DNA of 64,000 nt. Origin: Hypericum androsaemum. Its lineage: Eukaryota; Streptophyta; Magnoliopsida; Malpighiales; Hypericaceae. Below, one piece after another: positions 1 through 64,000 of this stretch (position 1 is the stretch's first letter; each line of letters opens with the position of its first letter). The notes beneath the pieces are model-generated. The model saw only the letters and a list, made by a program, of their open reading frames with translations, was not told the origin of the DNA and did no database searches. A program made the translations under genes and the position numbers. The DNA lies in NCBI GenBank assembly GCA_963995505.1, contig OZ023190.1, positions 15,060,092 through 15,124,091 of the forward strand, in the 5' to 3' direction.

Positions 1-345
1 AAAAAAAATAAAAATATATGATTGCGAAAAGCGCTTTCGTCCATATTTCAGCAGTTCCGCAGAAAAAAGGCCTTTTCCTGTTGCAGAAGATGCTGTGCAT
101 TTTTTTGGTCCAAGAAACCCACTGCTTTCGTTCTCAAAAAAAAAAACTCAAAAAAAGAAACCCACTGCTTTCTCCTTGGCGCTGGATAGAGCGACCATAA
201 ATTATGTATAGGAGGAGGTCCTAATATGCAGAATAACTAGGTAACATACTAGACAATTTACAGCAGAGCAAGGGGAAGCCATTCGATGTTCCGCAGCACT
301 CGAATCACGGCCCCGTATTATGGCAGAAACCTGGCATTTCGAGGT
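1..345. other. Region downstream of the ARR-B gene
   Basis: No gene is seen. The stretch lies beyond the stop codon used for the type-B response regulator on the minus strand and probably holds its 3' UTR. If the donor-like site at 492/491 is used, it could also hold a short alternative last exon, but no convincing continuation was found. Confidence 0.5.
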
Positions 346-3300
346 CTAGAAGTTATGCCGAGTTCGTATCTGAACAAGCGTGACATCCAACGCCATCTCC
401 GGGGACTTCACCATGCTCGATCCTGCATCGATGAATATTTCGTTAAAGCATTGCAAAGGAAGCTCCCTGGCGCTTAAAAGGTGAAGGTGTACCTGCTTGA
501 CCATTGCACCAACTAAATCTTCGAGGGAGCCGGAGCTGCCGTCGTAGTTGCCGTGCAAGCATTGCTGGCCTGAAGTACAGCCATTGCTGGGTCTCACCCG
601 CGGATCTGCAGCCAAGTCTCTGACATTCTGAAGGTTTACCGATAAGCGATCAACCAAATTGGATTGGCCCACTGAACTTAACCCACTGGTCCTGCGCTGA
701 AGCAACTCATTCGGGCTCAAGCTCTGAGTACTCGTCTGATTAATAGGAAACCTGCAGCTTGTGGGGCTTCGTACACCGGCAAAGTTGGAAATGGAATCAA
801 GTTTATTGTTCTCCAACTGTGGAGTATACTCTATAGTTTGTGCAGTGTTACAGCCTATAGAGTCCTGCAACCGCGGAGGACGCGAGAAAATGGATGGCAC
901 GTTGTAAGGGACGTTCATTTTCTGTAAACCCGCTGTTGACATGCCATCCCTGACGTTACTCTGTGGTAGAGCAGCCTTTTCGAACGAGTCTCTCAAGGAA
1001 AAAGAATTCAACTGGATCCCAGTTGACTGAACATTGCCTGACCAGTTGTCATTACATCGGCCCCCATCTGGATAACGGGGAGAAAAACCGGATTCCCAGG
1101 AGGCAGTAAAAGGATAAGGTTTCCCGATTTTGGGGTCCAGTGTGGCCATTTGCGGCCGCACCTCCAATGGCGACGGTTTTTTTGGACCACCAAGGAACAG
1201 GATGTTTGAGCTTCCAGCAACTATTTTCTCCCCCGAGAAGCCATTAGATGCAGGAAAGGTGATTGCACTCTCTGCTACTCTAGGAAGATCTCTAGTTCGG
1301 GGAGCAACGTGATGCGTGTTATCGTCCAGTCCCACAGAAATGGGTGTCCCTTGCAATATGTTATGTTGAAAGTAACTCTGATCATCAGTCAAGTGTCCTG
1401 GAGCTTGTACATGATTAAACCGAGCAGCCCCAAGGGAAGGAAGATCACGAACTCCCAAACCAGTTGGTGAATTCAGCCTCCTAAGCATCCCGCCGTTTGG
1501 GAGACCTCTAAGAGCTGCATTCTGGAAATGAGAAGGCCCAGCCAAGCGCGGGGGTCCAAACCCATCAAAGGAACCCATATGCAAATATGAGCCATCAACT
1601 AGTGCCTGCTGGTCAGCATCAGTATTGATTCTTTTCAGGTAAAGCCTGTACTTCTGCACCAGAGAATGTATTGTTAGCTTGCGAGATAAAATTGATTAGT
1701 TCAGTCGGACAGAGGCAGGGAAGAGGACAATATATACCTGGAGATGGCTTGCAACGTTCTCTCTTGTGAGATTCTCGACGTGCATCAGTTCCAAAATCCT
1801 CTTAGGTACAGCCTCTGCACCAGAAACAAAAGGAAAACGACAAGTGATCAAAGCAAGGCAGATGGTAACTACTAACCAGTGAGTAGATCGAACAATATAT
1901 ACGTCAACAGCTTCAAGGAGTCTGGAATTTCATGAATGATAACCAGATCGTGAATCCTAAAGTAAATAAAGAGTGGTCCACATGCTCAAGGTACTACAGT
2001 AGTACTGGAACTAAAGATCTCAAGCAACTGATAAAAAATGGCGATCGACCACATACTTTCAAGTCCCAACTGATTAACTGCTGCAACAAATCGTCCATGC
2101 AGTTCCACCGACCACACAACGCGGGCCTTCTTTTGGGTTTTGGAGTCCTCGTTCTCAGCTTCGTTCTCATCAGATTCATCTTCTTCATCTTCCATCTGGT
2201 CTTTACGTTTCTTATTAAGTTTATGATCAGGTTCGCCTTCATCATTCCCATTTTGGGCCTTGTCTCCAATCTTCTGATCCTTGGTATCAGATTTCCTCCT
2301 AATAACATGCTGCCAAATGTTCTTAAGCTCTTCCATCCGAACAGGTTTCAACAAATAATCACAAGCTCCGTGAGTTATTCCCTTCATCACCAGTTTAGGA
2401 TCACTGTGTGCTGACAACACTGCAAAAATTTAGACAGGTTCCATTCAGAATCAAAAGCAGTTTTCGATCAAACCCGCATCTGACGCTGGGAATTAGATAG
2501 TTTCAGTATCATCCTGCAGGACAGGGGTTAGTAGTACACCAAAATCGCCAACCAAACAACACGAAATCTATGCGCAGAATTCACCAAACAGATTTTGTAG
2601 AGCACCATAACTTACTTATAACGGGTAGGTCCATCTCGAGCCCCACGTGCTCAAGCAGCTTGAAACCATCCATGTCTGGCATATGAACATCGCTAATAAC
2701 CAGGTCGAAATCATCCTTCCTTTCTCTTAGCATTCTCAATGCTGTTATCGCCTGACTCGTCGTGGTTACTGCACATACCAAAACGCAGCTGCTTTGATGA
2801 GGCCAACAGTCAAGAGAATCCAAGAAACACCAAAACATGGACGATACCACTCGGATTCATTCGACACTTAAGAAAGTAATATTGCATCAAGTTTCCGAAT
2901 TTGTTAAGGGGAAGTACGGTACTCGATCTGATAACAAATAAGAACAAAATCTAGACGTAGCAGGCAAACGTAGGGACCGGATTTGGTCCTGGAGGCCAAA
3001 TCCAGCACGGTGCTGGAGGTTTTTTATTGAAGGACACGCGGGAACTTTTTTGCAAAAATGTAGAAATACGGGAGTGCAAAATAAAAAAAGTCCACAATCA
3101 TTGAATCATAACTGGTAAACCATTGAATCGTAACTGAGTAACTGGGACGGACCCCGATTTATCCGGGACGGGAAAAAACAGACCATTGAATCATAACTAG
3201 ATAGACCATTAAATCATAATTAAGTAAACTATTGAATCACGAACGGTCCTGGCTGGATTTGGCCTTCCAGGACCAAATCCGCTCCCGACAAACGTATCCA

Positions 3301-3650
3301 TCCATCCATCCCAAGTAAAGATTGAAGAAAGGATCATAATCCAATTGTGAGCAACCGCGAATCAAACGGCAATCCACGTACGTAGATTTCCATATCATAA
3401 AAAACCAAATATATAGAAATTTTAAGAACTGGAAAATAAAACCCCCCAAAAAAAAATTCTCTACCACCAAACAATCTAAGAACACAATTCGTTCCAAAGT
3501 AAAGATTGGACCTTTATATTGGCAACGACGAAGCAAGGTCTCAAGGAGCATAAGGCAAATCGGGTCATCGTCCACGGCCAGAACCCGCATCCCAATTGGG
3601 AACTGCTCCTCTTCTTCTTCTTCTTCTCTAACCCTTTGCTCCACAGTCAT
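346..3650 (-). CDS. Type-B two-component response regulator (ARR10/ARR12-like)
   Basis: This is a nuclear transcription factor of the cytokinin phosphorelay: histidine phosphotransfer proteins phosphorylate its receiver domain, and its GARP/Myb-like domain binds DNA. Five exons were joined from visible GT-AG sites: 3512-3650, 2616-2768, 2057-2419, 1738-1814 and 346-1653. They give 2040 nt, or 679 residues, in one frame. The receiver spans about residues 21-140 with the acidic pair D27/D28, phospho-acceptor D73 in the SDVHMPD motif and conserved K122 before PVRMEELK. An acidic linker with a KKRK cluster follows. The Myb-like B motif spans about residues 197-253, from RVVWSVELH to [13 protein letters not shown]. 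The long C-terminal part is typical of the family activation region. The start is the only ATG ahead of the receiver in exon 1. The exact 3' end is uncertain because a donor-like CAG/gt lies at 493/492. Intron 1 contains a MITE. Confidence 0.93.
2973..3288. mobile_element. MITE, copy 1, inside intron 1 of the ARR-B gene
   Basis: The ends are inverted repeats of about 30 bp: the left begins GGGACCGGATTTGG and the right, reverse-complemented, begins GGGAGCGGATTTGG after two extra bases. The interior repeats a 'cattgaatcataact' phrase several times. The 8-bp sequence CAAACGTA flanks both sides (2965-2972 and 3289-3296), which suggests a target duplication. A second, slightly longer copy lies at 40977-41339. 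No coding capacity is seen. Confidence 0.75.
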
Positions 3651-3655
3651 CTTTA

Positions 3656-3658
<3 letters not shown>

Positions 3659-3698
<40 letters not shown>
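3659..3698. repeat. (CT)n microsatellite, read as (GA)n in the ARR-B leader
   Basis: About 20 CT dinucleotides lie directly upstream of the ARR-B start codon at 3650. In the transcript this is a GA-rich 5' leader. GA tracts in plant promoters and leaders are known binding sites for BPC/GAGA factors; a role here is inferred. Confidence 0.85.
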
Positions 3699-3701
<3 letters not shown>

Positions 3702-4017
3702 TAGTTCTTGGTCCTTTTAAAAATGGAAGCTTTACTACAAAGATATGGGCAGAGAGAGAAACAGCTTTTTAGGAGAGAGAAAGAACAGCGACTTCCAACT
3801 CTGTGTTTCACTCTAAAACTCGTGTGTGGGGAAAAAGACAAGACGATGGAGGCGCTACGGAATATGGAATCTTTCTTGTCTTTTAGGTGGAAGGAGGCAG
3901 TAGCTTCCATTTTCCAAGCTTCTTACCGATCTTGGTCCGCGCGTCTGGTCGCCACGCGCGGGTATTGTTTTTATTATTTCTTTTTTTTTGCTTTCGTCTT
4001 TTTTGGATGTGGCACTA
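3699..4017 (-). promoter_or_regulatory. Probable ARR-B upstream region
   Basis: This is the only sequence between the ARR-B leader and the Mutator-like element that begins at 4027. No coding region is recognised. A specific TATA box was not assigned. Confidence 0.35.
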
Positions 4018-4026
4018 AATTTGTTT

Positions 4027-5128
4027 GGAAAAAGTACTATTTGAATCCTGTAGTTTATACAGATTTTGTAATTTGATCCTGAGGTTTAGAAACGACATTT
4101 TTGGTAGTTGTGGTTTCACGTTTTTTGCGTTAGAGGCTCGGGAACCCCCCGAGCCAAAAATCAGCTCTGAACCTAGAATGTCACTATTTTAAGGGTGATG
4201 TGGCACGCCACGTCAGACTTTTTTCACTGGTTGACAACGTGAGTTGGTACGACTCAAATATCCTTTCTAATCCCTTATCTTTTTATAATTTTTCAAATTC
4301 CCCCTTTCTTCTTCTTCTTCTTCCCCTCCTCCCCTCTCTCTCCTCTTCGCCTTCTTCTTCTTCCCCTCCTCCCCTCTCTCTCCCCTTCACCTTCTCCATC
4401 TTCAAACTAGCGTCCGCCACCCACCCATAATAATCTGAAATCTAATCCAATCGTCCCCTTCCCTTCCACGATCCTTCTAACACCCCACTCCCACTTCTCC
4501 TCTTCACTTTCATTTATATATCTCCAGAACCTTACCCTTTCCTCAAGCTTCATCTACTGTCCCCTCCCCCTTTCTACTATGGGCCTAGTCCGCGACCGCC
4601 GCCAAGTCAACCTCAGCCTCCCGCTCCCTGGCCGCCACCCCCGCTTCCCCCCGCTTCGGCCTTCAACAACCTCGAGAAGCTCCACGCGCTCGGCCAAAGA
4701 AACGGCGGGACGTCCTTCAACCCTCTGTAAGATTCCTCTCTCTCTCTCTAAGATTCCTTTCGCTTTAGAAAGATCAGAACTGTTACTGGGTTTTTGCTGG
4801 AACTTGTAAAGAATTACTTATGGGTTGGTGTAAATATGTGAATTAGGTTTGCTTACCGTGGAAGATTTTTGAAAAAAATAAAAAATAAGCGATTGAAATT
4901 GATATTTTATTTTGTGACACGTCAGTTTTTCAACCAGAAAAAATTTTCCACCGTGGCGAGACAACTCAGTATTGGCCGACGTCGTTTCTAAGTTCGGAGT
5001 TATTTTTTGGCTCGAGAACTTTTCCGAACCTCTGACGCAAAAAATGTGAAACTACAACTAATAAAAAAATTATTTCTAAACTTCATGATCATATCACAAA
5101 ATTTACATGACTCAAATGGTATTTTTTC
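4027..5128. mobile_element. Mutator-like element 1 (probable Pack-MULE)
   Basis: The element has long terminal inverted repeats of roughly 150 bp. The left starts GGAAAAAGTACTATTTG and the right, reverse-complemented, starts GAAAAAATACCATTTG. The perfect 9-bp target duplication AATTTGTTT lies at 4018-4026 and 5129-5137. No transposase is present. The middle (about 4400-4730) is pyrimidine- and GC-rich and looks like the 5' end of a captured gene: a leader-like stretch, a coding-like run ending NGGTSFNPL, then a donor-like gtaagattcc at about 4728. The source gene was not recognised. Confidence 0.85.
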
Positions 5129-5137
5129 AATTTGTTT

Positions 5138-6323
5138 TAGTGGCAGGCTTTTATAAATTACGGGGAAGCAGAAAAGCGAACAAGTTGGCTGTTTTGGGTT
5201 TTCCGAGTTTAATGGAAAAGCTGTTGACTAGCGATTTGATTATTTCACTTCCATGTACTTAGATGTAATATTTTTAAAAACGAACCAACGTTGAATCAGT
5301 AAATTTTTTAGATCGTAGTCCGATCAATTAGATCATTAACTAAATCAGAATTATATTTAATAAAATTTTATTAATTATGCTTAGAATCAAAATGTCAAAT
5401 AATTTTAACTATTTTTAAATTTTTATCAAAAAATTATCATTTATAATTATTAAATTCTTTATCTAACAAAACTCAACAAATATTTTTTAAATGAGCTAGA
5501 TCTAAACTGGCTGGTGCAGTGAATTGTCGAGTCCAACCACTTGGGCCGCGGATGAATAGTGTTAATCACAGACCAATAATCCTCCGCTGATATAAAAACG
5601 AACCATAATCAATTCCAAGTGGTGCCACAATTCGAATAGATTTGGGATTTTTATGAAATCTAATTCGAGTTAAATGACTTATTTTGTTTTCTCGTGGCAG
5701 TTTGAATGGTATTTAAGGCGATTAATTTGAATATCTTTCTTATGATATGGTGCCTCAATTTTGGGATTGCAATTAACGCGCGTGAGTAATATAGATACAT
5801 CAATTATGTAATTGTGTAATGTGATCTTAACATGGGAACCCAAGATTTAATTCCTTTTGAGTATATAAAATGGGATTAAACTTGTTTTTGGAAGAAAAAA
5901 TGGGATTAAACTTCAAAACATGCGAAATATCAAATTTCTTAGCCAATAACTGAATCTCAAAATTTACCAAACACTATTTGCTCTAATGGTATAAAGAAGG
6001 ATGGAAATTTGGCTTGAAACGACGAGATTTTAAACTTTAATTATGAAAAGATTCTACTTATAAAAAACTCACTCTCCAAATTTGAACAACCGTTACAGAC
6101 AATTTAGGTTAAAATTTTATTTTTATTATATGGAAACTTAGGAATTCTTCTAGTGGGAAATAAATCTTTAATTTAGAAACCACGTGTTATAATCTCTGTC
6201 ATCAAGCACCTCCAAATTTTAATCAACTTCAAGCAGCTCCAGGCGTGGTTACTGCTTACATATTTAATGGACCATTTGTGGTCAGAGACGCCCATTTTTT
6301 TATTTAAAAAAACAACTTTATAT
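5138..6323. other. AT-rich intergenic stretch
   Basis: No coding region, RNA gene or delimited repeat is recognised between Mutator-like elements 1 and 2. Confidence 0.5.
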
Positions 6324-6332
6324 TTACGATTT

Positions 6333-7664
6333 GGAAAAAGTCTATTTTAGTACTATGTAGTATCGCCAAAAATTATTTTAGTACCATGTGGTAAAAAACT
6401 CATCAATCGAGTCAAACCTCACTTAATTTACATCACTTAGGTCCACGGGCAGCTGCCCGGACTTGCCCGGACCCTGCCCGGCCAACTAGACCAGCAACGT
6501 CATCAAAATCTGATGAAGTGGCATCCTCACCTTCTCCTCTCTCTTTTCCCCTCTCTCTTCTTCTTCTTCTTCTTGATACGAACCCCTACAAGAGAGGCAA
6601 GGTTCACCCGTCCCCACCCCTCCCGCTTCCGGACCACTTCCTGTCCCTCCTCCCGACTGCCATCCTCTCCCTAACTGCCGCCCTCTCCCTCGACGACCGC
6701 CAAGTCCTCGCCTACCTCGTCTCCGGCTGCCCTAACGCTGCCGTAGCTCCTCGCCGGAGAGATGACCACGTGCCAGCTTCGGATGCGACGTCATCAGAAT
6801 TAATCACCGAGTAATCGTTGCCCTAGCGCGGTATTCCTCGAGCGGTCCGAATTCCCATGGAGAGAGATGAACGGCGAGTTCCATTACCGGAGCCACAGGG
6901 GGAACCGCCGCTAGACCAAGGATGATGGCATCTACATCGCCTTCGCCAACGAAGACTCTGACTCCGACGATGGAGGTTGCCACAAATTTAGGAAGGAGAG
7001 AGACGACAGTTTTAGGTCCGAGGAGAGGCGATTATTAATGCGTGGCTGTTTGTTTGTGGTAGGTACGGTGATGCCAGAAGAGAATCCTGATGGTGAGCAG
7101 TCGGCTTGGGGGGTGGCGTGGGCGGAGTTAGGGTTTGGTGGTGATGGAGACGACAGCTTCTTGCCATATGAATTTGGAAGGAGGAAAACAGAAGAGGCAC
7201 AGAGGTTGGATACGAAGGAGATAGGCTGGAAGTTGATGCAGTGGATGGGGTATAAGGGAGGCGGGCTCGAAAAGGATGAGCAAGGGATACTGGAGCCAGT
7301 CGAAACACAGATGCGGCCAAAATGTATGGCATTGGGCTACAATGGTTACAAAGAGGTGGTCGTGGCCGATCGGGTTGAGGAGGAAAACAAGAAGAAGAAT
7401 AAGAGAAGAAGAAGAGAGGGGAAGGAGGAGAGAGAGGGGAAAAGATAGAGGAGAAGGTGAGGATGCCACATCATCAGATTTTGATGACGTGGCTGGTCCA
7501 GTTGGCCGGGCAGAGTTCGGGCAGATCCGGGCAAGTTTGGGCAGCTGCCCGTGGACATAAGTGATGTAAATTGGGTGAGGTTTGACTCGATTGATAGATT
7601 TTTTACCACAGGGTACTAAAGTAATTTTTGACGATACCACAGGATACTAAAATAGACTTTATCC
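6333..7664 (+). mobile_element. Pack-MULE 2 carrying a STIP/TFIP11 fragment
   Basis: The inverted repeats are about 230 bp long. The left begins GGAAAAAGTCTATTTTAG and the right, reverse-complemented, begins GGATAAAGTCTATTTTAG. Both include the phrase 'gggcagctgcccg'. The flanking 9-mers TTACGATTT (6324-6332) and TTATGATTC (7665-7673) match at 7 of 9 positions, as expected for an aged Mutator duplication. No transposase is present. The cargo is a broken STIP-like fragment (6861-7355). A GC-rich piece upstream (about 6600-6780) reads LPDHFLSLLPTAILSL and may come from another, unrecognised gene. Confidence 0.88.
6861..7355 (+). pseudogene. Captured STIP/TFIP11-type G-patch protein fragment
   Basis: Two blocks resemble the N-terminal part of plant septin- and tuftelin-interacting proteins (TFIP11/Ntr1 family, spliceosome disassembly). 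The first (6861-7020) reads NGEFHYR, an in-frame TAG, then TKDDGIYIAFANEDSDSDD, matching the TIP N-terminal region. The second starts VVGTVMPEE and ends with a G-patch, GWKLMQWMGYKGGGL, followed by DEQGILEPVETQMRP. The in-frame stop and the lack of everything after the G-patch mean it is not a working gene. The reading direction is plus, inside Pack-MULE 2. Identification rests on remembered family motifs. Confidence 0.75.
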
Positions 7665-7673
7665 TTATGATTC

Positions 7674-8190
7674 TTATATAGTCGCCATGAAATCCTATCT
7701 TTTACCATTTACTTTCAATAAATTTCTGCTTAATTACTATTTCTTGGTTAATACACTATTTATCCCGATAACTACTTCACCAATAATCTAGGTTAAAATT
7801 GGATAGAAGTATCAAATGAAGACAAAGTTTTCACGATTAGTCTTTTGTCAAGATCGTCTAGTATTCGGACTCGAGTGTACGACTAATCCTATTTGAAATC
7901 TGATCTAATTATAACTTGGTATCATATTAAGAGTTTGAGATACGTTGATATATCATTTGCCACGCCGGTCATCTCCTACTTCCTCTCAGGTGACCATTTT
8001 ATAGTCTCCTTAGGATTCTAGCTCAACTACAACAAAGCCTGGTCAAATTATTTCCAATCTTTAAGAACTTTGTTGGTCAAGTTCAGACAACAATGACCTT
8101 TGTTTAGTAAATTGAGCACCACATTCTCAATTTTGCTCTAAATATTACAAATAAATATGATCCAAAAACTATACACATAGAGCTACAATT
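7674..8190. other. Intergenic stretch
   Basis: No feature is recognised between Pack-MULE 2 and the LTR-like repeat copy A. Confidence 0.45.
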
Positions 8191-8194
8191 TATC

Positions 8195-10560
8195 AGTTGA
8201 CAAGTTTTTATAAAATGCAACTGAAGATAGTCAAAACAGAGCTTGAATGAGTCTCTTTCTGATTGGACTTCATTTGGAATCAACCAATCACCTATTACCA
8301 CTTGCTAGTTCATTAGACTTGGTTAAGTAGGTGAGTCAAGCTGGACTCTTACTCACCTACATACTTTTGGGACTCAGGAACCTTAAGGAAGAGGCAAGAA
8401 ATTTTGAGACTCAGCCATAACTCAAAAGAGAAGAGAAAGTTGAGAGAGAGAGTAAGAGGAAAAAGAAAGAAGTAGCTGATAAAGAATGACTTGATAAGCT
8501 ATATTTTGTCTCGAACTAGATTTTGATTCCTTGATCAAAGTTGTAGAGGACATAAAGAGCTTTCTAAGCATATATTATATGTCCAGTTCTGATAAAAAAA
8601 TTGGCGTAAAATTAGTTTTAAACTTTGGACTGTCTGCTCGAGTATCAAGTGAAGCGGTTGAAGAAGACATGCCTGGTAAGTTATTTACGAATTCGAATTG
8701 GACTTTAATGTCTTCACCGAAATTATAGAGAACTCAAAGATCTTTCTAATGGTATATATATGTTCTATTATTATCAAGGAACAAACAGAAAATTGATTTT
8801 GAATAACAGACTGTCTGCTGGAGATACAACTGAGGTAGTAAAAGAAGAAGTGCTTGGTAAGCATATTTGGACTCCGAATTAGACTTTAGTTTCTTCTTAC
8901 AGATTATGGAAGAATCAATTAGCTTTCTAACCGTATATCATATACCCTGTTTGGATGAAGAAATTGTCCAAAAAATTTATTTGAAAGACAGACTATCTGA
9001 CAGGTTTCCAAATGGAGCGAGTTTCAAGAGTTAAGAATTGGTAAGTAGATTATTTAGAATTCTAAGTTGATTTTTGACTATGAGTTATGAAGAACAGATA
9101 GGGGAGCTACTGTACAATGAACAAAAAAAGTGGTTTAAGCATGATATTGAAATATATGTGCTGTCTACCAAAGTTAGAGCGATTGAGCTTACCATGTGCT
9201 CCGTAGGTGTTTGGTTGGCAAAACTGATTCTTAGGTACAATTCTGATCATGATTGAATTGTATACATGTGGGTTAGTTAATAATGAAGTAAGGATTGAAA
9301 AGATTTGAGCTACTTTGGTACCTTTGGGCTATTTCAGACGATGGTTTGTGATTATGCCTTGGTTGGTTGTTTTAAAGTGTCGGAAGTAACTTGGCAGAAA
9401 AAGTGAGAAATTGACCTCAATTTGTAATGAAAAATTATTATACAGATCATGTAAGATTTTCTCAAAGTTCTTTCAGTGAAGAAAACTATCTGGAAAGAAT
9501 GGTTGAAGGTTGAAAGTGACGGGAGAATAAGACTCGGGAAATTGGCACTATTAAGTGATATTCGTTTGAGTAAGCGAATAGAACATAATAAATTTAGTTT
9601 TGTTTGGTGCATGTGCATGTTTCAGGCCTTGATTATGTGCGTCTCATGCATATGAAGTATGTTCATGAAGTGGTCATGTACATTTGTGATAAGATCGTTC
9701 ATGTTTGGATTGGTCTGTAAGAGATATGGCACATATTAATGGCTAGCTAGAGAATATATCTTTCCTAGCGTGGGGCGAATTTGTGTAGGTATGCTATGTT
9801 ATTTTTGGTGAGATATGGACAGGTTTTCCCGTGCTAACCGGGGATGTTAGCCTATGTGCACATAGACTGGGGATATCCTAGTTTACTACTATTAAACTTA
9901 GTATATGATTATGGAATGGCCATGTTGATATCCTTGTGCTGGAGAGGAAGTGGCCCGTCTAAATCTGTCTATAGCTCACCGTTTGTTCACTATGTGAACT
10001 TTTGTGTGTGTGTGATCATATGGTTGGCATGCATCTTGTGGTCTTGCATATTGTTGGACATGGTTAAGTTATGTCTCTCATATGTAGCTGACATAACCAA
10101 TATGTTATGTTCTATCTTCTTACTAAGTATTTTAAAATACTTACCCATTACTAATCTATCTCAGGTTAAAGCTATCATAGTTTGCCTTGGGTTCTGGAGT
10201 CCGTGGTGCATGCCCATCGCTTTCATTCGAGGGCTACTCTTTTGAGGTCTCCGGATTATGCTATCTTTTGTACTCTTGTATAGACGCTCTGTAGCGATTT
10301 TTAGAGGCTAGATCCTGGACTATGCTTTGGTTTGAACATGTATCACAGGGAACTCGTTCAGACTTTTGGTGATGGTTCTCACACCATCTTTGTATATCTT
10401 ATGTTTTGAGATGCATGTTTATATAGCGTACCCTGGTGTTGCTTTAAATAAAAGTTAATGAACTTTATACTACGTTTTGAGACTGGCTAGATCTGCATTT
10501 TGTAGTTTGTATATAGTGGAGTCTAGCGCTGATCACCGACCTCATGATGGGTCGTGACCC
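8195..10560 (+). repeat. Large LTR-like repeat, copy A
   Basis: This segment matches, in reverse orientation and with clear divergence, the segment at about 20694-22725. One end of copy A reads gggtcgtgacccc, matching the tgtcacaaccc end of copy B. Such ends are common in Ty3/gypsy-type LTRs of dicots, so both are best read as solo or remnant LTRs. Inside, about 8515-9060 holds three diverged tandem units of about 175-185 bp, each containing a 'tttctaa..tatat' phrase and ending near 'ttggtaag'. Left boundary uncertain. No coding potential. Confidence 0.6.
8515..9060 (+). repeat. Tandem units of about 180 bp inside LTR-like copy A
   Basis: Three diverged units are visible, each running from a 'tagagga..taaagagctttctaa'-like start through 'gactgtctgctcgag' to 'ggtaag'. 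Copy B has at least two such units (about 22040-22430, reverse strand). The array is therefore a property of the repeat family. Confidence 0.6.
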
Positions 10561-12095
10561 CATTACACCTTTGTCGGCGACTGTTCATCTCCTCCGGTAC
10601 CCACCAAACAAAAACCTTACAAGTGAACCGAAGAAGAAACAAGCTGCTCTGGAACCACAAATAGACCATCCAAAACAAAAAACTCCAGACGGGTCAAAAA
10701 CCAAAGCCTGTGGCAGAGCGGCGATGGCGACCTCTTTGGTTGGCTTGACGAACACATCTACAAACTACCTCCTTGATTATTTACTGAATACCACCGCTTC
10801 ATGAATATATGTCGAGGCTTCGTTGTACACTCTGTCGCGATTCATGGTCGAAGAAATTGAATGAGAATCGCACAGAGAGTACCACTTCTAAGATCTAACC
10901 CCAAAAAGTCCTCCACTTCTTTCATTCCCAGTTGAAAGATCTAATTAAGGGGAAACTGAGACTCACTGTAAGAAGCCCTTTGCGGCGGGAGGTGACGGTG
11001 GAGAGTGTTGGGATATTGGCAAGAAGCCAAGGTTGGCACTCGCCATATAATTGGCGGCCGCTATAAGTGGTTTACAGAGAATTTTAAACTTGGGAAACTG
11101 GCGACCACAAGTCCCACGTGGATAGTTTTTTCTGTTTTGTAACGACTCTTGCTTCAGATTCTTAATTCGACCTAGATAGGTTTCTTGTACACCAAGAGTT
11201 CGTCTATTATATAAAGACGTGTTACCTTATGGTTAGTTATAGCTTTGTGACTCGGATTCATCAATAAAAAATTTCTTTTTTTCCTGTGTACGTAGGCATT
11301 AGACTGAACCATGTTACCTCTTGTATCCGTGTTCTTTGCGCGTTTTATTCTCTTGGTTGTTGAATTCCTAACAGAGAGGACCTTGGTCTCGTCCATCTCC
11401 AAAAAGACAATGCCATTGGCGAACCGGGTGACGACACTCGACCCGAAATCGAACTCCTCCCTGAAGACCTCGAGGAGCGGGGCCTCCACCTCAGCAAGCG
11501 GGGAAGGGCGACGGTGAAATTGCGTGTGATTAGCCGCGAGGACATTAGTTAAAGAGGGAAAAAGGTTCGCGATGAATTGCTTCTTCGATTCACTCGTAGG
11601 GTTTTTGGCCTTGCCTCCATAGTCGGCTGCGACACACTTTGAACAGAGAGAGAGGGGGGAAAGAGGGAGAAAGAAAAATCATAATTTTTTATTAATTTTT
11701 TGTAAGGGCGCATAAGTCATTTACATTTAAAAAAAAGATTGATGATGTCATCGAAGAATTTAAGAGTATAATAAAACTAAATTACAGAGACGTTTTAATC
11801 TATTTTGAAAATACAGAGATATGAAAAGTTAATGTACCAAACCTCAAGATTCTGAATGTAATTTATCCTTTTTTAAAAGATAAAATTTTCATCGTGTCAA
11901 AACTTTTTACTAATGATATTTGTTGTTGCTAAAGTGATATTTGATACCACTAATATGGATTTTAGCAAGTATATTTTTATGATTCACTCCAATTTATGAA
12001 AGAAAAAAAAACAAAGTGATATGCGTTGAGATATTCATTCAAACTTCAAATAAAGTGTTTTCCAGTGATCAACATATAAAGGAGAAAAAAATAAG
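10561..12095. other. Intergenic stretch with a possible gene fragment
   Basis: No intact gene is seen. On the minus strand, about 11370-11545 is GC-rich and coding-like (for example EAPLLEVFREEFDFGSSVV) but ends without a recognised continuation; the source is unknown. The A/G-rich tract at 11645-11685 and AT-rich DNA follow. Confidence 0.4.
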
Positions 12096-12462
12096 TGATA
12101 TGAATCCTACAAGCTTTATAAAGTATCAATTTGACCAATTATGAGAGTTCGCACAAAGCGTTTCAAGTCACAACTTAACATGCTAATTTCTAAATTTATT
12201 TCAAAAAGTTGGACTCAAGTGAGTTTATTGAAGGGTTCTTAAAAAAAATGAATCTATTAAAGTCCAATGTTGAAGAACCACGAAAGTCAACATTGAATTG
12301 GAGCATTCACTCATAATGAAGAAAAAAATTGCAGCACAAAAGATCTTGAAGATTTGTTGTCTTTAATTGGGCTATTCTATTTAGGAACTTTAGTCTAGCC
12401 ATTAGTTTTGAGTAAAAAATTATATTCCAGTAACTTTTGGCCTATTTAAAAGTTAGTTTTGA

Positions 12463-13873
12463 GAGAAAAGTACACTTTAGTATCTTGTAGTTTTACATTT
12501 TTCGTGTGAAGTACTCTGTGGTTTAAAATTGGTAATTGAGTCCCTGACGTTTACCAATAATTTTCTAGGTAGTTCCAAAGCAGCTGCCCGTCCAAACACG
12601 CTCAAAACAACCTCGTTTGTGATCTGACGTGGCAACAAAGTGAGTTTAGTTAAATGAGACGTGTAACATGACAACTTACCTAAACAATCCCTAATTTATT
12701 TATATTTTATCAAAATCAGTCACAATATTTTTAATAATTTTTCAACCACTTTATCTTCCCGAATTCCTTTCATCTTCCCCAATCCTTCCATCTTCAACCT
12801 CTTCCTCCTCTGAAAAATCTCAATTAAAATCCCCTAAATGAACACTGAAACCCTCAATTGAACCGGGTTAGTGCTTACGCGCCCAAACAATTCAACAAAT
12901 GCAACAATTTCTAACCCTAGATGCATCGAGAATCCATGGGAAAAATTAAGAAAGCATATCGAAGAAACAATAGGAAGAAAATCCATGATTCCTAACACTG
13001 AAAAAATAATAGGAAGAAAATCTTGATCTCCTTCTCCTACATCGAATCCACCCTGATGCATCGAGAATTCAAATTCCAATCCATTTCAATCTGCTCCTTT
13101 TGAGGAATCTATTGAGAGGTGGGATTGAAATTTGGTTAGAGAGAATGAGAGGGGTACAGGGAAGAAGATGACTGAGGAGGATGTGTTTTTGAAAAATGTA
13201 TGAACAAACAGACCTGGCAACCCCAACGATCGCGGCTTGGAATTCCTGACACTCGCGTTCACGGTGCCAACAGCCGCCTTCTCTGGCCTCGTGTCAGCAG
13301 CTCGATCCAAGGAGTTGGGGTTGATGTGCAGTGGATGACTAGAAGGATTTTGGCTTCTGAGTTTTGATCTCTGGTATAGTTTTTGGATGACTGGTGGGTT
13401 TTCCTCTCTTATGATGATGGCAGAATGGGTTGGTGGTTGGGCTTCGTCTTTTTCTTATTTTGGTCAACTTTGTTATTGTGAATTTACAGATTGGAACGTT
13501 TTGAAGCCTTACTACATTATTATGATGAGGAAGAGATGATCATGTAATGGTTGGATCTGATCTGATCGATCTGGTGGAGAAGTGGAGAATGGAGAGAGAG
13601 GTTGAAGATGAAGTTAGTTTTTTTTTTTAATACTAAAAATTTGGGACTATTTTAGTAATTTATTATAGTACATGTCAACTTTAACTAAATCCACTCTATC
13701 TGTCACGTCAGATCAAAAAATGAGGTTGTTTCGAGCGCGTTTGGATGGGGAGCTGCCTTGGACCTGCCCGAAAAATGACTGGTAAACCTCAGAGACTCAA
13801 TTACCAATTTTAAACCACAAAGTATTCCATGCGAAAAGTACAAAACTACAGGGTACTAAAGTATACTTTTTTC
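12463..13873. mobile_element. Mutator-like element 3, nested in an LTR
   Basis: Inverted repeats of about 200 bp start GAGAAAAGTACACTTTAG on the left and, reverse-complemented, GAAAAAAGTATACTTTAG on the right. A perfect 9-bp duplication, TAGTTTTGA, lies at 12454-12462 and 13874-13882. The element splits the left LTR of the decayed retrotransposon, so it is younger than that insertion. No transposase is present. A GC-rich piece at about 13205-13330 (plus, LTLAFTVPTAAFSGLVSAAR) looks like captured coding DNA of unrecognised origin. Confidence 0.88.
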
Positions 13874-14214
13874 TAGTTTTGATTATGAATCTCTTTGTAT
13901 TAGTGAGCATATTTATAGATGCAATGAGAAAAGGCAGACTAGTATTGATACAAAAATCTGAGCTTTGCTCTATTAGTTCAACGGAACTGTTCGAATACAG
14001 CGGAGTAGATCTATAACGGGATTCATATCAGTTGATATCAGAGCTTAGGCTCTACTTCAAATCTATCTATCTTTAAATTTCTTTATTATATCTTTAGTAT
14101 TCAGAGAAGAGAGTTGGTAGCTCTTATCGTTTCTTAGTTGCAGAAGAAACAAAAGGAGAAAAAAAATCCAAAAAAAGTGAAAAGAAAAAAGTAGAACAGA
14201 GAATCTGCAAGAAT

Positions 14215-15082
14215 ATGTCCTACGACTACTTAAAAATGTCATTTGAAGGTGTTGCACCATTGGTTGGCGATCCACAAAAGTTTATAGAAGCCATTCTTGG
14301 TGAGATGAGGCTTATAATGAGACGGGAGGTCAAGAAAGATAGACCAGATAGTGTGCAAATAAGAGCAGTAGCACGTTGTTCCCAATTTGTGTAGGAAAAA
14401 TAAATTCAACCAAGGAATGTTATGGACTTACGTGCAAAAGAGGTCGGTGAAGTATAATATGAGAACATCTTTCAAGCTAAGTGTGAAATTGAGAACAAGA
14501 TGTGTTGTTCTTATATATAAGTTACTTCTTATGAGATTGTTAAAAAGGTTTTGACATGGGAGGAGTTTGGTGAATATTTCATTGACTTATTTGATGTAGA
14601 TTATTTTGATGAGTATACCTTATCACTACTTTACTTGAGAAATTTGTTCAATGAATCAGAAGTGGTGGATGATGTTCACATGAAGAAGTGCAAATTCCTA
14701 TTGATGGTGAATATGAAGAACTTGTTCAATGAATATAATGCTCTTGAAAAGGAAGAGGTTCAACCCATAAATTAGATTTCTATGGATTTTCATGTTAAAC
14801 GTATTGATTTCTTGGGAGTTGATAAGTTTGATTATGTCGGAGGATTAGCTTTGGTTCATTTGTGGAATGCGTTGAAGATTGCAGAAAGACTTGTACGAAT
14901 TCGTAGGTCTTTGGCTTTTGAGTTGGAGATGACTTCTGATTGCTTAAGATCGAAGTACTTGTTCTATTGGAATGGAAGATATCAAATGCAGCCACGACGT
15001 TCAAAAATTTCATCTTGTTCGAGCATGGTTGTGAATTGGTAAAAGCATGACGTATGCAAGGATTTGAGGACAAATCCATTTC
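14215..15082 (+). pseudogene. Degenerate Ty3/gypsy-like gag remnant
   Basis: Several broken reading frames lie between the primer-binding-like site and the purine tract. A piece reading TWEEFGEYFIDLF resembles the conserved TWEEF block of plant retrotransposon gag proteins. The last piece, DLRTNPFQKEG, resembles the end of a gypsy polyprotein just before the purine tract. Stops occur throughout, so no protein is expected. It may be a non-autonomous element that never carried pol. Confidence 0.5.
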
Positions 15083-15520
15083 AAAAGGAGGGGAATGATA
15101 TGAATCTGTACAGCAAGAAGCCCAAATTACATAATATTTCTTTTTTACAGTTTAGAATCTATTTAGTAAGTTAATTATATGTTAATTTTATTTTATTGGA
15201 ATTCTAGTCTATTTAAGAAGTCACTTATGTGATAATTTTATTTTATTAAGTGTTATAGCAGCTTTGGTGTATCACGTTTTTTGCATTCTTAGTAGGATTA
15301 GAGTTATTTTCCTTATTAGTTTCCTTTTCAATTATAGTTTTAAACTAATTAGGAGTTTTATCTCGATAGAAATTTATTTGTAACTTTCTGCCTACATATA
15401 GAGACATTATCAATGAGAATAGGAGAATAACTTGAGTAAAAAAATGTGGGCAATGTCTCTCTTGATTCTACGGAACTGTTCGAATACAGCGGAGTGATTC
15501 TGTCGCGTTCTTCTTCGACT

Positions 15521-17527
15521 TATCAAGCGACTCTACATTACCATTTGTGGCGTCTTCACCAAATCAATGTTTTTGTTTCCCTAGAATAGCGGGTCGATGT
15601 TGTTCATACCGAAATTTTTGCAGAGGAGTAAATAACAGGTCGATATTTTCTATCAATCTAAAATAAAAGAACACGTGGATCCGTAACATGGTTCGCATCC
15701 GAAATAGGTGAACAAGTATATAAATTAGAGCAAGAAGAATCAATATTTATAGAATTCTAAGTCTGCAAAGAACATTTTTATCAAAGGCCATAATCCAAAA
15801 AAGAATGTGACACATTTTTTTTCCTTCTCGAAACTGATTTAACGACTCGTATTTGATTCGAAGAAGTTATCTATAAAATTGAAACAGATTAAGACGAGAA
15901 TGCAGATTGCTCTTGATGAGCACAATTGCCTATTCGCATTCATTGTAATTTGTAAATGGGATCGGGACATCCCCGAGACCATTTAATGTTCCTGAAAGTA
16001 CCTGCCACAATTGATGATACATCCTTCCTCCCTGTCACTATTTCTTTTTGGCTCATTACGTCACTATTATATCAGCACAAGCCAGAAGTTTATATAATTG
16101 GGTAATTATAAAGGGGACCACTTTTATATTTTTTTTTGGTGAAGGGACCACTTTTATATTAGCATTACTTTATTTGTAGAAGTCGATTTTGACATCCTTA
16201 ATCTTTTAATACGATCCTTTTCTATTACTCAAGTTATGAAGTTAATTATCACAAATAAGTACTTGTGATATTTTGAGTTCGATTATCCAAAATATAATAA
16301 TCTTAAAATTGAAATTTGCGCTATCAAAACCTCGACTTATTTTGCAATTTGCGCTATCACGCATGTGCCAAAGCCTTCTATTTCCAGACACAGCTCTGTG
16401 GAAAGCATAAATCAGCAAAAGTCATAGAGCCAATACAACCGAGCAATGTTCTTTGATGTCATCACTTACACCTAGGGATGACGATGAATTTATTGAATTC
16501 GATTCGTCAAAAATTCTATCCGAATTCGAACCGGTTCATATGACTCCACATTCGTATTCGAATTCATCCAAACTAATCAAATACGAATCAAGAAAACCCA
16601 AAGAGGTTTACGCAGAGAAAAAATGGAGTCTATATCACCAAGAGGTGCAGGCCCGCAATGCTTTCTAGGGTTAGCAGGAGACGGGTAAGTGAAGAAACAC
16701 CAGAGGTTGTTATATCATATAATATGTGTGCCTTGGCTTGGAGAGCCGATTTTAGTACTAGGGCTTGTCTGGGTAAGGGGAGGATTAGCGGGATATTGCC
16801 CGGATTGGGCTTAATATGGTGGGCCTAGAATTAAAATTCTTGTTGGGCTGTGTGCTGGCTATTGGGCCTTAAACTCTTTTGGCGTTGGCTAATACCTAGT
16901 ATGTAGTAATGCATTGCTGATGCAACTTTGTTTAACTCTAGTACTCGCAGGTTACTATTACTAAACTGATTAATCTAAGATCAAACTAGATTATCTCGCT
17001 AGTGCTGTATAATGGGGATATAATTGATTTGCTTGTGCCGGACGAGATTTCTAGGGTTTGTTGCGGCTGCTTGCAAGTGGAAAATGGAGGGGCGAAAGTT
17101 GCTATTTATTCTGGCACGGCTAATTTAATTAGGACGGGGCTGGTTTAGGCCCGGGTCTCTTGGACTTTGAAGAGCCCATTCCTCCTTCAGTTCAAAGTTT
17201 GAAAGCCCGCCATTCTTTTTGGATAGTTTTTTTGGTAAATATTTTCACGTATTCAAAGTCAGACCATAATTAAGAGTAAATTTTTTAAAATATAATATTA
17301 TAATAATTTTATTCTTAAGAATTTAAACATCTTCGTAAAAAATTATAAGTCTTTCATCATTTAGATCCATTATTTTTTCAGAAATTATATTATTATTTTC
17401 AACTAGTATTATCCAATGCACCCAACGTGAGCACGTTGAAATGGGAAATGATCTCGCACCGAATTCGAATAAAAATACTAACAAATATTTCGCAATAAAT
17501 CTAACCAAAAATGCTTAAAAGTAGTAA
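15521..17527. other. Intergenic stretch
   Basis: No gene is recognised. Short open frames at 16453-16668 and elsewhere have no family resemblance. Confidence 0.5.
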
Positions 17528-18883
17528 CTAATAGAATTGTCGCTTCATCAACATTTCCTCATCTTTCCTCCCAGGCGTTTGAAGCTGCCAACAATGGGGA
17601 AAAAGTGAATTAAATTGTGAGCTTGCATATAAACGGGCCAGGTTTGTTGATTTACCTGATCTTGATAGGGTCCAGTCTTTGTCCTGGCCAAGGGCCCAAA
17701 AGAAGTGCCCGCCCAGTCCAAGCCCCTTAGCGAACTGGATCTTCAAATCAACGGATCCCACATCGTCGTACCCGGCCCAAGTCGACCCAGCATACGAATA
17801 ATAAGCCACAATCTCCCCATCATAATTCACCACTCCCTTGCTCCACTCATTGAACTCCACAATGTTGCTGTAACTCCATATCCCGGGGATCCTCGCCCAC
17901 GTCCGAGGGCCCCGGCCCGAACGCCGGAGCGCCGAACTCGTTCTGTCCGGGGTTTCGGAGCATCCAGGTCCGGCCGTACAACGGCAGGCCAATCACAAGC
18001 TTACCAGGCGATATGCCGGATTCGGTCCACGTTCTGAGCCCATAACTGGTGCTCATATTGGACTTGTGATCGTAAAGGGCCGCACTTGGGCCAGTGAACT
18101 TGTTCCACGACCCGTAGTGATCATAACACATCGGGCCCACCCAATCCAGGTACTTGTCCTGGTGCGGGCCGGATACCGACGTGGCAGCCCGTAGTTGATA
18201 AATACCGAAGAATAATAGACCGCGGAAGTCAAAAGAAGGCGCAGTTTAGCGCTCACAAGAGCGTCGAATTCTAACGGGCGCCTCCACTCCTTGTACAGAT
18301 GGGCCAGATTGTCCATATCCGTTTTGTTCTCCGGGTACTCCCAGTCCAGATCCAGCCCATCGAACCCGTAATCCCGGGCGATCCGAATCGTTGACTTTAT
18401 AAAGACCGATCGCTCCTCCTTGGTCCCGGCCATCCGGGAGAAGATTTTGGGGTCGTTGGCAGCGCCGCCGATGGAGAGAAATGTCTTGACGGGGGTGTGC
18501 TTCAGAGCGGCGATGAGTTCGGGCATCTTAACGGCGTCGTTCGGGGTGACGACCGGTTGGAGGGAGGCGGGGTCCACCTGGAGGAATGCGTAGTAGATGT
18601 GGGTGAAGTAGGAGGCGTCGATGGAGGAGGGAGGGAAGTCCTTGAAGGACTGGAAGTAGGCCGCTTTGATTACTTGCGGAGGAAGTCGGCCGGGCCGGTC
18701 ATAGCCCTGAGTTGGAGCCGGAGAATTAGACGGCCAATTATTAGGGTTACTTGACCCGGCCGGAACCGGACTTGGGCTCGGAGTCGATGATGGGTAATAT
18801 TGGGAATTTACGCCAACGATGGCAAGAGCTTGGAAGATCGAAGCAACCACCAAAGTGGTCGTCATCATTTTGTGCCCAGACAT
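17528..18883 (-). pseudogene. GH18 class V chitinase copy with two frameshifts
   Basis: The sequence reads as a secreted plant family-18 chitinase, which cleaves beta-1,4 N-acetylglucosamine polymers outside the cell. From the Met at 18883 there is a signal peptide (about residues 1-28), a Pro/Ser-rich linker and the catalytic barrel, with LSIGGAA and the catalytic motif DGLDLDWEYP (about residues 175-184) intact, including the acid/base Glu. Near 18155-18170 the frame shifts before DKYLDWVGPMCYDHYG. Near 17885-17905 it shifts again before PGIWSYSNIVEF. The last part has GGHFFWALGQDKDW, the normal C-terminal block. No intron fits either break. It is probably a pseudogene; two sequencing errors would restore a normal length of about 370-380 residues. 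Confidence 0.85.
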
Positions 18884-19221
18884 TGAATAGAGCACCAATT
18901 CCGGTAAGAGTCCGATAGTACTTGAATTTTATATAGAGGACGTATAGGCATGATTTTAATGCCAATTAATGTAACGCCAAATCGCATAAGATTAGGGAGC
19001 GGGCAGGCCTGAGCTTGAAGCTAATCAGGTTCTTAGTTTATATCTAAAAAGCTATAATTTGCCAAACTAGTTGGTGTCCGGTGCGGCTATTGCCGCTATA
19101 GCTCTTGTCTGTGGCTATGGGGAATCTTTTGTTCGGTAAGCGAATACAGATAATAATGTTGATGGTTGTGTAGTAAAGGACGGAGGGAAACAAAACAAAG
19201 GAGATTTACTTTAATACCATA
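18884..19221. other. Upstream flank of the chitinase copy
   Basis: AT-rich sequence with a possible TATA-like 'tatata' near 18932 on the minus side. No other feature is seen. Confidence 0.35.
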
Positions 19222-20162
19222 CTAGTAAATACGCACGTGCAATGTGAGTGCTGTTCTATTTCAAAATTTGCAAAACATATAGTTCAATGATTTTCCTTTT
19301 TAAGCTGTACAAAAATAAAAAAATGGGGTCTAGGGTTTTGGGAGTCGGAGTCCATGAGGGGTCCAGGGTCGGGGGTCCGGTGGTCCGGGGTTGGTGTTTC
19401 GGGATCCGGCGGTCCGCGGTCCGGTGGTACAGGGTCGGAGGTTCAGGGGTCCGACGGTCAGTTGGTTTGGGGGTCTGTGGTCCGGAGTTCTTGGTCCGGC
19501 GGTCCGGTAGTTCGGGGGTCGGGGTTGGGTAGTTCGGGAGTTCGGCGGTCCGGTGGTCGGGGGTCTGTGGTTCTTAGTTTGGGGTCCGTGGTCCGGGGTT
19601 GGGGGTCCGGTGGTTCAGGGGTTCATGGTTCGGGGGTCCGTGGGTTCGTGGTTCGGGGGTCCGTGGCCCGGTGGTCCGGGGGTCTGGGATTTGACGGTCT
19701 GATGGGCCAGTGTCCGGTGTTCAGGGGGTCTCAGTGGTCTTCGTGTTCCGGAGTCTGGCGGTCCGGTGGTCTAGGGTCCTAGGTCCATGGGCCGGGGTCC
19801 ATGGTCTGGTTGGCTGGGGGTCAGGGGTTCGGGGTTGGCGGTCTGAGGTCCGTGGTCGGGGAGTCTAGGTGGTCCATGGGTCCGGGGGTTCGGGGTCGGC
19901 GATCTTGAGGTCTCGAAGGTCCGGGGGTTTGTGGCCGGTCCATGGTCTGGGGGTCCACGGTCCGTGGTCCGAGTCCGGGGGTACATTGGTTCGGGGTTCG
20001 AGGTTGGGGGTTTTAGGTTTGGGGTTTGAGTGATGGGTTTTGAGTTTTGAGTTATGGGGTTTGGAATTGGATTTAAGATTTTAATGTTTAGGGGTAGTTT
20101 TGACATTTCTAAGTGTGACACCAAACCACCTACAAAAAAATGTTTTCTTTATTATAGTAAGA
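19222..20162 (-). mobile_element. Small non-autonomous Helitron
   Basis: On the minus strand the 5' end is TCTTACTATAATAAAG, with host A before it (20163). The 3' end is a short hairpin, TTGCACGTGCG, followed by TATTTACTAG with host T after it (19221). These match plant Helitron rules: 5' TC, a 3' hairpin about 10 bp before CTRR, insertion between A and T, and no target duplication. A second copy of the 5' end is at 23387. The interior is almost wholly the G-rich satellite at 19340-20010. No Rep/helicase is encoded. Confidence 0.7.
19340..20010 (+). repeat. G-rich (GGTCCGG)-type degenerate minisatellite
   Basis: Hundreds of bases are built from short variants of GGTCCGG, GGGGTCCG and GGTCTGG, all G-rich on the plus strand. 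Toward 20010-20060 it passes into 'ggttttaggtttggggtttg', which looks like degenerate telomere-type repeat. The frequent GG and GGGG runs could form G-quadruplexes. The long open frames across it are artefacts of the repeat. Confidence 0.85.
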
Positions 20163-20693
20163 TATAATTATTATATTATTTTTTAGTTGAAATAAATATT
20201 AAATATTTATATTTCTAGAAACTTATCTTACTCTTATCCACCCACCCACCCACCCACGTGACCTACCTTTGTCTCTCCCATCTTCCCTAATCTTTTTTCT
20301 TTCCACAAACTTCCTCCTCGACGCATCTCTTCCTACCCCTTCAATAAAAAAAATCTCTCTTCCTCCCTCCACCTATCACTTTCTCTTGTTTTTATTGTAA
20401 ACTAATTTTCCTTAATTCCTTTTGATCTTGTTCTTATGTTCACCACTTTCAAGTCCTTCTCTCCTCATCCTCCTCTTCTCATTTTTTTTCCAGAAACTTC
20501 CTCGTCCATAAATCCCCTCTGCTTTGCCAGCATCTCCACCTTTTCCATGGTGGATTTCTCCTCCATTATTGATTTATTTTTTTTGGAAATTAAAATTGGG
20601 GATTTTATTTGAAATTGCATTGATTCTGAGATTTGATTGAATTTAGGGATATTGGTATATTTAGCCACGTTTCACAACCTCCCACCAATTAGG
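20163..20693. other. Intergenic stretch
   Basis: AT- and pyrimidine-rich DNA with a short (CCCA)n tract near 20239-20256. No gene is recognised. Confidence 0.45.
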
Positions 20694-22725
20694 TGTCACA
20701 ACCCATCCTAAGGTTGGTGACCGGCACTAGACCTCATGACATACAAACGAAAAAATAAAGATTTAGCTAGCCTCAAAACATAACATAAAGTTGATCAACC
20801 TATTGAAACCAACACAAAGTTAAGCATATAAACATGCCTCTCAAAATATAAGATAAACAGAGACATACGAGAATTCCATCACCAAAAGTTTGGACAAGTT
20901 CCCTATGTTACGTGATCAAACCCAAAACGTAATTCATGATCTAGCCTCTGAAAACCACTACGGAGCATCTATACAGGTGTACAAAAGACATCATAATCCA
21001 GAGACCTCAAAGAGTAGCTCTGGAAGGAAAGAAATGGGCATGCACCACTGACTCCGGAACCCAAGACAAACTAGGATAGCTCAGAACTTAAGATTGATTA
21101 GTAAAGGGTAAGTATTTTGAAACACTTAATAAGAACATAGAACATAACATATTAGATACAAGTGGATAAAACAGAACTTAACTATGTTCAACATCAGATA
21201 AGACCACAAAATGCATGCTAACCATATGATCACACACACACCCACACAAACCGTCAACAAACGGTGAGCTATAGACAGATTTAGTCGGGCCACTTCCTCT
21301 CCAGCGTAGGGATATCAACATGGCCATCAAATCTCCATATCATAATCACATACTAAGTTTATAGTAGTAACTAGGATATTCCTAGTCTATGTGCACATAC
21401 GCTAACATCCCTGGTTAGCACAAAAAAAATAACATAGCATACTCATCACAAATTCAAAGGTCCAAAACCATATCCAACATAAATAGACATATCAAATCCT
21501 CACAAATTGGCCCCAAGCTAGGAAACATATATTCTCTAGCTGGCCACACACAAATACCATATATATCACCAACCAATCCAAATATGACCAAACATATCAC
21601 ATATGCACATAACCACTTTAAAGACAACTCATATGCATGAAACACACATAATCAAGGTCTGAAACATGCATATGCACCCAAAAAAAATTATCATGTTCTA
21701 TCCGTTTACTCAAATGAGTATCCCTCAATAGTGCTGGTTTTTTGAGTCTTATCCTCCCTTCACTTTAACCTTCAACCGTTCTTCCAAGTTGGTTTCTTTC
21801 ATCGAAAGTACCTTGAGGAAGCCTTATATTCTCTGTACAACAATTTCCAATCACAAAATGAGGTCAGTTCCTCACTTCTCCAACCAAGTTACACACTGGG
21901 CGCACGATAAACTCAATCGCTTATAACTTCGGTATATATCATATAAAATCCGATATCACATAAAACCCGATCTATTTATTCAATGTACTCAAACTCTCAT
22001 GTATGTTCTTGATAACTGAGAGTGCAAAAATTAACTTAAAATCCCAAAGAATCAACTTACCCAGCGTTTACTTTTGGACCTTGCTTAATTCTGAACCAGC
22101 CAGCCAGTCTGTCATTCAACCAAGCTTTCTCGGTGACCCCTTCATCCAAATAGGGCATATAATATGCTGTTATAAAGCTTATTTAGTCTTCTACAACCTG
22201 TAAGAAGAAAGCAAAGTCTCAATTTGGAGTCTAAGTAGGCTTACCAAGCACTTTCTCTGCCACCCGCTCAATTGAATACTGAAGTAATTAGTCTGTTGTT
22301 CAAAACTCATTTTCTGTTGATTCCTTGATCCAAATAGAAAATATGATATACCGTTAAAAAGATATTTGAGTCCTCTACAACTTTCACGAAGACATAAAAG
22401 TCCAAATCTGAGCAAAAGATAACTTACCAAGCTGTTCTTTCGTCTCCTGCTTCTTTCTCTTTCTTCTTGCTCTCTCTCCTCTCTCTCTTCTTCTCGATTT
22501 ATGGGTACGTTCTGGAGCTTTCTTTCTCCTCCTTGATATTTCTGAGTCATAAACGAGAGTAGGTGACTAACCACCCCACGTGACCCACCTTTTCAACTCA
22601 TTTTAATGAGTTTACAAGTGGTGAATTACGATTGGTTGCTTAAAAACGTAGTCCAATCAGAAAATTCCTGATTGCAGCTCCATTTGCACTGTCTTCCCTT
22701 GATTTTTGTCGACTAGGAAGAGCAA
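20694..22725 (-). repeat. Large LTR-like repeat, copy B
   Basis: This is the inverted, diverged partner of copy A (8195-10560). It starts TGTCACAACCC on the plus strand, matching the end of copy A. It shares the 'ctgattggact' phrase and the tandem units of about 180 bp (here about 22040-22430). It is probably a solo or remnant LTR of the same family. No coding potential. The right boundary is approximate. Confidence 0.58.
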
Positions 22726-23181
22726 GTACTTTTAGTTAATGGTGACAAGTATGTAATGGAGCTATACAATGCTTTTGCTAGTTTTGTGCTGGGTAACAAA
22801 GATAAACAATTATTCAAGGAGTTTGATGCTCTCTGATGTGGATGAATATTTGGCTGCAGATTGTTCCTGATACTCATTGTAACTGGTTGCATTATTAATG
22901 AAATGATGATGATATAGTTTCCATAAAAAAAGCTTGAAGATGTATTCTGCTGGTCTGGTTCACTGGTCTGGTCTGGATTTGAATCAGACTACTGGTTTGG
23001 TTCCAGTTTCAAACCGGATTGAATTCTGGTCCAGTCCGGTCCGTGATATTCCCACTTTTCCGGTTCCAGTTTTTCGGGTCCGGTCCGGCACCACTCCGCC
23101 TCACCGTTTAGACGACCAGTTCTCTCTAAAAAATAACGACATCGCGGAGGTTGGGGGAGGTCGCCAAAGTGGAGAACGAAG
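22726..23181 (+). other. Possible processed-gene tail and flank
   Basis: A short open stretch, about 22735-22835, reads VNGDKYVMELYNAFASFVLG, then a stop, then a 3'-UTR-like run ending in a short A tract (22926). It may be the tail of a retrocopied gene. I do not recognise it. The following 200 bp up to the CCD1 fragment has no identified feature. Confidence 0.25.
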
Positions 23182-23309
23182 GCGATAGTGGAGGTGGATC
23201 CCAAGCCGAGGAAGGGGATAACCTCCGGGATGGTCGACCTCATCCAGCAGCTGGTGGTGAAGCTCATGTACGATTCATGCTAGCCTCATCATTACCTCTC
23301 CGGTATCTC
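23182..23309 (+). pseudogene. CCD1 N-terminal fragment
   Basis: The reading AIVEVDPKPRKGITSG, then LVVKLMYDSC, an in-frame TAG and PHHYLSG matches the N-terminal segment of carotenoid cleavage dioxygenase 1 (consensus close to 'V.P.P.KG..S...DL.E.L.VKLM.D.S.PLHYLSG'). CCD1 is a cytosolic enzyme that cleaves carotenoids to volatile apocarotenoids. Only about 42 codons are present, with a stop, so this is a captured or decayed fragment. It ends about 80 bp before a Helitron-type 5' terminus at 23387. Confidence 0.7.
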
Positions 23310-23387
23310 AACATTTAAATGAAAGGGTAATTTAGACATTTCTACGTTGTCGGACCAAAAATAGATGTTTCCTTTATTATAGTAAGA
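23310..23387 (-). mobile_element. Helitron 5' terminus, second copy
   Basis: On the minus strand the sequence begins TCTTACTATAATAAAG at 23387, preceded by host A, identical to the 5' end of the Helitron at 19222-20162. Roughly 70 bp are similar between the two. The matching 3' hairpin and CTAG end were not found, so the element's extent is unknown. The CCD1 fragment lies just inside. Confidence 0.5.
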
Positions 23388-23412
23388 TATGCCGTTGCAT
23401 GTAGTTTAAAAA

Positions 23413-24848
23413 GGCAAATTACTCTCAAGTCCCTGGCCTTTGGTCACCCTCCCCCTAGGGTCCCTGACTTTTGAAAAAAAATTATCCCGTCCCTAAGTTT
23501 TGATGATAATAGACTATCGGGTCCCTGGAGCCAGAATATTCCATATTCTTCGACGATACCCCACTTGAAAACGACGATACCCCTTGTTAAAAATCTTCAT
23601 CCTCTTCCTGGGAATCAAAACTTTTCAATTAAAAATAAAAATTAACAAAACAACTAAATCTTCATCTCCATCCCCAAATTTTCATCTTCGTCTCCAAATC
23701 TTCTTCCCCAAATCTTCTTTAAGAATTTATCAAGAAATTAAAAACCCGCAAGAAATAAAAACCCAGAAACTAAAAATCCAAATCTTCTTCTCCTTCGTTG
23801 CTCGCCGACGAGGTGGACGAGAGGATGCCCTCCGCTTGGAATCGGAGCCATTGCGAGAGTCGGAGTCTGGGGACCCTCGGGCTTGGCAGAGACGGACTTC
23901 CTCGAACGTCTCTTCTCCTAAGTCCAAGAGAGCGGCATTTGCGGGGCCTCCGTGGCCCACTTTCTTCACGCCCATCTGCCTCGTCGTGCTCGAGCAAAAC
24001 TTCACCGTCAGGGGGCGCATGGCCACCGTCACCATCACCACCGGCGACACGTTCGAGGCCGGGGCCTCCATCCTCCACCCTCAGAACTACCACGCCCATC
24101 CGCCTCTCCCACCTCTAAGACCACCTCCTCTACTACCGCCAAACCCTCTTCCTCCTCCTCCACGCCCAAACCTCCCGCCACCGCAGCGTCGCCATCAACA
24201 ATTGCGGTTACGATAACCGTAACTGCCGTTGTCGTCATCTCCAAACCTAGTTTTGTGAACCACATGATCACCGAAAGCAAGAGCAATCAAATGGAGGCCG
24301 ATGCACAAGAACAAGAAACACAAAGAAAGCCGTTTCGAGAGGGATGACCACCGATGATTAACAAATTAATTTGTCATTTGGGATGCAACCACGAACGAAT
24401 TAACGAAATGACCACTAATCTATGAGCCTAATGTATTGAGAGGGATGACCACCGATGATTATGTAGGGTTTTGTTTTTAAATTGTGATTTCTAATTTAAA
24501 TTGGAAATTCTAAAATTAAAATTTTTAAATTTTTAATTCTCAATAGTTAAGTTTTGGTTTGAGTTTTGGTTTTGGTTTTGGTTTTGGTTTTGGTTGAGAG
24601 TGGGAGGAAGAAAGGGAGGAAGAAGGGGAGGTTTAAGGAGAGGGGAGAAAGAGAGAGTAATTTTTTTAAGTGGGAGAGGCATTTAGTCTTTTTAAGTAGG
24701 AAATTGCCGGAGAATGTGGAATATTCTGGCACCAGGGACCCGAGAGTCTATTATCACCAAAACTTAGGGACGGGACAATCATTTTTCAAAAGTCAGGGAC
24801 CTTAGGGGAAGAGTGACCAAATGTGAGGGACTTGAGAGTAATTTTCTC
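23413..24848. mobile_element. Pack-MULE 4 carrying a farnesylcysteine lyase fragment
   Basis: Inverted repeats of about 140 bp start GGCAAATTACTCTCAAG on the left and, reverse-complemented, GAGAAAATTACTCTCAAG on the right. The perfect 9-bp duplication GTTTAAAAA lies at 23404-23412 and 24849-24857. No transposase is present. The cargo is GC-rich (23800-24240) with an FC-lyase-like block. A short (TTTTGG)n run lies at 24555-24595. Confidence 0.9.
23945..24098 (+). pseudogene. Captured farnesylcysteine lyase N-terminal fragment
   Basis: A block reading VVLEQNFTVRGRMATVTI, then GDTFEAGASILHPQNYHA, matches the N-terminal FAD-binding region of plant farnesylcysteine lyase / prenylcysteine oxidase, which recycles prenylcysteine and modulates ABA signalling. 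Just upstream, AHFLHAHLP in a neighbouring frame corresponds to the preceding 'SSVAHFL' region, so at least one frameshift separates them. The rest of the enzyme is absent. DNA at 24100-24240 inside the element may come from another gene. Confidence 0.72.
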
Positions 24849-24857
24849 GTTTAAAAA

Positions 24858-25477
24858 TGTCCAAACAAAATTTTTTTTAGTTGACACTTTACTATATAGA
24901 TAATTTTTTTGTGAAAAAATACAACCGTAGGAGTGAAATGGTTGGTGTACCAATAAAAGTGGTTTCATGTGGTAAAATATAAGATTAATGAAAATTGATT
25001 AAAATGGCAATAGATTTAGATTTATGTCATAAAGTTTTAAGTTCTAGTTTTGTGAATGAAAAAAATATTATTGTGAGAGTCATTTTAAATAGAGTGTGAC
25101 ATTACTCGATTCTGAATAGACAGAAAATGACTCAACGAATATAATACTTTTTTTTGAAGATAACGAATATAATACTTGACGGGGAAGAAAAAGACGGACG
25201 TTCCAACCATCACAATTGTAAGATAGGAGTTGGGTAGTTTTCATAGGTTTCAGGGAGGAGGACTCGTAATTTGTACTCTTCTAGTTTAGTCAGAATTCCA
25301 AAATATTTTATTATCCGATGGTACGTTCTAGCGTGGATTTACCATAGCTCTAGACAGAGACAAGACAAGATATCTCGTAAAGAGATTTTGGGAGTAATTT
25401 TCTGGAAGGGGGTCAGAATTTTCAAGAATTACGAAGATGTGGTTATCAGAAAAAATATTATCTATCTAGAGTTCGAA
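24858..25477. other. AT-rich intergenic stretch
   Basis: No feature is recognised. The open frame at 25271-25498 has no family resemblance and overlaps the next element. Confidence 0.4.
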
Positions 25478-26114
25478 CTAAAAATGTTCAAAACTTAACA
25501 TTTTAAAATGCACAAAAATGCACAATTTTGAGCATTTTCTTGGAGTTCCCAATTTTTCGTGTTTTTTAGCAATAAGTTTTTTGAAATTTTTTTTAATTAT
25601 CTTGATTATTTGTAACATATTTCTATATTTTCAATTTTGTTAAAATAATGTTATAATAAATGGTATAATTATCTGAAACTTTTATTTTATTTATTAAATA
25701 GATTGAAAAAGAATTGAGAACAGACGAAAAAATTAGAGACTTAGAAAATTTTGTTGATTATCTCTAAAAGAAATGTTATAATAAATCATGTAATTTTGTA
25801 GATTATCTGTAACTTTTATTTTATTTATTAAATAAATTGAAAAAAATTGAGAACAGACAGCAAAATCAGAAACTTACAAATTTTTGTTTATTATCTGTTA
25901 CAAACCCCTCATATTATTTTAACATAAATTTAAAATAAAAAATATGTTACAAATAATCAAGAGAATTACAAATTTTTTCAACAAACTTATCGTCAAAAAA
26001 TGCGGAGAATTGGGAGCTCCAAGAAAATGCTCAAAATTGTACGTTTCTTGGCTAAAAATCTCTGGTTTGTGCGTTTTTGTACATCTTAAAATATCAAGTT
26101 TTGAGCATTTTTAG
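25478..26114. mobile_element. AT-rich foldback element
   Basis: Arms of about 170-200 bp are inverted copies. The left begins CTAAAAATGTTCAAAAC and the right, reverse-complemented, begins CTAAAAATGCTCAAAAC. Both contain 'GAGCATTTTCTTGGAG' and 'CTTGATTATTTGTAACATA'. Between them lie two tandem copies of a unit of about 85 bp ('aatgttataataaat...attgagaacagac'). The target duplication is unclear (GTTCGAAC against GTCGGACC). No coding capacity. Confidence 0.65.
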
Positions 26115-27237
26115 GTCGGACCGAGATAGTTAATATTTTTTCCGAGAATTCCATTCTTGTAATTGTTGGAGATTTTGACCACTTCTAGTTCTAGAAAATT
26201 ACTCCAGAATTTGGCTCAAACTGATCAAACAAGCAGTGCGCATGTTGATGTCCAGTCAAAAGCAGTAGAACAGTTGATGGTGCCCTATGGACTTTTTTTT
26301 AGAAAATGGTGCCCTACGGACTCAAGTTTAAGTTTCTTTATGCATGTCCTTACTAGTTACTGCAGACTGCACATTGGAAACATTTTAAATTTTAGTGTAA
26401 TTTGTGGAAGGATATTTGGCCTAAGGACCATGTATAATGATTTGACGAAGATTTATAGTTTAATTTTTGGTAAAGTATAACTAGACATTAAAATACTATT
26501 GAATTTTTTATAAGCGTATTAATTTGAAATTTTATGAAAATAATAATATATTTTTAAATAAGATTCGACAATATTCGATTTTCAGACATATAGTAAAACG
26601 CCATATCAAATCCCACTATGTATGCCGCTCCATGTACATCGATATTTCCCAGAACTTGTCAAATAAGTGTGGGGTTAACAAGGAAGTTAGGTAGGATCGC
26701 ACGTACTTTATGCATTCGCTGCATGCTTTAAAGCTATGGTTATGATTATCTCAGGGGTTCACCAATTTGATTTGAAAAACTATAGTTAGATATATAAATA
26801 TATATAGATGTGGTGTGACGATATATTTGGTATAGCACTATATATTAAGCGTATCATAACTTAGAGGGCTCCATATCAGCATCACTTTCTTGTTGTCGGC
26901 CACTTGATCAATGGCATCTAGAGCGAAATACCACACCACTACTCAAACTACACTAATTTTATAATTATCCTAGCCAAAATTAATTCATTTGGTAAGATAA
27001 TTTTCTTCCTTATAAAATATATCAAATTTTCATATAATCTAAAGTTTCTTTATCCCAGAAGCCGAAAGCAACAAATCCAGGCGCAATCTTAGTATAAAAG
27101 ACATCATTGTCATTATCAACGAACATTATTTAAAAAATTTATATAAAGCCTGGGAAGTAGAGAAGATCAAATTGGATTTTTGGTCACACAAGCAAAAGAC
27201 TAAACTGCTGGCTACCAAAAATTATCAAATTTTTTAT
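26115..27237. other. AT-rich intergenic stretch
   Basis: No gene is recognised. The open frame at 26163-26480 has no known resemblance. Confidence 0.45.
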
Positions 27238-27246
27238 AAGTAAATT

Positions 27247-28524
27247 AAATAAAGAGATAATTACCTTACGATTTCTGGTGTTTGAGCAAACTTATTTTTT
27301 TTTATAAAAAAATTATTTTTTAATCCTTATTATTTTCAATAATTTTTTTTGGTCTTTATAATTTAAAATAATAACTTTTTTGGTCATGTCAGCAGTCAAC
27401 ATATATTCTTTTATGATCATTATACCCCTGGAAAAAAGTCAAACAAAAACAAAAGACCATCTTCGTCCTTGGACATCTTCATCTTCTTCCCTGCATATTT
27501 TTCTGGGAATCAAATCTTTCAATTAAAATCAACAAAAACCAAGAAAACAATTAAACCAAAACCAGCTAGACTAAAATAAAAAATGGCCATAAAAGCGATG
27601 TCTGCCTCCACGGTCTCGATAAAGGCGAACCCCGCCGCTCAACGGAGGCCCGTTGTCGTCTCCGACAAGAAGAAGAATCTCGGAACCCAGGAGCTCTTCC
27701 CGGCCGATGCTCAGACGCCAGCCACCGCCACCGGAGACGCCATCCTGAGCAACCACTCGATTCGAGGGGAGGCGGTGACGTCGAGGGACGCGGTCCAGGT
27801 GAGGAAGACGAGCTCCACCGTGTTGCCGCGGAAGCAACGGCGGGGCGGGAGGCCGGAGAAGCCGTGGTGGATGCGGGCTGTGAGCATCGTCGTTGACTCC
27901 ACCGGGTACGACCGCGGCGAAGATGCTCCAGGTCTTGGTGGAAGTTGTGGATACGAAGCTGGAGAGTGAGGTTGGAGGTCGGGGAAGATGGAGGAGACAG
28001 CCTCAAAAAAATTTCCATGTGGGTTTTCCAGATCTTGGCCTCCCCCATCGAACAACTCCCAACAGTAACTTGACTTGCTCTTCAGTTGCGTCCCCCATCA
28101 AACAACTTCAGTTGTGTTGCTCAAGCACTAGTTCTAATTCCATGGATGAACAACTCCCATGGCTTCTGTAACGAAATCATGTTCCGCCGCTTGTTTTTGT
28201 TTCGTGCTTGTTTTTGGTTTACCTTCTAGTTGATTTTAATTTTTAATTGAAAATTTTTGATTCCAGGAAGAAGATGTAAGGAGGAAGATGAAGAAGATGC
28301 CTGGGAAAGAGGACGGTCTTTTTGTAAAAAAAATTGTGACTTTTTTTGCAGGAAAATAATAGTTATTAAAAAAGTTATGTTGACTGCTGACATCAGTGGT
28401 GGATCTGTTAAGGACAAAAAAATTATTATTTTAAATTAAAAAAACCGAGAAAGACTTTCTAAAATATTAAGAAATAAAAAAAATATTTGTTCAAACTCCC
28501 ATGACCTTAGAGCAATTATCTCTT
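27247..28524. mobile_element. Probable Pack-MULE 5, upstream of the zinc-finger gene
   Basis: Long AT-rich inverted repeats (about 27251-27440 and 28300-28524) share 'AAGAGATAATT' at the tips and 'TTGACTGCTGACAT' further in. The 9-mer AAGTAAATT lies on both sides (27238-27246 and 28525-28533), though the left tip carries about four extra bases. No transposase is present. The GC-rich interior (27580-27970) carries an open coding-like stretch. The right end is only 206 bp upstream of the zinc-finger start codon. Confidence 0.72.
27583..27969 (+). CDS. Open captured sequence, product unknown
   Basis: A 128-codon open frame starts at an ATG and is basic, with Ala/Ser-rich N-terminal sequence and a segment RPEKPWWMRAVSIV. 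Its GC content is far above the AT-rich inverted repeats around it, suggesting host-gene origin. I do not recognise the family. The minus strand is also open here (27566-28048), so coding direction is not proven. It may be only a captured exon. Confidence 0.3.
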   Translation: MAIKAMSASTVSIKANPAAQRRPVVVSDKKKNLGTQELFPADAQTPATATGDAILSNHSIRGEAVTSRDAVQVRKTSSTVLPRKQRRGGRPEKPWWMRAVSIVVDSTGYDRGEDAPGLGGSCGYEAGE

Positions 28525-28539
28525 AAGTAAATTATCATC

Positions 28540-28560
28540 TTGTATATATAAGATAAAATC
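28540..28560 (+). promoter_or_regulatory. TATA box of the zinc-finger gene
   Basis: The sequence 'gtatatataag' sits about 180 bp upstream of the ATG at 28731 and just 16 bp beyond the right end of the upstream Mutator-like element. A pyrimidine-rich leader follows (28610-28630). The assignment is by position and motif only. Confidence 0.45.
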
Positions 28561-28730
28561 ATAAAACAATAGATATATGGACACGAGACTATCTACACCT
28601 AGTCACCTAATCTCCTCTCCTCTCCCCTGAAAAAACACTCTCTACACCGAAAGATAAAGCGTTTCCGTATAAAATTTACAAGTCGCAACTTTAGAAGACA
28701 CAAAAGATTGAGCTTATAGCCTCCAACCCA

Positions 28731-29441
28731 ATGGAATTATCTCCGACGAAAGAACATAGTTCCTCCGATGAGCCCTCTACCTCCGTCAACGTCCCCGAAT
28801 CTCTTCGAACCCTAGACCTTCCCTTCAATTCAGACAAAGAACTGGTTGAAGAACTCAGACATGGTTCCTTCTCCAACCCGGAGCTCAACCTCATCGGCAA
28901 CATGTCGGCCGACACGCCGATCAATGTCAAGCCCGATGGTGATTCCGAGCAAAGGGTTTTCTCATGCAACTATTGCCGGAGGCTGTTTTACAGCTCCCAG
29001 GCACTTGGAGGCCATCAAAACGCACATAAGCGAGAAAGAACGTTAGCTAAAAGAGCCCAAACAAGCTTTGGACACCACCCTTATCGTCATAATAGCTACA
29101 ATTACACCAACTTGGCTTCTCTTCCTCTTCTTCATGGAGGATCATATGGTCGGTCGCCGGCTTCTCCCCTCGGGATACAAGCTCACTCTTCCTTAAATGG
29201 CGGGTGCTGGCCTCAAGCAAGGAGTAGTAGTTGCAGTGATCCATTGTTGCGGGTTGGGATCGGCAGGTTCAACTGCTCCGGGAGGAGTACTCTTGTCGGG
29301 TCTCCGGTGTCGGCTCGTGGCCAGGGGAGGGGTGATCGATGGCGGTTCGCCGCGGGCGGCGACCGTGGTGCTGATCAGGTTAAGGGCAATAGCCGAGATG
29401 ACCCGGTAGTAAAGAAGCTAGACTTGTCTCTAAGGCTCTAA
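28731..29441 (+). CDS. Single C2H2 zinc-finger repressor with EAR tail (ZFP1-ZFP4 type)
   Basis: This is an intronless 236-residue nuclear transcription factor. One zinc finger spans about residues 77-99, [19 protein letters not shown] and then QNAH, with Cys79, Cys82, His95 and His99 as ligands and the plant-specific QALGGH box that contacts DNA. The C-terminus ends LDLSLRL, a typical EAR (LxLxL) motif that recruits TOPLESS-type co-repressors, so repression is likely. Acidic and Ser-rich sequence precedes the finger; Ser/Gly-rich sequence follows. The length fits the 150-260 residue family. The ATG is the first in frame after a TATA box and leader. Members control trichome, hormone and developmental responses; the specific role is unknown. 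The reading frame is complete. Confidence 0.93.
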
Positions 29442-30685
29442 GTAAGGTCTTGCTCTTTTTTTTGAAGGTTTAGAAAAATTAAGACTTTAAATTGAGGTCT
29501 TAGTTTAGTTTAGTTAAACTTTTTTCTTTACTGTTGTTTGTTGATTTTAGTTTCCTTTCCTCTCGTTTTTGGGTCTCGGATCATGTGAGCTGAATCATTG
29601 AATGTACATAGCAAATTTTGGCTTTTCGTAAATACTGTTGCGCATAATCTCAGGAAATTTTCATTATTGAGATTTTTTTACGCTATTGTTTTCCTTTCCT
29701 ATACGTTAATTTGTTTCGTAGAAAATATTACCAGAACAAAATTTCCACAGATATTATTTTCCTAAATTGTAAAGAACTTTCTCACGTCAAAAAATGTAAT
29801 GAGAGTTTTTTCTAGGGTCGGTGAATTTTTCACAATAGGATGTGGTATGGAAAGTTATTTCCCCATGGCATAAAAAGTTTTTTGGATAAAAAATATGTTT
29901 TATTTATGAATTTTTGACATGTTCCAAACACATATTATATATATATATATAATTTATTTAAATATATATATTTCTAAATAGGTAGAAACCATGAAAATAA
30001 ATTCTCTCGTAAGACTGTGATCGGGTTCAACCTAATTACATATAGGAAAAAGAAGAAAATTAAAAAAAAATCAAAAGAATAAAAGGGACATAATCGGTGA
30101 CGAGGGTCGGCTGACCGACCATGACGGCCGACCTGGGCGGGGCTTATTAATTTTTTTTCATTCCCAATCTAATCTAGTAACATATTATACAATGTTATTA
30201 GTTAAAAATATAAAAATTTTATTTTTTAAGTCTCTACCAATAGATCCCAGTATTTTCAATTCTTGATAAATAGAGCTCAATTTTTTAATTTTTTGAAAGG
30301 TAAATATTTACCTTGGCAGCTCAATTTTTAATGAAAATTTGTATAGATAATATATGTATGTGAATAAAAAAATTAATTTTTTATTTAATAACTTAGTTAG
30401 ACTAGGTCACTGGTGAGGATAAAAAATGTTCAAATTGGGTTAAGTTAGGTTGTATGTAAATGAGAGATGAGAGATAAATTATTGGTTCTGACCTGTTTGC
30501 ACTACATCACCAATAGAGATCGCGTAGGAAGCGCTACTTTTTGGTCAAGGGTTGCTTATTTAAAATTTCCGACCAATTAAATGTTGCGGAGGTCAAGCTC
30601 TTACAGTACAGCACTAATTAAACGCCGTATCACATGGCTACAGTGTAGCTGCAACCCACATGGACTCGTGCCTCGTTTGTTTTTA
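29442..30685. other. Intergenic stretch downstream of the zinc-finger gene
   Basis: The first 200-300 bp are probably 3' UTR. A (TA)n run lies at 29936-29952. No gene is recognised in the rest. Confidence 0.45.
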
Positions 30686-31190
30686 GAAGTCCAATATTTT
30701 CCACTTGGATCGCAATTGATGAGATCCACCGCGGTTTTGGATTGGGTACGGAGTGAAGGAATTGATTCCGAAAGGTTTGGAGTGAAGGGGGACTGCAGTG
30801 GCAAGCGCAAGTATGTGATAATGGCAAGTACAGTTATGTGATAATGACATTTGTTTTTGTGAAAACGGCAAGTCCCTGTTGATGATAATGGCACGCATAG
30901 TTTTTTTCATTTTGGTCCCCGTATTTTAGCATTTTTGCAAAAAGGTCACAATGGCATGTGCAGATATGTGATACTGGCATGCGCAGTTATGTGATAATGG
31001 CATTTGTATCCGGCCTGTGTTTGTGTATAACTTTTTTCATTTTGATCCCCATATTTTAGCACGTTTGTAAAAAAGTCCCCGCGTGTCTTCATTCCAAACG
31101 GTTCGGAATAGTGGTATTCCGTAGCCAATCCATACCCATCCACCGCAGCCATTGTTTGTCAGTGGATCGACATTGCCCAACAAGAAAGAA
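30686..31190. mobile_element. Possible foldback or MITE element with internal duplication
   Basis: The ends are imperfect inverted copies: GATCCACCGCGG, GGATTGGGTACGG and CCGAAAGGTTTGGA on the left against GATCCACTGACA, GGATTGGCTACGG and CCGAACCGTTTGGA from the right. Between them, a block containing 'tttttcattttggtcccc.tattttagca' occurs twice (about 30900 and 31035), as does 'gttatgtgataatgg'. Boundaries and target duplication are unresolved. Confidence 0.4.
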
Positions 31191-31299
31191 CTTGCGAGAA
31201 AAGTAATTAAGTTTTTCTTATATTATCAGATATCCTATCAGAATGTTCACCAAATTAACTAAGTGTTGACGAGTCAGACAAGTAGTTATGTTTTTTTAA

Positions 31300-31556
31300 G
31301 AACAATGCCTAAATCCATTAAAAATCCGTTAAGTGGGAAAATCCGTGAACAATAGCGCGTCCAACCCGCTGGATGGATTACATCCCAACCCCCCCGGGAG
31401 GGAGCCAAACCTACAATACTTACTTAACCAATCAACGACATGGTTAAGTGCTCTAGGAATAAAGTGTAAGGAATAAAAGGGCAAATGAGACAACAACCTG
31501 CGAATACGGCAAACCAGATCATCAACTTGCCAATGTACACGGGTGTTGGTGTTGTT
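31300..31556 (-). pseudogene. LINE RNase H domain, C-terminal half
   Basis: On the minus strand the sequence reads TRVHWQVDDLVCRIRRL and then IPRALNHVVDWLSKY, the end of a plant LINE-type RNase H domain. It is followed by a stop and the A-rich tail. It continues the half at 37430-37755 and was separated from it by the Ty1/copia insertion. Confidence 0.75.
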
Positions 31557-32204
31557 TGTTGGAGGTGGTGTACTTGATTAGGATCTAGTCGAGGCAAGAG
31601 TTAGACTCTTTCTCTGTAAGACGAGATTACCCCGTATTCAGTACTTACGGGCTACGGCAATCGTCCCCAAGATACGACGACTTTCGGACTTCGAGTTCGT
31701 AGCACAACGACCCTCGAAGCTTCGGGCGAACCGTCAGATATTCGAAACTTTCTGAGAGATGGGGAGAGAGCCTACAATTGCTAATGAATGCTTATGTAAG
31801 TTGTAGTGGGGTGAGATGCAAATGAGGGAGAGAGGCCTATTTATATGCTGCGGAGGGAGAGGAGGTAGGCAGTCCGAGGGGGAACGAGTGTGGCAGCCTA
31901 CACATCCGAGGACAAGTGTAAAGTGCGCCACAAAGCGCCCATTGTGACCTGCGTCCAATACACCATGCACACACGCATATGCGCGTGCGCGTGCTCGTGC
32001 TCGGAGCTAGCCTCTGTCAGCTCTTCAGGTGGAACATTTAATGTTACACCAGCTTGGAGCTTCTCCTTATAAACAGGAAAAAATTTCTTGCAATTTTCAA
32101 TGTGGTAATGGTTTTTCCATTCCCACCTAGGGCCTCAGCTTGGACTTTTCAGCTTGGGCCTTCCAGCTTGGGCCAAATGTATTAATTATGCATTTATTCC
32201 AATA
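31557..32204 (-). repeat. Ty1/copia 3' LTR
   Basis: This matches 36662-37429 over most of its length, including 'gtgtacttgattagg', 'cccgtattcagtacttacgggc' (an inverted repeat) and 'catttattccaa'. Compared with its partner it lacks about 120 bp and has several substitutions, so the insertion is not recent. Confidence 0.88.
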
Positions 32205-32778
32205 ATCTCCCACATGAATGATGATTAATACATGCTGACACTTTTAAGAAAAGTTCTGACGAAATATCATTGCATCGAGATAGGTAGCTTATGACTTTAA
32301 ACCTTCTCTAGTAAGATGTTATCGAATTTACTTGCTGCTCAGTGAATACGATATCTTAAACTAGTCAGCTTTTTATGTAAACCAAGACAATAATATTTAC
32401 ACAATGATATCTCTAATATCCTTTGGTTCTCACGTTTTATCCGTTTCGGCCATGGACCATTTCTTGGATTCATAAGTATTTTTCTATTTGAAGTGGCCTC
32501 ACTTCACACTTATATAGGTGATCTTCTATCAAGAGTATCCTGCCATACTCTTCTTTTTTCTAGTATAGGAATCATTAAAAGCGTAGACGTTTAACCTTAC
32601 CACACCTCTGCAGGTTCGTACTTGGGCAGCTTCTGAGAATGGGATGAGTTCCAAGTAATCATCTGAATCATCCATAACATGGTTGTCTCATTGAACCAAG
32701 TTTGTGGGATCTCCACTCATCATGGTTGAGTTACCGCTATGAACGTTCTTTAATGTGTGGGTTTTAACCCCATTTCCC

Positions 32779-35700
32779 TTATGCATTATACATTTGATCT
32801 CTGTTGATTCCTTTCGTCAAAGGATCAGCTATATTGTCATTGAACTTCACATAATCAATGGTAATTATACCACCAGAGATCAACTGTCTAACGGTGTTAT
32901 ATCTCCTACGGATATGTCGAGACTTACCGTTATACATAGTACTTTGTGCTCTCCCTATTGCTGACATGCTATCACAGTGTATCAATATAGGAGGCATAGG
33001 CTTGTTCCAACATGGAATATCCTCTAGGAAGTTTCTGAGCCATTCAGCTTCTTCCCTAGCTTTGTCTAGTGCTATAAACTCTGACTCTATGGTGGATCGA
33101 GCTATGCACATTTGTTTAGAGGATTTCCAGGACACAGCTCTGCCACCTATGGTAAACACGTAACCACTAGTGAATTTGGAGTCTTTAATGTCCGATATCC
33201 AATTCGCATCACTGTATCCTTCCAATACAGCTAGATATCTCGTATATAGTATGCCATGGTTCAAAGTATATTTTAGATACTTTAGAACCCTTTCCAGAGC
33301 TAGCCAGTGATCCGTTCCTGGATTACTTGTGAATCTACTAAGCTTGCTAACTGAATAAGCAATATCAGGGCGTGTACAATTTGTTAAGTACATCAAGCTC
33401 CCAATGATCCTTGCATATTTCAGTTGAGATACTGGGTCTCTTCTATTTTTAGCTAAGTGTGGACTCAAGTCTACCGGAGTCTTAGCTGGAGGTTTATCAA
33501 AAGCTTCAAATTTCTTGAGTACATTCTCAATATAGTGAGATTGTGACAAGACAATTCCTTCAGTCGTCCTAGAGATTTTAATCCCTAGTATGACGTCAGC
33601 TAGACCCAAATCTTTCATGTCAAAGTTATTCTTTAACATGTTCTTAGTTTTCATGATAAGATCATTACTGCTTTCCATGATTAGCATATCGTCTACATAT
33701 AGACATATAATCATGTAGGCATCAGGTGCGCCTATAATGTATACACATTTATTACACTCATTGATCTTAAAGCCATTTCACATCATTATTCTGTCAAATT
33801 TCTCATGCCATTGTTTCGACGTCTGTTTCAGCCCGTATAGTGACTTGACCAGCTTGCATACTTTATGTTCTTGTCCGGAGGCAACAAACCCTTCAGGTTA
33901 TTTCATATATATCTCCTCTTCCAGTTCTCCATTTAGAAAAGCTATTTTTACATCCATCTGATGTATCTCAAGGTTATAAAGTGCTGCAACAACTATGAGT
34001 ACTCTAATAGATCTGATTCTTGTGACCGGCGAATACGTGTCAAAAAAATCATATCCTTCCTTCTGTTTGAACCCTTTAGCTACCAACCGAGCTTTGTATT
34101 TATCGATTGATCCATCAGCTTTGTATTTCCTTTTAAGGATCTACTTACAACCTAAAAGTTTGTAACCTGGTGGGAGATCCATAATTTTCTACATGTGGTT
34201 TTGCATGATGGACTCTATCTCACTATTGATAGCTTCTTTCCAGAGAGGAGCACCTAGACTAGATAACGCCTCTTGGATTGTCCCAGGTTCATTTTTTAAC
34301 ACGTATGTCAGAAAATCTGGACCAAACGACTTGGCTGTTCTAGCCCTTTTGCTACGTCTAGGTTCCTTAACTTGATGAGAACCTTGAGTAGCTTCATGAG
34401 CTCTTTTCTTAGAACTTGAGTCTTTCCTTTCCTTGTTTGGAAAGATATTCTCAAAGAATATTGTATTCCTTGATTCCATGACCATTCCCTCGTTGATTTC
34501 AGGATTTTCAGACTTGTGCACTAGAAATCGGTATGCGCTATTGTTGTAGGCATATCCGATAAAGATGCAGTCAACTGTCTTGGGTCCTATTCTCACTATT
34601 TTAGGTGGATATATTTCTACCTTAGCTAGGCACCCCCACACTTTAAGGTAACCGTAGGAAGGCTTTCTCCCTTTCCATAATTCATATGGGGTTTTGTCCC
34701 TTTTCGTGTGTGGCAGTTTGTTTAGAATGTGATTAGCTGAAAGCACAGTTTCCCCCCATATATTCTGGGATAAGCCCGAGCTAATCAACATAGCATTCAT
34801 CATCTCCTTGAGAGTTCGATTCTTACGTTCAGCTATGCCATTTGATTGAGGTGAGTATGGTGCAGTCGTCTAATGAATAATGCTATTTTATTGGCAGAAT
34901 TCCTCAAACGGAGCTACATATTCTCCCCCTCTATCGCTTTTAATCATCTTGATTTTAGTGCTAAGTTAATTTTCAACCTCATTCTTGTAATTCTTGAAAG
35001 CTTCTAGAGCTTCATCTTTTCCTTTCAAGAGATGTACATAGCAGTACTTCGTGCAATCATCAATAAATGTGATAAAATACTTGTTTCCACCTCTAGTTTG
35101 TATGTGTTTCATATCGCAGATGTCAGTATGAATTAACTCTAAAGGTGCAGTACTTCTTTCTACTGAATGAAAAGGTGCTTTGGTCATTTTTGCCTCTACA
35201 CTTACTTCACATTTAGTGTTTGGGTTAAACTCTATTTTGGGTAATAAATTGAAACTTACTAACTTCCTTAGTGAGCTCAAAATTACGTGTCCTAATCTAT
35301 CATGCCATAAGTTAGAACATTCAACCAAGTAAGAAGAATTCACAACTTTATTAGGGCCCTCAAGGGCGCGTTTGAAAGTTATTACATTCATTTTGAAGAG
35401 TCCCCTCTCGAGGTAACCCTTTCCTACAAAGGTACCAGCCTTAGTTAACACAAATCTATCAGCCTCAAAAACTAGCTTCAACCTGGCTTTACTTAACATG
35501 GAGCCGGATACTAGATTCTTGCGAATTTATGGGACATGCAGCACATCCTTAAGGGTCAGCTCTTTTCCGAAGGTCAGCTTGAGCACCACCTTGCCTAGTC
35601 CGACTACGGAGAAGTTGTAGAGTTACCCATAAATAACTTCCGTCTGTTGATCGGGATATAGGTCGAGAACATCTCCTTGTCTGAGCAGATGTGTCAGGTT

Positions 35701-36640
35701 GCCCCTGTGTCAATGAACCACTCTCTTGGGTTATCCACCAAATTGGCTTCAAACACCACGGTGGATAAGTCTAGCTCAGACACGTCTTCGGCCAGATTAG
35801 CCTTCTCACGATCGTCTCTCTTTGGCAGGCGACAATCTTTTGCCATGTGACCGGGCTTGTCGCAGTTGCAGCAATTGCCCTTGATCTTCTTAGCCTTCTT
35901 TTGCTTTGGTTCTTACTTCTCATACTTATTTCTGGGCTTCTTCCTCTTTTTGCTGATGCCACCTTCGGCGATGTGTACCTTAGTCTCGGAGTTAGTCCTG
36001 ATGGTCTTGACCTTGGACTTTCGGTTGTTGTCCTCGATCCTCAGTCTCACGATCAGGTCTTTCAGCCCCATCTCCTTCCTCTTGTGCTTGAGGTAGTTCT
36101 TGAAATTTTTCCACAGGGGGGTAGCTTCTTAATTAGTGCATCCACTTGGAAAGACTCACTGAATTGCATGCCTTCGACGTGAATCTCTTGTAGAATCAGC
36201 TGCAACTCTTGAACTTGGTCTATGACCTTCTTGGAATCTGCCATCTGGAAGTCGAGGAAGTCGAGGAATTTCTTCATCCCGGCATCCTCCGTCTTGTACT
36301 TCTTCTCTAGTGAATCCCACAATTCTTTCACAGTCTTGACACTTGCATAGACATTATAAAGGGTATCGTCTAATCTATTCAGGATATAGTTACGATACAA
36401 GAAGTCGATGTGACTCCATGCATCCAGGGCGTTGATCTTCTGTTGATCAGCCTCATTTTTTACCATCTTCAGAGCCTCTTCCTTCAAGAATCGGACTAGG
36501 TTGAGCGTCGTTAGGTAGAATAACATCTTCTGTTGCCACCTCTTGAACTTGGTGCCATTGAACTTGGCCGGCCTTTCGGCGTGGACAGTTCATGAGATCA
36601 TCGATGCAGAGCTTGATGATGCCATCTTCAAGTACACAAA
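32779..36640 (-). pseudogene. Ty1/copia Gag-Pol remnant
   Basis: Read on the minus strand, the order is: a gag part (about 36062-36560) with a UBN2-type block and a CCHC knuckle CCNCDKPGHMAKDC near 35850; a protease block with DTGAT near 35720; an integrase region (about 34970-35500) with the zinc motif WHDRLGH and core near 35100; reverse transcriptase (about 33650-34200), with the catalytic YVDD near 33700; and RNase H with the SDADW-like and ESEF motifs (32779-33500). Several stop codons and at least one frameshift interrupt it, so it is not a working polyprotein. No intact joined protein is implied. Confidence 0.9.
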
Positions 36641-36661
36641 TCTTGTCTTACGATTGTTGTT

Positions 36662-37429
36662 TGTTGGAGGTGGTGTACTTGATTAGGTTCTAGTCGAGGT
36701 AAGAGTTAGACTATTTCTCTGTAAGACGAGATTATCCCGTATTCAGTACTTACGGGCTACGACAATCATCCCCAAGATACAATGACTTTCAGACTTTGAG
36801 TTCGTAGCACAACGACCCTCAAAGCTTCATGCGAACTGTCGGATATTCGAAATTTTCTGAGAGAGGGAGAGAGAGCCTACAATTGCTAATGAATGCTTAT
36901 GCAAGTTGTAGTGGGGTGAGATGTAAATAAGGGGGAGAGGCCTATTTATAGGCTACAGAGGGAGAGGAGGCAGGCAGTCCGAGGGGGCACAAGTGTGGTA
37001 GCCTGCACATCCAAGGAGACACATCCTTTCGGACAACAGGTAGGCTATTCTTCGCATCTCTTCGGCCAGCAGGTAGGCTGCCAATTCGTTCATGGCTCTC
37101 CGGAGGTACCCCTTCGCACACCAGATTGCTACAGCTTTTCTGCATCCCTTCGTAGGTATTCTGGAAAGTGCTCACATCCTCTCTGCAAAGTGCGCCACAA
37201 AGTGCCCATTGCGACCTGCGTCCAATGTACCATGCTCACACGCACGTGCTCGTGCTCGTGCTCGGATGGTGCTACGCACCATCCTCGCAAGCTTGGAGCT
37301 TCTCCTTATAAATAGAGAAAAATCCCTTACAATTTTCGATGTGGTAATGGTTTTCCCATTTCCACCTAGGGCCTCGGCTTGAGCTTTCCAGCTTGGGCCA
37401 AATGCATTAATTATGCATTTATTCCAACA
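36662..37429 (-). repeat. Ty1/copia 5' LTR
   Basis: This is the partner of 31557-32204. A 'ccttataaatagag' sequence near 37304-37318 reads on the minus strand as a TATA-poor leader region; the promoter was not assigned. The extra 120 bp include two copies of a phrase containing 'aggtaggct'. Confidence 0.88.
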
Positions 37430-38600
37430 ATTGGATCATTTACAAAAGTGAAAGCCAGGTAGCAATCGGTCTCCACTTCGACAGGAGTAGCAATGAACTT
37501 CAGAGAAACAACAGATAAAGCCATCTCCAAAGTAAGCAATTCCGCCTCTAGTGGAGAAGAAGCCAACCTGGAACTTGATTGACCATCACAGATGAGGCCT
37601 TGGTAATTTCTTACAAGCGCAACACACCCAGATGGAGAGGAGGATTCTATCCACGAGGCATCGCAATTGTACTTCATAGCCCCAAGAGGTGGAGCACTCC
37701 ATGAAGTTGGTAGATCATAAGTTGTATCTGGTCCTTGCAGATTCTCAGCTTCCATCTGAAAAAATTCAACATGAGTAAGTTGTCTTGTTGACCGCTACAA
37801 GAGGATCAATAGAATCACCATCGAATAAGAAGTTGTTCCTAGCTAGCCAAATATTCCAACAGAGAAGCATAGCCAATGAACAAAATTCAGAATCAGATGG
37901 GGAAGGCAACAACAAAAGCAACGAGTATAACCAAACAGAGAAAAATAGATGGACATCACAATCAAATATGAAATTTAAAGAACTAGCATGCCAAGAAGTC
38001 CTTGAGTGAGGACATTGAAAAATTAGGCGAAGGACAGTCTCGTCAGTGGAGCCACAAATTTGGCATAAGGCAGATATTGAAAGATGTTTCCTATGAAGAT
38101 TAGCGGCGGTGGGAACTCCATTTCTGACGAACCTCCATATGAAATTTTGAACTTTAGGAGGGACCTTCAACTTCCATAACTTTCTCCAGATACCTGGGTC
38201 ATAAGACACTTGGTTGAGATCAAAAGATAAAAGGTTAGCACCATTAGCCAGCCTATTCCTAAACCAGAGGTAGCCACATTTAACCGAATAAGACCCATCA
38301 AAACTATGCTTCCAAATAAATTTATCAGGTTCCGAAAGATAGCAAAGAGCAATCCTAGAAATAGCTAATTGCTCAGCCCGAGTAAAAAAGCGGTTCAAGA
38401 GATCAAACTTCTAGCTCATTGTAGAAGTTGAAATCAGATCGGAAACAGAGCACAAGAGAAAATCGACATGAAATCTGGCGGCAAGACGAGGACTAGGGAG
38501 CCTTGTAACCCACGGATGATGCCAAATGTTAGTAGAAATTCCATCACCAATCTTAAAAATTAGACCATCTAAGAGAGCATCACGGCCCACCACAATGCCA
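37430..38600 (-). pseudogene. LINE ORF2 remnant: zinc-binding RVT and RNase H N-terminal half
   Basis: On the minus strand, 37766-38398 carries the reverse-transcriptase-associated zinc-binding domain: FIWKHSFDGSYSVKCGYLW, then KVPPKVQNFIWRFV and ICGSTDETVLRLIFQCPH. Next, 37430-37755 carries the start of an RNase H domain (MKYNCDASW, ALVRNYQGLICDG, EAELLTLEMAL). It stops at the Ty1/copia boundary. A stop separates it from an upstream piece ending at 38593. It is not functional. Confidence 0.88.
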
Positions 38601-38646
38601 TTCCAAATCTACGAAGGTCTATTACCCTTCACGACAAGTAGTTATG

Positions 38647-39297
38647 TTGGCATTGGCTATAGGCGAGGACCTTTCAACGAGGAGGAGCACGTGTAAAGGT
38701 TTGTCGGCTGAATTGATTAATTTGTACAAGGAAGTTAAAACTATTGAAAATCAAACACTTCTCTGTCAGGACAGAGACAAGATCGTGCAAACTTATGCTG
38801 CGACTTCTCTAAGGTTAATTAAACCTGCCCAAATTGATTTTTTTTTGTCTTCACCAAAAAAAATGCATGAAACATCTTTTTCGTTGATGATCATTATTAG
38901 ATCTGCCGGGGATTTGGTTCAAATATTAATAATATTATTAGTCTGCTCATGTTGCGTCAACTATGGATGACTTTATCCTCTGGTAATTCGGTGAACAAAT
39001 TGAAAACTCCATATACTAAACTGACAAATTCAAATTCGAATCCGACTTGATAGAAATAATTTATGCAGACAAGTTTATCGAGGCCTTCAAGAGACCCATG
39101 GTCTCGTCCAAATGGGTCAAGTTCATGGCCGTGGAAAGCCCAATATGCGACAGCCTTGTGTGTTCATAGGCGTGATGTTTATTTTCTTCGTTGTTTTTTA
39201 AGTTATTTTTTCTTCGTTGTTTCTGGGTCAAATATTGTGCGATTTGACCTTCTTAAACAGAAATTAATAAATTTGTGTACCATTGCTCAACCAACAT
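38647..39297. other. Intergenic stretch right of the LINE
   Basis: This was host sequence before the LINE insertion. No gene is recognised; the short plus open frames at 38644-38970 and 39063-39308 have no family resemblance. Confidence 0.45.
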
Positions 39298-39461
39298 TCA
39301 AAATATAGACACGTTCTTGGGTAAAAGTTTCGTGATTCCTGATTTAAAAAAATATATAGTTCATGATTATTAGTTTTTTCCATCAATATTCTATATTAAG
39401 TTTACTATTTAATTTTAAAATTATAAAATATTGGGCAAATTGTCCTCCGTCCTTTGAGGTT

Positions 39462-40185
39462 TACTTAAATCACTGTTTTAATCATTCATGTTTCAAAATT
39501 AAAATTTCGGTCCCCCTAGTTAGCTTTTATTGAACTGTGAGGTCCCTCGCTGATGTCATCCGATCAACATAATTTCAAAATGACAATTTTACCCTTACAA
39601 CTAAAAAACAAAAAAATCATTTCTTCTCGAGTCATCTTCTTCTCCGTTTTGATTCTCCGTCGCTGATTAGAGAAAAAATCATTTCTTCCCGAGTCATCTG
39701 GAGTTTGTTTAAATCATAGTTTCAGTCATTCTTGTTTCGAAATTAAAATTTTGGTCCCTCTAGTTAGCTTTTATTGAACTGTGAGGTCCCTCGGTGATGT
39801 CATCCGATCAACATAATTTCAAAATGAGAATTTTACCCTTACAACTAAAAAAAAAAATTCATTTCTTCTCGAGTCATCTTCTTCTCTGTTCTGATTCTCC
39901 GTCGCCGATCAGAGAAAAAATCATTTCTTCCCAAGTCCTCTGGAGTTTGATTAAATCACTGTTTCAGTCATTTCTGTTTCGAAATTAAAATTTTGGTCCC
40001 CCTAATTAGCTTTTATTGAACTGTGAGGTCCTTCGCTGATGTCATCCGATCAACATAATTTCAAAATGATAATTTTACCCTTACAACTAAAAAAAATTCA
40101 TTTCTTCTAGAGTCATCTTCTTCTCCGTTCTGATTCTCCGTCGCCGGTCAGAGAAAAAATCATTTCTTCCCGAGTCATCTCCTCC
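39462..40185 (+). repeat. Three tandem units of about 245 bp
   Basis: Each unit contains 'tttaaatca..gtttcagtcatt', 'gcttttattgaactgtgaggtcc', 'gatgtcatccgatcaacat' and 'agagaaaaaatcatttcttccc'. Units start near 39462, 39708 and 39950. They are highly similar and lie within Pack-MULE 6. Confidence 0.85.
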
Positions 40186-40399
40186 GCCTAACTCCCTCTC
40201 TCCTCCGACACCATCTCCTCCGCCTACCCCCTCTCTTCCCTAACAACATCGACGGAGGTCAGCAAGTGAGCTAGAGTCAGACGTCCCCAAGTGAGCTCGA
40301 GATCCATCGCCGACCCGTCGATCCTCGCCGAGAGACTCTTTGAATTCTGGAGCCCCGAGTTTGAACCTGCCACCCCTCCTCTGCCTGCATCGTCTCCCT

Positions 40400-40590
40400 C
40401 GACCTCCGGTCAGATCCTGGCGTCGCTGTGAGACCTCCGGCGGCTGGAGGACCTCAACGGGAACAACCTCTCCGGCGAGCTCCCCTGGAGAATAAGTGAG
40501 GCGTCGGCGCTTGTGGTGCTGAAACTGTCGAATTCTCTCTCCGGTGAGATCTCAGCGGGGTTTATTGGAAGCCTATCTGTTAAGCTTGCC
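40400..40590 (+). pseudogene. Captured leucine-rich repeat protein fragment
   Basis: The frame reads LRRLEDLNGNNLSGELPW, then SALVVLKLSNSLSGEI, two LRR units with the plant LxxLxLxxNxLSGxIP pattern as in LRR receptor kinases. A stop codon lies just before (40429) and no kinase or further repeats follow. It is inside Pack-MULE 6. The piece just upstream (LFEFWSPEFEPATPPLP) may come from a different source. Confidence 0.6.
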
Positions 40591-40976
40591 TAAATCTGAG
40601 ATTCATAAACAATAAAATTATATGTTAAGCTTGCCCAAATTCCAGCCACATCATCGTCCTCGCCGCTTAATTTTGATTTCGGATCGAGGAGAGAGTTTAT
40701 CGGTGTCTTGCTGGGTGGGGTTTCCATGATCGTGTTTCTGTGGGTTGGAGGTTTAATGAATGGAATGGAATGGGTGGGGTCGAAGTTCCTTAAACTGTGA
40801 TTTAATGGTAGTGGATGGAAGGTTGAAGGTGGAAGAAATAGTATTTTTTTGTTTTCCAGGGGGCTGACGGCAATTTGCCCTACAATATTTCCAACTCTTA
40901 CATTTTTCTCGGGTCATCTTTCCTTGTTCTCTTTCTTTTTTTCTGTGTGCTTGGTAAAAAGCTGTCATTCCGTTTA

Positions 40977-41339
40977 GGGACCGGATTTGGTCCTGGAGAT
41001 CAAATTCAACACGGTACTGGAGAATTTTTATTGAAGAACACGCGGGGACTATTTTGCAAAAATGCAAAAATACGGGGGTGCAAAATAAAAAAAGTTCACA
41101 ACCATTGAATCATAATTGGGTAAACTATTGAATCGTAACTGAGTAAACTATTGAATCGTAACTGAGTAACTGGGACGGACCCCGATTTATCCGGGACGGG
41201 AAAAACGGACCATTGAATCATAACTAGGTAGACCATTGAATCATAATTGAGTAAACCATTGAATCATAACTAAATCAACCATTGAATCGTCCAGGATGGT
41301 TCTGGTTAGATTTGGCCTTCCAGCACCAAATCTGCTCCC
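40977..41339. mobile_element. MITE, copy 2
   Basis: It has the same ends and interior phrases as the copy in the ARR-B intron (2973-3288). It is about 47 bp longer, mainly from an extra 'attgaatcgtaactgagtaa' unit. The duplicated locus at about 42950-42975 has the uninterrupted sequence ('ctgtttgacgttgtcac' against 'ccgttta ... tttaacgttgtcac'), giving TTTA or TTA as the likely target duplication. Confidence 0.82.
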
Positions 41340-41846
41340 TTTAACGTTGTCACGCTATCATTCAGGTCCCGTGTTAACGCATGCTCAACACTTTAAGAAT
41401 TTAGCAATATTCCAATGTACAATCATCCCCAGCTCGCCAAGCATTTCCGTTGTTCAACCTCGTTATAGAGTGCAGGAGATGATTAGGCATTAGCATTCCG
41501 TTCCGCATTATACAATCTATGAGCTGATTTGACTTCCTATTTTTTCAGTTTCAAAGATCCGATGATTAACCTATCAGAAAAAAAACATTGATTATATTGG
41601 CAAGGAATAACTTGAGGGGAGATGATATGATATTAAAAATATTTTTGGACGTTAATAGAATAATAGTCGGAGATGTTGAGAATCCATATTGTTAAGTATA
41701 AGAATTGTAGGCTTTTATATTTATGAAAACCTACATATCCGTAAATTTTGCATTCATTTACAAAATATAGATACGTTCTTGGGTAAAAGTTTCGTGATTC
41801 CTGATTTTTAAAAAAAAAATTAGTTCATGATTACTAGTTTTTTCCA

Positions 41847-42837
41847 AGGTTTTTAAAAACAACTCGGAGATCGATCCGAAAAATGGTCCGAACTCTGGAT
41901 CGACTAGTTCTTCAAGATCACTATTAAATTATTAATTATTAAAACTTAAAAGGATAAAACAACTTGTTTTTATATATATTTTTCAACCTCCACCTCCACC
42001 TCTAAGAATTCCAACTTCATCTTCCCCAATTTAGCACTTTAATAAATTTCCCTTATTTATCACGTAAATTAGATCTAATAGCAATTCAAAGTGCCAACTC
42101 CTTGTTCTTAAACAGCAAAGTCCTCGAACCAAAGGCATCAAAATACACAAGCCCATGTCCCATAAGAACAGCTCACACGAACAAATAAATAACCTTTAAA
42201 CCAAACATCGTCGATTCCCAAAACATGAAACTAAACTAATTTCACCCCATAACTACAACACTCTTCTCCGGCAGGGGAGGGATGAATACGCCTTTACCAA
42301 CTTGATGGGATAAGAGATGTAGGCCTGGACGCCGTTGCCCAACTTGACAGGATCGGTAACGAAAATCGACAGGTAAGGCGGCGATGAAGGGGATCTAGGG
42401 CTGTACACTTGCTGTGGGACCTGGGGAGCTCCTCTCCTGCTCATCGTCCTCCTCCATTGTCACAATCCAAACACACAAGAGATCTAGGGATGTACGCTTG
42501 CTTCGGCATCAGAGATTGGGATTGGGGAAAATCGCGATGGGGTGAATTAAATTAGGGTTCTTTTTTGGCTTTCTGGAGAGAGATGGGGATTGAGGAAAAA
42601 TTTTTACTTTTTGGGTTCGGGGAGAGAGAATCAGAGAAATCGAAATGAGGAAGAATCTTTCACTTTTTGGTTAAATCTTACGAACTGGATTTTTTCGAGT
42701 CATTTTTCCAAACGAATTATCCAATCTGATTAGATATTGGACGGTTCGTTAGGTTGGCATTTTTATGTCCAAAATCGGTACGTCTTTCATCCCATTTTGC
42801 AATCCGACTAGTCAGATCATATTTTTTAAAATCTTGA
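41847..42837 (-). mobile_element. Pack-type hAT-like element carrying an SNX1 fragment
   Basis: The tips are AAGGTTTTTAAAAAC on the left and TCAAGATTTTAAAAAA on the right, reverse-complemented. The 8-bp duplication TTTTTCCA lies at 41839-41846 and 42838-42845. The uninterrupted site is seen in the paralogous copy at about 39380-39395. No transposase is present. The cargo is the first exon region of a sorting nexin gene on the minus strand. Confidence 0.8.
42310..42444 (-). pseudogene. Captured sorting nexin 1 N-terminal fragment
   Basis: The minus-strand frame has SPRSPSSPPYLSIFVTDPVK followed by LGNGVQAYISY, which matches the start of the plant SNX1 PX domain (retromer-associated endosomal sorting). 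It ends at a position where plant SNX1 exon 1 is expected to end and then runs into unrelated codons. The PX phosphoinositide pocket and BAR domain are missing. The start codon and probably some 5' UTR are included. Confidence 0.82.
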
Positions 42838-43520
42838 TTTTTCCATCAATATTCTATATTAAGTTACTATTTAATTTTAAAATTTTAAAATATTTCAAAC
42901 TCTTACATTTTTCTCGGGTCATCTTTCCTTTTTTTCTGTGTGTTTGGTAAAAAGCTATCATTCTGTTTGACGTTGTCACACCATCATTCAGGTACAGTGT
43001 TAACGCATGTTACACACTTTAAGAATTTAGCAATATTCCGATGTACAGGCGATAAGACAATCATCCCTAAAAAAAACCTCGTAATAGAGTTTCTACCCAA
43101 AAAAAAAAATCGTAATAGAGTGCAGGAGATGATTAGGCATCAGCATTCCGTTCCGTATTATACAACGTATGAGCTGATTTGACTTCCTTTTTCCAGTTTC
43201 AAAGATACAATGATTAACCTATCAGGAAAAAAACAATGATTATATTACCACGGAATAAATTGAGTGGAGATGATACAATAATAAAAATATTTTTGGACGT
43301 AAATAAAAGAATAATTGGAGATGTTGAGAATTTTATATTGTTATATGATTTAGAGAAAAAAAAGATCGTATTTGTCGAACAGCAATAGAGAGTAATTAGT
43401 ATAAAGAATGGCTAGCAAAAAGAAAATGAGGAAAATAGAATAGAAAAATTAGAATTGATCAATCTTGAAAAATATAAAAATTGTAGACTTTATCATAAAT
43501 GTGAAAACCTACGTACCTGT

Positions 43521-44172
43521 AAATTAAAGTTGAATTTATATCTGTCTTGCATCCATCTGCCTAATAGTTAAATCGCAAAACTTTCAAATTCCAAATTACA
43601 AAGTTTTCTATTCTCGATAATAACAGCATAATTTCCAGACTTGAGTAGTTCGAATTTCTATTAAAATTTTCCACCATCGAAAATGATAGAGAAAATGGTC
43701 TTCGAAAGTGAAAAGATAAAATCGATGTATAATCACAACAGAGTCAAAAAGAAAATCGTTAAGCCATTTGACTAGTGATTAATTCGAAAGAGCAATTCGA
43801 TAAGTAAGAGGATGACCTGGCCTCGCGCCCCCGGTTGTTTTCCCCGTAAGAAATAGTCAACACTATCCTCAAAGGGTAAAAGGAAAAGGAAACAAACCTT
43901 TCCACCAAAACAAAATTAGGAAGCAAACCTTTCGCAGAAAAAGACAAACAAACGAAACTTAAGATAACAGGATATACACAAGACAAGCTGGTCCCGTAGT
44001 TCATCATCGTATTCCATCAGTTCCTCACACAGACGCTTTCGACAATTATAAATTTTGGTAAACGGTATTTGTTATTAGCGGCGTGTTAATCTCGACACCC
44101 ATCGATCAACTGCCTGAAGAAAAAGCCGAAGCCGGGCGCGAGATCATCAATGAACCGTCGTTTAAGGCGTCC
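43521..44172 (+). promoter_or_regulatory. Upstream region of the CBL10-like gene
   Basis: No other gene is recognised. The last 150 bp before the ATG contain a GC-rich leader (44120-44172). No TATA box was assigned with confidence. Confidence 0.35.
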
Positions 44173-46446
44173 ATGGACTTCGCTTCCGTGCGGGCCTCTC
44201 GTCTTCCCCTTTGAGATCTCCATTTTTATTTTTTGAGAGCTCTGGTTTAATTTTCACCGATTTTTGATTTTATTTTTGTTGTTGTTGTTGGTGGTGGTGA
44301 TTAATAGAGATCGAGCTCGCTGACGATAGGGGAGAAGATATGCGCGGCGTTTATACCGATCGTGGCGCTGATAGAGACGCTGATACTGGCGTTCTCCGAT
44401 TGCTTCGACCACCGTCCCCGCCGGAGGACTCACATTGCCCGCTCCAGAGATCTCGCTCGCCTCGCCGATGAATCTCGATGTAAATTTTTATTCCTTCCTT
44501 TTTATTTTTATTTTTCTGTCTTTCTAAATCTCCTCTGTCTCTCTGTCTCTAGGTTTATTTGTGATTTTTTACTGATTGAATCGAAAATTGATAGTTACGG
44601 TGAACGAGGTGGAGGCGTTGTACGAGCTGTTTAAAAAGCTGAGCAGTTCCATTATCGACGATGGGCTGATTCACAAGGTCAATTTTTTAGCTTTCTTTAA
44701 ACTTTTTTTGACTGGTAAATATGTTTATTATACTCCAGTAATTTAAAAGGTCAGCAGCTTTCTTTAGTACCTTTATCGACCTTTTCCTTTTGTGACTCCT
44801 ACGAAACCTTATTTTTTGGTAAAAACTATATCGAGTGACTCGACTAATCTAGGATCGTGTGCGGTATTGGCGACGATGCTCTCCTGGTTCGCATTTAATA
44901 CTGCTTGTTTGAACTCGAATAATATTCGTTACACTAGAATACCTAGGGCGTTGATCTAACAATTGTCATTTATTTAACTCGAGTAACCGTTATAGAGGTC
45001 TAACAACCATTTACACATCAAGCAGGGGATGGTCGAAGAATAGAAGGCTTAAAATGGGGTCCTCTGTTGTAGCTTTTTGGTTGTGTTTTTTTAAAAACTG
45101 TATAGCCTTGTAGTTCTTTTGGCTCTAGTATTCGCTTAATTTCCGTTTCCGGGCAATTTTACTTTGTGGGAGTAGTTTGTGTAAGTTTTGCGATCAGCTT
45201 CTCTGATCCTGAGATTATAATCCTCGAGTCTTCATTTACATGAGTGTGTCTGTACCTTGATCGGAGTGTGTTCTCGAGATGCTGATGTTACTTGCAGTTA
45301 CCAATCTTACACTGAACTGCCAGTTCTGCTTGTTCTTCGCAGGAAGAGCTCCAACTTGCACTGTTTCAAACTCAACACGGGGAGAATCTTTTTCTTGACC
45401 GGGTAATGAGTTGTTATTATTATTTTCTGGTCCAGCTTTTATCCGATCCGGGAATTGGGTGTGAGCAGAGGATTCTACAAAAGCTCTGGCACAATATTGA
45501 TAAGTGAGCTTTGGTAACAGATAGAGATTGGAGTTGCAGTCTAGTTGCAACAGAGATCAGGGCCATTGTATCTATACCGTGTTGTCTTCATTATTCATTA
45601 TTTATCTAATGCTTGAAGCTGCAATTTCCTCTAACAGGTTTTTGATCTTTTTGACGAAAAGAAAAATGGTGTGATTGAGTTTGAGGAGTTCATCCACGCT
45701 CTTAGCGTGTTCCATCCCTATGCCCCTATGGATGAGAAAATAGATTGTAAGTTCTCGTGTCAGGACAGAGTCCATTGTCTGTGTTCCTAGAATTACACTG
45801 CAGATGCTGAGGATCTCTTTTAATGCAGTTGCATTCAGGCTGTATGATCTAAGACAAACAGGGTTCATTGAGCGAGAAGAGGTACGTATGCTTAACAACT
45901 GTCTATAACCTATTCAAGGGAATCTGGTAACTGGTTGTAGATGACTACTTCTTGCCAATTGGCTTGTGGATGATTGTAGGTTAAGCAAATGGTTATAGCC
46001 ATCTTGTCAGAGTCTGATGTAAAGTTGCCAGATGAATTTCTCGAGGACATTATAGACAAGGCAAGGATTTGTCTTAGTTCCTGTTCCCCTTTATTTGAAT
46101 GCTCAGTAAATCAAATTTGCTTTAATTTACAGTATCATTTTTTTTAGACTTTTGCTGATGCCGACGCCGACCGGGATGGTAAAATCAACAAAGAAGAATG
46201 GAAGGCTTTTGTAGTTCGCAACCCATCTCTACTGAAGAATATGACCCTTCCTTACTTGAAGTGAGTGACTTCCTTTATCTTTTCAACAATGCTGCTCGTC
46301 TCTTCCACCGATTTAGCTTCATTTCTCAATTTCACCCTCATCAGACATTTTCAGGAGTTAGTCAACTGTCTGCTCAACTTTTTTCTTGCAGGGACATAAC
46401 AACTGTGTTTCCCAGCTTTATCTTTAACACCGAGGTTGAAGATTGA
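44173..46446 (+). CDS. CBL10: CBL10-like calcineurin B-like calcium sensor
   Basis: This is a membrane-tethered EF-hand calcium sensor that recruits CIPK24/SOS2-type kinases to the tonoplast or plasma membrane for sodium tolerance. Nine exons were joined: 44173-44187, 44308-44479, 44595-44677, 45343-45402, 45638-45746, 45829-45881, 45980-46060, 46148-46260 and 46392-46446. They give 741 nt (246 residues) in one frame. The N-terminus has a hydrophobic segment (about residues 16-36, [15 protein letters not shown]) typical of CBL10 and no myristoylation site. Four EF-hands follow: a degenerate first, then [32 protein letters not shown] and [16 protein letters not shown]. The C-terminal FPSF motif places the CIPK phosphorylation Ser at 237. 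Exon 1 encodes only MDFAS and is inferred from the ATG and donor fit. Intron 7 (46061-46147) begins with GC, not GT. Confidence 0.93.
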
Positions 46447-46768
46447 GGCTAAGCCATTCTCCTGATCAATATCATGGAACAGATGAAGTACATGGAGAAT
46501 CCGTTTCATGCAAACATTCTGCAGACGACTCGCATGTCCATCGATCAAATCTACATCGTTGCTTAAAGTCAAGAAGTCACAATCATTGCTGGCTGATTGT
46601 TTTGGTTGATCACCGCCAAATTAAGGGCGTGTAAATCCAACCTTTTGTTCTGTACATTGAGAGTAGTCAGTGTAATCAATCAAAGACTGTTTATTTTTTT
46701 GTGTAAATCCTATTGGTACTTTGTCTTCGTCTTCATTGCAGATATTTTTTTTTGCTGGTAAGTTAGGT
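46447..46768 (+). other. 3' flank of the CBL10-like gene
   Basis: Probable 3' UTR, with T-rich sequence at 46741-46753. No separate gene is seen. Confidence 0.5.
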
Positions 46769-46779
46769 AATGGATGGGG

Positions 46780-47953
46780 CACTAACTAGCTTGACAGGAG
46801 CTTAATTGCTTCTCTTCACTTCGCCAAACAGTTACGGTATATTTATCGCAACCTACTAAATCTTGGTGTCAATGATTTCTAAGTCAGGGTGCAAGAGGAA
46901 GATGACATTCTTATCACATTCAAAACATAGCTGAGATGACGTCTTGGTGTTCCATTCTCAAACCTCACTTTAAGAACTGAACCCTTGGAATACCACTTAC
47001 AAACCAGAAAATCGGTTAGCTTGGCTAATTTTACGAGAGGGCGACCTGGAAGTGGCGCCTTTATTATGCGTGGAGTCTAGCCCTTCAGTGTGTCGGTGCA
47101 TTAATACTGAATTCCAAGAACCAACTGCTCGGAGTAATCCTCCTGAAGAATCCCTCGTCGCCAATGAAGCATGCCTAAATTTCTGAGCCAATGGGTCTGA
47201 TTTTGGTGATTCCGGGAAGAATTTGGTTTCACCAACCGACGGAGCCACAGAGAGGCAAAAGTTTAAAAATATCGACTGCTAAGAGGTTACGCGAGGTGAC
47301 AGCTTAACGACTTTACTTAGTCTGAAGCCTAGCCCATTGCTGGACACTACTGGGAGCCCGTTCCGCTTGTCAGACGAGCAACATAGATGTGACAAGGGGA
47401 TGGATGGTGTTAGTGGTGTACAAGGCAAGGATAGAAATTATGTTGACCTGATTTCTGAAACACACATAGCCCAGGAAGGAGTAATTGGGCCGCTTGAGGC
47501 CAAGGAGAATGGGCCTGGGCCGGGATAATTAAGGCAAGAATTAGTGGAATTATGAAGAAGTACCTGACCCAAAAAACCAACAACTAAGACATGAGCATTA
47601 ATGAATCATTTAATCAAGAGAAATGACCCTTTGGAAAAATTCTCCTCATGCGATTTGGCAAATTGTCTGGGGGTTGAAGGAAGTGCTGAAGTCGAAACTA
47701 TCATCAGGAGGGCAACTCATAAGGGGATGTAAGTTGTTTAGAGGTTTTGCGAAGTAGACATCTGGGGCCGGAGTTTCCAAAGAGATATGTTACCAGGATG
47801 CTAATATTTGCGGTGGGGTACATTACATGAGCATTAGAACATCATGGGGATAATGAATGTATATAGAGTTTAGCTGATTTTGTTTGCCTTAAGCGGACGA
47901 GGCATAGGTTGTACTTAACTTTGAAGTAATGAATTTATTTTACCTTTAAAAAA
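46780..47953 (+). mobile_element. Truncated LINE-type retrotransposon
   Basis: The target duplication AATGGATGGGG is at 46769-46779 and 47954-47964. The right end has a short A tail (about 47947-47955), preceded by a 3' UTR-like run ('atgaatttattttaccttt') common in plant LINEs. An open piece (47337-47528) ends NGPGPG and may derive from an ORF1-like region. No reverse transcriptase is seen, so it is truncated or non-autonomous. Confidence 0.7.
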
Positions 47954-47964
47954 AATGGATGGGG

Positions 47965-49104
47965 TAGTTGGGAATATGCTGGCCAGATGCTGACTCGAGC
48001 CGATAACATTCTTTTTGTTAACTAATGGATGAAGCTTACAGCAACAACAACATGAAAACTACTTGGAACCTGAAAAAAAAACAAATTATTTGGCACGATG
48101 AAGTAGTGGCCTAAAGCTAATCATACAATATCAACCGAAGTTTGGATTTATTTAAAAGGTATTCGGTGTCTTATAGTAAAAGTCGTTAAAAAAGTTAATC
48201 ATATGTTACCAAAAATGGGGTCAGGTAACCATAATCTTAAAAAATGATCAAGAGGGTGACCCAAATTTTGGTCCGACCTTTGGGTTAATCGATTGGACCA
48301 TCGGCCAGACCAAAAAATTTTCCAAAAAAATTTAAATATATATATAATATAGGTAAATAATGTATGTTAATTACCAAATGCAGATAAATGGTAGCTTACG
48401 AACTTACAGATGCCACATTGGTTAGAATGAAACTGTGATTGGCTTGTCTACAAAGAGTTAAGACAGACCAAATTAATAAATCTACAGCATGCAACCCTTC
48501 TAATTTTCTGCTTCTTTGTTATTCAAATTGAAAAGATGAAACCTCAAAAATGTTCCATCACATTCAATCCAATGAGAAACCTCACATCATCGTCAAAGAA
48601 CTTTCAAATGTCGTAGAAGTATTCGCCCATGCACACACCACAATTATTGCAAAGCTGAGCCACCTGACAAAAAGAAGAATGGGCAAACCTAAACCTAAGT
48701 CTGAAAATGCAAAGAACCCATTACCCCAAACGAAATAGAGAAAATAAGTGCGCAAGCGCTCCCTCACTAGCGCAAAGGTCGGGGGAGGGCGTGCCCACCA
48801 GTTTGCACCTGTTGCTTCGTGTCACAGAGAACAAATAACATGCAACCACCAAATTACACAGCTTAAGTTAAATTCACCATGACCACAAAGAAATAAGAAC
48901 AAGCTTTCTTGCTCGCGCACGCACACAAAAAACTACTTAATGACATTCAAAAAAATACTACTGAGCTATTACAGAGTACTAAACAAACATGACTTGTTAA
49001 TCATACGGCCGACCTATAAGATTTGCTAATGTTTAAGTCAGAAAAGGAACAAGCATACCAATGACAAAATAAGATCATATAAAAAAAATAACTAGACTCG
49101 GGCA
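47965..49104. other. Intergenic stretch with a transposon tip
   Basis: No gene is recognised. Around 48230-48340 the sequence 'cttaaaaaatgatc...ggtccgacc...cggccagacc' resembles the end region of the hAT-like family seen at 50971, but only one end was found. Confidence 0.4.
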
Positions 49105-49427
49105 CTAGAATTCTTTTGAGGATACCATACAAGGAGCAAAACCAACCAATGGCCGACGAGAGGGAAACTTGTTACGAACCCAATTAGAATTCAAGTTCAA
49201 GATTGATAATTGGTAGAAATGGGAAACAAAATTAGAGAAGAAGAATATATAATAGAAGAGAGAGAGAAGAGAATTGGGAAAGGATAGAGAAATCAACAGA
49301 TTTTGTAAAATGACGATAAGGCCCATACAATCACTCCTAGTCTACTACTTATACCATATCCCATTACAAAATACTCATTGCTTTTATTTCCTCTTATCAC
49401 TATAATCCCTAGTTCATTACATCACTC
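49105..49427 (-). repeat. Probable gypsy-type LTR remnant
   Basis: On the minus strand a G-rich purine tract (CAAGGGGGGAG, 49428-49438) is followed by TGATGTAATGAACTAGGG, the usual arrangement at the start of a 3' LTR. The upstream frame reads LRIRFFQGG, as at the end of gypsy polyproteins. The LTR includes 'gggttcgtaaca' near 49170-49185. Its partner LTR was not found and the interior is unrecognisable. Confidence 0.45.
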
Positions 49428-49438
49428 CCCCCTTGAAA

Positions 49439-50174
49439 GAACCTTATCCTCAAAGTTCAAGGAATGTCGAAATCAGTAACTCGAGTTCGCATATCTGTCA
49501 CGTCGTGATGCAGCCTTATGTTGACATCAAATCAGTAACTTGAGATCACCATTAAGGCCAAAATTCTCAAAATTGATGCTGAGGTTTGGGTTGGAAACAC
49601 TCGAGCAGCCATCACAGAATTATGAATAACACAAAAATATTTTCACAAGTCACAGTCTTGCATAACATGAACATCATGGAATCATTCAACCTTGCTTTTT
49701 ACAACTCGCCAGCAATGATTTCCCCTCTGTGAACAACCAGCGCTCCACAACAATAACAACCACAATATTAACAAGAATATCTGAATGGGGCAACCAACCT
49801 AAACCCCTTCCACTTTGACATCAACTTCTCAAACTTCCTCATCATCATTTGATGATAAAAATCTAAACCAGCAATCAGCCAATAGCAACCTCCACCAATA
49901 GGTAGATAGGACTCTTTTTTAGCAGCCTCCACCATCCAAAAATCAGAAATACTAAAACTAACTTCGCAACAATTATCATTGATGAGCTGCAACAGATTTG
50001 ATCTAACTCCATAAGTAATAAGGACGTTGAAAGAGGTCTCAAAAGCATCTTCTTTGTTCTTATTTTGTAGGAGCGTGGAAACTTGTAAACTTGCAGTAAA
50101 TTGCAGATGGGCAAGCGTTGTAGCTGCTGCACAATTCAAGTATGGAACACATAAGCACATCGGTGACATGATTT
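49439..50174 (-). other. Unassigned stretch, possibly decayed retrotransposon interior
   Basis: It adjoins the LTR remnant. Open frames (49768-50169, minus) show no recognised domain. No other feature is seen. Confidence 0.35.
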
Positions 50175-50454
50175 ATGTCGAAATGGTATGTCTGATTACA
50201 TCAAAATAGTATGTCTGATTATGTCGAAATGGTATTCCTTATTATGTTAAAATGGTATGCCCTGTTATGTCGAAATTGTATACACAGTTATGCCAATGCC
50301 AATGGCATGTCCGGTTACGTCAAAATAGTATGTCCGATTTTGTTAAAATGGTACACCTGATTATGTCAGAATGATATGTCTAGTTATGTAGAAATAGTAC
50401 GTATTGTTATGTCAAAATAGTATGTCCGGTTATATCAAAATAATATGCTCATAA
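50175..50454 (+). repeat. 23-bp minisatellite, about 12 units
   Basis: The unit is close to ATGTCAAAATGGTATGTCTG followed by ATT or GTT. About twelve diverged copies stand in direct tandem; one has a short internal expansion near 50295. Units differ by several bases, so the array is old. No function is suggested. Confidence 0.85.
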
Positions 50455-50962
50455 CACGCCGATCCTACTCTTTCAGAAAGAATGGAGATTTAACAAATCT
50501 CGATGCCGAGAAGAAGCTCCTGTTGTTGAGGAATGGAGCAGCCCGCAAAAGCGGCGTAGAAGAAAAGAGTATGTCTGGGGCAACCCTCGCTTTTGACCAC
50601 TCGACCACTCTCCCTTTCCAGGACCAGATGACTCGTCCCCTCACTCAAGATAGAATGACTGGGGCGGCAAAAAGGCATACTCAAAAGTACATGCAGTTAC
50701 AGAGTGAGCAAGAAAATGGTATGCCTTGTTATACCAATTTGATTTACTATGTATACTAATTTGATAATATTTAAAAATACTTATAATAATAAAACCAAAT
50801 AATTAATAAAATAATATATCAAATCAATTCACTATGATATACCAATTTGATTTACTATATTATACCATTTTGATAATATATATAAATACTTATAACAAAA
50901 AGTTAAATAATTAAATAAATAATGTACTAATTCGATTTACTATGGGATACCAATTTATTTTA
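50455..50962. other. Intergenic stretch
   Basis: The plus open frame at 50445-50759 has no family resemblance. AT-rich sequence follows, with 'taccaatttgatttactat' repeated three times (50732-50955). Confidence 0.4.
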
Positions 50963-50970
50963 CTTGATAT

Positions 50971-51770
50971 CATAGTTTTAAAAAATATGGTCAGACCATC
51001 GGTTAGACTGGTCGGACCATGAATCGATCAAGGGAATGAGTCATTTTTTAGGGTTTATACAGACTCTGTACGAACCGCCAAAAATTTGGTCGGACTAGGC
51101 GATTCGTAAGGTTGTGCCGCATGGAGTCAAGCAGTTGGTATGAGACATTTATTTCAGGTGCCAGATTGGAAGAAACGGTTAGATTTTTCTCTCAACTTAC
51201 AAAGAAAATCAACATTTCTTTCCCAAATTGGGAAACCCCTCGACCGACAACCTCATGCATGCACTCTCCTCTCACTCGCGGCATCGCCATCATTCGTAAG
51301 AAGCTGTCACTTCCTATGAGCCCCAGAGCCTTCCATGCTTTCCTAAGTTTAGCCAGTTGTGTTGAGGCGGTGGCACGCTCGAAACCCAGGACGATCATTT
51401 TGGTGGAGAGCTCATTTAAGTAAACGAGGTCGGTGAGCTCAGAAGAAACTCAGTCGAGGTCAAAGTTATCGGAGAAGAGCGAAGATGAGGAGCAATTTAT
51501 GAGAAAAATAAATTTATGGAGTTAAATAGAAGAGGAAGAGAGAGACATGCCAAAAACTAGAAAAGAATCAAGAAAATATTAATTTTATGGAGGAGAGAGG
51601 AATAGACAAAACAAGGAAAGTGAGAGGATAAACTTTGTACACAGTATGTTTATAATAGTAGTAATATAAATAAACATAATTAAAAATTTCCGTCCAACCA
51701 GCCCAATCGAATGATCCAGAAGACGGGAGAAATCTCGGGTCAAACTCGAGGTCATTTTTTTAAAACTGTG
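50971..51770. mobile_element. hAT-like non-autonomous element, 800 bp
   Basis: The tips are CATAGTTTTAAAAAATATGG and, reverse-complemented on the right, CACAGTTTTAAAAAAATGAC. The perfect 8-bp duplication CTTGATAT lies at 50963-50970 and 51771-51778. Sub-terminal sequence has several 'ggtcggac' motifs. There is no transposase. The middle (51110-51430) is open on both strands; on the minus strand it reads MIVLGFERATASTQLAKLRK and may be captured host coding sequence, not recognised. Confidence 0.88.
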
Positions 51771-51778
51771 CTTGATAT

Positions 51779-52841
51779 ACTGATTTTCTATTAAATAAAT
51801 AAAGTTCAAGAGAAAAAAAAATGACCCACCCACCACACACCTCCTTCCCGGCTCCCCCACCACCAAAAGAGACGCTCCTGTGAACAGGGGCGGAGAGACA
51901 TTATAAATAGTGGGGGCAATTACCCCCTCTTAATTTTTTGTTTGTTTGATAACTATGAATATTTTTTAATATATGTCCCCACTAAAATTAGAAATTGACC
52001 CCACAAAAAAATTAATCACCCTAAAAATTGAAACCAAATCTTAACAAAATTTAGGCATTTCTTGAAAAAAATTATATTGCCTCCACTCTCCAAATTTTTT
52101 GGCTCCGCCCCTGCTGGGAACATGTGCGACCTTGTCATTTTTTTGCCATTTATTTTACAACTATTACAGTTTTGACACTGGGAGTTCTCCTTTTTCCCTT
52201 TGATCAGGTCCATTCTGAAACGGGCTTGATGACGCTGCCTTCGGACCCAGATTCTCGAAGCTCTCAATGGGCTCGAATCCTAAACTAACCTCTGGGGCTG
52301 AGATGTCTGATTTTGATACCAAAAATGATTTCGCGAAATTAAGTTTCGCAAAAGATTTGATGATTATCCTGAGTTTTTTCTCGTAAATTTTGATATGAAG
52401 AATCGATTATTCTTTACTATTATTGGGTGACTTTCCAACAATTGTGTTCCAATTTTTTTACCATTTAATTTGATTGCGTGACATGTTAATGCTTTTCCTA
52501 GCCCTTTAATTGGATAAAAAAGAGGATATCCGAAGATAGATTACCTTAACATGTAATCATTAATCACATCCATTCTTATTAGAAAATAAGAATATCTTGA
52601 AAATTTAAATATTGGTAAAGTAAAACTAACTCACGACACTCCTCAATTAATCAAAATATAATTTCTCAACATATAAACATTCAACTTTCACGTCCACAAT
52701 AATACAATAAATAATTTACAAATTTTTTAACTTTCATGCACGAGATACATACAAAAATGTTTTACCTCCAATAAAAAAAATAATGATAAAGTGGATTCCA
52801 TTATATTGAGGAAAAATGGGATATATTAAAGTGGATTTGAA
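51779..52841. other. AT-rich intergenic stretch
   Basis: No gene is recognised. A short inverted pair, 'aggggcggagaga' (51887) and 'tggctccgcccctg' (52102), spans about 220 bp and may be an unlabelled MITE. Confidence 0.4.
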
Positions 52842-52853
52842 TATGCACGAGAG

Positions 52854-52944
52854 ATTTTCCAAAAGGGGGTTGATTTCCCCGACAATTCCCTGAATGGGGT
52901 TGTCAGGGAATGTATTCCTTGTCTGGGGTTGAGCCGGAAACCGC
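52854..52944 (+). repeat. Left terminal inverted repeat
   Basis: It contains CCAAAAGGGGGTTGATTTCC, GAATGGGGTTGTCAGGG and TTGAGCC. The same order occurs on the minus strand from 58059 down to about 57969, with about eight differences. Confidence 0.85.
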
Positions 52945-52969
52945 AACGGCTTTAGCGTTTTTTGGTTAC

Positions 52970-53225
52970 CAAAAACCGCCCCCGTGGGAGCGTTATTTTT
53001 CATGCCAAAAACTGCTCCGGCTGGAGCGTTATTTTTCATGCCAAAAACCGCTCCGGCTGGAGCGTTATTTTTCATGCCAAAAACCGCTCCGGCTGGAGCA
53101 TTTTTTTCATTTTCATGCCAAAAACTGCTCCCGCTGGAGCCTTTTTTCATTTTCATGCCAAAAACTGCTCCCGCTGGAGCGTTTTTTTCATGCCAAAAAT
53201 CGCTCCCACGGGAGCGTTTCTTTTA
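52970..53225 (+). repeat. Left sub-terminal palindrome array
   Basis: Six or seven units of about 36-43 bp, each built as 'catgccaaaaacCGCTCC..CTGGAGCGtt'. Each unit carries a short palindrome of the GCTCC-gap-GGAGC type. More scattered copies follow to 54130. Long open frames across this array are repeat artefacts. Confidence 0.9.
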
Positions 53226-53264
53226 ATACCAAATAAGCATTTTTTTAGAGCAATTTTTTTACCA

Positions 53265-54545
53265 AAAATCCCACCAATTTAATTCTAATTGTCCCATTTA
53301 AACCAGACCCCGCATTATATACGTAAGCTTAGAATAAATCTCTTTAATTTTTGTCGTAATAAATTTCAGATTCCATTACTTTTTTTAACTTTTACCTGTA
53401 TAATATATAATATATATGGTAGTATAAGGTATTGGACAATTAACATCTGTAATAACGAGTTCACCCTGATAAAACATTCACAATATACGATTGAAACTTT
53501 TAATTTAGTGTGTTAATTATCTGAAAATTAGAAAATTAAAATTAAATTGCTTAAAAAACAATAAAGCAACGAAAACTTATTAAAATATGCTACCACAAAC
53601 TGCTGTCCCGGGAGCATTTGGGTTAAAAAGATGCAAATTTTTTTTGGTAAAATGCAAAACGCTCCCGAGGGAGCGGTTTGTGGTAAAATTTTTATACCTA
53701 CCATTCCATCAAACCGGCCACAAACCGGTCCACAGCGTTTTGAATATACCAAAAACCCACGGACCATTTTTTTATCTCGCAATTCAATTCCAATTGTCTC
53801 ATTTAAACGGTCTTAACCATTATACATGTAAGCTTGCAAAAAATCTCTTAAATTTTTGTCGTCATATATCTCCATAAATCTGAAATTTCATTAATTTTGT
53901 AACTTTTACATCTATAGTATATATGGTATTATATGTTATTGCGCAAACCGCTCCATAAATCTCAGATTTCTTTTTACCAAAAACTGCTCTGAACAAAATT
54001 TTTTACCAAAAACCGCTCCCAGGGGAGCATTTTCTTTTTGACCAAAAACCGCTCCCCCAGTAGCATTTTTTTACCAAAAAATTTTAAGACAAACCACTCC
54101 CGAGGAAGCGGTTTTTGGTTAACCAAAACATTTTTATACCAACCATTCCATCAAATCGGCCAAAAACCGGTCCACAGCGTTTTGAAGCCGAAAAGAACGG
54201 TTTGTGGTACAATTTTTATACCAAACATTCTATCAAACCGGCCAAAAACTGGTCCACAGCGTTTTGAATATATCAAAAAACCCACGGACCATTTTTTTAT
54301 CCCGCAATTCAATTCCAATTGTCTCATTTAAACGGTCTTAACCATCATACATGTAACTTTGCAAAAAATCTCTTAAATTTTTGTCGTCATATATTTTCAT
54401 AAATCTCAGATTTTATTAATTTTTTTACTTTTACATCTATAGTATATATGGTATTATGTTATTGCACAAAATATTGACAACATACAATAGAAACTTTAAA
54501 TTTATTTTGTTAATTATCTATAAATTAGAAAATTAAAATTAAAAT
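53265..54545 (+). repeat. Three direct repeats in the left arm of the element
   Basis: A block containing 'caattg.ctcatttaaac', 'aaatctctttaatttttgtcgt' and 'ttttacatctatagtatatatgg' occurs near 53282-53560, 53770-53945 and 54308-54545. The phrase 'ccggtccacagcgttttgaa' precedes the later copies (53726, 54168, 54250). The tail 'gttaattatctgaaaattag' recurs at 57729 in the right arm. Confidence 0.8.
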
Positions 54546-54648
54546 GAACCGCCTCAATGGCTAAAAAAATAATAAAGCAAAACAATATATTACAACATTT
54601 TTACCGAATTCAAGAAACAATAAAGCAATACATATAGAGATTATATTC

Positions 54649-55145
54649 TCAAGTTAATGAAGTTTCGCCATGTTTCTTGAACACTTTGATGACGTTCTCA
54701 TTAGTACCCTTAAGTAATTTTTGGCCATCCCCAGTATCATCCACTTTGACCTAATAAAATAACACATTAGTGAGTCAATATTTTGTCAAACCATTTTATG
54801 GTATCATATGAGAGTGATAAAATATCTTAAATTTTTTAGAACCAACACACATCCAGCAGCAACACTACCTGTGGAGTCACGTATGATACTAAAAAGACTA
54901 CCGGTAGGGTCCACTAAAATCAAAATGCCCTTAGGAACGAATATTTTTACATACAATACCATCTACAATACAAACACGAATAATACTTTATGTGGTTATT
55001 TTTTCTGAGATTTCATAGACAAATTAAATTTCTGTAAAATATTACCTGTGAAATTAAACTACCACCGGGCATCTTATTGAACTCCTCAATAGGTATCCCA
55101 ATAAAGGTATTTCCAATTAGCATACCTAAAAAAATATGTGTATAT

Positions 55146-55194
<49 letters not shown>

Positions 55195-55542
55195 CACAAT
55201 AAAAATGTAATAAGAGAATTTAGCTAATAACATGTGATACCTTGAGCCTTAACAAAGTGAACTGCTGATGTCCATGGATCTCTTTTGAAAATTTCATCAC
55301 TACGCTTTGGGACAAGAGGTAGACAACGTTTAGGGAGATTTTTTTTTGTAGTCTTTCAGTTTGCCTTGAAGCTCTAGCCGTCGATCTTTAATACATTGTT
55401 TCATATCAAAATGTGAGCCATAAAGTTTTTTATAATCTATACCCTGACATTGAGGAGAAAGCTGGGATAGTGACAATGGACAGTAAGATTCTTCTTCGCT
55501 CTCTATGTCTATATATTCTTCCCAATTTTGTGATGGATTCAT
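54649..55542 (-). pseudogene. HROB-like OB-fold gene, minus copy, broken
   Basis: This is a diverged paralogue of the plus gene at 55999. The pieces, in order, are 55241-55542 (MNPSQNWEEYIDIESEEES ... IFKRDPWTSAVHFV), 55046-55125, 54831-54962 (VDPTGSLFSIIRDSTG ... GCVLVLKN) and 54649-54750, which ends in TGA. The first exon is shifted by one base in an A9 run at 55339-55347, giving a premature stop. The expected donor after codon AAT (54831) reads ttaag instead of gtaag. The third piece corresponds to exons 3 and 4 of the plus gene fused without an intron. Its own TATA box is at 55593-55602. Confidence 0.72.
55130..55195. repeat. (TA)n microsatellite
   Basis: A run of TA dinucleotides lies in the first intron of the minus HROB-like copy. 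Confidence 0.85.
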
Positions 55543-55998
55543 TTCTAAAGTTTCGAGATTTTGAAGGTGCGAAAGAATGATGATGTTCACACATATATAT
55601 AGATCGGATTGCCCTTATCCCTAGTATGTAAAATCTAAATCTACTTAGTGCTTCTTATAAAGATGTAAAAATCTAAGCAAAATTATTTAAAATGTCATAT
55701 AGCCGGCGTGTTAACATACAACGCTGTTATTAGAGCGTGGTACCAAAACTGCTGAAACTTTAGCATTTTTAGGCCTTCTCTACTGTAACACATTTGTTTG
55801 TCTAATTTGTGCTACGTCATGTCTTACCCTACAAAAATTGGGATTCTTATCCAAAATCTGGAAATATAGATAACTTTATGATAAATCTAAATAATCTAAC
55901 AACTCTATATATATGCATGTATACAACAATTTTCTTTCACACCTTTTGCAGCTTTTCCAAATCAATTCATCTTTTATAAAAAATTGTTACTCCCAAAA
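55543..55998. promoter_or_regulatory. Bidirectional promoter of the twin HROB-like genes
   Basis: The 456 bp between the two start codons contain two outward TATA boxes: CTATATATAT at 55905-55914, 85-95 bp upstream of the plus ATG, and on the minus strand CTATATATATG at 55592-55602, about 50 bp upstream of the minus ATG. The middle is AT-rich with no open frame. Shared regulation is inferred. Confidence 0.6.
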
Positions 55999-56954
55999 AT
56001 GGATCCATTAAATAATTGGGAAGATTATTTACAATTGGATAGCGATGATGAATCGTATTATTCTTTGTCCCTAACACAATCTCTTCCTCCTCAACCTCGA
56101 ACTAGTAGGATCGCTGGTCCTGCTGGCCACTACCAAAATGCTACACGAAGGGCGTTAGCTAATCGTCGTGATGGCATTAGCTCCCATCCTGAACTGACAA
56201 CTCAGCAGGCCATTTATAGAGAATTTACCAACCCAATCTCTGACGACATTTTTGAAACAGATCCATGGACAACAGCAATTTTCTATATAATGGCTCAAGG
56301 TATGATGCACAACATCTTCTATAATTTCCTTTTATTTGTCGTAATGTGATATTAAAAATATTATGTTATTTTAATAGGTTTGGTAGATAGAGATATTTTC
56401 ATGACCACTATTGATGAGGCTAAACACACCAGAGATGTGCATAAAATTATGCAGGTACAACAAAATTGTTATATATTAATATATTTGATTATTTTTCATA
56501 TGTAATATTTTATAACATGCATATTTTATAATTGTTGTAGATGGTTGAAACTTTCACTCCTAATGGTTTAGGTGATGCCATGGTAGTTTTGAAGATATAA
56601 TGATAATAATTTTAAATATTCCCATAATTACAATATTTTTGACTACTTACAAAAATTTAATTTTTTAAGGACCCAACCGGTACGCTGCCTGCTAGCATAC
56701 ATCACCGTGTCTTCACTGAGGGAAATTTTGTGATTGGTGCTGAATGTGCAATAATATTATCAAATGTGAGTATATCCATTTAGCGATGAAATATTACATG
56801 ACATTATTATTATCAGTACATTTATGTAACAAATATTTATTGCTGTTTTTTTCAACAGTTTGTCGTTTGGGCTCCATTGCAGCGGAATGTGTTCTGCGGT
56901 AACATAACCATCAATAATGTGGTGGCAGTGTTTGCACCTGGTTCAACCATGTAA
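55999..56954 (+). CDS. HROB-like OB-fold protein encoded inside the element
   Basis: Five exons (55999-56299, 56378-56454, 56541-56582, 56670-56765 and 56859-56954) with good GT-AG sites join to 612 nt, 203 residues, without a stop. The N-terminus is acidic: NWEDYLQLDSDDESYYSLSL. Residues from about 95 to 200 resemble the OB-fold domain of HROB/C17orf53 (DUF4539), the factor that recruits the MCM8-MCM9 helicase in homologous recombination. Landmarks are DPWTTAIFYIMAQG, FTPNGLGDAM, KDPTG-like DPTGTLPASIHHRVFTEG, AIILSNFVVWAP and NITINNVVAVFAP. The start is the ATG matching the NWE motif of the minus copy. It is shorter than cellular HROB proteins. The minus twin is broken; this copy appears intact. 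The function in the element is inferred, not known. Confidence 0.8.
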
Positions 56955-57436
56955 CCATATGAGAGTGTGATTTTATGTACTTTTGTCCACATTTTGTGAT
57001 GTTGTGTTTCCCCGACTATGTAATAGAAACAATGTGTTGTTATTAACATATATTTTTATGGAATGTTATACGCTGTTTTAAGAAAGTAACAACCATATAA
57101 TCTGAAATAAAAAATACTAGCATCCATCTCAAATAACACAACAGAATACATAACAACAATCTCTAAAACCAAATAGTAGTATCAAAATAATACTATAAAT
57201 AGATGATTTTCTGATGACTCAATCGATTTTTTTAAGGACTTCAAATTTGTCGTGGGAAGGCATCTTTATTTATTAACAACATTTAAATCACTATACAAGA
57301 GTAGTCTTGTCCGAATAGTACAGTCATGACTAATAACATCCAAAGAGTAATAGCATCAGCTATATTGATTCGTATCCAAAAACTAATATTTCACTCTACA
57401 AAAAGTATGAGGGCCACGGCTAGGTTTGTCAATTTT

Positions 57437-57727
57437 AGTAATAGTGTGCCCTAAGTACATTGATGTGTCTCGTCATTCTGTGAACTGAAACGTCTATTAA
57501 AAAACGTACCGTTATTTGCCTGTACCAATCCAAGTATCTACTGTGAAAATGAATATCCATATTATTTGCAGGAGGACCTCTTACCACATGCCTATGGCGA
57601 TTTAACCACACTTCCACATGACATTTATATTGGACTTCCCAGTCTATATCAGTTCTACCTCTGCGCTGTCCCGCATGGATACCGTCGTCGGGCTCAGGAT
57701 GCTGTGGGATGGGTTGCGCTATCCCAA
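57437..57727 (-). pseudogene. Plant-mobile-domain protein C-terminal fragment
   Basis: An open minus-strand frame of about 96 codons ends in TAA at 57437. It reads DWEVQYKCHVEVWLNRHRHV, then VRGPP and YLDWYRQITVRFL, which resembles the end of the plant mobile domain (PMD; MAIN/MAIL1 and PP7-long-form-like proteins), a domain often carried by transposons. The N-terminal part is absent: the frame begins just after the repeat at 57727, perhaps at a splice acceptor 'gatag'. It is probably a remnant of an autonomous relative. Confidence 0.55.
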
Positions 57728-57824
57728 ATTGTTAATTATCTGAAAATTAGAAAATTATAATTGGAGTGAACCGATGGCTTAAATAAAGCAACGAAAACTT
57801 ATTTAAAAAATGCTACCACAAACC

Positions 57825-57968
57825 GCTGCCCCGGGAGCGTTTTATTTAAGCAAAAAATTTTGTTTCTTTGGCAAACCAAAAAACGCTCCACGGGGAGCGG
57901 TTTTTGGCAAAACTAAAAACGCTCCCCACGAATCGGTTTTTGACAAAACTAAAAACGCTTCCCGCGAC
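57825..57968 (-). repeat. Right sub-terminal palindrome array
   Basis: Four or five units containing 'aaaaacGCTCC..cGGAGCGgtttttggc' mirror the left array. Two units have decayed palindromes ('cacgaatcgg', 'cgcgacgcgg'). Confidence 0.85.
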
Positions 57969-58059
57969 GCGGTTTCTGGCTCGACTCCAGGCAAGGAAAA
58001 CATCCCCTGACAACCCCATTCAGGAAATTGTCGGGGAAATTAACCCCCTTTTGGAAAAT
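57969..58059 (-). repeat. Right terminal inverted repeat
   Basis: Reverse-complemented, it matches 52854-52944 in order: CCAAAAGGGGGTTAATTTCC, GAATGGGGTTGTCAGGGG and TCGAGCC. Confidence 0.85.
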
Positions 58060-58067
58060 TTATGCAC

Positions 58068-58282
58068 CTACTTTCAATCATTTCCAAAAAAGAAAGGGTG
58101 CATAGAACTAATTTGCATATTCAATTAATATAACTAACTTATCGGATTATTTGCATATTCGAATTTAAATTAATAAACTAATTTGTCGAGCAAAAGAATC
58201 TAATGGGACGGGGTAGCGTCGTTCTTACAAAACCCAAAACCGCTCAATCTCTCACTCCGTCCTCTCCTCTCTGGCCGAGCTT
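58068..58282 (+). promoter_or_regulatory. Upstream region of the gene at 58283
   Basis: About 215 bp separate the inverted-repeat element from the start codon, so the element forms the gene's upstream border. A pyrimidine-rich leader lies at 58240-58275. No TATA box was assigned. Confidence 0.4.
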
Positions 58283-59929
58283 ATGGCGGACAAACCCAGC
58301 AGGGCGCTGGTCCTATACGGCGACGGATTGGCGCGCGGCGTCGGCTCCGAATCGCGCACCGACGACCTCCACTCCCTCGCCTCCCTGTCCTCGTGCGGTT
58401 TCCTGAGCCTCCCGGACGCTCCCTGTCCAGGTCAGCTCCGACGAGGGTAGTATGGTAATTTCTCATCCAAAACCCATCCGACTAACGGAAAACGTGTGAA
58501 ATCTGTATCAGAGAGCGAGGACGAGAGGATCGTTAGGGAGTTTGCACTTCTCTTGGATGCTTCGGTGAGCTTTTATTCCCTCTATTCTAATTTTATTCTG
58601 TTATTATTGATTGTCCTTTTTATTTATTTATTTTTTTTAAATTTGTAATATGTGATGATGCTTAATGTTTATTATTCCGGTTCTCTTAGGGCAAGGATTC
58701 GGCGATACCAACCCTATCAGATAGGTAATTGGTTGGGGGTTTCAGAGCTTTTTTAAAATTTTAATGTTAGTATTTGAGAATTGCTCTGTAATCTCCGGGT
58801 TCAGGTTCATGGAGATGAAGGCGGCCGTGGTTACCAGCAACCCGGGCTTGGGATCTCTCTGTGGCAAGCTGGGGCTGTCAGTGCTCCAGCTTGATCAGTT
58901 TGTTGCCAAGGATTTTGATTCCTCCAAGTCTTCGGTTGGTTGTTTGATCCTTGAGTTGGTGAAGCTGCTCGGGTTTCAAGACGGGAGGGTGCTCGAGACG
59001 TCTCCGTACGATTTGGTTTTCGTTCACATTGTGGACGGACAGACTGGGAAGGGTGTTCCTGCTGACGTGGGGTATGTGAATGATTTGGTGGGTGGTATAA
59101 TGCAGGTGGCTCCTCCTGGTTCGGAAATTGGTTCTAGGTTGCACTTGTCTGTTGTGATGAGCTACGGGCACGTGAAGGAGGGTGATCGCAATGATTTTTC
59201 AATCAAGATTTCCAAGGATGAGATAGACCCTGTTCTTCACGCTCTTGTCCCTCGTCAGAGTTACACGATGAGGGGAGAAAAAACGCGGGAGAATGTTAGG
59301 TATGAAGAATCATACCAACTGTTTTGTGCGAATGTGCTGCTTTTGGGTTTTTTTTCTTTTGTGTCATGCTAACTTGTGGATCAACAGGAATTATTGCCCT
59401 ATGCTGATTGCTCAATGGCAATACGCTGTAACTCGAGTGGACATGGCAGAGGCATTCTCATTCGGAGACTTTAAGCTGGTAAGTACATACTTGAAGCATG
59501 AAGCATTTCTTTCGATCTATATGACACTTACCTCTAAAGTTTATTTGTATCCCTAGCGTGCTAGACAGCGAGAAACTCGCCTCTTTTGTGCATAGAAACA
59601 TACGAAGCCCGTAAATGCTGAATTTGTGGTGGTTATGTCACATTTACCTGTAACCCTGAGATTAGCTGCAGCGCATATACTAGAACACATTGGTCTGAGT
59701 GATAAATCATCCAGACCAAGTTGGTCAGAAGGGTTTGTATCTGCAATGGACAAGACTTGAGAAAATGTTCCTTTAATTTTCCGTCTCCCATTCCAGTTGG
59801 TCTGCGTTTTTTGTACTCTGATCAGACTTGTCCTTTTTGCAGCGTGGAGGGAATCTAGTTATACCAGCCGATAGATTTCTCCATGAAGTAGCATTCAAGC
59901 TATGGAAAGCTCCCAAGTATGGGGCTTAA
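58283..59929 (+). CDS. Conserved plant protein of unknown function, six exons
   Basis: Exons 58283-58430, 58512-58564, 58690-58724, 58805-59299, 59388-59478 and 59843-59929 join to 909 nt, 302 residues, with consistent phases. It begins MADKPSRALVLYGDGLARGV and contains ESEDERIVREFALLLDAS, DLVFVHIVDGQTG, VAPPGSEIGSRLHLSVVMSYG and, near the end, NYCPMLIAQWQYAVTRVDM. No signal peptide or membrane span is seen. The opening 'ALVLYGDGLAR' and the central 'DLVFVHIVDG' are reminiscent of alkaline-phosphatase/phosphoglycerate-mutase-type metalloenzymes, but the metal ligands cannot be confirmed. From memory, plants have a single-copy family with this N-terminus and no assigned role. The gene appears intact. 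Confidence 0.85.
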
Positions 59930-60629
59930 TGCTGGTTGGTCGGTTTGGAGTTCACTTGTATGGAGACATGATCGACCGGATTAAGTTCTGATATTAACTT
60001 GGCGTTCTATGATGGTCTTATACACACACTTGTCATGCTGCTTCCTTGAGTGGCCGAGTTCTAACTAATCACCTTTGTTTACCCAGCAACCTAACCTTCC
60101 TTCAAGAGGTACACTCATTACACTATCGGGGTCGGCTGCATCGTGCTTTGTCTCAAATGGGGGTTTCAAGGACAAGGAACGGAAAGAGAACCGAAAAAAG
60201 AGACCCAAGTTTGTGTGTTGTTCTTATTCCAACTGTTGTCTTAATTGGTAAACCGGACTTTGTACTCGAGTTTTGAAATAGTCATATGACTCTCCGACGA
60301 GTTCACGATTACTGTTTTTAGGTCTCGAGAGAAGTCGGTAAGCGATGCACATGCACCAACAAGACATGGTGACCGTACACATCGTTTGGAGGAGAAATGG
60401 GCTATATATATAGCAAACGAGGTTGTATTTTGTAAACAATGGGGTGTACAGTTTTTCAACAATTACATCCTTGTTCTAGTTGTTCTTAATCGAGTCACGA
60501 TTCAGCGTGTTTCATGGAAACTCCACCATGAAAACGAAAGCAGCCCAATAACGAAGGGCCCGCCCACCATATATACACCAAGGCGGACAAATTTCACATA
60601 TTGAAAAAAAAATTGTTCTATTAGGCTAT
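59930..60629 (+). other. 3' flank of the unknown-function gene
   Basis: Probable 3' UTR, then intergenic DNA. No further gene is recognised. Confidence 0.45.
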
Positions 60630-61405
60630 TAGGCTGCGTTCTGTACGTATTGTGGACATACTTATTTATTCTATATGTTCCGTCCTAAAGAGAATATTCA
60701 TTAATCCGATCAAAATTGATCATCGCAGTTACATTAAAAATTATTATACCATAAAACAAAATTCTGCATAAAAAATCAATATCAAAACTAAATCATTCAA
60801 AAAAAATCAATCGTCCTAGTTACATTACGAATATTTTTAATATATCAACACATAATTTGACAAATATGTATGTTTTTGTAAAGGTACAAGTATTATTAAG
60901 AATATTGGTAAATGTACAATGAAGTCGTGTGTTGAATTTCCTTTTACGAAAACCTCATTAAAACACTATCATGGTAAATATGTATTAATCAAATATCTGA
61001 ATTAATCCGTTTATATCTTTATATGAATTTGTATCCGAAATATAAAATTTAGAAAATTTAAACGAGTATACAAATATCAAAATATTTGTATCCGAATTAA
61101 AAAATTTTGTATATGAGACCTGAAAATCATATATTAGAGAAACATTAGCCTTATTTGGGTTAAACTTGGTGAAGAAATTTTTAAAAAAGGGAAAGAGTTT
61201 AGGATAAATATGGTAAAAATATATCACGAAATATTTATGTTTTATGACAGAATTTTATATCCCATGAAAATAAATGGGACAAGAAATTGGGAGTGAGCTA
61301 GAACAAACTTTCAATTTTGTCCCGTCCATTTCTTGCGCCAAACATAGGCTTGGATAAAAATCCTTATCGAGTCATGTCCAAGCCATGAAATCAAACGCAG
61401 TCTGA
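60630..61405. mobile_element. Possible AT-rich MITE
   Basis: The left reads GGCTGCGTTCTGTACGTATT with GGACAT nearby. The right, reverse-complemented, reads GACTGCGTTTGATTTCATGG with GGACATGACTC. These look like diverged inverted repeats. No clear target duplication was found and the interior is noncoding. Confidence 0.3.
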
Positions 61406-62418
61406 AGGACTCGATCTGACACACAATGGTTACCTTTGCCCACCCGGACATTTGACGCCAAACAGACGAAATTCGTCCCATAATGGAAATTGTAATGTAG
61501 CGTAGCTGTCATGGTTGATGCCGACCGTTGAGAGTTCATGAACTTCATGTTTATACCTATTCCGCTCCTATGTGACCCGAAGCATATACATTTCCCTCTG
61601 CTCGTCTTCTTCCTTCTCCGCCCCGCTGTGCTCCTTTCTCATTGTTTCGTCCACCAGAACAGGGCACCCTGTTTCTGCTAGCCTACTACTGCTGCCGCCT
61701 CTACTTGCTCTGCTTTTGGGTATTGGTTAAGGCTGGAGAGACTGAGCTCAAGTTTGGTGGGGGATTGAGAATGTAGAGAGTTAGACTAGCATAGTTAGAG
61801 GTTCTTGGGTTCGGAAGGGTGGAGGAGACTTTGAGTGACTAATCTGGTACACTCCCCCAAAGGACAGAACACTCCTCTTCACATCGGGCAACAAAATGAG
61901 AGAAAACAGCCATAAATTGCTAGAACCTTTGTGTTTTCTTCTCTTGCCATTGTTGTTTTCTTCTTCTTTTTTCTTTGCTTCTTCGTTTCTACAAAGTACA
62001 AACGTCTTGCAGAGGTCACATTTGTACAATTCCAATATTGGGATTTGCCTACCCCAAAATACCTCTGCAGAGACGCAATCACGAATACCACGTAAAACTA
62101 GTAAATCACTACGGATTATACACGGAAGAGAAGATAGAAGAAACGTCCTCAGTAGTATCCTCCACTGCAACTTATGCAGCTACTTACGCCTGAAGATCTC
62201 CACACCGACGAAAGAATGGGCGTGTTGAGTCCCCACTTTGAATGAACCAACACTTCCAGGTCCGGTATTGTTCTTTTTACTTGTATCAAATGCAAAATGT
62301 TTCCTTTTTTTTTCCTTTTTATATTTCTTTCTTCCTTGCTGCTTCTCCATCTCTTCGAGCCAAGGAGCGAGGACCTATTATTAACAGACGCACTTTTTCC
62401 ATTCAATTGTTGTGTGCT
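61406..62418. other. Region downstream of the Raf-like kinase
   Basis: This probably includes the kinase 3' UTR on the minus side. Open frames on both strands (61781-62228) show no recognised domain. Confidence 0.4.
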
Positions 62419-63463
62419 CTATAGAGTAGTTTTCTGAATATGTAGTCGTTGCACCCGGCGGAGCCGAGAGATGAGCTGTGAGAAAGAGGGCCGCAAGTGT
62501 GGCTCCCTGCAGACCACGAACAAGATTTGGTCATGGAAAAGAAAACTGAGATGGCAAGATGCAATCAACTCTGCAGAAGTGGCCAAAAATCCGAGGTCTC
62601 TTGCTCACATTTGCCAACAATCTTGTATGATACGAGCAACTGAGGGATCCATGTGGTCTGGGATCTCGAGACGTCTATTCTGAAATCCCACAGCTCCCAC
62701 AACCTGCATCGGGTTCAGATCCTTCCAAGGGATTTCACAAGTAGCCAATTCCCACAATATCACACCAAAACTGTAGATGTCACATCTGCAACCATGGAGC
62801 CCGATCAAATAAGAAACATGGTGCATGAACGCCGAATAGTGTACCTTAAAAAAGTTAAAATAGTACAAGTCGCGGAATAACAACTGTGTAGTGGCATACT
62901 TACTTTTCACTTGCTGGTTCGTTCCTTAGGACTTCCGGTGCCATCCACTCAGGCTGCAGTTCAAAAGCAAAATCATTGAGTTTTGATCCGAAATATTGAC
63001 ACAACAAGCTACCCATGGGAAGCAGGTATTGGCATCTGGCAAGTCTTACTGTTCCAGCAGTTGATTTCGATGACAGAAAGGTGTGATGCTTGAGGCGTGA
63101 CAACCCAAAATCACAGACCTGGAACAAGACGGAAAGAAGTCTTGAAAACTTTATTTAGCAAACGATAAAGTTTTACGATTGCACATCATATGGAAGATGT
63201 AATTAGTTGGTCAACCTTAACAACCCAATTCTTGTCTACTAGGAGATTTGGAGACTTCAAATCTCGATGCACAATTGTAGGTTGGCTTGTATGTAAATAA
63301 TTCATCCCCTTGGCCTGCAAGTAACCAAGATAGTTTCATACATTGAGGAAAACAAAAGAGCTAATAGCTAATGTGAAGCATTACCACATCAATAGCCATT
63401 CGCAGTCGCCTCTTTTCATCTATGGGAGAATTGGGACGATGCAATAATCTATACAGGCTCCCC
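62419..63463 (-). CDS. Raf-like MAPKKK (CTR1/EDR1 group), C-terminal part, runs off the window
   Basis: This is the 3' part of a serine/threonine protein kinase gene. Exons on the minus strand are 63385-63463, 63216-63314, 63050-63118, 62904-62953, 62609-62785 and 62419-62506, all with consistent phases. They encode the C-lobe of a kinase domain: [13 protein letters not shown], catalytic loop [11 protein letters not shown] with the catalytic Asp, the DFG motif in [18 protein letters not shown], activation segment ending [12 protein letters not shown], then [13 protein letters not shown] and the terminal [12 protein letters not shown], closing KTTL and TAG. Sequence style matches CTR1/EDR1-type Raf-like kinases of ethylene and defence signalling. 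The ATP-binding lobe and regulatory N-terminus are not in the window. There are no stops or shifts in the visible part. Confidence 0.92.
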
Positions 63464-64000
63464 CTACAACCAGAAAGGAACAAGGAAAAGCAACAGCAGA
63501 AATTTGATGAGCTTATAAGAAGCTGAAATTTGCCAAAGGAATTCTTGTTCAGCAGCCCTTCTGCAATTCAGGCATGAAGGAGAACTACAAAATCCTTGGG
63601 AGCCCTTTCACTATGACTGTCTCAAACAATTTTAAAAAAATGCACTAGAAGTATCCGAGCCTTGCATGGACGCGAAGTTGCCAGAATGAATCCGGAATGA
63701 TTAAAATTTGTATTCCCTACTCAATCCGCATTGCCAATATAGCAGTTCTTAACAAAAGGAATGTCTCCCCAAGAGAATGATTTCCACAATTATTATTAAT
63801 AGGTTGGGGCTCATGGCCAGAGAAACCATGTTGTGCCCTAGAGTATATATGGTGCAATTTCCATAACAAAGTTACGCAGGAGGGACCTGTTTATTTAAAG
63901 ATGAGCAAAGCTAAAATTTGATGATTTACTGAGACTCTAAAACATGAAGCTATCCCGAAACATGAGGTGACCAAGTGATTCAGAGTAAAGGCAACAAATG
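63464..64000 (-). other. Intron or upstream part of the Raf-like kinase
   Basis: The exon at 63463 begins in mid-codon, so the gene continues to the right. No coding block is recognised up to 64000; this is most likely one large intron. Confidence 0.5.

Follow-up and report, generated by a model that had tools for sequence, protein, structure and literature searches.

The HROB gene pair and its element

The window, a 64-kb stretch of Hypericum androsaemum DNA, harbors a 5.2-kb unit (52849-58058) built around two divergent genes. HROB-a lies on the plus strand (55999..56954), is intact and encodes a protein of 203 aa; it carries five exons (55999-56299, 56378-56454, 56541-56582, 56670-56765 and 56859-56954), and all its introns are of the GT-AG type, as judged from borders read from the sequence. 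In a Pfam profile search, the 203-residue protein matched PF15072 (HROB) with an E value of 1e-10 and 41.9 bits, above the curated cut-off of 30.8 bits. HROB-b is located on the minus strand (54649..55542; exons 55542-55241, 55125-55046, 54962-54831 and 54750-54649, borders also read from the sequence) and starts at position 55542, head-to-head with HROB-a. The two genes are homologous, as seen from inverted matches (I4 and I7) within the window, and are separated by a spacer of 456 bp (55543..55998) that is presumably a bidirectional promoter. Only the plus-strand gene is intact in the window: in HROB-b, the exon-1 A-run has one surplus base and the intron-3 donor reads TT instead of GT, and exons 2-4 match PF15072 below the cut-off (E = 0.007, 16.7 bits).

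In an intact relative (L031), HROB-b scores above the cut-off (34.6 bits, E = 1.8e-8) and HROB-a reaches 51.3 bits. The matches of window HROB-a and L031 HROB-b bear out the initial annotation, which had proposed two divergent HROB-type genes, the plus-strand one open across five exons; on the strength of these profile matches, both cargo genes are members of the HROB family (PF15072). The element HROB proteins are approximately 203-210 aa long, and the only other Pfam family found in them at E ≤1 is a weak match to Dendrin. Neither the element protein nor a four-row alignment retrieved any protein at 1e-3, while the host HROB as query returned 68 matches. A search of solved structures gave no match with the element protein and, with the alignment, two weak matches to Bloom protein (E = 0.04) that fall outside the OB-fold.

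Comparison of the window with itself revealed inverted ends of 135 nt each (52854-52988 and 57925-58059) that are 80% complementary, and the element ends were then corrected to 52849 and 58058. The left terminal inverted repeat (52849..52988, plus strand) begins with GAGAGATTTTCCAAAAGGGGG, and in many relatives the repeat begins with G[GA]GTAATTTTCC; the right one (57925..58058, minus strand) lacks approximately 6 terminal bases, which seem to have been lost from this end. The element is flanked by a target-site duplication whose left copy (AATATGCAC, 52840..52848) is identical to the right copy (TTTATGCAC, 58059..58067) at 7 of 9 positions. A GC-rich palindrome array, with a unit like AAAACYGCTCC..GGAGCGTTTT, follows the left end (52937..54115, plus strand), and further palindromes are found near the right end (57819..57984, minus strand). 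The 26-nt unit is present in 16 copies, 13 in the left 1.2 kb, one between the genes and two near the right end, so that the inverted termini and palindrome arrays described initially are both confirmed. The pattern AAACYGCTCC, which was picked only after the repeats had been seen, occurs 10 times in the 64-kb window, always within the element (0.29 expected; none of 100 shuffles reached 10). Lastly, a remnant of a PMD (plant-mobile-domain) gene lies on the minus strand at 57497..57730, with 97.4% identity to the full-length copy on C7.

A MULE family with and without its transposase

A 25-base pattern of the element ends has 86 exact matches in the 385-Mb genome, whereas the reversed control pattern has none; other copies with the same ends, as anticipated by the initial annotation, are thus present. 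Among 13 two-ended elements including that of the window, nine carry perfect 9-bp target duplications, two (L017 and L020) match at 8/9 positions, the window element at 7/9, and L031 has no credible duplication; a clean duplication was looked for and not found around L031, L044 and L048. These recurring ends and duplications establish the unit as a transposon and rule out that repeats merely happen to flank host genes. Elements that carry the HROB pair within their own ends are spread over many chromosomes, and in groups A-D the pair consists of entire, intron-containing genes that are present in duplicate.

The full-length copy on C7 (L024) measures 13,385 bp, has the perfect target duplication AATTTAAAA on both sides, and carries HROB-b (minus), HROB-a (plus), a MULE transposase whose frame is interrupted, a small ORF and a PMD gene. 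Pfam matches in this copy include MULE (PF10551, E = 4e-19), SWIM (E = 8.5e-6) and PMD (E = 1e-49), and the small ORF (L024:8410-8928) matches no Pfam family at E 0.1. PF10551 was also matched in L015 and L018, and a second subfamily (B) holds the HROB pair with a transposase at 88% identity, recognised by similarity in L049. No copy examined has a single uninterrupted transposase frame when frames are read without intron modelling. A DDE-domain region was found downstream of the pair at seven of 26 sites examined (six of subfamily A, one of B), eight of the sites without one covering only approximately 2 kb or less beyond the pair. The cargo is thus inherited together with the transposase.

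Ends and 9-bp duplications, together with the transposase present in the full-length relatives, identify the family as MULE, rather than as the element of no described kind that had been suspected. In the window copy, no similarity to a transposase was found, and the HROB pair is likewise kept without a transposase in L025 and L031. The initial view that no standard transposase is present therefore holds for the window copy and fails for the family. Compared with C7, the window copy lacks approximately 6.1 kb between the HROB pair and the PMD remnant, and the lost segment (C7 4397-10543) contains the transposase, so that the window copy is a non-autonomous member; judging from these alignments, it is almost certainly a transposase-less, internally deleted derivative of a TIR-MULE family.

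Origin of the cargo and selection on it

The plant has an HROB gene of its own, located on C15 (L047) away from the elements and matching PF15072 with an E value of 3e-26. HROB-a of L031 is 39% identical to it, and as far as exon borders can be inferred, three introns of the element gene coincide in position with those of the host gene and the fourth lies within four codons. A tree of element-borne and cellular HROB proteins placed both element genes in one clade (support 99/97), and this clade together with the plant's own HROB was split from the 37 other proteins with support 90/81. The sequence comparisons thus indicate that the element pair descends from the plant's own HROB, which represents a donor-type homologue. 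The PF15072 OB-fold is common to the element proteins, plant HROB and human HROB (MCM8IP, C17orf53), and the acidic start, the GPAG motif and the PW.TA stretch ahead of the OB-fold are shared with the plant's own protein; in contrast, the C-terminal tail of plant HROBs, from the own locus and from other plants, is absent from the element proteins. HROB-like exons gave at least 40 matches in the genome, at least 35 of them above the cut-off (150 of 298 candidates scored), and short HROB proteins are numerous in Lotus japonicus (13 of 68 clusters).

Between the intact HROB-a copies of the window and L031, which belong to different subfamilies, there are 15 nonsynonymous and 31 synonymous changes (dN/dS = 0.12, p = 9e-12), and exon 1 alone has 2/16 changes (dN/dS = 0.03). 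As controls, the two shifted forward frames gave values of 3.66 and 1.35. When the C14 element (L041) was compared to six transposase-bearing A elements, dN/dS was 0.13-0.30 for HROB-a codons 1-176 and 0.33-0.46 for the transposase; HROB-a was lower in all six same-element pairs, nominally different in three. Over the whole aligned length, HROB-a of L041, the last exon of which can no longer be aligned, gave 0.28-0.40, near the transposase values. A clearly stronger constraint on HROB-a than on the transposase is thus weakened as a claim, since only three of six pairs differ nominally, and only without that unaligned exon.

The low ratio varies with the choice of copies compared. The mean HROB-a dN/dS is 0.26 over 48 A-B pairs, and the means of the other groups are 0.48 (A-A), 0.71 (A-C), 0.54 (A-D), 0.59 (B-B), 0.62 (B-C), 0.55 (B-D), 0.95 (C-D) and 0.80 (D-D); the L002-L032 pair gave 0.62 (p = 0.10). 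We tentatively read these higher values as decay after insertion. A start codon together with an open frame is retained by 8 of 21 HROB-a copies, and in-frame stops are absent from 13/21 HROB-a (at least 174 aligned codons) and 10/22 HROB-b copies (at least 190), frameshifts being uncounted. Codon substitutions thus point to purifying selection on HROB-a and, within same-element pairs, to a constraint not weaker than that on the transposase. The ratios between subfamilies and relative to the transposase therefore make it unlikely that the pair is an idle passenger, and they support the earlier proposal that the cargo is relevant to the propagation of the element.

Possible roles and relation to known elements

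On this evidence, the HROB pair probably works for the element, although the many broken copies, the dependence of the ratio on the copies chosen and the elements that retain the pair without a transposase weigh against it. How it does so is a more tentative matter, and the known properties of animal HROB lead us to propose that it may aid recombination-dependent gap filling after excision. Long-tract gene conversion is promoted by human HROB, which binds ssDNA, RPA1 and MCM8-9 (PMC7290032). The initial suggestion that the element may hijack recombination or replication machinery stays a hypothesis. A MURA-like transposase would move the element by cut-and-paste, with short copies such as that of the window presumably mobilised in trans. 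HROB-a, and probably HROB-b, would bind ssDNA or RPA where transposition leaves a gap or ends, and would recruit or mimic MCM8-MCM9-dependent repair synthesis; the donor site would be refilled from the sister copy, and the 13-kb element copied rather than lost. A bolder and less likely version is that of a transposon with its own activator of recombination-dependent replication, whose twin HROBs steer MCM8-MCM9 synthesis into the 13-kb excision gap and turn cut-and-paste into copying, a trick that may have arisen separately in Lotus.

The strongest competing explanation, which we consider possible at about one chance in a few, is that the element HROBs are VANC-like anti-silencers, or competitors of host HROB/RPA/MCM8-9, rather than helpers of repair synthesis. 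Anti-silencing by VANC is the best-known function among MULE accessory genes according to the abstracts of PMC5735166 and PMC10398659, PMD, likewise on the element, is proposed as a counter-silencing factor in PMC8616336 and PMC5418596, and the missing C-terminal tail would also fit. However, two parts of HROB-a are conserved between subfamilies, namely the OB-fold exons and exon 1 with its acidic start, GPAG motif and PWTTA stretch, suggesting that partner binding is retained and not poisoned, and the weak Dendrin match is the only further family detected. Host domestication, with some copies serving the plant and the repeats or mobility incidental, is improbable: the intact five-exon HROB-a, the many HROB-like exons and the short Lotus proteins are compatible with it, but the pair is enclosed by the ends of mobile elements at sites on many chromosomes, and an ordinary HROB gene exists separately (L047). 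Hardly better or worse placed is the notion of captured host gene pieces carried without a role, as in Pack-MULEs. Gene fragments are frequent in MULEs, as stated in PMC13317346, and many copies are broken, window HROB-b included; against this stand the dN/dS of 0.12 with its frame-shift controls, the constraint relative to the transposase, and the presence in groups A-D of whole intron-bearing genes rather than fragments. Finally, the new superfamily suggested initially, copying by recombination-dependent replication without a transposase, would accommodate the window copy but is ruled out by the MULE transposase that co-occurs with the same ends and cargo in relatives, and by 9-bp duplications typical of MULE.

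The family bears on two questions about MULEs, namely how they multiply despite cut-and-paste transposition and which functions their additional genes serve. The presence in a MULE of a host-derived homologous-recombination factor, constrained at least as much as the transposase beside it, suggests a testable answer, an own helper for repair-coupled copying. In addition, the element protein, as a short and naturally trimmed HROB, could be useful to plant biology for dissecting MCM8-MCM9 loading.

The family resembles MULEs such as maize MuDR in its TIRs, in a target duplication of 8-11 bp, in the MULE transposase and in extra ORFs beside mudrA; of these, mudrB is apparently needed for integration, according to PMC6446971. 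It differs in carrying a divergent pair of HROB-derived OB-fold genes and an oppositely oriented PMD gene. In the largely open-access literature searched, no HROB or OB-fold cargo was named for MULEs or other transposable elements, and the term 'OB-fold' is absent from PMC6446971 and PMC13317346. VANDAL and Kaonashi MULEs (VANC, Ulp1-like KIU) and PMD-carrying MULEs likewise hold accessory or captured genes beside the transposase; as far as the sources consulted describe them, this cargo is anti-silencing, Ulp1-like or PMD, with a homologous-recombination factor in none found, and PMD is fused to the transposase, whereas it is a separate gene here. Like a Pack-MULE, the window copy is a non-autonomous, transposase-less MULE with captured, intron-containing host coding sequence. 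In the family as a whole, unlike in Pack-MULEs, the host-derived genes are whole and duplicated, occur in transposase-bearing parent elements too, and include an HROB-a under purifying selection.

The window element and its family

The element at 52849-58058 (5,210 bp) consists of inverted ends, palindrome arrays and two head-to-head genes, and was placed on C11 of the 385-Mb Hypericum androsaemum genome. Self-comparison revealed inverted arms of 135 nt (80% identity), and 16 GC-rich palindromes are arrayed toward either end, confirming the termini, put at about 90 bp in the initial annotation, and the arrays. AAACYGCTCC, a pattern picked after the repeats had been seen, occurs 10 times in the window, in all 10 cases within the element (0.29 expected). 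Approximately six terminal bases seem to be missing at the right end. The element stops about 220 bp upstream of the likely start codon, as read by eye, of a host gene (58283 onward), a position that is usual for insertions of Mutator-like elements (MULEs); no Pfam family was found in a domain scan of 58725-59369.

A DNA search of the genome yielded at least 342 matches, and a 25-base end pattern was found at 86 places, with 0 for the reversed control pattern. Among 13 elements having both ends, target duplications were identical (9/9) in nine, matched at 8/9 positions in L017 and L020, and at 7/9 in the window element; L031, a related copy, showed no credible duplication among the candidates at its ends. 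Copies with the same ends, which the initial annotation had proposed to seek, are thus present. Sizes range from 1.3 to 13.4 kb. The largest copy, on C7 (L024+L029+L034; 13,385 bp), has AATTTAAAA on either flank and carries, in order, HROB-b (minus), HROB-a (plus), a transposase, a 173-residue ORF and, on the other strand, a plant-mobile-domain (PMD) gene. Pfam recognized a MULE domain (E 4e-19) plus SWIM finger in the transposase, whose reading frame is interrupted in this copy, and the PMD gene (E 1e-49), but no family for the 173-residue ORF. The window element aligns to the C7 copy at 93.7% across the HROB pair; from there the alignment resumes only at the end of the PMD gene (97.4%), which makes the window element an internal deletion product. 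The window unit is a non-autonomous MULE: its ends, the 9-bp duplications and its relatives' transposase replace the earlier view of a family without a described kind.

Copies were grouped by sequence similarity into A (window element and close kin), B (L031, L040-L042), C (L032) and D (L033, L036-L039), and genes of the HROB pair were found in all four. The transposase DDE region lies downstream of the pair at 7 of 26 sites with pair pieces (L015, L018, L024, L026, L027, L028 and the C14 element, L041/L049), eight of the 26 (L003, L008, L036-L040, L042) being covered for only about 2 kb or less beyond the pair; L004 retains only the C-terminal part of the transposase. The C14 element, of group B, was compared in two parts, on either side of the approximately 11 kb between its pair and transposase. 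The C14 and C7 transposases share 88% identity. The left end of the C14 element and the stretch past its transposase match L031 (the latter its right half); the ancestor shared by A and B therefore most likely carried the ends, HROB pair, transposase and PMD gene.

Two small ORFs of the full-length elements, on opposite strands (L024:8410-8928 and L030:2949-3272), are homologous (34% over 62 residues, E 2e-9) and match no Pfam family; they make up another duplicated pair of genes carried by this transposon, in convergent orientation. Elsewhere in the window, 12463-13873 is another MULE-like element (inverted arms of 157 nt, 83%; perfect 9-bp duplication TAGTTTTGA). At 6315-7682, inverted arms of 157 nt (85%) surround an ORF carrying a G-patch domain (E 8e-10); the unit resembles a Pack-MULE that has captured coding sequence, and a target duplication looked for at its ends was not found. 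Further inverted-repeat units of 1.2-1.5 kb lie at 23405-24855, with near-duplications AGTTTAAAAA/CGTTTAAAAA, and 27306-28491, and inverted repeats about 11 kb apart (9668-10242 and 21009-21618; several pieces, 76-88%) enclose a GH18-domain ORF (17531-17992). Among 150 MULE-domain matches scored, of 736 candidates in the genome, many open frames of about 585-590 aa share the same score and probably represent a different, recently active MULE.

The HROB pair and its origin

HROB-a of the window element, as initially proposed, is open across five exons with GT-AG introns and encodes 203 residues, of which 121-199 match the HROB profile PF15072 (E 1e-10). It retains an acidic start (NWEDYLQLDSDDE), a GPAG motif, a PWTTA stretch and the OB-fold. 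The four-exon HROB-b appears from its sequence to be a diverged inverted duplicate of HROB-a; the L031 HROB-b product is 35% identical to the window HROB-a product. The initial proposal of two divergent HROB-type genes is supported, although in the window only the plus gene is intact; the minus gene is damaged there by an extra base within an A-run and loss of a splice donor, with exons 2-4 alone reaching only E 0.007 against PF15072. In L031, HROB-b is open and scores above the cut-off (34.6 versus 30.8 bits).

PF15072 matched at least 40 exons in the genome, 35 above cut-off (150 of 298 candidates scored). L047, on C15 (E 3e-26; up to 63% identity to HROB of other plants), looks like an ordinary plant HROB gene; downstream on its strand lies a frame whose end resembles the C-terminal tail of HROBs from other plants, a tail missing from the element proteins. 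L031 HROB-a and HROB-b are 39% and 28% identical to L047, and, by the exon borders as read, three intron positions are common to L047 and element HROB and a fourth is four codons off. In the tree of element-borne and cellular HROB called for initially (42 proteins), the element proteins, four in all, group together as a single clade (99/97); support is 90/81 for separating this clade and the plant's own HROB from the remaining 37 proteins, with a long-branch warning on HROB-b. We infer that HROB was captured as DNA, introns included, from the plant's own lineage and was afterwards duplicated or captured again.

Further HROB-like pieces occur at L044:2686-4282, L045, L046 and L048, and other inverted repeats lie close to three of these; the L044 arms (114 nt, 96%) have similar palindromes (AAACCGCAC..), and the pieces in L044 and L045 face each other rather than diverging. 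Of the 68 plant HROB clusters, 13 represent short Lotus japonicus proteins of 178-223 aa (among P0024-P0043), two being isoforms of one gene. The 11 placed in the tree nest among legume HROBs: trimmed HROBs have multiplied separately in this species, perhaps on transposons as well; a single clade of Lotus and element proteins was not rejected by the AU test (p 0.24).

Constraint on HROB-a

Comparison of HROB-a between the window element and L031 gave 15 nonsynonymous and 31 synonymous changes (dN 0.032, dS 0.272, ratio 0.12; Fisher p 9e-12). Four further A-B pairs gave ratios of 0.12-0.23, and the mean across 48 A-B pairs was 0.26. The first exon is the most constrained part (2 and 16 changes, ratio 0.03, versus 8 and 12, ratio 0.18, for the OB-fold exons). 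Two shifted forward frames, used as controls, gave 3.66 and 1.35; one reverse frame gave 0.22, as expected because it shares the wobble position. Divergence from L031 was 0.075 in plus-gene exons, 0.149 in its introns and 0.272 in the spacer.

Against L031, ratios were 0.29-0.40 for HROB-b (0.41 over 44 A-B pairs) and 0.45-0.54 for PMD. The transposase of six A copies gave 0.33-0.46 against C14 (dS 0.22-0.25), and a like-with-like test took HROB-a from these same elements. Over its whole length, with the last exon no longer alignable, C14 HROB-a gave 0.28-0.40; over codons 1-176 it gave 0.13-0.30, below the transposase in 6/6 pairs, with a nominally significant difference in 3/6 (p 0.001-0.33) among pairs that share C14 and are non-independent. 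HROB-a is thus constrained at least as strongly as the transposase. Counting against constraint are weaker HROB-a means in groupings that include older copies (A-A 0.48, A-C 0.71, A-D 0.54, C-D 0.95, D-D 0.80), the L002-L032 ratio of 0.62 (p 0.10), and non-significant values within A for PMD (0.67-1.37) and the small ORF (0.80); these probably reflect neutral decay following insertion.

Proposed role and comparison with known MULE cargo

Human HROB, which promotes long-tract gene conversion, binds ssDNA, RPA1 and MCM8-9; RPA1 is bound by acidic N-terminal stretches and MCM8-9 by residues 396-413, before the OB-fold, as described in PMC7290032. The features retained by HROB-a and its constrained first exon would fit a protein still contacting RPA and the helicase. 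After excision of a 13-kb element, the gap has to be refilled by copying from the sister if the element is not to be lost, and it is at this refilling that an HROB-derived protein would pay off. The main rival explanation is that the HROB-derived proteins are anti-silencing factors or interfere with host HROB; help in gap refilling is the reading that we infer here.

Additional ORFs described in MULEs include mudrB and VANB/VANC (PMC6446971) and the Ulp1-type KIU (PMC13317346), and PMD is described as captured by MULEs twice (PMC5418596). A literature search for HROB or OB-fold cargo in MULEs or transposable elements found none. Like known MULEs, the present family carries extra ORFs beside its transposase, among them the HROB pair and a PMD gene. 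The kind of element is thus already known, and the HROB cargo is new, as far as the literature search reaches.
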